This document shows, piece after piece, positions 1 through 40,554 of a DNA stretch of 40,554 bases. The DNA is from a virus, in IMG/VR virus record IMGVR_UViG_3300035034_000680, positions 1 to 40,554 of that record. One strand, 5' to 3'. Below the pieces are notes generated by a model. It was not told the origin of the DNA, did not search any database, and worked only from the letters and a program-made list of their open reading frames with translations. A program made the translations under genes and the position numbers. How positions within the stretch are numbered: the stretch's first letter is position 1; each line of letters starts with the position of its first letter.

Positions 1-270
1 CTGTCCATGCTGCTGTCCCTGCTGCTTGTGCTGCTGCTTTTGTTGCTTTTGCGGTTGATCGTGCTGCTTCTGCTGGTGCTTTTGCTGTTTTTGCTGTCCA
101 TGCTGCTGCTGTTTTTGCTGCTTCTGTTTTTGCTGCTGCTGCTGTTTTTGCTGTCCATGCTGCTGACCGTGCTGTTTCTGCTGCTGCTTTTGCTGCTGCT
201 GTTTTTGCTGTCCATGCTGCTGTCCATGCTGCTGACCGTGCTGCTTCTGCTTCTTCTGCTGCTGCTTCTA
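1..270 (-). repeat. Minisatellite-like GCA-rich coding repeat
   Basis: About 270 bases are built from GCA, ACA, AAA and TGG codons on the minus strand. The unit GCAGCATGGACAGCA (AAWTA) recurs at least six times, with variable GCA/AAA filler between. It encodes the Ala-rich tail of the gene at 664-1 and may extend past the left edge. Copy-number change by slippage is likely. Units are not separated by unique spacers, so it is not a CRISPR array. Confidence 0.85.
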
Positions 271-664
271 AAGTCTTAGCGTTAACGCAGGATTGTATGA
301 TTTCTGAATCTACAATACCTTCCAAGACTAAAGGTAGGATTTGATTAACGACACCAAGAACTAGATGTTCAACAAAGACTTGAGAATTAAATTGGGAATC
401 AATACTTCCTAGTTGGGCAATAGCAATCTTTCGTAAGCCTTTAGCTCTAGCCTGATTACTAGACCAAAGGGCGTCGTTGATTTCTATTTTGTAGGCTCTT
501 ACAGACTCGTGAACACAAATAGGACGATCTCCATGTTCTTGCCCTAGGCCATAACAGACGGCAGCCTCTACACACATTTGTCCCGGAAAAGGTTTCCCTA
601 AGCCGGAACAAAGTCCTTTGTCTACGACTTCCAAAACTTTCTCTGCTTGTTCAATAGTTACCAT
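1..664 (-). CDS. Ala-rich repeat protein, C-terminus cut by window edge
   Basis: The frame is open from an ATG at 664 to the left edge (221 codons, no stop). AGGAG lies 7 bases before the ATG. Residues 1-140 are an ordinary globular domain containing MCVEAAVCYGLGQEHGD, CVHESVRAYKIEINDALWSS and ARAKGLRKIAIAQLGS. From about residue 135 the protein becomes a low-complexity Ala-rich tail with units such as SAAWTAKTAAAKAAAETAR and AAWTAAWTAKT, probably long helix. I recall proteins with this type of N-terminal domain plus Ala/Trp/Tyr-rich tails as unnamed proteins in phages and environmental bacteria; their function is unknown to me. It is the last gene of the leftward early block, separated from the papain-like gene by a 384-base gap rich in palindromes and hairpins. 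The opposite strand also shows a Leu-rich open frame here, which is only the shadow of the repeat. Confidence 0.8.
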   Translation of the reverse strand, partial: MVTIEQAEKVLEVVDKGLCSGLGKPFPGQMCVEAAVCYGLGQEHGDRPICVHESVRAYKIEINDALWSSNQARAKGLRKIAIAQLGSIDSQFNSQVFVEHLVLGVVNQILPLVLEGIVDSEIIQSCVNAKTLEAAAEEAEAARSAAWTAAWTAKTAAAKAAAETARSAAWTAKTAAAAKTEAAKTAAAWTAKTAKAPAEAARSTAKATKAAAQAAGTAAWT

Positions 665-696
665 AACAATACTCCTAGTCGCGTCATTGCGAAAAC

Positions 697-722
697 GGTA
701 GATTTGATTTCTCAAATCTACC
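697..722. repeat. 11-bp perfect inverted repeat enclosing a palindrome site
   Basis: GGTAGATTTGA (697-707) pairs with TCAAATCTACC (712-722) around the 4-base loop TTTC. The exact dispersed palindrome at 706-718 is overlapped by this longer hairpin. No T-run follows on either side, so a simple intrinsic terminator is not supported. It lies 30-60 bases upstream of the Ala-rich gene and could act in its leader or as an extended binding site. Confidence 0.75.
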
Positions 723-753
723 GCGTTAGTTTGGTAGTAGTTAGGAACCACAA

Positions 754-823
754 GCACCCCCATGTTGGGTGCGGCCACAGGCTTTCGCTTGGGTGGCAAG
801 CCCGTCTGATCCTCAAGGGGACG
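754..823. other. Cluster of G/C-rich hairpins, possible structured RNA
   Basis: Stems visible by eye are GCACCC/GGGTGC (754-759/767-772, loop 7), GCCAC/GTGGC (774-778/793-797), GCTTG/CAAGC (787-791/797-801, loop 5) and CGTC/GACG (803-806/820-823) enclosing CCT/AGG. The second and third stems share bases and cannot form together, as in RNA switches. I could not match the fold to a tRNA or a riboswitch class I know. It could be the leader of the Ala-rich gene or part of a binding region. Confidence 0.4.
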
Positions 824-1048
824 CCGGCTCGTTCGCTTTAACCTTGCTCAACTTTGGACACACAGGTTCAGTGAAAATCTGTCTCACGACGATTTTGAAA
901 ATCACTTACTAACTGGAATTACTCTGCGGCCTTGCAAGGAGTTAAATTGTCAATTTTGCAAATCAAAATCTGATTTCGCAAATCACGCCGAATCATCGGC
1001 CATAGTAGACTATACCATAAAATAGTCGGCTTGTCAACTCGTCACAAG

Positions 1049-1462
1049 TTATCCACAATGAGGATTCTTGCTTCTGATTTGCAAAATTGCTTTTAGGGGT
1101 TCTACGAACTCTTCCTTGGGAGTTACATAACCCCGAGGATCAAAAAACGCTTTACCATTGTAAGCAAGTGCATGGTCGGATGTAAGCACAACCGCAAGTT
1201 CAGTGTTCTCTAAATGGTTTGCAAATCTTGATTTTGAAAATTCATCTGCAAGTTCACCGTCCTTACGAGTAGGGAACGCTTGTATCTCTACAATGCGATA
1301 CCCACGCTTCAACCCCGCATCTACAAACGACTGCCAATGATAGCCGAACTCATCATCCCGAAGCCCGACTTCGTGCATCAGAGTAATGACATCTTCATTA
1401 AAAGCCATAGCAAATGCGTACAAAACACAATCATGTTTCAACCGTTGGATTAACAGCTTCAT
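1049..1462 (-). CDS. Papain-like/C39-like cysteine-fold protein
   Basis: 137 aa. The N-terminus has HDCVLYAFAMAFNED (Cys12) and the C-terminal half has TSDHALAYNGKAFFDPRGY, a Cys...His...Asp/Asn arrangement that recalls papain-like folds such as C39 or bacterial transglutaminase-like cysteine peptidases. The spacing between the Cys and the DHA-Y motif (about 80 residues) fits such small phage proteins. The real activity is unknown, and the fold call rests on these two motifs only. AGGAG lies 7 bases before the ATG, and the start overlaps the end of the NYN gene, so the two are probably co-translated. Two near-consensus palindromes (1076, 1230) fall inside the gene. Confidence 0.6.
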   Translation of the reverse strand: MKLLIQRLKHDCVLYAFAMAFNEDVITLMHEVGLRDDEFGYHWQSFVDAGLKRGYRIVEIQAFPTRKDGELADEFSKSRFANHLENTELAVVLTSDHALAYNGKAFFDPRGYVTPKEEFVEPLKAILQIRSKNPHCG

Positions 1463-1859
1463 CAGGAATCTCCTGAAACGAGTCAGCGACTTTAATTAGG
1501 TCAGTAGGTACTCCACAAGCAATAACATCGACCCTTGGGCCTCGACTTTTGATTGCGGAAATCAGGCTTGCAGCCTCTCGCCTACTGGTACAAAGAACAA
1601 CACGGTCAAACTGTGGGGCAATGTCCAGCGTGTCGCACGCCATACGGACAGTTGGATCACCGTGTTGAACCACAACATCAATGCCTAAAAACTTGAGGGC
1701 GTCGGCAAAAGTCTTAGAGTCATGAGGAGTATATCCTACAGACTTCGCAGCTTCACCGATCAATCCCTGCAACTTGGCATAGTCAATCCGTCCTTCTCCA
1801 AATCTCTTTCGAGTGCAGAAGAATAGATTTCCCAAATCATAAACCACTAGAGTTTTCAT
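1431..1859 (-). CDS. NYN/PIN-like nuclease-fold protein
   Basis: 142 aa from the ATG at 1859, which overlaps the stop of the reductase gene as ATGA. An in-frame GTG at 1886 would add nine residues, but the ATGA junction is the better start. MKTLVVYDLGNLF opens with the strand plus Asp that begins PIN/NYN nucleases. Later parts, MACDTLDIA, FDRVVLCTSRREAASLISAI and RVDVIACGVPTDLI-VAD-F, follow the NYN/LabA order (acidic D-x-x-D helix, then the 'S-D' strand region). The usual Ser-Asp pair is read here as CTSRRE, so the metal site may be altered. The family generally acts on RNA; a role in phage RNA turnover is inference. Confidence 0.6.
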   Translation of the reverse strand: MKTLVVYDLGNLFFCTRKRFGEGRIDYAKLQGLIGEAAKSVGYTPHDSKTFADALKFLGIDVVVQHGDPTVRMACDTLDIAPQFDRVVLCTSRREAASLISAIKSRGPRVDVIACGVPTDLIKVADSFQEIPDEAVNPTVET

Positions 1860-3904
1860 TTTACAGGACACGCTCCTGAGACGCACTCAACTCCATCGAG
1901 TAAGTCACGTTGTCCAGCATCGCTTCTAGTCAAGGGAGTTATCATACGGCTCATTTCTTCAAATTGTGATTGAGTAATTTCCTCAAGAGGTGGCAGCTTA
2001 AAGCCATGATTCGATTTCTTGAGGAAGGAAACTGTCTTGACGGATTCATTGTAGTTTGCGTTGAGCCATTCTCTAATCTCAGGAAGTTCATCCTCATCAT
2101 AGTAGATGGTTACGGACACACTATTGTCTGCCCAATTCTCTTGCAACCACTTCTGTACTTCAAGTTGTTCCACCGCAGTCACCTTGCTTGCAGGCACGGC
2201 CTCACTATGGTCAACAGGGAAGCTCACAACCAGTGTGTCTTCCTTGAGAGTACCGTCAAAATTGACATCATTCTCAACAGGATAACCCGCCAAACGTAAT
2301 TGTTCAACTAACGGATCGTCAGCGGCGAAACGGATTCTACGCATGTAGTATTCCGCATAAGCCGGGTGTGCTCCCGAGACGACACCCGCAAGAAGCGAGA
2401 GTGTACCCGAGGGCTTGACCGTAGTATACTTAATTGACTCGTTGATTCCTAAAATCAAAGAGTATTCCTTATCACCTTCTTCAATGTGACGGTATACATT
2501 GTTGAAGATTTGTCGTGACCGCAAATGCGGTGCTTCTAGAAACCCCGTTACTCCGATCCCGAGCCTATGATTTCGCTTCACGACTTCATTGACTTTGGGA
2601 TCACTAAACGGGTAATTGCTGATGGTCTTAGTGACCATGTACATAAGTTCAGCAACATGCTTGAACTCCTCTTCATCCGCGAGGCGGGGAAGATAAATCT
2701 CGGCAAGGTTACAAGCCTCATAGGATTCAAGAGTAATCTCTGCACAGGGGTTGCAGCCCACAGCACGCGGATCAAGCTTGTAATCGAGGCCATCTGCCAG
2801 TCTGCCGAATCGACGGGCATTGTACGGGTTGAACAAACCGAAGGGTTCACTAACTGCTTGACCCTGAGTATCTACTTGAGTGTAGTTATCCCAAAAGATA
2901 TCAGGCAGTCGATCCAGTCGATCTGTCATGATTGTGTTGTTAGACATGGCTCGCCAGTTCGGGATTGAATGGCGTCCCCATGCTTTTGAATTATGAAAAT
3001 CATAATCGCCAATATCACCTAGGGCAATCTGTGCTGACCTACGGACATTACCTGCGACAACAATGGAGCCAATGATGTTCATAATATCGAGTGCGTCGAT
3101 AGGTCGCAGCTTTTCCTCATAACGGCGATCTAGGATTTGGCAAATCTGAGTAATTCCTTTGACGAGAGCTTCTGGTCCACTAGCAATCCCACCAAATCCA
3201 CTAATTGGCTCACCCTTTGGGCGAATCGCTTTGACTGAGTAAGTGAAACTCTTACCAGTGTAGTAGTAACTCTTGAGGACATTCTTGAGTAACTGGACCC
3301 ATCCTTCACGATTATCAGGAACAATAAAGTCAACGTCATTACCATCAACCAAAGTGATAGTAGGGTTATACGCCACTTTAGGAATCGAGTAGACCTGCTC
3401 CGGGGTAATGTTGAAGCCAACGCCGCCTCCTAGCATAAGCTGGTTGAAGGTGAAGATGAAAGGATTGATCGGTTCATTAACAGCAACACACCAACAGTTT
3501 TGTAGAGAATCTGCCCCATAGTTACGCACGGTGTCAGTACCCAACTGCCATAAGGCACGACCACTAAAGCTACATTTCAGATTAAAGACTGCATCATACA
3601 AATCCTCAATCTGCTCCTGAGTGATAACCATCTTAAGGTCTACAACCAGTGACTTACAACAGCGGAAAATGGTCTGCCACCATTCTTCGGTGGGGCCGCC
3701 TTCATACAACTTGCGGGCATATGTTCGTTTGTAGACAACATAACCTACTGGTCCCCACGGTACATCACGATCTTCATAGGTTTCTACAAACGACCAGTCG
3801 ATTTCGGAAATCGGATTCATTGTTACTTCTTTCGGTTCTTGGGTGTTAGGGTACACGCCTTGTTTGGCTAGGTGGTCAGGTCGCATAGATAGGTTAATGT
3901 CCAT
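1856..3904 (-). CDS. Class II B12-dependent ribonucleotide reductase
   Basis: Reduces ribonucleotides to deoxyribonucleotides using adenosylcobalamin. It is the monomeric RTPR type known from Lactobacillus leichmannii. Key residues are all visible: the first redox Cys in LQNCWCVAV, the GGGVGFNI loop, the active-site NPCAE (radical Cys and Glu), the partner Cys in EACNLAE, VKPSGTLSLL, and the C-terminal shuttle pair in CVSGACPVK. VVYKRTYAR near the N-terminus is typical of the type. The start is uncertain. The ATG at 3904 overlaps the upstream gene by 11 bases; the ATG at 3820 has a weak AAAGAAG ribosome site and a better family-like N-terminus; the frame is open to 3973. It is translationally coupled (ATGA) to the NYN gene. 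The enzyme needs no second subunit and works with or without oxygen, but it needs host B12. Confidence 0.95.
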   Translation of the reverse strand: MDINLSMRPDHLAKQGVYPNTQEPKEVTMNPISEIDWSFVETYEDRDVPWGPVGYVVYKRTYARKLYEGGPTEEWWQTIFRCCKSLVVDLKMVITQEQIEDLYDAVFNLKCSFSGRALWQLGTDTVRNYGADSLQNCWCVAVNEPINPFIFTFNQLMLGGGVGFNITPEQVYSIPKVAYNPTITLVDGNDVDFIVPDNREGWVQLLKNVLKSYYYTGKSFTYSVKAIRPKGEPISGFGGIASGPEALVKGITQICQILDRRYEEKLRPIDALDIMNIIGSIVVAGNVRRSAQIALGDIGDYDFHNSKAWGRHSIPNWRAMSNNTIMTDRLDRLPDIFWDNYTQVDTQGQAVSEPFGLFNPYNARRFGRLADGLDYKLDPRAVGCNPCAEITLESYEACNLAEIYLPRLADEEEFKHVAELMYMVTKTISNYPFSDPKVNEVVKRNHRLGIGVTGFLEAPHLRSRQIFNNVYRHIEEGDKEYSLILGINESIKYTTVKPSGTLSLLAGVVSGAHPAYAEYYMRRIRFAADDPLVEQLRLAGYPVENDVNFDGTLKEDTLVVSFPVDHSEAVPASKVTAVEQLEVQKWLQENWADNSVSVTIYYDEDELPEIREWLNANYNESVKTVSFLKKSNHGFKLPPLEEITQSQFEEMSRMITPLTRSDAGQRDLLDGVECVSGACPVK

Positions 3905-4280
3905 GTAGTTTTCTAAACTCTCTGAGGTATTCGTGCCAGTTGCCCTCTTTGAACAACTTCTTATATTCTTCATCTGTCGCAGCCGTCATGACATAGACGG
4001 GACAGCCATTCGCATTCAATTTAGGGAAAGTCTCTAATTGGGCTGGAGTGAAAATGTCTCCTTTTCGAGTAGGGTCTTTCACTTCGATTAGCCGAATCAG
4101 ATTGGCTCCACTCATTTTACAACACGCAAACAGGTCAGGCATACCAGCCTGAAAAGTTGAACCATGTAAGCGTCGAACATACCAATCTCTTACTTTTAAG
4201 TAGTCGATAATGGCTTGTTCAATAACAGACTCTGGCCCTTGGACACTACGCCCTCTCCGATTGGTTTTCTTGGGGTTCAT
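3894..4280 (-). CDS. VRR-NUC domain nuclease
   Basis: 128 aa from the ATG at 4280; an earlier in-frame GTG (4331) or ATG (4328) is possible. The fold is readable throughout: an N-terminal Glu in PESVIEQAIIDYLK, FQAGMPDLFACC (G-x-PD), the catalytic LIEVKDP (E-x-K) and TPAQLE with the conserved Gln, followed by GCPVYVMT. This is the PD-(D/E)XK-type VRR-NUC family, found alone in many phages and fused to FAN1 in eukaryotes; members cut branched or structured DNA. It sits in the DNA-metabolism block just ahead of the reductase. A role in recombination or branch resolution is inference. Confidence 0.85.
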   Translation of the reverse strand: MNPKKTNRRGRSVQGPESVIEQAIIDYLKVRDWYVRRLHGSTFQAGMPDLFACCKMSGANLIRLIEVKDPTRKGDIFTPAQLETFPKLNANGCPVYVMTAATDEEYKKLFKEGNWHEYLREFRKLHGH

Positions 4281-4407
4281 ATTTTTCTGCCAGTTTGATA
4301 GCTGCATCCCCAGCTTTAGGGTTCCCATCACGCATTTCTAAAACTGCTTATGATTCTTGATTAACTCCTGCACAGAGTCTATACAGGTTACATGTACGCT
4401 GATTGCA

Positions 4408-4947
4408 TCACTTGACATCTAAATGTCTCTGATCATAAATGTTTCCATTTCGATAATAATGCCATACATATACACCTGTCATCAACCCGATCCGACCACC
4501 TTGGTTTTTCACTCTGTTACCAAAGTCGGTATCCACATATAATATGCCTTCTTCCTTAAAAGGCCCATAATGCTTCCAAGACTCACAGCTTAATAGAAGC
4601 AACATACCACTCGGTGTGTATTCTTCATCGGTGACATCAACAATCATATCACCGTGTTGCTTGGCTAAATCTGCTGCGATTGTGGTGTGAGCATTTGCAG
4701 GTTCTACATTCCAAAATCGTTTATTAATAGTTTGGAAATCACGAGCAACTCTGTTGGTATAACAAGTTAGTAAATCAAAACCACGGTCCACGCAGTTAGC
4801 AATTATGTCACCATATCGCGGGTATGGGAACCAAGTATCTCTATCCGTGAAGCATACATGATCGCCGGGTTTAAGACCACTACAAACATCGTTGTAGTAT
4901 TTCCCTAAGTTACCTCCAACATGGTATGGGGTATGGTAATAAATCAT
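4408..4947 (-). CDS. Glycosyltransferase-like (GT-A) protein
   Basis: 179 aa, beginning MIYYHTPYH and followed by GDHVCFTDRDTWFPYP, where DRD resembles the Asp-x-Asp metal/sugar-nucleotide site of GT-A glycosyltransferases. TPSGMLLLLSCESW and VDTDFGNRVK-GGRIGLMTGVYVWHYYR recall the second half of such enzymes. The domain is short compared with typical GT2 enzymes (220-260 aa). Its ATG overlaps the stop of the next upstream glycosyltransferase as ATGA, so the two are co-translated. Its substrate is unknown; it may act on a host surface polymer or on virion proteins. Confidence 0.6.
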   Translation of the reverse strand: MIYYHTPYHVGGNLGKYYNDVCSGLKPGDHVCFTDRDTWFPYPRYGDIIANCVDRGFDLLTCYTNRVARDFQTINKRFWNVEPANAHTTIAADLAKQHGDMIVDVTDEEYTPSGMLLLLSCESWKHYGPFKEEGILYVDTDFGNRVKNQGGRIGLMTGVYVWHYYRNGNIYDQRHLDVK

Positions 4948-5660
4948 CGCTCATCCATTTCTGAAAATCGTAAATTTTGAAAATGCCAAAGGCTCATACA
5001 TCGAGGATACGTCTCATACTTTGCTTCATAGCTATTCTGACCCGGCCCTCGCCGACATTTTTCAGCTATGGAATCTAACCCTCGAACAGGGTAGTGCTTT
5101 ACAAAAGCCACTTGGAATAATCCGGGGTGATAAGTTAGTGGCTCTCTACCAATTGTACCCATCGTGGTGGCTCTGCTTCCGTCTGCTCCCGCATGTACAG
5201 ATTTCAGAAGCAAACCTTTCTGAACAAAAGCCTTAGGGTTCATGTTGATTGGGTTGTCGAAATGAGCATGTAAATGCAATTCTTTAACACTGTCAATATG
5301 CTCGACTTTTCCGCACCCATAATTCAAACGAGCCAGAAGTAGATTTTGAAAATCAGTAAAGTTTTCTAACAACTCACTTACGACACGATGTTTCTTCAAA
5401 CAAAGAAACTCATCAATATCTATGAACAAAGTCCAATCACTTTGGAAGTTAGCAGCAAAGTGATTGTATGCTCGCAACTGTTTACCTTGTCGATCATCCT
5501 TCCAAGGAATAATCCGAACCGGCCCGTCAGCCGTAATAGGAACAGCAGAGTTGTTATCATAAATAAAGATTTCATCAAATCCTAAATCAAGATGGTGGGC
5601 TACCCACTCCCCAATCCATCTATCTTCATTCTTTGCCATAGCACAAATCGTGGTTTTCAT
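4944..5660 (-). CDS. Glycosyltransferase, GT92/Glyco_tranf_2_4-like
   Basis: 238 aa. The N-terminus MAKNEDRWIGEWVAHHLDLG and then FDEIFIYDNNS are hallmarks of the Glyco_tranf_2_4/DUF23 (GT92) group. Near residue 78 SDWTLFIDIDEFL carries the D-x-D metal site. Later, TYHPGLFQVAFVKHYPVRG and SLWHFQNLRF follow the family's C-terminal His-containing pattern. It overlaps its neighbours by ATGA at both ends, within a run of surface-modification genes (glycosyltransferases, sulfotransferase, methyltransferase). Acceptor and donor are unknown. One exact palindrome lies at 5342 and encodes DFQN. Confidence 0.8.
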   Translation of the reverse strand: MKTTICAMAKNEDRWIGEWVAHHLDLGFDEIFIYDNNSAVPITADGPVRIIPWKDDRQGKQLRAYNHFAANFQSDWTLFIDIDEFLCLKKHRVVSELLENFTDFQNLLLARLNYGCGKVEHIDSVKELHLHAHFDNPINMNPKAFVQKGLLLKSVHAGADGSRATTMGTIGREPLTYHPGLFQVAFVKHYPVRGLDSIAEKCRRGPGQNSYEAKYETYPRCMSLWHFQNLRFSEMDER

Positions 5661-6163
5661 CCATACCTTTCTAGAATAGTCATCAATCTCTTATGGTATA
5701 CCTTGGCTAGTTTCAAGGCTTTGGTTGAGTTCATATTGTCGCGTCGTTCTATAGACTTGGCAACGGCAGCAGGGTCACGGAAGTTACAAACCAAGTGGAC
5801 ATCTTCAAGGTGGGGTGCATACAAGTCATAAGTAAGAATAGTACGAGGGTCTTTCCACCCCCATAAAGGTCTTTTATGTTTTGTAATGATTTCTTGAATG
5901 ACATTATCTATCCCTCTGATTCGCAAAATCTTTTCAAACGGTGGTGGATTCATCCATGAACCGCCAACCTCTTTCAATATCCAGCGATTTAATGCTACAA
6001 AATCTTGACACTCAAAATGTCCGTGTGGTTGGTCTTTTGTCTTACCTAACCAACCTGTTCCATGATTCAGTCTACCCATGTAGACACCTGCTTCATGTAG
6101 ACCTTTTGCAGTCAGACTTGTTGCCGAGCGGTGCATCCCTAAAACCACAAAGCATTTACTCAT
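5657..6163 (-). CDS. Sulfotransferase-family protein
   Basis: 168 aa. VLGMHRSATSLTAKGLHEAG is the 5'-phosphosulfate loop that binds PAPS (usual form G-x-x-R-S-G-T-S). WGWKDPRTI and later LVCNFRDPAAVAKSIERR match the 3'-phosphate-binding Arg...Ser region. The order and length suit small bacterial and phage sulfotransferase_3-type proteins. It would transfer sulfate from PAPS to a sugar or other hydroxyl; the acceptor is unknown. Translation is coupled by ATGA overlap to the methyltransferase upstream and the glycosyltransferase downstream. A sulfotransferase is unusual cargo for a phage. Confidence 0.82.
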   Translation of the reverse strand: MSKCFVVLGMHRSATSLTAKGLHEAGVYMGRLNHGTGWLGKTKDQPHGHFECQDFVALNRWILKEVGGSWMNPPPFEKILRIRGIDNVIQEIITKHKRPLWGWKDPRTILTYDLYAPHLEDVHLVCNFRDPAAVAKSIERRDNMNSTKALKLAKVYHKRLMTILERYG

Positions 6164-6738
6164 TTTACCTTTCTCACAATCACTTGCTTGCCGATTTCTA
6201 AAATCTCAAGGAAGGGTCGAAAACATGCCCCAAAACCATCAATCGCTATCTTGGGTTTCGTATACGCGGGCTTATTCTTTACTCCCCAAAGATAATCATC
6301 CCAAATCATATACCCACCAACTTTGAGTTTAGTCCAGCATAGGCAGGAATCTACCAAAACAGCGGCAGCACCATGAGCACCATCAATATAGATCATATCA
6401 AATTGCTGGTCTAACTTCTGAATTGCAGAAGCAGACGGTTCAGATATATGAGTTAATTTATCGGCAAAAGGTGCTGTATTCTTTTTGAATAACTCTGCTG
6501 CTCTATCTAACCTCTCTGCAACACTAGGTACGCCCAATCCTGTTTCCTCATACTTATGAGGGTCGATACAAACCAATGTACTATCAGGGTGTGTAAGGAT
6601 ATTCTCCAAAGTCCAAACAGCCGAACGTCCTTCAAAACTCCCAATCTCTAAGGCTTGAACTGGCTTTCCGATTAGAGGAGCTAGAATCCTCGACCAATTC
6701 TTTTGGTGGTTGAGATGCCACTTAGTTGTGTAAGTCAT
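6160..6738 (-). CDS. Class I SAM-dependent methyltransferase (Methyltransf_24-like)
   Basis: 192 aa. QALEIGSFEGRSAVW is the SAM-binding motif I (E-x-G-x-x-x-G) and STLVCIDPHKYEE is motif II. FDMIYIDGAHGAAAVLVDS and LKVGGYMIWDDYLWG give the metal/active-site pattern of the Methyltransf_24 family, often found beside glycan genes. AGGAA lies 8 bases before the ATG. It is coupled by ATGA overlap to the sulfotransferase. It may methylate a sugar in the same glycan pathway; the substrate is not known. A palindrome (6193) overlaps its C-terminal codons. Confidence 0.8.
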   Translation of the reverse strand: MTYTTKWHLNHQKNWSRILAPLIGKPVQALEIGSFEGRSAVWTLENILTHPDSTLVCIDPHKYEETGLGVPSVAERLDRAAELFKKNTAPFADKLTHISEPSASAIQKLDQQFDMIYIDGAHGAAAVLVDSCLCWTKLKVGGYMIWDDYLWGVKNKPAYTKPKIAIDGFGACFRPFLEILEIGKQVIVRKVK

Positions 6739-6854
6739 TTTTGTTCCTCATGGATGAGACATTGTAGGAGCTTGATCGCTTCTATCGGTTTGTTGTTCTT
6801 GATTTCCAGAATCGCTCTCTCCCGATAATAGTCCGGGTTTCGCACTTCTGTCAT
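6735..6854 (-). CDS. Small 39-aa helical protein, overlapping gene
   Basis: 39 aa beginning MTEVRNPDYYRERAILEIK, with an amphipathic helical hairpin that resembles half a TPR repeat. The ATG at 6854 has AGGA 8 bases upstream and the stop overlaps the methyltransferase start as ATGA, which argues that it is translated. It lies almost wholly inside the frame of the 106-aa coiled-coil gene (6748-7068). Function unknown. Confidence 0.5.
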   Translation of the reverse strand: MTEVRNPDYYRERAILEIKNNKPIEAIKLLQCLIHEEQK

Positions 6855-7068
6855 TATCCGATCCTGCACTGACTTTTTGGGTTGCAGCACGCAGAGCCGA
6901 GTAATCTCGCGAGACTTGGTTAATGATAATGGTCGTTTGCTTGAGCTGGTGGGTAATGATTTTGACATCTTCACGCAGTTCCTGTATTACGGTGTCTTGA
7001 GCAATTCGTTCTCGTTCCCATACTCTAATCTGAGCTTTCAATGAAACAATATCTTGTTTTAATCCCAC
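6748..7068 (-). CDS. Coiled-coil protein of unknown function
   Basis: 106 aa from a GTG at 7068, supported by a strong GGAGG 6 bases upstream and a gap of only 2 bases from the dCMP deaminase stop. Residues 1-60 form a likely coiled coil (LKQDIVSLKAQIRVWERERI and onward). Residues 65-106 are Ser/Asp/Gln-rich and probably disordered. The C-terminal third overlaps the 39-aa gene in another frame, so one or both may be translated. No family recognised. Confidence 0.6.
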   Translation of the reverse strand: MGLKQDIVSLKAQIRVWERERIAQDTVIQELREDVKIITHQLKQTTIIINQVSRDYSALRAATQKVSAGSDNDRSAKPGLLSGESDSGNQEQQTDRSDQAPTMSHP

Positions 7069-7070
7069 AG

Positions 7071-7568
7071 CTAACCTCCGGGGTAAAAGAGTTCACCATC
7101 AATCCTAATCGGGTCAGCGTCAATAACTCCACTGATTTCACAAATTTCAATACCGGCTGCTTGTAAGGCAGCATCTGATTCAGCAATAGTATCTACCCAA
7201 TGAGGAAACTCTGTTGAAACTGATACCATAAGGTCTTCATGTCTCACAAGTTTCCCGATCCCCGCAGCAATGATCACGGACGCACAATGACGACACGCGG
7301 ACCACGGAGCATAAAGTGTACCACGATCTGTCCTTTCTCCAACGGAAGCAGCATTGATGACCGTACTCAATTCTGCGTGAACGGTTATTGCATGACGATA
7401 CTTCTTGCTTCTTAAGTAGCGTTGTGTATCGAACTCACCAAACGGGGCATTGAACCCACGGACAATAGCACCTGATTGAGCAAATAGAACTGCCCCGACC
7501 TGTGTTCTAGGGTCAGGACTTTTCTTCGCTGCTAGGTACGCTAGACCTAAGATTTCTTTTGCGTCCAT
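7071..7568 (-). CDS. dCMP deaminase-family protein
   Basis: 165 aa. The zinc site is clear: HAE at residues 64-66 (ligand His and catalytic Glu) and PWSACRHCA with Cys92 and Cys95. SPDPRTQVGAVL near residue 17 is the standard N-terminal motif. The family converts dCMP to dUMP, feeding dTTP synthesis; this gene is in the same transcription unit as the polymerase and the reductase. The usual P-C-x-x-C appears here as ACRHC with the upstream Pro displaced (PWSAC), a minor variation. The start overlaps the 3' end of the upstream hypothetical gene by 56 bases and its ribosome site is weak, so the start is less sure than the domain. Confidence 0.88.
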   Translation of the reverse strand: MDAKEILGLAYLAAKKSPDPRTQVGAVLFAQSGAIVRGFNAPFGEFDTQRYLRSKKYRHAITVHAELSTVINAASVGERTDRGTLYAPWSACRHCASVIIAAGIGKLVRHEDLMVSVSTEFPHWVDTIAESDAALQAAGIEICEISGVIDADPIRIDGELFYPGG

Positions 7569-7923
7569 ATTTCTTGTTCTTTCTAAGGATATTTGGTCGT
7601 TGTGACCATGTAGACTTCACAGCCTTACTGAACCTATTCAGAGTTTTCTGATGTTCATTATCGGGATCAAAGTCCAATAATCTTGCCCAAGCATCTGGAG
7701 GCAATTCTCCATAGCATTTGTCATAGGCTTTGATTTTCGGAATCAAGTCCGTATCAATCCATGCTGCTGCATCAATCATGACGGCAATTTTTACATTGTC
7801 TTCTGTTGATCTATCGCGTTGATTAATATGGCTTTGCCGAACTCCACACTCAAGTAGTTTTGGTTCCAGTCCCTCGACTCTCGCCATTAGCATTGTCCAC
7901 GCTTTGCTTTGTTCGGATTGCAT
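7513..7923 (-). CDS. Hypothetical protein between SAP protein and dCMP deaminase
   Basis: 136 aa from the ATG at 7923; an in-frame TTG at 7926 and ATGs at 7893 and 7887 are alternatives. The middle (VKIAVMIDAAAWIDTDLIPK and DAWARLLDFDPDNEHQ) looks like a folded helical domain. The C-terminal tail is Arg/Lys/Ser-rich and overlaps the deaminase start. The 5' end overlaps the SAP gene by 74 bases. No family recognised. A near palindrome at 7732 falls inside. Confidence 0.55.
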   Translation of the reverse strand: MQSEQSKAWTMLMARVEGLEPKLLECGVRQSHINQRDRSTEDNVKIAVMIDAAAWIDTDLIPKIKAYDKCYGELPPDAWARLLDFDPDNEHQKTLNRFSKAVKSTWSQRPNILRKNKKYGRKRNLRSSVPSSEEKS

Positions 7924-8215
7924 CAATTAGTTCCTGTTTCATTTTGGTTGAATAGTAAGGGATATGATATTTACTGGCTACTAAACGTAGCTCACGGATA
8001 CTCAAGTCATCCAACTGCTTCTCTAGTTGCTTGAAGATTAGGTCATCAATCGTTCGAGTATCTGCGTTGTTGGCAGCTTCTAAAACCAATTTACGATCTA
8101 CTTCATTCAATTTTTCAAAAGCAAGTTTGAATTCTTTTGACTCTACGGCATAGAGTAGTCTCCGGTGTGCCGCAACTCTGTTGCGTTGGGAAATCAGAAG
8201 TTCTTTATAGCTCAT
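7850..8215 (-). CDS. SAP-motif protein, putative DNA-binding
   Basis: 121 aa. Residues 70-100 (LDDLSIRELRLVASKYHIP followed by YYSTKMKQELIDAI) match a SAP motif, a two-helix DNA-binding element. The N-terminal part is helical (LLISQRNRVAAHRRLLYAV). The ATG overlaps the stop of the DNA polymerase gene as ATGA, so it is probably made with the polymerase. Its role is unknown; DNA binding near replication is inference. The C-terminal 25 residues are low complexity and overlap the next gene. Confidence 0.65.
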   Translation of the reverse strand: MSYKELLISQRNRVAAHRRLLYAVESKEFKLAFEKLNEVDRKLVLEAANNADTRTIDDLIFKQLEKQLDDLSIRELRLVASKYHIPYYSTKMKQELIDAIRTKQSVDNANGESRGTGTKTT

Positions 8216-10548
8216 TTCTCAGCCCAATTTTTCATCCTGTTGGACCATTCGATCTTGATAAGAGGTATCTTATCCTTAAACGATTCTACTGCCCCGTTCA
8301 CCGCCTGAGCAACTTTGTCAGGACATTTGTTGGGACACATAACTTCGTCGTGTACATTCATAGGAACAACCAGCCACTCATGAATACCTGATGGCTGGAT
8401 TTTCCAAATCTCATTCTGTGTGTATTTCGTTACTGTTGCACCGGGCGATTGGATTTCATGGTTGGCTGCCGCCCGCATGTTGGCTGCTTGAATCTGAAAT
8501 GCGGCACCGAACATTGCGGACATAACTGCCCCCGCTGCTGTCTGAATGCGGTCATCCCGACGGCGAACTTTGATCTTAATGTCCTTCCATTCTTTTGGAG
8601 GGCTTTGTGCAAGGTCAAAGAGAGCTTTACAAATTTGATTTTCCAAATCAAAGTATCGGCGAAATCCAAACATTGATTCAACATAGCTTTGAGGTTCATT
8701 CCAAACTACCCTACTTCCGATGCCACCCGGCTGTCTCATTGAACAGAAGGCATCATAGATTTTAGCTCTAGCAATCGCAACACCTTTGAACCGACGTTGG
8801 AATCCTTGGTATGCAGCAAGAGCAACTTCTTCTTCGATACCTTGTTTGTTGACCAACGTTGAGTGGTCACCACCATAGATCATCGAGAAGACGCCAGCTT
8901 TACCGTGTCCATACATATCATGTTCGGTTCCTTTAGACCGAACAATCATTGCATAACTAAGGTCCGGGTACATCTGTTCAGCAAACAACGCGTGGATTTT
9001 GGGAATAAATCGTTTCTTCCCACCACAAACAATACACTTCATTTCACCAGTCTTTTCATCTGGTTCTATGATTTCACAATCACAATCTACGGGAGTAGAG
9101 ATTGTCCGTCGTAGTTCGGCATCATCATATACTGCATCCGCGATAGTAACCTCAAAAGCATCAAAGTCACCACCAGAAAGGGTAAACCCGTCATCAGCCA
9201 AAGTAAAGCAACGGCGGACGGTCTTGTCAGATTTAATGCCTTGCGGATTGAGTCCGTCACTACCGGCCATACGGCTGGACAAAGTACCGATAACAATAAA
9301 ACTAGCATGGAACCGACCAGCAAGAATAATTTTGTCATACAGTTCGACTTCCTTCTTAGCGAACCGTGCTGCCAAAACTTGTCGAGCAGCCACAGCAGCA
9401 GGGTGAAGGCGGTAGCCTTTGATTGGGTGACCCTCTTTGGTATCACCTTCCCAATCAGCAATCTGCTCAAGAACCACACGTTTTGTGGTGTAGTTTCCTT
9501 CTCTATCTTTGAGAGCCATTAGCTCGATTTCTTCCAAGTGTGGAGTAATCCACGCCAATGCTCGTTTCGGGTCTTTAGGAGCCAAAAGTGATTTACGCTC
9601 AGCTTCTGCTCTAAGACCTTTGATTTCGGGAATCGAAACTGCATACCCTCGCCATCTAACCGCACCAACCATACATGCGAGTTCGGAGTCTACATCACCT
9701 GCCTCTGGCTTGTCCCAATGGTGATAGAGACCTCGCGTATAGGTAACGTCATCCTCGGCATATTCACGCCCTCTTGGGTTGTGTGCCCAAAATTGAATGT
9801 GTGCTTTGATAACATCAGGCCATGCAAACTTCCAATCATCAGGCGTACCGATTGCTAAAGCAAAAGGAGCCCACCCATGTTCCTTTGGCATAAGATGCTT
9901 CGGAACTCCGGCGTCACCGAATTTAAGCGTAGTCTTCTTGGCGACACCAGTGTGTTCTGCAAGAATCTTAAGTCCAGACTTAGGGTGGAACTTGAGTACC
10001 AAATCTTTGAAATTCGGGTCGTCCTGTCCCTGCCTTTGCCTGTCTTTGATACGCCATTTGGGTGCGTATTTATCTTTTCTCCTCGCAAAGAGAATATCAT
10101 CGAAAGTAATCTTTTCTTCTAGTGTAGCCTGTAAGGGCATCGCTAGAGTGGTTGGGATTTTGCGAATCACAATTGCTTTGCGACTCATCAATGCTTGATA
10201 CGGACCCTTCCTCGCGTAAAGCATCAAGTCCAAGGCAGCCTTAGGCTTGAGGCACGGCCCTAAGCGGGCAGAAGGTTCCAGCAAAGCGATTTTCAAAATG
10301 TTTTCTTCGGGAATATCATCCCGATCCAACATTGTCCAGATTGTGTAAATCTTGGATAAGTGAAAATGGTCAAATGCTAGGTTAAAACCACAGACCTCAC
10401 GATCCATGATGTATTCAATCAAATCCATTGTTTCGCCTACCGGCTCTTTCCAAATGTTCCACAAATGGATAGGGCCGTCGTCTTCTGCCCATTGGAGAAG
10501 AACGGCTAGTCCATGCAAACCGCATGTTTCAGTGTCATAGAAAATCAT
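8212..10548 (-). CDS. Family A DNA polymerase with 3'-5' exonuclease
   Basis: 778 aa replicative polymerase. Exonuclease motifs are YDTET (Asp5, Glu7), GFNLAFD (Asp60) and YAEDD (263-267), so proofreading looks intact. Polymerase motifs: TLSSRMAG (422-429), motif A DFDAFE (461-466) with the metal Asp and steric-gate Glu, motif B K550-A-G-V-F554-S-M-I-Y558-G and motif C VHDE (732-735). Phe554 sits where E. coli Pol I has Phe762, which predicts discrimination against dideoxynucleotides. Between motifs A and B there is an insertion with CDC (489, 491) and CIVC (505, 508), probably a zinc ribbon, uncommon for this family. There is no 5'-3' exonuclease domain. Motif A departs from the usual DYSQIE. 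Sequence shows the domains; replication of the phage genome follows from family knowledge. Confidence 0.95.
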   Translation of the reverse strand: MIFYDTETCGLHGLAVLLQWAEDDGPIHLWNIWKEPVGETMDLIEYIMDREVCGFNLAFDHFHLSKIYTIWTMLDRDDIPEENILKIALLEPSARLGPCLKPKAALDLMLYARKGPYQALMSRKAIVIRKIPTTLAMPLQATLEEKITFDDILFARRKDKYAPKWRIKDRQRQGQDDPNFKDLVLKFHPKSGLKILAEHTGVAKKTTLKFGDAGVPKHLMPKEHGWAPFALAIGTPDDWKFAWPDVIKAHIQFWAHNPRGREYAEDDVTYTRGLYHHWDKPEAGDVDSELACMVGAVRWRGYAVSIPEIKGLRAEAERKSLLAPKDPKRALAWITPHLEEIELMALKDREGNYTTKRVVLEQIADWEGDTKEGHPIKGYRLHPAAVAARQVLAARFAKKEVELYDKIILAGRFHASFIVIGTLSSRMAGSDGLNPQGIKSDKTVRRCFTLADDGFTLSGGDFDAFEVTIADAVYDDAELRRTISTPVDCDCEIIEPDEKTGEMKCIVCGGKKRFIPKIHALFAEQMYPDLSYAMIVRSKGTEHDMYGHGKAGVFSMIYGGDHSTLVNKQGIEEEVALAAYQGFQRRFKGVAIARAKIYDAFCSMRQPGGIGSRVVWNEPQSYVESMFGFRRYFDLENQICKALFDLAQSPPKEWKDIKIKVRRRDDRIQTAAGAVMSAMFGAAFQIQAANMRAAANHEIQSPGATVTKYTQNEIWKIQPSGIHEWLVVPMNVHDEVMCPNKCPDKVAQAVNGAVESFKDKIPLIKIEWSNRMKNWAEK

Positions 10549-10575
10549 TTAGGACATACTCAAGGTTTGAATATT

Positions 10576-10692
10576 TCAACGAACCAACTGATTATCAGTT
10601 GGCAGGAACTTACCTGTCAATTTCACCATAGGATTAGCCTGTTCATCCTTACCGTGATACTTGCAAGTAAAGTCCATTTGCAAAATCATCAT
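10576..10692 (-). CDS. Possible 38-aa small protein
   Basis: Short frame starting with two ATGs (10692, 10689) and reading MILQMDFTCKYHGKD, then a strand-rich C-terminus ending DNQLVR. It would fill most of the 195-base gap between the esterase and polymerase genes, where gaps this long are rare. No clear Shine-Dalgarno sequence is seen. The near palindrome at 10675 lies at its start. A weak call from position and readability alone; the gap could instead be leader sequence. Confidence 0.3.
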   Translation of the reverse strand: MMILQMDFTCKYHGKDEQANPMVKLTGKFLPTDNQLVR

Positions 10693-10743
10693 TGAAACGC
10701 ATAAAGAGTTGGGCCTCCATTCTGGTGGTAGTTAAATCTGAGT

Positions 10744-12276
10744 TTAATACTCGTTAGGCGTGGTGATGTTGGTTTCCACTACAACTTCATAGTCATGCTT
10801 GTAGACAACTTCTGCTGTAGGGTCTGCGAGCTTAGCATTGATTGCTTCCTGTGAAGCCTCTCGTTCTTGAACATGTTGACTCATCACTGAACCGTTCACA
10901 ATCACTTTGAAGTAACCTTGTCCGAGAGCGCGAAGATTGATATCCATTGTTTCTTCCTTAGTTGAAGTTTCGTATTTGAAATCAGGGTACGGGTCTGTCG
11001 GGATTACGTCCGGCAGACGTTGAGCCATTAACCATTCTACATTTCCAAAATCACCCCATACTCTTTTAGAGGTGCCACCGTGGCTACTGGGATACTCGCG
11101 ATAGATGACTTGGCGACCTAAGTCCCGAGCTAGTTTCTCGTATGCCATACTGCCAAATCGCATACCGTCACTCGATCCTGCACCAATCAAAACACCAGTG
11201 TGCATGTTTTGCGAAATCTCACGCTTGAGCCTGTTCTTGTAACTCAAGCCATTCGGGATATCGAAAGGTGTGTCCCAATTAGGGTGATTTTCAATATCAT
11301 TATAGGCGTTCCCAATAGGCCATCCTGCACACGGAACGACTGCTGCCCAAATATCTCTTTGAGCTTTTAAGGCTTCAAAGCATAATTTGGCCCCGCCCGA
11401 GAATCCAGTGAGATACAATCTCTTAGGATCAATGTCAGGGTATTCCACTAACAACTTAGTGACTAGCAAACGCAACCCGACCATTCCATAAGTCCCAACA
11501 CCATAGTATTGGTTCCATCCTGAATGGTAAGGATACGGATATTCCGGGTTCAAAGAACCATCAAAGCCACTTGTCGGCACTTGATAAGTACAATAGAACG
11601 CCGGGAAATCAGTATACGTTTTGTAATCTTTTCGTAGAATACACGCAGGGTCAACTTGGGTTAGGATAGCACCATCATCGCCCAACTCACCTGACCCACC
11701 AACCGAAACGATCAACGGATACTTCCGATCAATCTCTTGGTTAGGAGGAGTGGAAAGATAGTATCTAGCTCGACCACCCATGAAGTCAACTTGTTGGATA
11801 GGCCTTTCAGCCAACCACGACGTTGGGCCTTCGTAGTAAGTATGGTTGATTTCGGAAATCCGAGCATCCTTACCAGCTTCATACATCCACCAGTTCCAAT
11901 CCCGGTTCCCGTACCTAGCCTCAAACTCCAAGGTGTGAGTACCGGGAGCCAACGTCCAGCCAAAACTGTTGTAGGATTGGGCTAACATATTATCTACGTC
12001 ATCACGAGAATAATATCCCATCCGAACCTTCAAAGGTTCAGAGCCTTCGATTTTCAAAATCACTTTGTGGTGATGTTGTTCAAGACCGTTAATCCCATAA
12101 GCAGGACTGACCATATACGTCTGATCAGGAAACGCACCGCCTAAAACCCGCTCGGTGAATAGAGCAGGATTACGGTTGTAAGTTGTTCGAGCATAATCCA
12201 TAGGGGTTCTCCAAGGACAGTTCTGACATCCTAAATTACAACAATACCCACGAGCTTTTAAGACAGGTTTAATCAT
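10744..12276 (-). CDS. Esterase/alpha-beta hydrolase fused to DUF5522-like and virion-type domains
   Basis: 510 aa with a multi-domain build. Residues 1-25 (GYCCNLGCQNCPWR) match the Cys-rich DUF5522-type motif. Residues about 30-165 look like a beta-rich carbohydrate-binding-type domain. Residues 175-420 are an alpha/beta hydrolase: YPLIVSVGGSGE (oxyanion strand), the nucleophile elbow LTGFSGGAKL, GAGSSDGMRFG (acid) and YPSSHGG (His), the order of PHB-depolymerase/LpqC-like esterases. The last 65 residues (YFKVIVNGSVMSQHVQERE and VVYKHDYEVVVE) resemble a small domain I have seen ending phage virion proteins. The ATG overlaps the ParB gene stop. Substrate unknown; polyester, lipid or capsule ester are possible. 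Finding it among replication genes is odd. Confidence 0.75.
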   Translation of the reverse strand: MIKPVLKARGYCCNLGCQNCPWRTPMDYARTTYNRNPALFTERVLGGAFPDQTYMVSPAYGINGLEQHHHKVILKIEGSEPLKVRMGYYSRDDVDNMLAQSYNSFGWTLAPGTHTLEFEARYGNRDWNWWMYEAGKDARISEINHTYYEGPTSWLAERPIQQVDFMGGRARYYLSTPPNQEIDRKYPLIVSVGGSGELGDDGAILTQVDPACILRKDYKTYTDFPAFYCTYQVPTSGFDGSLNPEYPYPYHSGWNQYYGVGTYGMVGLRLLVTKLLVEYPDIDPKRLYLTGFSGGAKLCFEALKAQRDIWAAVVPCAGWPIGNAYNDIENHPNWDTPFDIPNGLSYKNRLKREISQNMHTGVLIGAGSSDGMRFGSMAYEKLARDLGRQVIYREYPSSHGGTSKRVWGDFGNVEWLMAQRLPDVIPTDPYPDFKYETSTKEETMDINLRALGQGYFKVIVNGSVMSQHVQEREASQEAINAKLADPTAEVVYKHDYEVVVETNITTPNEY

Positions 12277-13087
12277 ACCATTCAGGTCTTTTGATGTCCG
12301 TTTCGTGGTACTGTTCTAGGTAATCAAACAGTTGTTCATCTGTCTGTTCACCAATCACCCAAGCCAAGACCTTTGTTGCTGGAGTCGTGCCGAGATTATC
12401 GACAAGGTGGTGCAGCAAGTCTTTGACGTCTTTCTTGGTTCGGTCTTTCTTTGCGTGCTTGTTAGGCTTCTTACGCATGGTGGTGTGGTCGATCTTCTCA
12501 CCAGTAGCCTTAGCCCGTTTGATTTTCTTGACAGCCTCGTACATGTCTTCATGTCTCGGGAGGCCAGCAATCTTCTTAACGTGGTACTGAGTGATTGTAC
12601 CCGCCGCAGCTTCTTCTTGAATCGGGGCAGGCAGTTCCAGCAACGCATAACGAACTTGGACCCAACCACGACTCTGACCCAACTCAGTACCAACAGCTTC
12701 CTGTGTCATACCGAGTCGTTTCAGATTTGCCAAAGCCTTAGCTTCCTGCATGAGGTCAAGGTCTTGACGCTTCACGTTTTCAGCAAGGTTAATAATCAAC
12801 GCATCTTTCTGCGACATCTTATCTTTGATGTTCGCAGGAATCATTGGAAGATTCAAAATCTTGTGAGCATATGTCCGGCGGAAACCGGCGATCAGATCGT
12901 AGTCATAGCCTTCTCGTTCGGAAGATTTGACCACAACGGGTTGGTGTAAACCGTTTTCTTTAATGTCTTTCGCAAGACTTTCTACATCAAGTGGAGTCAA
13001 TGTTCCGCGACAGTTGAACTCGTCGTCGATGTAGATTTTGGAAATCGGAATATCTCGAACATTCATTTTTGTAGGGGCTTCGTTCAT
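12269..13087 (-). CDS. ParB/Spo0J-family protein 2
   Basis: 272 aa. The ParB N-terminal nuclease-like/CTPase fold is seen in TLTPLDVESLAKDIKENG, HQPVVVK, box II LIAGFRRTYA (G-x-R-R) and box III NLAENVKRQDLDLM (EN-x-x-R). These boxes bind CTP in known ParB clamps. A helix-turn-helix follows (MTQEAVGTELGQSRGWVQVR), then a basic linker and a small C-terminal domain, possibly for dimerising. Start coupled by ATGA to the 89-aa gene upstream. The palindrome at 13034 encodes ISKI near its N-terminus. No ParA-type ATPase is found in this window, so simple partition is not supported. It could bind the dispersed GATTT-N3-AAATC sites (inference). Confidence 0.85.
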   Translation of the reverse strand: MNEAPTKMNVRDIPISKIYIDDEFNCRGTLTPLDVESLAKDIKENGLHQPVVVKSSEREGYDYDLIAGFRRTYAHKILNLPMIPANIKDKMSQKDALIINLAENVKRQDLDLMQEAKALANLKRLGMTQEAVGTELGQSRGWVQVRYALLELPAPIQEEAAAGTITQYHVKKIAGLPRHEDMYEAVKKIKRAKATGEKIDHTTMRKKPNKHAKKDRTKKDVKDLLHHLVDNLGTTPATKVLAWVIGEQTDEQLFDYLEQYHETDIKRPEWYD

Positions 13088-13353
13088 CGGTAAATTGCCT
13101 TCATATTCTGTTGGAGCTTGTCCATAAAAGTATCTACAATGTCTTGTGACTTGTAGTTTTCGCCATCTTTGACGACAAATCTCATTCTAGAAACTGCACG
13201 TTTTTGTTTGAGCATGTACTCAATCTTGATTTCGTAAATCGCAACCATACGATCTATTTCAAACTTGTCATAATCCAGAATCAGGAAGATTTGATTCTTA
13301 GGGTTTAACTTTCGGAGTTCTCTAAGAGCTTCCATTAAAACAGGGATATTCAT
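13084..13353 (-). CDS. Hypothetical 89-aa protein
   Basis: 89 aa, MNIPVLMEALRELRKLNPKN followed by a strand (IFLILDYDKF) and a mixed alpha/beta rest with VAIYEIKIEYMLKQKRAV. No family recognised. GGAGAG lies just before the ATG and the stop overlaps the ParB start as ATGA. It could be a partner of ParB-like protein 2, given the coupled translation; no direct evidence. The palindrome at 13228 encodes IYEI. Confidence 0.6.
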   Translation of the reverse strand: MNIPVLMEALRELRKLNPKNQIFLILDYDKFEIDRMVAIYEIKIEYMLKQKRAVSRMRFVVKDGENYKSQDIVDTFMDKLQQNMKAIYR

Positions 13354-13459
13354 TACTCTCCTCGAATCTCTTTGGAGACGGCTTCCGCAGCATCAGCTAC
13401 GGGTTTGTTACAGTAAGGTCAGCAGCTATCTTAGCCAAATCAGTTGCTACGCCTAACAT
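13353..13459 (-). pseudogene. Small ORF split by a -1 frameshift
   Basis: From the ATG at 13459, with an excellent AAGGA ribosome site 7 bases upstream, the frame reads MLGVATDLAKIAADLT and stops at 13397. The -1 frame then continues CNKPVADAAEAVSKEIRGE to a TAA that overlaps the next gene's ATG as TAATG. Joined, this gives a coherent 35-aa helical peptide. No standard slippery heptamer is evident at the junction. Either a mutation or base-call error broke a small gene, or only the 20-aa piece is translated. Confidence 0.35.
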
Positions 13460-13468
13460 GGTTAATCC

Positions 13469-13549
13469 TTAAAGAAAATGGCATTGATCCAAGCATAACT
13501 TTCCCAACATTATGCCAATAAGCATCCACGAAAACATTTTCCATTTCAA
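13469..13549 (-). CDS. Possible small membrane peptide
   Basis: A 26-aa frame if it starts at TTG (13549), or 22 aa from the ATG at 13537. It contains MFSWMLIGIMLGKLC, a single hydrophobic segment. AAAGGA lies about 9 bases before the TTG. A different frame from the ATG at 13544 gives a 34-aa peptide, so the choice is open. Only position and hydrophobicity support it. Confidence 0.22.
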   Translation of the reverse strand: MKWKMFSWMLIGIMLGKLCLDQCHFL

Positions 13550-13588
13550 ATCAGGTTTTCCTTTCTATGTATTTCACCAGATACTTAT

Positions 13589-15508
13589 TCAAGAGTATGC
13601 TCCAGTAGTTCGACCACCCTCGATCCCCTTATCGAGTGCCTCTTGGAGTTCACCAAGAGTGATGTCTTGAAGCTCTCGCTTCTTCATCAGGTTGTTGTAA
13701 ACGTGCTCATCTGATTCTAGGTGAAAAATATCATAGATAGTTGCACCACGATTAGTGTCCATGCCAGCACGGTGAATACGATCCTCTGCCTGCATCCGGT
13801 CCTCACCGCTAAAGCTATTGCTAAAGAAAAGTATACTAGGGCTGGCAGTAAGAGTAAGACCCATACCACCTGACTTAGGGTGAGCAATGAAGCAAATCTT
13901 AGGGAACCTATTACCATCTTGGAACTCCTGTATCATTTCCATCTGGCTGATTTTGGGAATCAGGTTTCCCTTCTCATCAAACATTCTCCACTTACTCTGT
14001 CGAATGAAGATGGTTGCCCATCCTTCGGATTGAGCGATTGATTGTATGCGGTCCAGAGTTCCTGTAAATCCTCCGAAGACAACGAAACGCCCAACCTCAT
14101 CATGCTTTCCAAGCAGGTCACGTAATACTCCATCTTTTGGCGAACCAGCTTCATGAGTCGTTCGTTTATAACGCGGCTTCTCTCCGCTTCCTCCGCAGTC
14201 AGGGCAGATAACTGAAACTTCTCCCTGTTTAATTTCACAGTCACCGTTGCAGGTGTCGCAGATGACTTTTCCAGTTTCTTTGGTTTCATACTGGAAACCA
14301 TCGGAAAGCTCTCGGAGCCGGATAAGGGCAGAAATGGCCGTAGGAGAGGATTTGGGGATGAGCTTTGCAGCCCGTATAGTTGCTGGAGCAGGGGGACATC
14401 GGATGATTTCATATTGTTTCTCCGGCAAGTCCAAGCAGTCTTTCTTGAACTTGATAACAACTAAACCCTTCAACCTGCGATACAATCGCTCCACTTCATT
14501 CGGTGTTGACTCATACGTCAGACAACCTTCATCCAGCATTACGCCCTGATTTTTACAATCAGATTGGTCAGTCACACCACATGTAGCACAACGACCTTCA
14601 CAATCTTTCCACGCCACACGATGCGGATATTTACCCCCGGTTGTGGGGTTTTCTTTCTCTTGAATAATTGCCAAGGTCTTAGTAAACTCATGGATGTTTC
14701 CTTCCTTAAGAAAACCGGGACAAGCAATTTCAGCCTGATGCCACCAGTCAACAGGTGACTTAGGAGCAGGCGTACCAGTCATCAAAAGAATATATCCTTC
14801 ATCTTTCCAATCTTCCCGTACCCCGTCCGCTAGAGCCATGATCGCTTGGGATCGGGCAGCGGTCGGTGTCTTTACTCGGGAGCTTTCGTCAATCACCGCA
14901 AACTGTGGAGCCTTTTTACCAACAGGCCATTCGTTGTTCAGCTTCTTATACTCTTCATAGGTCATGAAGTTAGGTCTGCCCTTGACACCCCACTTATCAA
15001 ACTCAAGTTGGACGGACACAAGAGCGGATCGTGGAGCAATGAAGAATACGGTGTCTTCGTTGATTTCGGAAACCACGGATTCAATGGCAGCAATAGCAGC
15101 GAGAGTTTTCCCTGTTCCCATCTCACAGGCCCAAATACCTGATCGTACTGAGAGAATATGGGAAGCCATTTCAGTTTGGTGCGAGTAGAGGTTTCGCTCA
15201 AACTCGATTTGCGAAATCTCTTTGTCGTATCTTTCATAAGGGTTGTTCCCCATCAGATAGTCAAGCTGGAACAAGTTGCGAGCGTTAATAGGAATAGACC
15301 AAACATTGTCAGGAATACCAGCAAGATTGTGGAAACTATCGTATTTCTTGGAGTGCCATTTCCGCCCTTGCATGTTTCGGATTTCAATTGTGATGGCCTT
15401 GTTGAATTTGTACTTGAAGTAAATCCGCTTCTGGTCTTTATGCCAGAATAGACGGATAGGCATTAAGTATTTGCCTACTCGGAATTTGGTATCGAAAACG
15501 TCAATCAT
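13589..15508 (-). CDS. SNF2-like superfamily 2 helicase/translocase
   Basis: 639 aa. Motif I EMGTGKT (129-135), motif II DESS (207-210, a variant of DEAH), motif III MTGTP (243-247), motif V GGMGLTLTAS (547-556) and motif VI QAEDRIHRAG (573-582) are all present and in order, as in SNF2/DRAD-type phage helicases. Two Cys-rich inserts stand out: Cys303/307/310/318 (with Cys329) and CDTC...C...CPDCGGSG at 417-440, the latter like a DnaJ zinc knuckle. The N-terminal 100 residues are specific to this protein. It likely moves on double-stranded DNA in replication, recombination or remodelling. Exact palindrome at 15206 (ISQI); near copies at 13949, 14548 and 15062. Confidence 0.9.
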   Translation of the reverse strand: MIDVFDTKFRVGKYLMPIRLFWHKDQKRIYFKYKFNKAITIEIRNMQGRKWHSKKYDSFHNLAGIPDNVWSIPINARNLFQLDYLMGNNPYERYDKEISQIEFERNLYSHQTEMASHILSVRSGIWACEMGTGKTLAAIAAIESVVSEINEDTVFFIAPRSALVSVQLEFDKWGVKGRPNFMTYEEYKKLNNEWPVGKKAPQFAVIDESSRVKTPTAARSQAIMALADGVREDWKDEGYILLMTGTPAPKSPVDWWHQAEIACPGFLKEGNIHEFTKTLAIIQEKENPTTGGKYPHRVAWKDCEGRCATCGVTDQSDCKNQGVMLDEGCLTYESTPNEVERLYRRLKGLVVIKFKKDCLDLPEKQYEIIRCPPAPATIRAAKLIPKSSPTAISALIRLRELSDGFQYETKETGKVICDTCNGDCEIKQGEVSVICPDCGGSGEKPRYKRTTHEAGSPKDGVLRDLLGKHDEVGRFVVFGGFTGTLDRIQSIAQSEGWATIFIRQSKWRMFDEKGNLIPKISQMEMIQEFQDGNRFPKICFIAHPKSGGMGLTLTASPSILFFSNSFSGEDRMQAEDRIHRAGMDTNRGATIYDIFHLESDEHVYNNLMKKRELQDITLGELQEALDKGIEGGRTTGAYS

Positions 15509-15511
15509 AAT

Positions 15512-16000
15512 TTAATCTCTTGGTTTGATAATGTAGGTTCGGTCGTCCAGCTTGATGAAAGTTGTGCATTTCTTCCAGAGCTTCCCAAAGCCCTTCTCAT
15601 CAAATCTCACTTGGATGGCGTCACCTAAAAGTCTAGTGTCCACGTTCCGTTCTTTGGTCGTCATTCTTATTGTTGTATCCAGCCATTGTCTTATTGTTCC
15701 AGAAACCAATGCCAAAACTTCATCTGTGTTGATTTTGCGAATCACAATATGCAATTTACTACACCCAACCAAATCGACAAACGGTTCAAGCTCGCACTGA
15801 ATAAGCATGGTTCCAAAAACATGATCCAATTCATCACCACTCTCATACCCTCTAAAGGCTTCCGCAACCTTGATGATCTTCTCATGATCCGTCAATTTGT
15901 TCGGTACGTCTCTCAGCGGGTTCCTCGTCTCGATGTTGTCCAGAGCTTGACTCAGGCTCTCCATGTTGTACTGACTGATTCCTACAATCAAAGTGTTCAT
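15512..16000 (-). CDS. Hypothetical 162-aa protein before SNF2 helicase
   Basis: Begins MNTLIVGISQYNMESL at the ATG 16000 (an in-frame start at 16012 adds four residues). A mixed alpha/beta protein with LHIVIRKINTDEVLALVSG and DAIQVRFDEKGFGKLWKKC. No family recognised. It ends 3 bases before the SNF2 start, so it is probably co-translated with it. Its N-terminus overlaps the C-terminus of the next gene upstream by over 100 bases in a different frame, across the near palindrome at 15977. Confidence 0.55.
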   Translation of the reverse strand: MNTLIVGISQYNMESLSQALDNIETRNPLRDVPNKLTDHEKIIKVAEAFRGYESGDELDHVFGTMLIQCELEPFVDLVGCSKLHIVIRKINTDEVLALVSGTIRQWLDTTIRMTTKERNVDTRLLGDAIQVRFDEKGFGKLWKKCTTFIKLDDRTYIIKPRD

Positions 16001-16250
16001 GGAACGCCTCATTCTTTATCGTGCGTATAACGCCGGTTGGGTCTAAGTAGAGCCAGTTACTTGCTCCTGTCTCAATTTCTAGGCCGTGCTCATTAACGAA
16101 AATAACTCCGCTCTGACGGGTCAGACGGAGTTTGCCAAGGTCATGTCGGTTTAGTATCCACTCTGGCAAGGTGCTACGCCTATTAAGCATACGCTCCGCC
16201 AAATCAGATACTCGAATGGCCTGTATCGAATTGTCTTTGTATAAATACAT
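15882..16250 (-). CDS. Hypothetical 122-aa protein
   Basis: ATG at 16250 (GTG at 16259 possible), beginning MYLYKDNSIQAIRVSDLAER. The folded part (to about residue 90) includes LTRQSGVIFVNEHGLEIET and NWLYLDPTGVIRTIKN. The last 35 residues are Glu/Arg/Ser-rich and overlap the next gene in another frame, so the true 3' part may be unimportant. It lies just after an intrinsic terminator and a hairpin, suggesting a new or re-initiated transcript. No family recognised. Confidence 0.5.
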   Translation of the reverse strand: MYLYKDNSIQAIRVSDLAERMLNRRSTLPEWILNRHDLGKLRLTRQSGVIFVNEHGLEIETGASNWLYLDPTGVIRTIKNEAFHEHFDCRNQSVQHGEPESSSGQHRDEEPAERRTEQIDGS

Positions 16251-16256
16251 TGAAAC

Positions 16257-16400
16257 CACAAGACAAGAGTTATCTTATCTTGTGGGAAAAGTCGGCGTCC
16301 CCGAGTGAGAACGCCGACCACCCTATCCAACCGCAGGAACCACCTGCAAAGGGTAACGAGGGGGAGGCATCCCTCGCTACCCGGTCAGGCCTAAGCCTGA
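16257..16400. other. Hairpin-dense intergenic stretch
   Basis: Besides the terminator, four more inverted repeats sit in 145 bases: CACAAGA/TCTTGTG around 16257-16283, GCAGG/CCTGC (16333-16347), an 11-bp stem with one mismatch, GGGTAACGAGG/CCTCGCTACCC (16351-16382), and CAGGC/GCCTG (16386-16399). An exact palindrome follows at 16399. No gene is seen here. The stems could protect the 3' end of the upstream mRNA or form a structured small RNA. Confidence 0.6.
16287..16318 (-). terminator. Intrinsic terminator after the 217-aa gene
   Basis: On the minus strand a GTCGGCGT/ACGCCGAC stem (16311-16318/16291-16298) of 8 bp with a 12-base loop is followed directly by TTTT. It lies about 90 bases past the stop of the gene at 16410-17063 and may end or attenuate the ParB-1 transcript. 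Confidence 0.6.
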
Positions 16401-16409
16401 TTTTCCAAA

Positions 16410-17063
16410 TCAACGTTCGCGAGTACCTTCTTCTTTGACGACTTCGGGAGTGTCTCCATCAGGAGCAGCACGGAACTTCGTGAGTGCATCCTTGAGTTCG
16501 ACATCATTAGGCGGCGTCATTGGTGTGGGACATTCGACAAAGACAGGAACGTGCCAAGAACCCTTGTTGTTTTTAGCCAGCTTCGTCTTACAGGTGACGG
16601 CTTGCCCAAGCATCTCGGCCAGCCTAGGGCCGAGCTTCTTCTGAGAAGTCGAACACATGTAAAGTGTTGCAAACTTCTTTTGATCCTTGAGGTACACAAG
16701 GAACTCAGGTCCGCTCAGACAATCGCTGTTCTGCACGCCGGACCGGGTTTTGATTTCCGCAAACAGTTCTGACGTATGATCGGTTGTAGAAATGATGTTT
16801 GTTCGATCACTATAGTCGAGAGCTTTAGGTTGCCAAGTCACCGGGATGATGTCGATTTCCTTGCCCAAGTCGTCGATCGAATCGCCGTTCTTGAGGAAGT
16901 ATGCACCCATCTGCACCTGACCTTCCTTAACCGGGTCAGACGATGCTCCGCCGACCTTGAGTTGAGGAAGGAAGGACGATGCAGCAACTGCATCCATCGC
17001 ATCCATTTGTGGGACCAAAGCACCATCAAGCTCATTTACCTTAATCAGTTGATTACCAGACAT
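16410..17063 (-). CDS. Conserved phage-type protein of unknown function
   Basis: 217 aa from the ATG at 17063 (AGGA 8 bases upstream). The N-terminus reads MSGNQLIKVNELDGAL, then VAASSFLPQLKVGGASSDPV, QMGAYFLKNGDSIDDLGK and IPVTWQPKALDYSD. Later, SGPEFLVYLKDQKKFATLYM and GSWHVPVFVECP suggest a beta-rich fold. I believe similar proteins occur in other phages near replication genes, without an assigned role that I can recall. It follows ParB-like protein 1 in the same unit. A palindrome (17082-17094) lies just upstream of its ribosome site, and another (16399) just downstream of or overlapping its stop. Confidence 0.65.
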   Translation of the reverse strand: MSGNQLIKVNELDGALVPQMDAMDAVAASSFLPQLKVGGASSDPVKEGQVQMGAYFLKNGDSIDDLGKEIDIIPVTWQPKALDYSDRTNIISTTDHTSELFAEIKTRSGVQNSDCLSGPEFLVYLKDQKKFATLYMCSTSQKKLGPRLAEMLGQAVTCKTKLAKNNKGSWHVPVFVECPTPMTPPNDVELKDALTKFRAAPDGDTPEVVKEEGTRER

Positions 17064-17137
17064 TTTATGTTTCCTGTTGTTGATTTCCAAAATCCACGAT
17101 TAGCCATTCCATTCCAGATTTGAGGGAATCCAGAATC

Positions 17138-17211
17138 GGTCGCGTCGGTGTACTGCCGACGCGACCGGGATCGAGGCCTGTAGCGGGCAGAGGGTTCGCG
17201 ATTGAACCCTC
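17138..17211. other. Two strong hairpins between ParB-1 and the 217-aa gene
   Basis: GGTCGCGTCGG (17138-17148) pairs perfectly with CCGACGCGACC (17156-17166) around a 7-base loop. GAGGGTTC (17190-17197) pairs with GAACCCTC (17204-17211) around a 6-base loop. No T-run follows on either strand, so they are better read as mRNA-processing or stability elements, or operators, than as intrinsic terminators. They are far more G/C-rich than the nearby sequence. Confidence 0.65.
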
Positions 17212-17225
17212 CGGCCCGGATACGA

Positions 17226-18191
17226 TTAGCTGGCAGCAGCCTGCTTAGCTTCGAGCTTCGCACGCTCGTCCGCAGCTTCCTTTTCCTTCTGCTCAAGCCG
17301 TTCAATCTTCCGCTTCTCAGCGGCTTCTTGCTTGGTGGCTTCCCGTTCATGCCACTTGGCTTCCTGTTCCTTAACAGAAGCCTCGTCAAGATTGACGCAG
17401 TAGTTGAGCATGAAGACGGCGGCTTCCAAAGGATCACTGATTTCGGAAATCAGTTCCCGAACGGCTGCCTGATTGTCCAGCAGCGGTTCGATTTCCTTCA
17501 TCTTGCGGAGCTTAGCCGACGGGGTGAACTTACGTTCTTCCGGCTTCTCACCGCTGTTCTTGGCCTTGCGAATCTCATCAAGACGTTCCTTGATGATAGG
17601 ACCGAACTCGCTAGGAGTCGCGGTCATCGCCTGATCCACGAACGACACCTGTTCTTCAACAGGCAGCTTCGAGAGATATTGGGCGTTCGACAAGGTAATC
17701 TTGTTGCTATCGACAAGCGGCTGGATATCTTCATGCAGCTTGAGCAACGACAGACGGTTGTTGATGAACGTAGTGGACACGCCAAGATCGCGAGCCAGAT
17801 TGTCCAAGGTCAGCGTAGGCTTGAGGGAAATCATGGCCTGTAGCTGTTTGGTGTATTGGATCGGTGTGGTGTGAACACGGTGGAAGTTCATCATCAACTG
17901 AGTTGCAAGAACAGTTTCCTTGTCCATGTCCTTGACAACGGCGTTGATTGACTCAAGGCCGAGGTCTTTACACGCATTGAAACGCTGCGTGCCGTCGATG
18001 ATTTCAAACTTCTCGGAACCATCTTCGGTTTTAAGAGGTCGAACAAGGATTGCTCCGTCAAAACCTTTGGAGCGGATTGATTCGACAATCCCGAGATACT
18101 GCTCTGAGGTCTTCTGAGCAGGTCGAAGGGCAACAGAGCCTTCTTCGATTTGCGAAAGCGGGATGTTCTTAAGAGTGCCTTCTTCTGACAT
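17226..18191 (-). CDS. ParB/Spo0J-family protein 1
   Basis: 321 aa from the ATG at 18191, chosen because AAAGGAAA lies 8 bases upstream; the in-frame upstream TTG (18248) is unlikely. The ParB-like fold is seen in QYLGIVESIRSKGFDGAILV, IIDGTQRFNACKDLG (box II, here G-T-Q-R) and MMNFHRVHTTPIQY (box III position). A helix-turn-helix follows (LTLDNLARDLGVSTTFINNR). The C-terminal 60 residues are a charged Glu/Lys/Ala coiled coil. The G-x-R-R and EN-x-x-R CTP boxes are degenerate, so it may not be a CTP-dependent clamp. An exact palindrome lies immediately before its ribosome site (18207-18219) and another inside (17439, ISEI with 8-bp arms). First gene of the leftward early block; possible autoregulation is inference. 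Confidence 0.85.
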   Translation of the reverse strand: MSEEGTLKNIPLSQIEEGSVALRPAQKTSEQYLGIVESIRSKGFDGAILVRPLKTEDGSEKFEIIDGTQRFNACKDLGLESINAVVKDMDKETVLATQLMMNFHRVHTTPIQYTKQLQAMISLKPTLTLDNLARDLGVSTTFINNRLSLLKLHEDIQPLVDSNKITLSNAQYLSKLPVEEQVSFVDQAMTATPSEFGPIIKERLDEIRKAKNSGEKPEERKFTPSAKLRKMKEIEPLLDNQAAVRELISEISDPLEAAVFMLNYCVNLDEASVKEQEAKWHEREATKQEAAEKRKIERLEQKEKEAADERAKLEAKQAAAS

Positions 18192-18480
18192 TTTTTGTTT
18201 CCTTTTGATTTCTAAAATCAAGTTGGTTTCGGTGGTTACAATTTTCAATTCTGCAAATCAAAATCAATACTGGATTCCCTCATAACATAATAGTACCGAA
18301 TCAGAATAAATGCTGTAAGAATTATTCAATTATTACATTATGGTACTATATTAGATTGTATAGGGCATTTTATATTGTGTGTTTGCTTATGTATCCTAAG
18401 TTATTGATTTAATATCATAATTTCTTAATTGGTACTATTATATTATAGATTCTGCTTTGCAAAATTAGAAAAGAAAACAC
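18192..18480. promoter_or_regulatory. AT-rich divergent region, candidate promoters and origin
   Basis: This 289-base gap separates the leftward ParB-1 block from the rightward primase unit. It is very A/T-rich and has no gene. It carries three copies of an 8-base word, ATAGTACC at 18290 and its inverse GGTACTAT at 18342 and 18431, as expected for operator or promoter elements. Palindrome sites (18207; weaker at 18247) cluster at its left end; near copies at 18147, 18511 and the exact 18716 flank it. Location beside the primase-helicase makes it a plausible origin. Exact -35/-10 boxes could not be fixed with confidence. Confidence 0.55.
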
Positions 18481-18678
18481 ATGCGTCCACTAACCGTCAG
18501 TCAAATATCTGATTTTGGAGATCGACTTGTTATACACTATGAAGGGACTGATCCTACTGAACATCAAAATATCGTTTTAGCTGTGGGTGATGCTTTTGCA
18601 TCTGAACCCGAAGCAGCTTTCAAATTCGCAACCGGAATTATGGAGTGGTTAAATAGTGCCAAATCCAAACAAGACTGA
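18481..18678 (+). CDS. Hypothetical 65-aa protein, first gene of the rightward unit
   Basis: 65 aa, MRPLTVSQISDFGDRLVIHY then HQNIVLAVGDAFASEPEAAF and a C-terminal helix. No family recognised. The A-rich AAAAGAAAA before the ATG is a weak ribosome site. It overlaps the primase start by 23 bases, so it is probably translated with it. The near palindrome at 18511 encodes DFGD. Confidence 0.55.
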   Translation: MRPLTVSQISDFGDRLVIHYEGTDPTEHQNIVLAVGDAFASEPEAAFKFATGIMEWLNSAKSKQD

Positions 18679-21361
18679 GGCGATCGGCAGATTGCTTGCA
18701 GCCAAAACCCATTCTGATTTGGCAAATCTATATCACAAAGGTATGGAATGTCAAGTCCTAGTGGCACAGGACGCAGGCGAGCGTGTCGCGAATGAAAAGT
18801 TCGTGTCGTATACGGATGGCGTTTCTAAATGGTGGAACTTTCGTATCCCCAAGAACGCTGCCAGCGATCCCGTCGATAATGACGGGGAATTAAAATTTGA
18901 TTTGGAAAAGCATGTTGAGGGAATTGGCCTCACTGGTTGGAATTGGCAAAAGCGAGCATCTATGTGGGTAGCTTTTGACTTCGACGCCATCATGGGTCAC
19001 TCCGATCAACACTCCGCCAAACTTTCATCCGAAGAACTCAAGGCCGTTCGTGATGCCGCCTGCAACATTCCTTGGGTTACAGTTCGCAAATCAACAGGCG
19101 GAGCAGGGTTACACCTTTATGTATTCTTTGAAGAACCCGTTCCTACTGATAACCACACTGAACACGCTGCTCTCGCAAGAGCCGTGCTCGGGAAAATGTC
19201 AGCCGAGAGCGGTCTGGATTTTGAGTCCAGAGTCGATATCTGTGGTGGAAATATGTGGGTGTGGCACCGTAAGATACGTGGGGAAGGATTGGTCTGTGTT
19301 AAAGAAGGGTCTAGACTTGATCGAATTCCTCTCAACTGGCAAGACCACCTAAGCGTCATCCGACGCAAGGCTACTCGTAATACACCCAAGTATATCGAAC
19401 CTTCGCATAGTTCCTTGTTCGATGAACTGTGTGGTCAGATGGATCATATCCAGATTGAAGAAGTCCATAAAGAATTGTTTGGATTTCTAGAATCAAGAAA
19501 TGCTTTCCATTGGTGGGATGCTGATAGGCATATGTTGGTCTGCCACACTTATGATCTTAAGATGGCTCACCAGCAAATGAACATGCGAGGCGTCTTCGAC
19601 ACTATCTCAAAAGGTAGTGAACACGGCTCTGACCAAAACTGTTTTGCATTCCCCTTACGTGGGGGCGGGTGGATATGCAGACGACACACGCGAGGCGTTT
19701 CGGAGAGTGCAAACTGGATTCAAGATGAATCAGGTTGGACTCGTACTTACCTGAACAAAGAACCCGATTTGATGACAGTGTGTCGTTATCTCGGAGCAGC
19801 TTTAGGTAAGGATGGTCGCTATGAATTTCAAGATGGTGAATCAGCACAAAAGGCTATTGAATATCTAGGTGTCAAGGTTGAAGTTCCTACTCGCTTCCGA
19901 GCCGGTAGGTTATGCTATCTCTCCGAAGGTAAGAATGGCAATCTGATTTTCCAAATCGAAAAGACTCCATCAGATACAACTGAGAAACTGGAAGGTTTCA
20001 CTAAAGGTGAGAAGAAGTGGTTTACTTATGTCTCACAAGTGCAAGCTAACAAAGATACTCAGGATGAAATTGCTTTTGGTCAGGATGATAAGATTCGCCA
20101 CGTTATCGCTGTAACAGGTGATGACCAAGGTTGGTTCTTGAAGAATAGTCTAGGGCTATGGGCACAAGAACCCCTAACCCATATCAGGGCTTATCTGCAA
20201 GGTGTTGAAGATATGAACAATAGCAACGTGAGCAAGATCGTAGGATCGTGTATCAACCGTTGCTGGAAGTTGGTCAACAAACCGTTCCAACCTGAGTTCC
20301 CCGGTGACCGAGAATGGAATAAAGATTCTGCAAAGCTAGCAATGGCTCCCACCGAAGGTGATGGGCCTTTCAACTGTCCAACATGGCAGAGAATCTTTGA
20401 ACACTTAGGAGTGAATCTCAATGAAGCAGTTGCGACGAATACATGGTGCAAACGGAACGGCGTTATTAACGGAGCACACTATCTTAAGTTGTGGGTCGCG
20501 TCGTTATTCCAATTCCCTCTTAAGCCCTTACCGTATCTATTCTTTTACTCTCCAGAGCAAAATACAGGCAAATCCATTTTTCATGAAGCTTTGGATTTAC
20601 TAATGACCAAAGGGGTTATGCGAGCAGACCAAGCTCTAAGTAACCAAAGTGGGTTCAATGGTGAACTGGCTGGTGCCGTGCTCTGCGTTATTGAAGAAAC
20701 TGATTTGCAAAAGTCAACCTTAGTCTACAACCGAATTAAGGATTGGGTGACATCACCTTACATGATGATTCACACCAAGAACAAGACGCCATACATGATG
20801 CCCAATACAACGCATTGGGCTCAATTCTCAAACAACGAGGATGCGTGTCCTGTGTTCCCCGGAGATACTCGGATCGTTACTGTTCCAGTTAATCCTCTCA
20901 AGCCAACTCAGCTAATTCCCAAAGCTAAGATGCTTGAACTCTTGAAAAAGGAAGCTGCGGATTTTCTTGCAGAGATTTTGAAAACCGAAGTACCTGAATC
21001 TGATGACCGACTCAACATTCCAGTTATCGAGACGGTTGAAAAACGGAATATGCAAAACCGTCAGATGACTCCTGTCGAAGCATTCTTCTCCGAGAAATGC
21101 CACGAAATACCCGGTCGCTCAATTAAATACAGTGACCTGTTTGTTGCCTTTGAAAATTGGTTGGACCCAATGGATGTGGACAACTGGACGAAAACCAAGT
21201 TCGGTAAAAAGATTCCTCTCAAGTTTCCCAAAGGTAACGCGACATGGGATAACAATCAACAGCATGTTGGAAACATTGCTTTTGATAGTCAACCCGGTCA
21301 AGGTATCATCAAACTTAGTGATGATGGGCGTCTAATTCGGAAGGAGGTGTCCAGTGATTGA
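18656..21361 (+). CDS. Primase-polymerase/SF3 (D5-like) helicase
   Basis: 901 aa from a GTG at 18656 (GGAG 10 bases upstream). N-terminal half: archaeo-eukaryotic primase-type site with WVAFDFDAI (Asp108, Asp110), KSTGGAGLHLYVFF (146-157) and RVDICGGNMWVWHRKI. The middle region contains QNCFAFPLRGGGWICRRHTR, seen in phage primases. C-terminal half: SF3/D5 helicase with Walker A SPEQNTGKS (632-640), Walker B CVIEE (677-681) and sensor FSNNEDACP. It should prime and unwind phage DNA. Together with the family A polymerase it forms the core replisome. It heads the only plus-strand unit in the window. Palindromes lie at 18716 (DLAN) and 19945 (IFQI); near copies at 18899, 19492, 20702 and 20974. 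Confidence 0.9.
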   Translation: MPNPNKTEAIGRLLAAKTHSDLANLYHKGMECQVLVAQDAGERVANEKFVSYTDGVSKWWNFRIPKNAASDPVDNDGELKFDLEKHVEGIGLTGWNWQKRASMWVAFDFDAIMGHSDQHSAKLSSEELKAVRDAACNIPWVTVRKSTGGAGLHLYVFFEEPVPTDNHTEHAALARAVLGKMSAESGLDFESRVDICGGNMWVWHRKIRGEGLVCVKEGSRLDRIPLNWQDHLSVIRRKATRNTPKYIEPSHSSLFDELCGQMDHIQIEEVHKELFGFLESRNAFHWWDADRHMLVCHTYDLKMAHQQMNMRGVFDTISKGSEHGSDQNCFAFPLRGGGWICRRHTRGVSESANWIQDESGWTRTYLNKEPDLMTVCRYLGAALGKDGRYEFQDGESAQKAIEYLGVKVEVPTRFRAGRLCYLSEGKNGNLIFQIEKTPSDTTEKLEGFTKGEKKWFTYVSQVQANKDTQDEIAFGQDDKIRHVIAVTGDDQGWFLKNSLGLWAQEPLTHIRAYLQGVEDMNNSNVSKIVGSCINRCWKLVNKPFQPEFPGDREWNKDSAKLAMAPTEGDGPFNCPTWQRIFEHLGVNLNEAVATNTWCKRNGVINGAHYLKLWVASLFQFPLKPLPYLFFYSPEQNTGKSIFHEALDLLMTKGVMRADQALSNQSGFNGELAGAVLCVIEETDLQKSTLVYNRIKDWVTSPYMMIHTKNKTPYMMPNTTHWAQFSNNEDACPVFPGDTRIVTVPVNPLKPTQLIPKAKMLELLKKEAADFLAEILKTEVPESDDRLNIPVIETVEKRNMQNRQMTPVEAFFSEKCHEIPGRSIKYSDLFVAFENWLDPMDVDNWTKTKFGKKIPLKFPKGNATWDNNQQHVGNIAFDSQPGQGIIKLSDDGRLIRKEVSSD

Positions 21362-21557
21362 TGAACTTTTTGAGACCTTACCTCAAGATGAAAAGAGAAA
21401 GCTAATTGACGCTTTCGACGCAGAAGTCGAGTATATGTATCATTATGATGGGAACAAATTCATTGGTGTTTACATCATAGAGATTCCCGAAATCACAATC
21501 ACAACAACTGCTAACAACTGGAGTATTGGCAATGATAATCGGATTCGGACATCGTAG
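21354..21557 (+). CDS. Hypothetical 67-aa acidic protein
   Basis: Starts at GTG 21354, supported by a perfect AAGGAGG 6 bases upstream, and overlaps the primase stop. MIDELFETLPQDEKRKLIDAF is a helical start; the C-terminal half is beta-like (FIGVYIIEIPEITITTTANN). No family recognised. Overlaps the dNMP kinase start by about 25 bases. Confidence 0.6.
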   Translation: MIDELFETLPQDEKRKLIDAFDAEVEYMYHYDGNKFIGVYIIEIPEITITTTANNWSIGNDNRIRTS

Positions 21558-22062
21558 CGGAGTGGGTAAAGACACAGCGGCCCAACTGCTGAAAACCCAC
21601 CTACGTCGGAATGGCGAGACAGTAGAAATCAGAGGGTTTGCCTCCGAGCTTAAAGCTCAAGCCGTTCAACTGTTTGGGTGGACAGGACTCAAAGATGAAA
21701 TCTTTTACAACAACAATCGAGAGAAGAGAAATGAGGTTCTCCCAAAACTAGGTAAAACACCCCTAGAGCTATGGATTGAATTCGGTGAAGCAATGCGTAA
21801 GATCAACCCATACACTTGGGTTGAATTAGTGTTTGCTAATGCCGCAGCGGATCATATCCTGATCCCCGATGTTAGGCATAAGAATGAAGCTGAAATTATC
21901 AAGCACTATGGTGGCATGATTATCAAAATCGAACGCGATGTTCCTGATTTGACTATCAAGAACATTGATAAGATTCTAGCTGATTACGATGAATGGGATG
22001 CTGTTGTGAAGAATGATGGCACAATGCGTGAATTAAACGACAAACTTTTGGAGCTTATCTGA
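21532..22062 (+). CDS. Deoxynucleoside monophosphate kinase
   Basis: 176 aa from the ATG at 21532 (GGAG 8 bases upstream; an upstream TTG is possible). The P-loop is GFGHRSGVGKDTAA near the N-terminus. WIEFGEAMRKINPYTW and ILIPDVRHKNEAEII are the lid and substrate motifs known from phage T4 gp1-type dNMP kinases. It phosphorylates dNMPs to dNDPs, working with the reductase and dCMP deaminase to supply dNTPs. Its stop overlaps the exonuclease start (TGATG), so the two are coupled. Confidence 0.85.
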   Translation: MIIGFGHRSGVGKDTAAQLLKTHLRRNGETVEIRGFASELKAQAVQLFGWTGLKDEIFYNNNREKRNEVLPKLGKTPLELWIEFGEAMRKINPYTWVELVFANAAADHILIPDVRHKNEAEIIKHYGGMIIKIERDVPDLTIKNIDKILADYDEWDAVVKNDGTMRELNDKLLELI

Positions 22063-22691
22063 TGAATGCAATGATGCCTCACTTTAATGGTAACCTACTG
22101 TGTGCCATTGACTCAGAAACAACGGGTCTTGATTTCTCAAAGCAAGACATGGTACAGATTGCTATTGTACCGTTGAATGCAAATTGTCAACCACTCAAGG
22201 AATTGAAGGGTAACAAGATTTATCCGTTCTACCACAACCTCAAACCTCGCTTCCCGGAGAACGCAAACAAGCAAGCCCTCGCGGTCAATAAATTGAACCT
22301 TGAAGAGCTTGCTCGTATGGGGCTTGGATATTTTGATGCCGCTGAAAAGTTTGAAGAATGGTTCGACAGACTTGGCCTTGCCGAGGGGAAGAAGATTCTT
22401 CCCCTCGGCCACAACTACTCATTCGATAAGAATTGGGTAGCTGATTGGCTAGGCCAAGAACACTACAATCATTACTTTCATTACCACTACCGCGACTCTA
22501 TGGTTGCGGCTCAGTATGCAAATGATCGAGCGGTGTTTCGTCATGAGAAGGCTCCGTTTCCAAAGGTGAATCTGAGCTATCTTGCAAAGATTCTGGAAAT
22601 TCCTCATCCGGCCGCTCATGATGCTCTGGCGGATTGTTTAACAACGGCTGAGGTATATCGAAGGCTTCTACAATTAAATCTAGTGATCTAG
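22062..22691 (+). CDS. DnaQ-like DEDDh exonuclease
   Basis: 209 aa. ExoI AIDSETTGLDF (D-x-E), ExoII LGHNYSFDKNWV and ExoIII HDALADCLTTAEVYRRL (His and Asp) give the full DEDDh set. Family members are 3'-5' exonucleases acting on DNA or RNA. The polymerase already has its own proofreading domain, so this one may act in recombination, RNA primer removal or nucleotide recycling. Last gene of the plus-strand unit, 40 bases before a strong terminator. Confidence 0.87.
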   Translation: MNAMMPHFNGNLLCAIDSETTGLDFSKQDMVQIAIVPLNANCQPLKELKGNKIYPFYHNLKPRFPENANKQALAVNKLNLEELARMGLGYFDAAEKFEEWFDRLGLAEGKKILPLGHNYSFDKNWVADWLGQEHYNHYFHYHYRDSMVAAQYANDRAVFRHEKAPFPKVNLSYLAKILEIPHPAAHDALADCLTTAEVYRRLLQLNLVI

Positions 22692-22730
22692 GGATCGCAT
22701 AGACATAATCAGAAACACGTTCCAATCCTT

Positions 22731-22764
22731 GGTTCAGTAGTCCCTCGACTACTGAACCTTTTTT
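22731..22764 (+). terminator. Strong intrinsic terminator of the rightward unit
   Basis: GGTTCAGTAGTC (22731-22742) and GACTACTGAACC (22747-22758) form a perfect 12-bp stem with loop CCTC, followed by six T. It ends transcription of the plus-strand unit just where the minus-strand lysis genes end. No T-run on the minus strand, so it is one-directional as written. Confidence 0.95.
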
Positions 22765-23017
22765 ATTCGAGTTCTTCTGTGGGAGGTAAATCCGGTTGTG
22801 TACTCGGGATGCTCCCCTCGGTAGGTCCAATTTCATCGAGTCTCTCCTGTAGGTCATCGTAGGCTTCGCCGTATTCGGCTTTTGCAGAACTGATCGCATT
22901 CAAGGCATCCATTTCGGTAATCACTTTGTTGGATTGCCACTTCTGGATAAGTTTGATTGCATCAGGTAAGGTGTCAGTCGCTAATTTGGCCAGTAGCAGA
23001 ATCACTTGAGGATTCAT
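22763..23017 (-). CDS. Hypothetical 84-aa protein in lysis cassette
   Basis: ATG at 23017 with GGAG 8 bases upstream. MNPQVILLLAKLATDTLPDA starts hydrophobic, then comes a helical middle (SSAKAEYGEAYDDLQERLDE) and an acidic, Pro-rich tail. Stop lies in the T-run of the convergent terminator. Its start overlaps the lipoprotein gene by 44 bases. No family recognised; a lysis role is only suggested by position. Confidence 0.5.
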   Translation of the reverse strand: MNPQVILLLAKLATDTLPDAIKLIQKWQSNKVITEMDALNAISSAKAEYGEAYDDLQERLDEIGPTEGSIPSTQPDLPPTEELE

Positions 23018-23369
23018 AGTATTGCTCCCAATAGTCATCGAGGATTGCTTTCAACATAATTGAAAGTCGAGTTACAACATCAAGATTCACGACAGCAGTT
23101 TGAGTGTCTCCAGCTAGGAGAGCTTCTTCTGCTGCCTCCAATGAAGCCTTATGCTGATCAATTACTGCACTCAGATTTCGCAAATCCGAATCACTAATGA
23201 CGTTGGCCGTATGAAGGGTCAACGCATTCCGAATAACTACCTTACCGATAGTATACTCTTGTGCGATCTGGTCAGCAATTCGTGCATTCTCATTCTCATA
23301 CTGAACTGTCGTGCAGCCGAAACTACTTAGTAGAATCAGAATTAACGGAAGATAGTTCAATCGTTTCAT
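22974..23369 (-). CDS. Small lipoprotein, candidate spanin-type or lysis accessory
   Basis: 131 aa from the ATG at 23369 (AAGGAG 6 bases upstream). A typical lipoprotein signal, MKRLNYLPLILILLSSFGC, with lipobox S-F-G-Cys; Cys would be residue 19. The mature part is helical with IADQIAQEYTIGKVVIRNAL and a long amphipathic region. It starts inside the holin-like gene, as lysis lipoproteins often do. It is longer than a usual Rz1 (40-60 aa) and lacks Pro-richness, so it may be an unimolecular spanin-like protein or an unrelated lipoprotein. A lipoprotein suggests a diderm host, but not strongly. Confidence 0.6.
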   Translation of the reverse strand: MKRLNYLPLILILLSSFGCTTVQYENENARIADQIAQEYTIGKVVIRNALTLHTANVISDSDLRNLSAVIDQHKASLEAAEEALLAGDTQTAVVNLDVVTRLSIMLKAILDDYWEQYYESSSDSATGQISD

Positions 23370-23547
23370 CAACGGCTCCTTGTGCTTTGACGTAAGCTCC
23401 CGAGGTCCATGCAAGTGCAAGGATTGCACCGATATGTGCGGCAGCTTCCGTAATTTGGTCAGAATACTCAGGAACGAGGGCGGCCACAATGACTGCAACC
23501 TGAGTAACAATAGTAATCCACAATTTACGAGACTGGAGTTTTCTCAT
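23323..23547 (-). CDS. Holin-like small membrane protein
   Basis: 74 aa. MRKLQSRKLWITIVTQVAVI and on through VAALV form one hydrophobic segment; after a polar loop, AAHIGAILALAWTSGAYV forms a second. The form S-R-K-(L/F)-W followed by two membrane spans matches many small phage proteins annotated as holins. Its neighbour is a lipoprotein. No endolysin was found in the window, so the lysis call rests on topology and position. Confidence 0.55.
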   Translation of the reverse strand: MRKLQSRKLWITIVTQVAVIVAALVPEYSDQITEAAAHIGAILALAWTSGAYVKAQGAVDETIELSSVNSDSTK

Positions 23548-23577
23548 TTGTTTCCTTTTCTGGAGGTATTTCGATGC

Positions 23578-24315
23578 TCAAAATCTACACTCTAATAACT
23601 CAGCTACCTTTGTAAGAGGTAACGATGTGTCTTGCAACAATTTCTGCCAATGCTTCTTGGTAGACTTGTACAAGTTATCAAACGGTTTACGTGGAAAAGC
23701 GTCGTAAGCAGTTTCCTTTTCAATTAACCGACCTAAGAACACCTCAACACCATGACGCTTCATTAGAAGATTATCCCAATTTGGTAAGGTGAAGATACGA
23801 TCATGTCGGAACCAGAAGAAAGTGCCTGCATAGTGCCAATTATCTAAGCTGGTAAAACTAACCTCAGCTTTGAAACAGCCATATGCAGCATACTGTTGTA
23901 GCTTAGCTTCAACATCCTTCACACTGTGAAGATTGAAGTGGTACATACAACAACGCCAAGTCCTGATGTTATCTAACATCTGGTGACGATTACGATACTT
24001 AGGACTCACGCCCTTTGCATGAGCATAGAAGGTTGCTTCATTTGGGTCTTCTGATTTTAGAAATCCTAAAGAGTGTTTAAAAGCGTGAGTCTCACCGAGA
24101 CTGACACTGTTCTTCACGGTTAGAAACTCAAAGTCACCTTCGCCAAACCTTTGCTTCACTTCTAAGACATCAGCAATCCCTTCACCTTGAGCCACCAAAA
24201 TTATCTTCCTACCATTAAATACTTTCAAGTATTCTTTGAGTACGTCGATGTTGTTCTTCCAGTCATATTCGCTCTCGGCAATAGGGCAGATAAAGTAGAG
24301 TAGGTTTCTAATCAT
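23578..24315 (-). CDS. Glycosyltransferase-like protein
   Basis: 245 aa from the ATG at 24315, coupled by ATGA to the upstream gene. NLLYFICPIAESEYDWKNNI starts like sugar-transferring enzymes, FYAHAKGVSPKYRNR carries the HAKG motif of a glycosyltransferase-like phage and bacterial family, and WHYAGTFFWFRHDRIFTLP matches its later 'aGtFFW' part. No clear D-x-D metal site. Function and acceptor unknown. Together with the zinc-ribbon gene it sits between the tail and lysis genes, a common spot for host-surface or virion-decorating enzymes. The palindrome at 24053 encodes FLKS. Confidence 0.55.
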   Translation of the reverse strand: MIRNLLYFICPIAESEYDWKNNIDVLKEYLKVFNGRKIILVAQGEGIADVLEVKQRFGEGDFEFLTVKNSVSLGETHAFKHSLGFLKSEDPNEATFYAHAKGVSPKYRNRHQMLDNIRTWRCCMYHFNLHSVKDVEAKLQQYAAYGCFKAEVSFTSLDNWHYAGTFFWFRHDRIFTLPNWDNLLMKRHGVEVFLGRLIEKETAYDAFPRKPFDNLYKSTKKHWQKLLQDTSLPLTKVAELLECRF

Positions 24316-25139
24316 ATCTTTTTCCACCCATAACCACGATGCCGCTTCGGATGCTTACAACCCCATTGAGGGAGGTTTTCTTCATACTTAGCGAGATTCA
24401 CGATTTTATTATCATCACTACTCACTGAACAACCACACAATCCACAAAACTTAGTCTTCCCATCGGACTTCACATGTGAACATTCAAAGCAAGTATCAAG
24501 ACGTTCCTGCATTACTTCAAGTGAAACAGTTTTAGCTGTAGCCAAGGCTGTAGCTAGAGTGATCACTTGTTTGGCAGTAGGCCGGTTACGTTTACCTTCG
24601 GCCACTTCAACGTCAGAAGGGTCAGGGAATCTCTTTTTAAGAAATCCCAATATGCCCTTTTGCATCTTAGGAATTTCCAGTAGTTGTTGATTTTCAAAAT
24701 CACTAGCTAACTGAGTGAAGTGTTTGTCTTTAGTTACGAGTACCGGGGTTCTAGGTAGGTCAGACTCAATAGTCGTCATTAACAGGATTTGATTAGCAGG
24801 CCACCTTAAGTATTCTGGAGGTAGATTCTCTGTCGTGAACTTACCTCTATACCAATGGGGTCGCTGTCCTGTAACCCAAATATCTCCCAACTGCGGGAAG
24901 TACGCTACAAGTGAGCGAATTGCATATCGCAAATCCTCAGACTTGTGAGCATTTTCACAGTCTAAAACTAGGTTAATCATGTTCCAACTCTTTCCTTTCG
25001 GACATTCAAAATCGACATCGCAATCAATTCCTTGACGCTTCAAAACACCTAGACGAAAACTTCGACCTTTCTCTAAATCTCTACATGAAATGCAGAAATG
25101 AGGGTGGTCACAATGTGGTAATAACTGTGGCAATTTCAT
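24312..25139 (-). CDS. Unknown protein with zinc-ribbon ends
   Basis: 275 aa. N-terminus has a Cys/His cluster (CDHPHFCISC). The middle, NMINLVLDCENAHKSEDLRY then SLVAYFPQLGDIWVTGQRP, resembles the first part of sugar-phosphate-transferring (Stealth-like) or glycosyl-type enzymes, but I am not certain. The C-terminus has CFECSHV...CGLCGC, a zinc ribbon seen at the end of various phage and glycan proteins. It overlaps the Cys-rich tail gene at its start by one base and the glycosyltransferase-like gene at its end (ATGA). Palindrome at 24689 encodes DFEN. Confidence 0.5.
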   Translation of the reverse strand: MKLPQLLPHCDHPHFCISCRDLEKGRSFRLGVLKRQGIDCDVDFECPKGKSWNMINLVLDCENAHKSEDLRYAIRSLVAYFPQLGDIWVTGQRPHWYRGKFTTENLPPEYLRWPANQILLMTTIESDLPRTPVLVTKDKHFTQLASDFENQQLLEIPKMQKGILGFLKKRFPDPSDVEVAEGKRNRPTAKQVITLATALATAKTVSLEVMQERLDTCFECSHVKSDGKTKFCGLCGCSVSSDDNKIVNLAKYEENLPQWGCKHPKRHRGYGWKKI

Positions 25140-28030
25140 TATGGGTCAACCGTTACTGTAGGTGTACCTGTGCAACCTGAACCAGTGCAGGAAGCTCCAA
25201 AAGAATGCGTACCGCTTACTTTCCCCGTAGTGGGGGAGCAAGCAAAACCAAAAGTCTTTTCAGCCCACCGAGTGTTATCACCACGGGCATCTACAATCAG
25301 GACAACCATCCACTCACCAGCAGCTAACGTCACTTCACACGCTCCTCCACTACCCGTATAGGTATACGCAGTCTTGGCTTGAATAACGTAGAAGTCTAGC
25401 GTATCTGGATCATCAGTGAAAATCCAAATACAATGGTCAGCATTATCACTAAAGCTATTATAACTGTGGTCAATGTTTTGTCCACTACACGTTCCGGTCA
25501 AACCCTCTACGCTTAAAGGTTCGGGATCATTTCCGAAATCACCAAACGGGTTACAGGTAACACAAGGTGGACATGTTGTTGTTTCGGGACAGGTAACGGC
25601 TGCTGTGCCGTCTGTACCAAAGACAAAACCTCCACCTGTTGCATTTTCATCGCCGCAATCATATGTTCCGCCAGAGATTGAGATATTACTAGAAGCAAGA
25701 GTGCTTTCGCAGTCTCCTGAGCCTACAATAATTGTGTCTTCATAGAAGACAACAAGTACCGAACCTGCAATAACCGCGTAAGCAGCCAAGTAGAAAGTCG
25801 TAGCATTCTGCTTTACCAAAGCAATAACTAAATCTTCAACATCCGTTTGGCTAGTACAAGGTCCATCAGCACCACCACTGTCAGCAGTAACTGCATTTTC
25901 ATAAATCTTTTCCCAACTACATGATGAGACTTGACTTAACTCATGACTAGCATTGACTGACGCTCCACTAAAGGTAATACTAATAGAGAAGCTAGAATCA
26001 AGTTGGGTAAGACAACCTGTGCAAAGATTAACATTCTGGATTGTGGCAACATATTCATAAGGTGTTACACCTGCGGAACAGTTGATACAATCCTCATCAC
26101 TAGGGCAGCAGAAGTAATCAACATTAGCTGTTTCGCATTCTTCGCACGAATCAAAGGTGTCATCAATATCTGCACAACCATAGTCAACACCGATTACATC
26201 ACCTTTATAGACCTCATAACAGACACCATTGATTTCCACAATCGTATCGGATTTGTCGCCTACTTCGGCATGTTCATCAAACAAAGCTGCCCACTGGTCG
26301 CCTCGAACATTCTTAAAGACGTTATCAGGGAATGTCCCACCACACAATCGCAAATGATACAGAGGACCACAATCATAAACACCGAACAATCCACAAGCTG
26401 TCTGACCTGCTTGTAGATTCTGTTCGCGTTCTTCGTCTAAAGCCGCAACAACCAAATGCCCTGCGGGAATCTTCTTTCGACCGGGATGCTTGACTGCAAC
26501 ACACTTTCCATCGAGCTTACCGGCACCAACTTTAGTGTTGCAAGGTGCAAACAACCATGCATCTAGGAAACCGCAGTCACATTCATACAGGTGGAAGTAA
26601 CACCATTCTGGTGGTCCGGGCGGTGGAGGATCAGGATCATCGGGCCAATTGGGAGGCCATCCGGGCCATCCGGGAATACCCGGTGGATGCCATCCTGCAC
26701 ACTCGGCACAGTTCTTCATCTTATTGTTGATTTGGAAAATCACTTCCGCAAATCGTGGGATTTCTTGAAGTGCATTTGTTGGGTCAACAAAGACACAATA
26801 TCCCTTATGCTGGAAGTAGGTACGAAAAGCCGGGATAGCAACTTCATGCACCCAAGTTTCTCGCCAACCTGCGGGGTTTTCCTGTGGACAGAGCCGAACA
26901 GGGATACCACGAAAACCATCACAATTTGGGTAAATCTGCCCATCACAGATACAAGAACTACAACTCAGAAATTCGCATCGTGGGGCTACGATATTTGCAT
27001 CTTGCGGAATCCTAGAGTTAGCACCTTGGAGGTTGATGCTAAAGCAGTATCCGTTAATTCGCATATACACAATAGTCAGATAGGAATACAACTCTAAGAG
27101 TGCATCAATATCTTCCTGTCTAGCCCAATACTCAATTTCATTACCGTCAGCATCTACTGGAATTGGCACATCACTACATAACGTCCACTGTACCCCACGA
27201 TTACATTCAATACATGGGATATCTTCGGTAGGGAGATATAGGATTGCTTCCTCTGGAATAACCTCACTAGGAGCGTTATTAACTGTATAGCACCAAGGAC
27301 CATATTTGAACCCTGTACCCGTTTCGGGGAGGTCTACAGTACGAATCCAGATTTCCAAAAGCTCATCTGCACCTTCAAAACCTTGATCGGCAGAACATAA
27401 GGTAGCTTGAACACCATGAGTACATTCCTCACAGGTGTCATATTGGGCACCCCAACCTACCCACCACGCATTAGCCGGGTCTTCAACTGGATCATCAGCA
27501 GGAACCTGAACACAGATTCCACCGATATCAATGATGGTTGCGGCACCGGGATTGATGTCTGTGGGGATATAGAGATTTGCAGTATCCCAACCACGTGCAT
27601 TAGCTCTCGCTAGGTGATCAGGACAAACTGTAACCTTCACCCCTTTGGGTGTGATACCATCCCACGGCCATCCTCCCGGACCACCGCCTCCACCGCCTCC
27701 ACCGCCTCCACCACCGCCCGGTCCGCCTCCCGGCAGACCACCATCGCCATCGTCATCATCTGTGGTTTCACAATCACCACAACTCGTCCAAGGAAATGGC
27801 CCACGATACGCATAGGTATTTTGAGGAAGACAAACTTTGTTATCATTAGGGTCAATTGACCAACAATTTAACTTGGCATCCTCAGGTTCACTATCAAAAG
27901 CAAACCACGATTTCTGATTTGGCAAATCATCTTCATGGACAAAGACACGAAGGTCCGAATCGTTAGCAGGACATTTAACTGCTTCGACCCAAACTTTACA
28001 CTCATTGCCGTAGCAAAATTTATAAGTCAT
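25139..28030 (-). CDS. Large Cys-rich repeat protein, putative tail or surface protein
   Basis: 963 aa from the ATG at 28030, which overlaps the tail hub-like stop. About seven modules of 70-90 residues follow one pattern: GV-x-x-TLC near the start, a strand-rich middle with 'gyCy-V' in it, IP-x-A, then a C-x-x-C close (CEEC, CIEC, CSSC, CAEC, CEEC). Between modules 1 and 2 is a Gly/Pro linker of more than 20 residues. The C-terminal 300 residues are also Cys-containing (CCPSDEDC, TTCPPC, TCNP) and end in an apparent beta domain (TGKVSGTHSFGAS). It lies directly after the hub-like gene, where receptor-binding or tail-tip proteins sit. So many cysteines suggest disulfides or bound metal. No known family was recognised. 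Confidence 0.65.
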   Translation of the reverse strand: MTYKFCYGNECKVWVEAVKCPANDSDLRVFVHEDDLPNQKSWFAFDSEPEDAKLNCWSIDPNDNKVCLPQNTYAYRGPFPWTSCGDCETTDDDDGDGGLPGGGPGGGGGGGGGGGGGPGGWPWDGITPKGVKVTVCPDHLARANARGWDTANLYIPTDINPGAATIIDIGGICVQVPADDPVEDPANAWWVGWGAQYDTCEECTHGVQATLCSADQGFEGADELLEIWIRTVDLPETGTGFKYGPWCYTVNNAPSEVIPEEAILYLPTEDIPCIECNRGVQWTLCSDVPIPVDADGNEIEYWARQEDIDALLELYSYLTIVYMRINGYCFSINLQGANSRIPQDANIVAPRCEFLSCSSCICDGQIYPNCDGFRGIPVRLCPQENPAGWRETWVHEVAIPAFRTYFQHKGYCVFVDPTNALQEIPRFAEVIFQINNKMKNCAECAGWHPPGIPGWPGWPPNWPDDPDPPPPGPPEWCYFHLYECDCGFLDAWLFAPCNTKVGAGKLDGKCVAVKHPGRKKIPAGHLVVAALDEEREQNLQAGQTACGLFGVYDCGPLYHLRLCGGTFPDNVFKNVRGDQWAALFDEHAEVGDKSDTIVEINGVCYEVYKGDVIGVDYGCADIDDTFDSCEECETANVDYFCCPSDEDCINCSAGVTPYEYVATIQNVNLCTGCLTQLDSSFSISITFSGASVNASHELSQVSSCSWEKIYENAVTADSGGADGPCTSQTDVEDLVIALVKQNATTFYLAAYAVIAGSVLVVFYEDTIIVGSGDCESTLASSNISISGGTYDCGDENATGGGFVFGTDGTAAVTCPETTTCPPCVTCNPFGDFGNDPEPLSVEGLTGTCSGQNIDHSYNSFSDNADHCIWIFTDDPDTLDFYVIQAKTAYTYTGSGGACEVTLAAGEWMVVLIVDARGDNTRWAEKTFGFACSPTTGKVSGTHSFGASCTGSGCTGTPTVTVDP

Positions 28031-31000
28031 CGCAATTACCATCCGGCTGGTTGGGGTCTTCAAAGACGTATTCGACTTCACCAGTCTCACATGAATAGAC
28101 AGGTGTAATTTCCACAACAGCACCTGACCCTAGCGGAACCAACTCGACACCTGCGGGCAGGTTATCGACGTTGATACCACAACCTTGGATACCGGTTGCT
28201 GTGTTGTTAGCTTCAATTTTATTGTAAACCGTTCCAGTAACGCCACCCTCGACAGTAGTATACTTGCCTAAGGTTGTGTATTTTACTTGCTGGAAAGGGT
28301 AAGCCCAACGATTATCTGCAATCGTAGAAGCAGTACCTAACAAACCATCAAACTTTGGAGTAACGTCTGATGTATGGAAATACCAAAAACCATCCTCATT
28401 CTCTAAGGTAGTAGCCCATTCAAGTTCTACAATAGTGTAGTTCTTAACTCGGCCTACAGGTGTTCCAATCGACATTTCGTTGAAACAGCGTGCTTGAACA
28501 TAGTAATACTCAGATTCATCAGCAGGAGATTCTGAACCCACATAGTGATTTTCAAAATTACTCTCAACAGGGTCTTCACCCTCTGCTTGAGTGATACCAA
28601 CATCATACGGCTGTGTGAAGTTGATAATTCTAACGCGATACTCATTCGAGGTTGGTGCATCACCATTTTCCAAATCCACCACACCGAAAATCTTCGGTAG
28701 TTTGGCTTTCCGAATATAGTGAACACCATCTTGACCACCTTTGACTTCAACCCAATCACCAATACGAACATCATCGTGTGCGTTTACGTCGTGAGCAGTT
28801 GCTCGTCGTGTAAACTCATTGAAAGGGCCAAACGGGTAATACTCGATGGTCAGCATCGAACCAACCTTATCAACTACCTTACCAAAGATAGTTGCCGTAT
28901 CTTCCAATTTCCTCATTTCGCGAATCAGTTCTTCGATAGTCAAACCGAAGTTGTTCTTCACTAATGAGTAGTTCTTAATCTCTGATTCATTTGCAGGGTT
29001 TGTAGGTGCTGAGCCACCACCTGCGAACCAGAATCGACTATCGTTGGTTGTTTCACCAGCAGCTACACTGGTGAGGATCGTGAAGCTAGCTTTCTGATTT
29101 GTGAAATCATAGTTATACCCAATAACCACACCCTTATCTGCATACAGATTTGGGAAATCAGTGAAGTTCAATCGGACAATATCATAGATTTCCAAATTCA
29201 TGGAAGCGGGTGTTGCAGATAGCTCTACAATCTTCCATGAGATACCAGAACGATATGTCCAAAACTCCAACGCATCATTAGCTAGACGCTCTACATTATA
29301 CGCAAACATTTCTCGATTTTGCAGAAGATAACCAAACTTATTTTGATTAACTGAGAACGATGTGAACCGATCTTCTTCTGCATAATGCTTACGCCACTTA
29401 CCTTCATTCCTAGTGATCAACCTGTCCAAACCAACTTGGGTCAGTTTGATACTCTGGAAATCTGTATTATTTTCTGTGAACGTAAAGTTAGGTGAGCCAT
29501 CTAGTGAGACGTTCACCATTCGGATCGTGCCTGAATCACTAACTAAGGCAGATCGAGCCTGCCAAGCAATTTGTCGAGCTAACTCAAACGCATCGGCCAC
29601 GCCTAGATATGCGAAATCAGTAGGGTTATTGCTTAGAGAATTAGCGACAGCATTAAAGGATTGCGTCGTGTAGTTAGTAAAGTTATCCAAGATATATTTA
29701 CAAATATCTGCTGGATTACCATCAGGAACTACACTAGACTTCAACGTCACAAAAACAGTTGAAGCATCCCACCCTTGATCCTTATAAGTATCTAAGGGTT
29801 GGCTAAACTCAATCGTTGTGACTTGTCGTGTTGAACCATCCACAAGATTAGCGGTTCTACTCAAGTCGATTTCGTAGTAGGTACTTGGGACTGCAACGAG
29901 TTCTTCTTTCTCACCAATGAGGCGTCGAGCATAGACACCAGTAACTTCATTAGAAGCAAAGAAGTTGGCGATATAGATATCACCCTCCTCTGGCTCCCAT
30001 TCAACTACCGAAGCACCTTCTGCTGCTGACCAAAATGCACTCTTGACATACTTGATCAATTCCAACTGGTCAGCAATACCTGAAAATCGAGACTCACCCG
30101 GTTCTGCCGGAGCGTGAATCGCTTCAAGTTTCTCTCGCATTTCTGACAACCACTCTTGGTAGTCTACGAGTAAACCAGTGACCGACGCTCCGTATACGAA
30201 GTTAATGGTCGTTCCTGATTTTGCTAATCCATAAATGTTGGCAGAAACAGCATCTTCATTGGGCCGTAGATACGGTTGAGAACCCGGTGTTCGATTAGTA
30301 AAGAAGGGGTACTTAAACCAACACTTCAAACCTTCCTGTCGAACACAGATGTTTTCATACCATTCATTTGTCTCAATGGTTCGTGTACGTTTGTTCTCAT
30401 CATCCCAAACGTAGGTACGTTTAGTGTAATTGATGTAGATGTAGTTACCCACAAGATTCTTGTCAGTGTCCGTAGGTGTGAGCCACAACACTTTAGGGTT
30501 GCTATAATCTACATCGGCCAAAGGACGATTGCCACAGGCAAGGTCTTCGTATTTCGCAGCATTGCTTTTGAAAATCTTTAATGCCCAACCGGCATCTTCG
30601 ATTTCTCCAGCTTTCTCCACTCGAAAAATCACACCGTCAACACTAACTTTGAACTCCTCGGGTTCTTCATCAGTACCGGGGAACTTAAGATAGTCTTGCT
30701 CCGGGACAAAGAGATACTGTTGATAACGAACCGCAGTAGCTCCATCTTCAATAGGAGCACCAACAATTGCTTCAAGTTCTGCCTCATTGATATCAAGGAA
30801 GTCGTCTCGTAGTGGATATTCTTCACCACTATCATAGTATCCGCTGTTGAAAATATTCCAACCCAAGTTAATGGGTCGAGATAGTTTTCCACGTGGAGTA
30901 GATTGTGAGAAAATAGCTGGTACGTGTTGCGGATTTCCGAAAACAACCGGCCATGCTTTACCCACAACAACTTCATTGTTTGGGGTGTAGACGTTCTCAT

Positions 31001-31394
31001 CAACAATGTAACCAAGCTCTTGGCTCTCAATGAACGAAACAATATCAAATTCAAGAGTTTGGGATTGGTCTACCCAAACAGCATCACGAACTTGACCTCG
31101 GAAAACCTCTTGATCGTCAAGATAGACGATAGCTAATGAGCCTTCGGCTTCTGAGGCGGTGATTACTTGCTGTAGAGATTGGTCAATATCAAACAGTGTG
31201 ACAGATGCGTCACTAAGGTTTGCACTACCATCGGAATTTACAGTAGACTGCAAACCACCAAAGCTCTCAATTTGAGCCTTGTATTGATTCTCTTCTCTGG
31301 TCCCGTAATAGGACCACGCATAATTGCCCCATTGAATAGCAATCTTAACTTGCAATTCAACAGGGTTATTATTCAGTCCTGTTAGACTTCTCAT
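28020..31394 (-). CDS. Tail hub/tip-like virion protein
   Basis: 1124 aa, the second-largest tail protein. Beginning MRSLTGLNNNPVELQVKIAI, it contains SDASVTLFDIDQSLQQV and FRGQVRDAVWVDQSQTLEFD, beta-rich, and then VGKAWPVVFGNPQHVPAIF, a motif I associate with tail-tip or baseplate hub proteins of siphophages. The C-terminal half includes a zone with EEDRFTSFSVNQNKFGYLL and an OB-like part (DDVRIGDWVEVKGG). It lies downstream of the tape measure with two small tail proteins between, as tail-tip proteins do. The exact counterpart in model phages cannot be named. Palindromes at 29096 (DFTN) and 29147 (DFPN). Confidence 0.7.
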   Translation of the reverse strand: MRSLTGLNNNPVELQVKIAIQWGNYAWSYYGTREENQYKAQIESFGGLQSTVNSDGSANLSDASVTLFDIDQSLQQVITASEAEGSLAIVYLDDQEVFRGQVRDAVWVDQSQTLEFDIVSFIESQELGYIVDENVYTPNNEVVVGKAWPVVFGNPQHVPAIFSQSTPRGKLSRPINLGWNIFNSGYYDSGEEYPLRDDFLDINEAELEAIVGAPIEDGATAVRYQQYLFVPEQDYLKFPGTDEEPEEFKVSVDGVIFRVEKAGEIEDAGWALKIFKSNAAKYEDLACGNRPLADVDYSNPKVLWLTPTDTDKNLVGNYIYINYTKRTYVWDDENKRTRTIETNEWYENICVRQEGLKCWFKYPFFTNRTPGSQPYLRPNEDAVSANIYGLAKSGTTINFVYGASVTGLLVDYQEWLSEMREKLEAIHAPAEPGESRFSGIADQLELIKYVKSAFWSAAEGASVVEWEPEEGDIYIANFFASNEVTGVYARRLIGEKEELVAVPSTYYEIDLSRTANLVDGSTRQVTTIEFSQPLDTYKDQGWDASTVFVTLKSSVVPDGNPADICKYILDNFTNYTTQSFNAVANSLSNNPTDFAYLGVADAFELARQIAWQARSALVSDSGTIRMVNVSLDGSPNFTFTENNTDFQSIKLTQVGLDRLITRNEGKWRKHYAEEDRFTSFSVNQNKFGYLLQNREMFAYNVERLANDALEFWTYRSGISWKIVELSATPASMNLEIYDIVRLNFTDFPNLYADKGVVIGYNYDFTNQKASFTILTSVAAGETTNDSRFWFAGGGSAPTNPANESEIKNYSLVKNNFGLTIEELIREMRKLEDTATIFGKVVDKVGSMLTIEYYPFGPFNEFTRRATAHDVNAHDDVRIGDWVEVKGGQDGVHYIRKAKLPKIFGVVDLENGDAPTSNEYRVRIINFTQPYDVGITQAEGEDPVESNFENHYVGSESPADESEYYYVQARCFNEMSIGTPVGRVKNYTIVELEWATTLENEDGFWYFHTSDVTPKFDGLLGTASTIADNRWAYPFQQVKYTTLGKYTTVEGGVTGTVYNKIEANNTATGIQGCGINVDNLPAGVELVPLGSGAVVEITPVYSCETGEVEYVFEDPNQPDGNCDDL

Positions 31395-31756
31395 ACCGGG
31401 GCTCCAGCGTCAGTGTCGATCCAAAGTTTGATTTCGCAAATCCGTCTGTTTTTATCCTGAATGGTGATCTTGTGAGGATCATCCATAAATCGAACATAGG
31501 CAGTAGTGCCGTTATATTGTGTTAATTTGATTACTTTCCCAACAGCTTGACGTAAGAACGTTCGCAGTTGGACCATTGTATCATCACTAAGCATTTCGAT
31601 ATAGTGTCGTTCGTAGATATTACATTTACGACCTTTACGAACCTGTAATCTTCCATTCATCAATCTATTGAACTTAGTAGGGAGTTGTAGCACTTCAATC
31701 GGAAGCCTAGGCGACCGTAGTTGAATAGCTAACCCTTGATGTTCTAGTACGATCAT
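31391..31756 (-). CDS. Small tail protein
   Basis: 121 aa, MIVLEHQGLAIQLRSPRLPI with a likely Ig/beta-sandwich body and TMVQLRTFLRQAVGKVIKLT, a form resembling small distal-tail or minor tail proteins. ATGA overlaps at both ends couple it to its neighbours. Palindrome at 31430 encodes ICEI near its C-terminus. No precise family named. Confidence 0.55.
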   Translation of the reverse strand: MIVLEHQGLAIQLRSPRLPIEVLQLPTKFNRLMNGRLQVRKGRKCNIYERHYIEMLSDDTMVQLRTFLRQAVGKVIKLTQYNGTTAYVRFMDDPHKITIQDKNRRICEIKLWIDTDAGAPV

Positions 31757-32109
31757 ACTAAGTCTCCATCAAACTCAAAGGTCAGAGCATACAAACCACT
31801 ATTTTCACACTCCTCAGTATCTTTGTGCGTTTGAGTAATCTCCACTTCTTGGGAGATTACCCAACCACGCCATCGGCGATCTAGCTCATCAATAAAGTCA
31901 ACTCTTTCCCCGAGATTTTCACAGAGAAAAGTCTTGAGGTCTTCTTTCTGTGTATATGATAAGCCTTCAAATTTCCAAACAAAGATATCATTGATCGGCC
32001 ACCAATCAGGCCGAGCCTGTCGCAAATCACCATCGGGCAAGGTACGGGTGATAGTGTGCGTGACAATATCATGGGTAGTACCATATGCAGGCCGTTTGAA
32101 TGTTACCAT
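31753..32109 (-). CDS. Small tail protein paired with the preceding one
   Basis: 118 aa, with WPINDIFVWKFEGLSYTQKE, DLKTFLCENLGERVDFIDEL and RRWRGWVISQE. The pattern 'L...dl..FL..n.G..v.fiD...r.W.G.I' is common to small phage minor tail proteins that measure and cap tail segments. It is similar in build to its downstream neighbour (31391-31756), so they may be related by duplication (inference). Coupled by TAATG and ATGA overlaps. Confidence 0.55.
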   Translation of the reverse strand: MVTFKRPAYGTTHDIVTHTITRTLPDGDLRQARPDWWPINDIFVWKFEGLSYTQKEDLKTFLCENLGERVDFIDELDRRWRGWVISQEVEITQTHKDTEECENSGLYALTFEFDGDLV

Positions 32110-32771
32110 TAGACTACCTCCCCTGTCGCTTCACCTGTTAAAGTTAGCGTACTGCTTGCTGTTGGGACTGAGATACTACCTTGATTTGCAGAATCATTAA
32201 AAGCCAAACCTTGCTCAACACTTACATTGAATGTAGATTCTGTTTCCACAGTCTGTACCAAGTTCAGATTTTGCAAAACATTAGCGTTAAAAGTACCCGC
32301 CACCACGACCGAGTGAGCGAAGTTAATCGCACTAGAGATTTGATCGTCGTAGATCGTAATGGTGCTTAGGACACAGTTGCCTGAACTAGAGAGAATACAT
32401 TTCTCACGTTCCCCTACAATAAATGCAGATACATAGTGGCTGAAAGTCAATTCTGATTCCAAAATCCTGATTGCATCTAATTGGTGACTTACCGATTGAT
32501 TCAAGTTCAGAGTTTGGTTGATGATTTTGCCTGCGTTAATACCTGCCACAATGCCTGTGAAGTAGAGAGCTTCCTGAATCACTTCTCGGGCAGTTTGATT
32601 CGCAAAATCTGAAAAGGTTAGTGCATGTTCGATACTTTGATTAGTATTGCGTCCCTGCTTTTGACCTAGATTTAGGTTATGCACCACAGAGACATTGAAA
32701 GTACCGCCGCCCGTGGTAGGGGCGGCGGTAAGCGTGAGGTCATGTTGTACACTACGTGAGTAGGTGGTCAT
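32109..32771 (-). CDS. Beta-repeat tail protein
   Basis: 220 aa with short degenerate repeats: FNVSVVHNLNL, NQSIEHALTFSDFANQ, NQSVSHQLDA, FNANVLQNLNLVQ and FNVSVEQGLAFNDSANQ. The core unit is 'f-N-x-S/A-V-x-x-x-L-x-L/F'. Repeated short strands suggest a fibrous beta structure in the tail or its fibre. No family recognised. Start overlaps the stop of the upstream gene (ATGA). Near palindromes at 32183, 32267 and 32597 fall inside repeats. Confidence 0.55.
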   Translation of the reverse strand: MTTYSRSVQHDLTLTAAPTTGGGTFNVSVVHNLNLGQKQGRNTNQSIEHALTFSDFANQTAREVIQEALYFTGIVAGINAGKIINQTLNLNQSVSHQLDAIRILESELTFSHYVSAFIVGEREKCILSSSGNCVLSTITIYDDQISSAINFAHSVVVAGTFNANVLQNLNLVQTVETESTFNVSVEQGLAFNDSANQGSISVPTASSTLTLTGEATGEVV

Positions 32772-33262
32772 GATGCGGTCACAGTGTAGGTGACACGGAT
32801 AGTGTCGGAGGCTACAGCGTTAATCACTGAGGTAAACGCTGCGGTAGACCAGAGGGTACCCGTTGTACCACCCTTGGTGCTGTTTGTGGTAATAAACATA
32901 CCTTTAATTGCGACACCCGCATTAATGGTAAATTCGGCAGCAGTACCATTAGTAACCTGTTGGCTAGCAGCGGCACCTGCACCCCACGCTGCACGCGGGG
33001 GTGCATCGTAGTTAGTATTTTCTGACCAGCCTGCGTGAGAACTCATAGTGTCTGCGGCTGCGAAAGCCGTAAAACCTGAGTTATCCACCAGACCCATAAA
33101 CCATGACGTAACCTGTGTACCTGATGCAAACTGCACATCAAGAATTTGGTTAAGTCCTACATTGACGATGCCATTGGGACATTCATGACGCCCAATAACC
33201 TCTCCATTTCGGATATGTTCCAGTTGGAACTTACCCTTAAATTGAACACCGTTAGAAATCAT
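32768..33262 (-). CDS. Tail-associated structural protein
   Basis: 164 aa, with CPNGIVNVGLNQILDVQFAS, TSWFMGLVDNSGFTAFAAAD and DTMSSHAGWSENTNYDAP. This 'NGIVN.G.n.iLD..F...W..GL' build is found in a group of phage tail-associated proteins with no firm assigned role. The C-terminal half is beta-rich (AEFTINAGVAIKGMFIT) and ends in a domain-like VTYTVTAS. It lies just after the tape measure. Confidence 0.6.
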   Translation of the reverse strand: MISNGVQFKGKFQLEHIRNGEVIGRHECPNGIVNVGLNQILDVQFASGTQVTSWFMGLVDNSGFTAFAAADTMSSHAGWSENTNYDAPPRAAWGAGAAASQQVTNGTAAEFTINAGVAIKGMFITTNSTKGGTTGTLWSTAAFTSVINAVASDTIRVTYTVTAS

Positions 33263-33263
33263 A

Positions 33264-36200
33264 TCAGCTACTCCTTACTACGCCGGTATTGAATCTACCG
33301 GGGTTACGTCGATTCTCTGTTTCCAATCTTGCAAGCACAATCTCAGCTAACTGACGAGGGTCTACAACATCAGGAGCATTGATCACAATGTCTCCAAAGG
33401 TAGTATTGTTGTCGCCAGCGTTTGCTCCACGATTCTCTGGTGCTGGTCGGAAGAACTCAATCTTCTGCAACTCGTCTCTGATTTCAATCAGTAATTGGTT
33501 TCGAGTGAGGTTAAGTCTCTCAAGGTCACCAATCTTAGAGTTGTTAATTGCGGCCTCAACAGCTTGACGTTGTGCAACTAACTGATTTTGCAAAGTACGT
33601 TGTTGCTCTTGAGCTTGTCGCAAGTTTCCAGCTTGTTCAAGGAACTGATTCAGAAGCCTATTTGTTTGGAACAACACACCGGATTCAGTAATCAATGGTA
33701 GATCACCAGAGCGGGCTTGAATAACATCATCCTCAGCCGATCGAGTCGCTGAGAAGTTCTTCAGTAATTGGATGTAATCGCGAAGCCGTGCAACGGCTTG
33801 TTGATCCATAGGATTCTCACGAATCGTTTTGGTAAGTTGCTCAATACTTGCAAAAGTATCTGAGAACTCATAATCCGAATTACCATTTGTACCAGCCGTT
33901 CTCCTAACACCTGCTTCTCTTAGATTTCGGAAATCAGTATTGCGAGTACCGTCAAAACCATCAGGGAGAGTAATTGTGTTAAAAGTACGAGCACCACCTG
34001 CCCATGCACGGTCGTTAAATCTAGGTATCAGTTGTGAGACAAGATTGTTGACTTGCTCAGCAAATACTCGCGAGTTGTTTGTTGCAACACGTTCTGCATT
34101 TACAACTCGTTGGCGTTGTTCTTCAACCGCCTGCTGCAATGCTTGAGTGTTGCGGTTGATGTTACCTAGCAATTCTTCAACCTCTTGGAGATTGAACCTC
34201 TCCAAGATGGCTGCTCGAACATCTTGCAAACCTCGTTGTGCTTCTGTAATAAAGTCAGGATTAACTCCTGCTGCTCGAAGCTGGACAAGTTGGTTACCTG
34301 CTGTTTGTAACAAAGAATCTAGATTTTGACGAGCATTATCTCGTTCATCTTCATTCCCTCCCACTTGGAAATTATCAATCGCGGATCGTGTACGCTCGAA
34401 GTTCTCCATCAGTTGCTGACGGGTAGAGGCTTCACGTTCACTATTGGCATTACGCTGTTGTAACATCCGTAGATAGTTATTCGCGTATTGATTTTCCAAA
34501 GCAGCCAACTGAACTAAACGTTCTCGTTGTTGGATAGACCGATCTTGACCTTCAAAGATATCATCTTCAAGACTGTTAATATCTCGATACCGATTTCTAA
34601 TCTGATTAAGAATTTGTTCAACACGTTCGTACCCTTCTTCGGGGTTGTCACCATTAGCAACTTGACTCTGGAAGATATCTGCCGCCAATCGTTGTAACGA
34701 TTCGGCTCGACCCATCAAAGCTCGAAGCTGTGCCGGGTCTTCCAGATTCTTAATACTCAGATCAAACAACTCTGTCTGAGTATTAAAACCGCGTTGTTGT
34801 CTATCTCGATTTAGTGAATCAATCAACCGAGTAGTGTCTTGAATATCCTTTTTGATATCTCTTAAGATATCCCGGATATTCCCACTGACTCGTTCTAGAG
34901 AACTCTCGAAGTTCTTGAGGCTATCACGAAACACCCGTTCCGTGGTACGTTGCAATTGAGTAAACAGTCTCGTAATTCGAGCGACATGTTGAGCATACAT
35001 TTGAACAGTAACGGTGAAGTAGTCACGAAGACGACCTTCCCGAGCTTCCAAACTATTCTCGTCTGCCTCTTGGATTTCCGAAACCGCTTCTCGCATACTT
35101 GCAAGTGCTTCTGTCAGGTTTTGAGCAATTTCTCTACGAAGCTGTTTGGCTTCTGCTCTTGCTTGGATGAAGTATGTAATCAAGGTGATCACACCTGCAA
35201 CTGCAAGAGGTCCAGCCATTGCCCGAAGGGCAAGACCGGCTGCTCTAGCACTAGCCATCAAAGCCTTAGTCCTAGCATTAGCTGTGAATAGATTCGCATT
35301 GACTTTCACCAACCGATTATTCACAGTCAACAAACCTGTGCTAATCAAAGCCATAGTGACCTTGCCTTTAAGAGCCCACGCAATAGTCAGTGAGACAACA
35401 GTCTTAAAGTTCTTCACTAAGAATCCAAATGTCGGAATTAAGATTTCCGAAATCTGAGATACGTTAGCTAGAATTGGTCGTAACAATTCCACTAGGCCAC
35501 CGCTGTCCTGAATAATTTTATCCAGACTCTTAAGCAATGGACCAGAGAACAACTTAAGAACAGTTGCTCGCAACGTTTCAAATTGCTGCTGCAATCGAAA
35601 CGCTGGCGACTCTTGAGCAATTTCAGTTGCTCGACGATAGTCATCGACCGAGTTTCTGATTTGCGAAATCGTCTCAGGAAGTTTCTTGAGGAACTCGGGA
35701 TCAGTAAAGATCGCAGTACCACGAATTGCTCGCAGTCGGCTGAATAACTCACCGAGTTCAGCGAGTCGGTCGCCACCTTTACCTGCTTCTTGTTCCAAGC
35801 GTTGTAATACACCAACCATACCAAAGGTACGAATAGCTGCTTGGCCAGAAGAAACGCCCCATTCGTTGAACAACTCTTTCAGACGATCCGTTGGACGAAT
35901 CAATTTCTGCATGACGTTGTTAATCAAAGTCATGGCTTCATCATACTTAAGACCGCGAATCGTAGTCTGAGCAAGCAAAGCATTAAGCTCTGCCATTTCC
36001 ACCCCAAGCTGATTGGCTTGCGGTGCAACTCGACCATAGGTATTCGCTAGTTCTTCACCACGAACACGACCAAGTTCGATCGTCTTGAAGAATTGAGCAT
36101 TGATAGTCTCGGCATTTGAAACATCGAGTGAGTACGAGTTCAAGGCCGCTGCCGTCAAGTTCACCGCATTACTAACACTTGTCAGCGTAGTAATCGAGAA

Positions 36201-37469
36201 CAGGAGTTCTTCATTGAGGAAGTGAATAACTTCACGACCCTTAGCAACTTGGTTCGAGAGTGCTTGGTATGCCGCAGCACCGACTTCTTCGGGACGCTGA
36301 GGGAACTTCGCACTGAGGTTCAGAATTGAGTTTTGCCAATCATCAAAACTAAGCTGAGCATCCTGAGCGATAGTTCTGATTTCCGAAATCCGACGCTGGA
36401 ACTCAATCATTTCCCGGTTGGCTTCAAAGATCGCACTTGTGATCCGACCGATCGTAACGTGCAACTGTTGGATGATTAAGAGGCGAGCAAAGCTACGCCA
36501 AGTAATCAACATACCACTACCGGACTTATTAAGTTCATTGTAGCTAGTTGTCGCAGAGGAAGCAACACGTTTGTGTGCTCGCTCTGCCGCAACCGCTTCA
36601 CGCCTAGAAACAGTTCCTAGGTTTTCTTCGGCTTTTCGCAACCTACGAAGACCGGCAACAACTGCCATAACACGGCGGTTACTGGACTTGATCGCATCAC
36701 GATCAAAACCTTCTGTGATTTGCTGCATCCGACGATACGAGACACCATGTTGCTTCGCCAACTTGCGTAGGTTATCTACGGCTTCTCGATACCGTCGTTC
36801 TTCGGCTCCATTTTGTCCCTTATCAGGTTGAGGCTGTAATGCCTCACGGACAAACATAGAACCACCGCGACCATCAATACTTCGTTGCCTCATGAGTTCT
36901 TGTCGTAGCTCACGTGCAATCCTCTTCTGATCTTTCATCTTGGCAAGTTGTGCTGCGATCCGTTTGTCCCGACGGACTTCAAGACCCAACAACTGATTTG
37001 CAAGAGTATGAATCGTTCTAAGTTCTTTGGTTGAAACTCCGTAGTTCTTAGAAAGTTTGAAAGTGCCAGAGTTGATGTCTTCCAACACACGTTCAAGCAA
37101 ACGTGCATCTTGGGTGACTTCGGTAAATTGTTGCTCAAACTTAAAGAGCAACTTATTAAAGGTCACCATTTCAGTTGAGTTCAAATTATCAAACCGCAAC
37201 CGAAGACGTTTAACTGGATCATTTAATCGAGAGAGGTTCTCCCGATAGACTGATGTACTTTTGTTAAGACGATCAAAGACTCGTAGAGTTGCCTTAGTGA
37301 ACTCTAGAGCAGATTTCATCTTTGTGGCAGCCATCTTGACTTCATCATCAAGAGTCTTACCACCTTTGCGACCTGAGGCCATCGCTTGGAGTTTCTTATA
37401 CTCGTTGCGTAGCTCACGAACTTGCTTAATGGCTTCGCGAGCATCTGCTGTAATTTTGATGTCAGCCAT
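33264..37469 (-). CDS. Tail tape measure protein
   Basis: 1401 aa from the ATG at 37469 (GGAG 9 bases upstream, start overlaps the previous stop by 8 bases). The TP901-type core is readable: MIEFQRRISEIRTIAQDAQL, PEEVGAAAYQALSNQ, LTAAALNSYSLDVSNAETIN and ELANTYGRVAPQANQLGVEM. Two hydrophobic segments follow (KTVVSLTIAWALKGKV and ALRAMAGPLAVAGVITLITY), then a long Gln/Arg/Asn-rich coiled-coil tail. At the usual 0.15 nm per residue it predicts a tail about 210 nm long. Palindromes at 33923, 35442, 35658 and 36378 encode DFRN, ISEI, ISQI and ISEI. Confidence 0.95.
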   Translation of the reverse strand: MADIKITADAREAIKQVRELRNEYKKLQAMASGRKGGKTLDDEVKMAATKMKSALEFTKATLRVFDRLNKSTSVYRENLSRLNDPVKRLRLRFDNLNSTEMVTFNKLLFKFEQQFTEVTQDARLLERVLEDINSGTFKLSKNYGVSTKELRTIHTLANQLLGLEVRRDKRIAAQLAKMKDQKRIARELRQELMRQRSIDGRGGSMFVREALQPQPDKGQNGAEERRYREAVDNLRKLAKQHGVSYRRMQQITEGFDRDAIKSSNRRVMAVVAGLRRLRKAEENLGTVSRREAVAAERAHKRVASSATTSYNELNKSGSGMLITWRSFARLLIIQQLHVTIGRITSAIFEANREMIEFQRRISEIRTIAQDAQLSFDDWQNSILNLSAKFPQRPEEVGAAAYQALSNQVAKGREVIHFLNEELLFSITTLTSVSNAVNLTAAALNSYSLDVSNAETINAQFFKTIELGRVRGEELANTYGRVAPQANQLGVEMAELNALLAQTTIRGLKYDEAMTLINNVMQKLIRPTDRLKELFNEWGVSSGQAAIRTFGMVGVLQRLEQEAGKGGDRLAELGELFSRLRAIRGTAIFTDPEFLKKLPETISQIRNSVDDYRRATEIAQESPAFRLQQQFETLRATVLKLFSGPLLKSLDKIIQDSGGLVELLRPILANVSQISEILIPTFGFLVKNFKTVVSLTIAWALKGKVTMALISTGLLTVNNRLVKVNANLFTANARTKALMASARAAGLALRAMAGPLAVAGVITLITYFIQARAEAKQLRREIAQNLTEALASMREAVSEIQEADENSLEAREGRLRDYFTVTVQMYAQHVARITRLFTQLQRTTERVFRDSLKNFESSLERVSGNIRDILRDIKKDIQDTTRLIDSLNRDRQQRGFNTQTELFDLSIKNLEDPAQLRALMGRAESLQRLAADIFQSQVANGDNPEEGYERVEQILNQIRNRYRDINSLEDDIFEGQDRSIQQRERLVQLAALENQYANNYLRMLQQRNANSEREASTRQQLMENFERTRSAIDNFQVGGNEDERDNARQNLDSLLQTAGNQLVQLRAAGVNPDFITEAQRGLQDVRAAILERFNLQEVEELLGNINRNTQALQQAVEEQRQRVVNAERVATNNSRVFAEQVNNLVSQLIPRFNDRAWAGGARTFNTITLPDGFDGTRNTDFRNLREAGVRRTAGTNGNSDYEFSDTFASIEQLTKTIRENPMDQQAVARLRDYIQLLKNFSATRSAEDDVIQARSGDLPLITESGVLFQTNRLLNQFLEQAGNLRQAQEQQRTLQNQLVAQRQAVEAAINNSKIGDLERLNLTRNQLLIEIRDELQKIEFFRPAPENRGANAGDNNTTFGDIVINAPDVVDPRQLAEIVLARLETENRRNPGRFNTGVVRSS

Positions 37470-38046
37470 TAGTAGTTGCTCCACTTACTGCCCGCAGATT
37501 CGTATCGACGAACTTCTGTAGTCGTCGTTGAACTGTGGCATTGATTTCGCGAATCGCACGTTTTCTAGCACGCTCGAATAAACCCCAAGGTCGATCACGT
37601 TGAGCATTAGGTGGGGTTGGCCCACTGAACTCATTCATTTCGACGTAGGGTTTTCCTGTTCGCGGATCAGTAATATCAATATCCAAAATCCAGTTCCATT
37701 GACCACTTGAACCAGTGATGGAATCTGTAACTTGTGGTGCGGCTGCTGTGCCGACAAACTTAAGGCTAGGTTTTCTTGTGCCTACTCTTGGCACACTCGG
37801 GTCTGTTGACCAGTCGATGATAACTCCATACTGGTCTGCGAGATAATCAAAAGCTGATTTTGCAAATCCCGACCAGACTGGAATACCACCTTCATCCCAA
37901 CCACCTAAAATTTCTTCATAGAAGGATTTGATTCCTTCATTGAATGACCTAGTAAGCACCGCCCCTTTACGTTGGGGTGATGCTTCTAGTTCATTCAGAA
38001 GCATGTTGATGGCTTTATTTTGTTTAATTTCAACTGTCAAACTCAA
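37462..38046 (-). CDS. Minor tail protein before the tape measure
   Basis: 194 aa, MSLTVEIKQNKAINMLLNEL, mixed fold with a helical C-terminus (RARKRAIREINATVQRRLQK). It lies between the chaperone frameshift gene and the tape measure. The build recalls HK97-gp10-like or other minor tail proteins but I cannot name the family. Palindrome at 37856 encodes FAKS; near copy at 37543. Confidence 0.5.
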   Translation of the reverse strand: MSLTVEIKQNKAINMLLNELEASPQRKGAVLTRSFNEGIKSFYEEILGGWDEGGIPVWSGFAKSAFDYLADQYGVIIDWSTDPSVPRVGTRKPSLKFVGTAAAPQVTDSITGSSGQWNWILDIDITDPRTGKPYVEMNEFSGPTPPNAQRDRPWGLFERARKRAIREINATVQRRLQKFVDTNLRAVSGATTNG

Positions 38047-38047
38047 G

Positions 38048-38076
38048 GGAAGACCTCCCGTTAGAGGAGGCCTTCC
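38048..38076. repeat. Hairpin overlapping the G-T stop
   Basis: GGAAGACCTCC (38048-38058) pairs with GGAGGCCTTCC (38066-38076) with one G-U pair and a 7-base loop. The stop of the frameshifted chaperone (38061-38063) falls in the loop. No T-run follows, so it is more likely an mRNA structure than a terminator. Confidence 0.5.
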
Positions 38077-38719
38077 TCCATTTCTTCACGTTCGCGGATC
38101 TTTTCAAATGCGAGCAGCCGTGCTTGCACTGTTGCTGAGCAATCATCAAAGGTGTTCTTGACATCGGGCGGCTTCATCTGAAACCGCTCGCAGATTCTCC
38201 AAATCAGATACTCAGCACTACGACCCGCTGGCAGCTTTACTGGTTCTCCTCCTCCCGCTCCGCTGCCGTCGCGGACAAAAAACGTTCTTTTGCTTCCTCG
38301 ACCTTAGCTTCGTCGAGTGAGTTAGCAATGAAGACACCACGGACGATTCGACCTAATTCAACCTCGGAAAACCCGGAGTCTCGCAATTCCTGCTCATAGC
38401 CAAGCCACGTTTCAGGATTTTGCAAATCAACGGTTTCCCATTCCAAACCTTCTGTTGCTTCAAGAGATTTGATAATCAGGTAAGCTGTTTGACGTTTATT
38501 GTGTTCTTCGAGTGCTTTCTTGTGAGCGGGATCGCTCGGGTTAGGCAACTCTCGTCCACTAATCATCTTCTTCTTCGGAACTTCCGGAGTAGGGCACAGC
38601 TCGTCAAATTCGTCGTAATTAGGGATTGCTCGTGCTTTGAAGATAATTGAATCGTCACCACGAGGGATGGCGATCAGTTCTTCGTTAGCACCTTCAATTT
38701 TATGGCCATGAATTTTCAT
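38061..38719 (-). CDS. Tail assembly chaperone G-T, made by -1 frameshift
   Basis: The 160-aa chaperone frame (38719 to 38237) is joined by a -1 shift at T-TTT-TTG (38276-38282) to an open -1 frame that runs to a TAA at 38061, giving about 219 aa. The extension reads VRDGSGAGGGEPVKLPAGR, then SAEYLIWRICERFQMKPPDV, DCSATVQARLLAFEKIRERE. This is the lambda gpG/gpGT arrangement, conserved in siphophages and usually just upstream of the tape measure. The slippery word, frame and position agree, and the extension looks like the usual T domain. It needs proteome or reporter proof, but the case is strong. The near palindrome at 38193 lies in the extension. Confidence 0.78.
38237..38719 (-). CDS. Tail assembly chaperone G
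   Basis: 160 aa. FKARAIPNYDEFDELCPTPE and LEWETVDLQNPETWLGYEQE, then GFSEVELGRIVRGVFIANSL, match the tail assembly chaperone family of phages. It ends normally at 38237 when ribosomes do not shift. Chaperone G and the shifted G-T bind the tape measure during tail building, generally in a fixed ratio set by the shift efficiency. Start ATG overlaps no gene; it begins one base after the tail tube stop. The palindrome at 38416 encodes DLQN. Confidence 0.85.
   Translation of the reverse strand: MKIHGHKIEGANEELIAIPRGDDSIIFKARAIPNYDEFDELCPTPEVPKKKMISGRELPNPSDPAHKKALEEHNKRQTAYLIIKSLEATEGLEWETVDLQNPETWLGYEQELRDSGFSEVELGRIVRGVFIANSLDEAKVEEAKERFLSATAAEREEENQ
38276..38282 (-). promoter_or_regulatory. 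Slippery site for programmed -1 frameshift
   Basis: On the minus strand, T TTT TTG in the zero frame of the chaperone gene (codons CGT TTT TTG) fits the X XXY YYZ rule. Shifting here by -1 enters the open frame leading to 38061. A G/C-rich stretch (GCGACGGCAGCGGAGCGGGA) follows, which could stall ribosomes, but no clear pseudoknot was traced. Confidence 0.7.
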
Positions 38720-38720
38720 T

Positions 38721-39227
38721 TTAGATCAGTCCAGTAGAAACGGCGGCATAACGTGCCAGCGTGGCCTGTGTGATGTTACACATACCTGCTGTGGAAACAG
38801 TGCCGTTCCGAACATCATGCGAGAGCGATTCATACCGGTATTCCGGCAGGATGATTTGCTCGTTCTGTGTTGGGGAACAGCCGGGCTCATATTCAATAAT
38901 GATGTCAATGCAGTAAGGTTCACAGAGGTCAGCACCAGAGCTAACCCACGAAGCTGCTTCACCTTGTTTCTTCAAAACATCGCTAGGCGTTGCTTCTTCA
39001 CCAACCGAAGCTGTGAGGAATTCCCATTGGAAATCCATCGAAACTTCGAGAGGCTCTTCATCGCCGTTGCGGACCGAATCCAGATTACCACGGTCACGGA
39101 TGTACTCGCGGTTTACTTTCTCGGTGTAAGTTAGGTTGCCGTCGCCAATCTTGACTACAAGAAAGTTCGCCGTCGCGGACCCGTCGCGAAATGCGACTTC
39201 GGTATTCTTAATGTCGATTACAGACAT
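38721..39227 (-). CDS. Major tail tube protein
   Basis: 168 aa. MSVIDIKNTEVAFRDGSATA then IRDRGNLDSVRNGDEEPLEV and SMDFQWEFLTASVGE follow the beta-rich build of siphophage tail tube proteins, including the RDRG / 'dE.P..vs.dF.wef' part. It lies just upstream of the chaperone genes, the normal position for a tube protein. The C-terminal part contains GADLCEPYCID and YEPGCSP, so it has several cysteines. Confidence 0.7.
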   Translation of the reverse strand: MSVIDIKNTEVAFRDGSATANFLVVKIGDGNLTYTEKVNREYIRDRGNLDSVRNGDEEPLEVSMDFQWEFLTASVGEEATPSDVLKKQGEAASWVSSGADLCEPYCIDIIIEYEPGCSPTQNEQIILPEYRYESLSHDVRNGTVSTAGMCNITQATLARYAAVSTGLI

Positions 39228-39228
39228 A

Positions 39229-39681
39229 TCAGTCTCCCAAGTTGAGTGTTAGTTCATGTCGAGCGTTTACTGTTGCTTGTACAAGCTCAGTATTCGGTTC
39301 AACTATTCCATGATGCACATATCGAATTCGCCTTCGGCTGTCATTAGGTACGTTCATGCAGTCTAGCTTTTCGGCACCATCACCATACTTATAGATGGAA
39401 ATGATTCCGGAAATCGCTGCAAGGCACACCCCACCCATCGTATGGACAAGATACTCTTTATCTTCTTCCACAGGAACTTTGATGGTAAAGTTTGTCAGCA
39501 TCTCAATTTGATACTGATCTTTTGCTATTGGTTCAATGGTGGGTCCAATAATGACCACATCAATTTTCGCATCCGGTTCAGATTCATCACCTGAAAAATA
39601 CAACTGGTATGTTGCACCTACCGTCGTGTTAATGTGATCCCGAAAAGACGAATAGAACCATTTAGGAAGTTTCGAGAGCAT
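39229..39681 (-). CDS. Tail completion/terminator-like protein
   Basis: 150 aa, MLSKLPKWFYSSFRDHINTT, mixed fold with IDVVIIGPTIEPIAKDQYQI and NFTIKVPVEEDKEYLVHTM. Position between the connector and tube genes, and the start as a small helix plus strands, fit a tail terminator or completion protein. The family was not recognised with certainty. Near palindrome at 39403. Confidence 0.5.
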   Translation of the reverse strand: MLSKLPKWFYSSFRDHINTTVGATYQLYFSGDESEPDAKIDVVIIGPTIEPIAKDQYQIEMLTNFTIKVPVEEDKEYLVHTMGGVCLAAISGIISIYKYGDGAEKLDCMNVPNDSRRRIRYVHHGIVEPNTELVQATVNARHELTLNLGD

Positions 39682-40144
39682 CGCTTACTCCTAAGAAATG
39701 GTGAACTCTGGCGTCATGAATCTGGTTGAAAACTTGATTTCGCAAAGCACGACTGCGAATGATGTAAACATGATCTAGTAACTGAATGTCTTTGATTAGG
39801 TGTTTCAGACCATCAGCGACAATATACATGTCGAGTTGTGGTTCAAAGTCAGTGTCTTTCTCATCAATGAGAAAGGCATTGTCTTCAACTTCAAACTCGC
39901 CCGCTTGGGTAGTATTTGACGTTGCTGCTGAATACCCCGCATCATAAAGGAACTTGGTCATAGCAACTCCGGGAATGGAGATTGCTCGCCTGATAGTAAA
40001 TTTGGTCAGGTTTCGTGTGACGCTTCCGGTCTTGGCATCTTTACTCGAATCCACTGAGTAGAAGTCGACACTGACACCATACTCACGCTTCATGCGATAA
40101 AGAGCTTTCTGGATGTATCGCCTTCTAGTGTATCGAGTAACCAT
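39662..40144 (-). CDS. Head-tail connector/completion-like protein
   Basis: 160 aa, beginning MVTRYTRRRYIQKALYRMKR, with a beta-rich body (FEPQLDMYIVADGLKHLIKD, IQLLDHVYIIRSRALRNQ) as in phage head-tail joining proteins. AGGA lies 8 bases before the ATG and the near palindrome at 40149 overlaps this ribosome site. It overlaps the next gene by 20 bases. Family not named; the call is by place and build. Confidence 0.5.
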   Translation of the reverse strand: MVTRYTRRRYIQKALYRMKREYGVSVDFYSVDSSKDAKTGSVTRNLTKFTIRRAISIPGVAMTKFLYDAGYSAATSNTTQAGEFEVEDNAFLIDEKDTDFEPQLDMYIVADGLKHLIKDIQLLDHVYIIRSRALRNQVFNQIHDARVHHFLGVSDALETS

Positions 40145-40189
40145 AGTTGATTCCTAAAATCAGGCCAGCCTTGGCTTGATATCTGAGGA

Positions 40190-40554
40190 TTACGCACCGA
40201 ACAGAACGGCACCGAGACCAGTTTCCAGAATGGAGACGCCGCAAAGCGAGTCCAACACGACCAAGTGACGCTGGTAGTCACCGTCATACGAGATAGTGAT
40301 TCGCAGAGCGAGACCACCGTATGCCATAGTTGCCGTGATCGGGCCGCCCTTAGCAGGTTGCAGAGGACGCGACACGAACGTCAGAGCGTTCTGGTGGAAC
40401 CCAAAGTTGTACGAACCAGTGGGACCGTAGTTAACCGCAGCATTATCTGCAACAGCAACTTCCAGAGGTCGGTCCAGCCACATTTCACCATCCTGAACGT
40501 CGATGACGACGTAGACAGGATCGGTGCCATCACCGGCAGTACCGAACACAACCA
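40190..40554 (-). CDS. Major capsid protein, P22 coat-like, C-terminal part only
   Basis: The frame is open to the right edge, so the 5' part is missing; a GTG at 40549 is only the first possible start in view. Residues before the stop read NFGFHQNALTFVSRPLQPAK, GLALRITISYDGDYQRHLVV and LDSLCGVSILETGLGAVLFG. This 'N-l-a-F-H-k-N-A-f-a-l-v-x-R-P-L' and 'D-i-L-C-G-v' pattern is that of the P22 coat family C-terminus. It places the structural module upstream (right) of the tail genes, and portal, scaffold and terminase probably lie to the right. Confidence 0.88.
   Translation of the reverse strand, partial: VVFGTAGDGTDPVYVVIDVQDGEMWLDRPLEVAVADNAAVNYGPTGSYNFGFHQNALTFVSRPLQPAKGGPITATMAYGGLALRITISYDGDYQRHLVVLDSLCGVSILETGLGAVLFGA

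Follow-up and report, generated by a model that had tools for sequence, protein, structure and literature searches.

A palindrome, GATTT-N3-AAATC, is repeated along the genome of an uncultured phage and is under selection at the level of the DNA itself, and the predicted DNA contacts of P1, one of two ParB-like proteins encoded by the same genome, covary modestly with the form that this motif takes among related phages. The window, the whole stretch of DNA analyzed here, is a 40.5-kb phage fragment (IMG/VR record IMGVR_UViG_3300035034_000680, positions 1-40,554; Table 1). The reading towards which we lean, if only slightly, is a ParA-less, ParB-type genome-marking system, in which P1 clamps would load at evenly spaced sites, cover the genome and regulate the control region between the second ParB-like gene, P2, and the primase gene.

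Table 1. Genes and palindromes in the window; all palindromes are exact copies of GATTT-N3-AAATC.
Feature	Position	Strand	Remarks
P1, ParB-like, 272 aa	12269..13087	-	Pfam ParB_N + HTH_ParB; CTP-pocket boxes kept
gp16410, conserved gene beside P2	16410..17063	-	in 38/40 records; palindrome upstream
P2, ParB-like, 321 aa	17226..18191	-	Pfam ParB_N + HTH_ParB; degenerate CTP boxes
Primase gene	18656..21361	+	divergent from P2, same site-bearing control region; DUF5906, PHROG DNA primase
Palindrome	706..718	.	
Palindrome	891..903	.	
Palindrome	972..984	.	
Palindrome	1826..1838	.	
Palindrome	3134..3146	.	
Palindrome	3800..3812	.	
Palindrome	5342..5354	.	
Palindrome	6193..6205	.	
Palindrome	8398..8410	.	
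Palindrome	8637..8649	.	
Palindrome	11848..11860	.	
Palindrome	12049..12061	.	
Palindrome	13034..13046	.	within P1 gene
Palindrome	13228..13240	.	
Palindrome	15206..15218	.	
Palindrome	16399..16411	.	
Palindrome	17082..17094	.	upstream of gp16410
Palindrome	17439..17451	.	within P2 gene
Palindrome	18207..18219	.	directly upstream of P2, 16 bp from ATG
Palindrome	18716..18728	.	at primase gene start
Palindrome	19945..19957	.	
Palindrome	23174..23186	.	
Palindrome	24053..24065	.	
Palindrome	24689..24701	.	
Palindrome	26729..26741	.	
Palindrome	27916..27928	.	
Palindrome	29096..29108	.	
Palindrome	29147..29159	.	
Palindrome	31430..31442	.	
Palindrome	33923..33935	.	
Palindrome	35442..35454	.	
Palindrome	35658..35670	.	
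Palindrome	36378..36390	.	
Palindrome	37856..37868	.	
Palindrome	38416..38428	.	

The window holds 35 exact copies of the palindrome, compared to 0.06 expected by chance, and 60 copies of the looser core GATT-N5-AATC. Within genes, 49 copies of this core stand against 5.3 ± 2.3 after synonymous-codon shuffling; because shuffling abolishes the excess, selection acts on the DNA itself. The palindrome recurs at intervals of 0.5–1.3 kb, through structural and replication genes alike, and is more evenly spaced than at random (CV 0.57 versus 0.98 for random positions, p = 0.0002). Pooled across 26 genomes, the evenness persists (combined z = -5.0, versus -1.2 for near-miss sites) and gaps are depleted at both extremes, very short and very long, although spacing is not significantly even in some individual genomes, which we count against genome coverage. 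With 35–60 evenly spread sites in 40.5 kb, the window departs from the pattern of a few clustered parS sites. The dispersed palindrome of the original prediction is thus borne out on a larger scale than first noted, with even spacing and group-wide sequence versions.

P1, P2 and the primase gene are kept together in ~40 related uncultured phage records (P2 in 40/40, P1 in 35/40), most of which carry a palindrome variant of their own. The 13-bp form is real in the window but is only one local version: arms vary among relatives, half-site spacing shifts, and one genome combines N4 with N5. Such spacing changes are unusual for ParB sites, and motif enrichment is weak in some relatives despite the presence of both proteins; we count both points against the leading reading. 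The variants also bear on a possible role of the palindrome as a hairpin in DNA or RNA (a primase or packaging signal) in place of a duplex protein site: GATTT-N3-AAATC could fold back into a stem of 5 bp closed by a loop of 3 bases, but such stems are short and A+T-rich, and relatives have versions without a usable loop (TGATTCCGGAATCA, AACTTAAGTT) or with a one-base centre (GATTAnTAATC, ACTCTAnTAGAGT), making a hairpin highly improbable. P0002 as the sole query returned no viral relatives; the neighbouring primase did. In a narrower search, with profile A4, no phage had P1 while clearly lacking P2, and presence or absence therefore does not separate the two proteins. No prophage was found; bacterial genomes gave a single match, in a small contig that had been binned as Thioalkalivibrio. 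In cultivated phages that have one ParB-like gene, 6–11 mostly intergenic palindromes of other kinds occur, unlike the pattern of this group, and literature searches for phage ParB with dispersed sites returned nothing comparable.

Both proteins have the ParB fold and helix-turn-helix proposed for them, with ParB_N and HTH_ParB above the Pfam cut-off (3.8e-13 and 4.3e-14 for P1; 1.3e-11 and 7.4e-10 for P2) and predicted structures that match Noc, ParB and KorB (AF2 models with pLDDT 92.5 for P1, whose best PDB match is Noc 7nfu, and 87.4 for P2). The G-x-R-R and EN-x-x-R boxes expected in P1 are present as G68-F-R70-R71 and E103-N104-V-K-R107; all 26 homologues share G68, R71, N100, E103, N104 and R107, and at least 90% share R70. 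The catalytic Glu of GERR is replaced by Phe in the window and mostly by Tyr or His in relatives, which counts against a CTP clamp. P2 was said to have degenerate boxes and a coiled-coil tail; it carries D-G-T-Q-R and N-F-H-R where the CTP boxes would stand, and its AlphaFold model ends in a C-terminal helix of 50 residues (270–320). The lack of ParA also held up: neither the window nor 31 related records, all possibly incomplete, contain AAA_31, which matches in all 14 control genomes. Integrases are likewise missing from these 32 incomplete records, the sole basis for calling the phage 'lytic-type'.

P2 and the primase gene (DUF5906, 2.5e-15 in Pfam; PHROG annotation DNA primase) share a control region that carries sites in most genomes of the group: 29 of 38 have sites upstream of P2 and 25 of 39 upstream of the primase gene (5.9 expected in each case), while 17 of 40 have them upstream of gp16410 (6.1 expected). 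In the window, the palindromes reported before P2 and before the next gene, gp16410, were both recovered. The P1 gene shows no such enrichment (9/35 genomes versus 5.4 expected), which we count against P1 as the reader. Across related genomes, the zone within 50 bp upstream of gene starts is enriched three-fold (126 sites versus 41). This excess, the sites in the P2/primase promoters, and the precedent of long-distance silencing by KorB, a clamp of the ParB family (PMC11790492), would all fit a KorB- or stoperator-like silencing network, in which the sites serve as operators and in-gene roadblocks for gene control and not for genome coverage. However, 1166 of 1470 sites (~80%) are intragenic, palindromic sites lack direction, and operators would not be expected evenly through structural and replication genes; we consider such a network somewhat unlikely.

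To ask which protein follows the motif, we controlled covariation with a three-protein tree, which replaced a Mantel test controlled by the primase only; the latter was dropped, as it overstated the signal and polymerase distance correlated nearly as well. Beyond phylogeny, the predicted DNA-interface columns of P1 covary with the motif variant (r = 0.225, p = 0.005), a score reached in 7 of 500 sets of matched control columns, and they do so when P2 is accounted for (r = 0.189, p = 0.0095). The P2 interface covaries less (r = 0.129, p = 0.047), and its signal vanishes given P1 (r = 0.034, p = 0.31). Of the two proteins put forward as candidate readers of the palindrome, the analysis favours P1 over P2 as the main one. 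Counted against this are the modest size of the P1 covariation and the observations that no single interface column ranks top and that higher scores occur in several columns of polymerase and primase. A simple residue code, judged by eye, in which the equivalent of ParB Arg173 reads the outer G, was rejected: G persists where P1 loses Arg.

P2 could instead be the main reader, as a CTP-independent, autoregulated repressor for which the P2/primase promoter sites are primary, with P1 doing something else. P2 is the more constant protein, its interface shows some covariation, sites cluster upstream of the P2 and primase genes but not at P1, and GATG-clade phages have an altered P2 recognition helix (ParB 177–178 equivalents to A/G-G) while that of P1 still reads RGWVQVR. 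Even so, conditioning on P1 removes P2's covariation whereas that of P1 survives conditioning on P2, and this reading leaves the evenly spaced, intragenic majority of sites unexplained; we regard it as rather unlikely. It seems improbable that the palindromes are read by another phage protein, such as gp16410, or by one from the host. The gp16410 gene is widely conserved, often has upstream sites and has no Pfam or PHROG match, but its covariation with the motif does not exceed that of control proteins, and among the checked families common to the strong-motif genomes P1 and P2 are the sole conserved proteins with a recognized sequence-specific DNA-binding domain; a fixed host factor fits poorly with motif variation among related phages.

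Taking P1 as the most likely reader, we infer binding, CTP-dependent sliding, genome coverage and a role for P2 as follows. P1 would bind the palindrome across the phage genome, CTP would close its dimer into a clamp at each site, and the closed clamp would slide off, leaving the site free again; with sites evenly spaced, clamps could coat the entire genome. Through these sites in the control region of P2 and primase, and at gp16410, the reader would also govern the genes concerned. The paralogue P2, which has no usable CTP pocket but ends in a long helix, probably binds these sites or ones like them and probably remains there as repressor, anchor or bridge. More tentatively, and possible rather than expected, the whole viral genome may be coated or self-marked by ParB-type CTP clamps on even, rapidly re-coded palindromes, which would organize, shield or label the DNA during infection with a code that differs from phage to phage.

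Known roles of ParB clamps lie in segregation, nucleoid occlusion and plasmid silencing. Mycobacteriophage L5 stoperators are also short sites scattered over a phage genome, but they are asymmetric, orientation-dependent and bound by the unrelated repressor of a temperate phage, whereas the sites described here are palindromic and mostly intragenic, and no integrase was found. Chromosomal ParB shares a homologous N-domain and HTH with P1 and P2, and the half-site of TGATTCCGGAATCA resembles that of parS (TGTTTCACGTGAAACA); parS sites, however, are few, clustered near an origin and ParA-dependent, in contrast to the many even sites of variable spacing and the lack of ParA here. KorB of plasmid RK2 is a sliding clamp and gene repressor that loads at short palindromes (O_B), and its CTP pocket, like that of P1, lacks the catalytic Glu (GARRYR, with Ala, in KorB; GFRRTYA, with Phe, in P1) (PMC11790492). 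Unlike the phage proteins, KorB carries a peptide that contacts ParA (IncC) and acts together with KorA; no ParA/IncC-type ATPase was found in the 32 possibly incomplete records, the phage sites are very dense and mostly intragenic, and a second, degenerate ParB paralogue lies beside the primase. Noc of Bacillus, a CTPase of the ParB family that works without ParA, has dispersed palindromic sites (PMC8429893, PMC7383237), and its structures are the best fold matches for both proteins. NBS, by contrast, lie on the bacterial chromosome, much less densely, and Noc binds the membrane, while P1 and P2 start directly with the ParB N-domain and have no predicted N-terminal amphipathic membrane helix. 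The suggested likeness to Noc or KorB without ParA is retained for the fold, the CTP boxes, the missing ParA, the P2/primase sites and P1 covariation; it is revised in that P1 is favoured over P2, the motif varies in form and the lytic basis is thin.

In conclusion, this looks like a genome-wide DNA-clamp loading or coating system not previously described in phages. If true, a viral ParA-free clamp with dozens of even intragenic sites would put the CTP switch to a new use. Variation of a DNA code alongside its candidate reader also makes the group a natural series in which the evolution of protein–DNA codes can be tested, and genome-wide clamps could bear on phage DNA organization or protection from host defences.

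The palindrome GATTT-N3-AAATC occurs 35 times in the window against 0.06 expected, with a biased centre (first base never A, T at the last base just once), and its looser core, GATT-N5-AATC, is found 60 times where half-site frequencies predict 2.5. When synonymous codons were permuted within genes, leaving the proteins unchanged, in-gene copies of this core in the window fell from 49 to 5.3, and ten further genomes showed similar losses. Because such shuffling cuts in-gene sites, and because sites occupy all three reading frames (in unequal numbers), selection acts on the DNA. The sites are also spaced more evenly than random in the window (CV of gaps 0.57 vs. 0.98; p = 0.0002) and over 26 genomes (combined z = -5.0, vs. 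-1.2 for one-mismatch sites), with individual significance in some genomes, not all; gaps at either extreme, very short or very long, are depleted. About 80% of sites lie inside genes, and there is a three-fold excess (126 vs. 41) in the 50 bp preceding gene starts. Counted per gene, 29 genomes of 38 have a site within 150 bp upstream of P2, the second ParB-like protein (5.9 expected); the primase has one in 25 of 39 (5.9) and gp16410, the gene beside P2, in 17 of 40 (6.1). For the ParB-like protein P1 the count was 9 of 35 (5.4 expected); like it, polymerase, helicase and exonuclease showed background or near-background levels of upstream sites. In the window, P2 and the primase diverge from a common intervening region.

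An IMG/VR virus record of 40,554 bp, classed as linear and probably incomplete, the window carries tail genes, a DNA polymerase, a SNF2-type helicase, a class II ribonucleotide reductase and a DUF5906 primase, and both originally predicted ParB-like ORFs were confirmed (see table). Relatives gathered via the primase gene comprised 80 loci, 41 records being taken whole or in large part; no close named phage was found, the matches of primase and polymerase to named phages covering 24% of their length at most. P2 is present in 40/40 related records, gp16410 in 38/40 and P1 in 35/40. None of the genes of the cassette at 4408-6738 was found among 40 related records, nor was a hydrolase-like gene, possibly encoding a tail enzyme, found in related records.

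Features of the window and longer primases in related loci
Sequence	Feature	Position	Strand	Remarks
Window	P1	12269-13087	minus	ORF confirmed; ParB_N and HTH_ParB above Pfam cut-offs
Window	P2	17226-18191	minus	ORF confirmed; ParB_N and HTH_ParB above Pfam cut-offs
Window	Gene cassette	4408-6738		resembles glycosyltransferase, sulfotransferase, methyltransferase (by eye)
Window	Alpha/beta-hydrolase-like protein	10744-12276		adjoins P1; GFSGG motif (by eye)
L064	Primase	10001-13657		~1 kb longer, in-frame coding
L073	Primase	4222-7983		~1 kb longer, in-frame coding
L075	Primase			~1 kb longer, in-frame coding
L214	Primase	4814-8575		~1 kb longer, in-frame coding

Most related records have their own palindrome version: GATT with arms 3, 4 or 5 bases apart, GATG-N4, TGATA-N5, TGAGTT, TGAGTTAnTAACTCA, TGATTTAnTAAATCA, TGATTCCGGAATCA, GATTAnTAATC, ACTCTAnTAGAGT and others; a few records are only weakly enriched. 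N4 and N5 spacings occur together in several records; GATT-N4-AATC and GATT-N5-AATC are both enriched within single genomes in G007, G033, G036, G038 and G048, as if the reader tolerated two half-site distances. Primase-gene sites reappear at those positions of the protein that permit them, yet relatives with different spacing place them at largely different positions. Separately, GCTC-N4-GAGC, which may be a further G+C-rich version, reaches 31-36 copies in G011 and G018 (6-8 expected), TCATC-N5-GATGA has 62 copies in L110 (8585 bp), and in L106/G027, GTCCTT-N7-AAGGAC occurs eight times in G027 in addition to GATTT sites. The extra ~1 kb in the longer primases (1253 aa in G041) is possibly an intein.

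As to which protein reads the sites, we transferred ParB DNA-contact residues (PMC7383237) to P1 and P2 by alignment and compared contact-column with motif-profile distances in 39 genomes, with a tree of primase, polymerase and helicase as the control. P1 covaried with the motif (r = 0.225, p = 0.005), 7 of 500 variability-matched control sets equalling it, as did P2 (r = 0.129, p = 0.047); P1 retained 0.189 given P2 (p = 0.0095), and P2 fell to 0.034 given P1 (p = 0.31). A less stringent initial control yielded larger values for P1 and for P2. The GATG clade is a counter-example, its recognition helix being altered in P2, not in P1, and in no record were the two clearly enough apart to separate them. 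We favour P1 over P2 as the reader, without claiming proof.

The CTP boxes are kept in P1 and lost in P2: all 26 P1 homologues share pocket residues G68, R71, N100, E103, N104 and R107, and R70 is almost invariant. The GERR Glu position holds Phe in the window, and among relatives Tyr, His or Phe predominate; KorB has Ala there and nonetheless keeps CTP hydrolysis (PMC11790492). Predicted models (pLDDT 92.5 for P1, 87.4 for P2) match Noc, ParB and KorB, with a C-terminal helix from 270 to 320 in P2. The lack of ParA first noted in the window also held: ParA (AAA_31) and tyrosine integrase were absent from 32 records, whose incompleteness limits both statements, and were detected in 14/14 control genomes.

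Where cultivated phages have just one ParB-like gene (Thermus phage MN1, L317, L319 and L320), they carry 6-11 palindromes of their own, mostly intergenic (for example TACTCACCCwGGGTGAGTA in MN1), for which promoter/terminator elements or operators are a suggested reading. Homology and the separate parts are already known; their combination in phages (two paralogues without ParA, dense, even, in-gene sites and a sequence code rewritten between relatives) was not found in the literature searched, where coverage of subscription journals was thin. By analogy with KorB and Noc, we infer that binding of P1 to a site would be followed by closure with CTP and by sliding away, which would free the site. 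Evenly placed sites would keep the entire phage genome within its reach, those at P2 and the primase region would tie this to gene control, and P2 may occupy the same sites without sliding.
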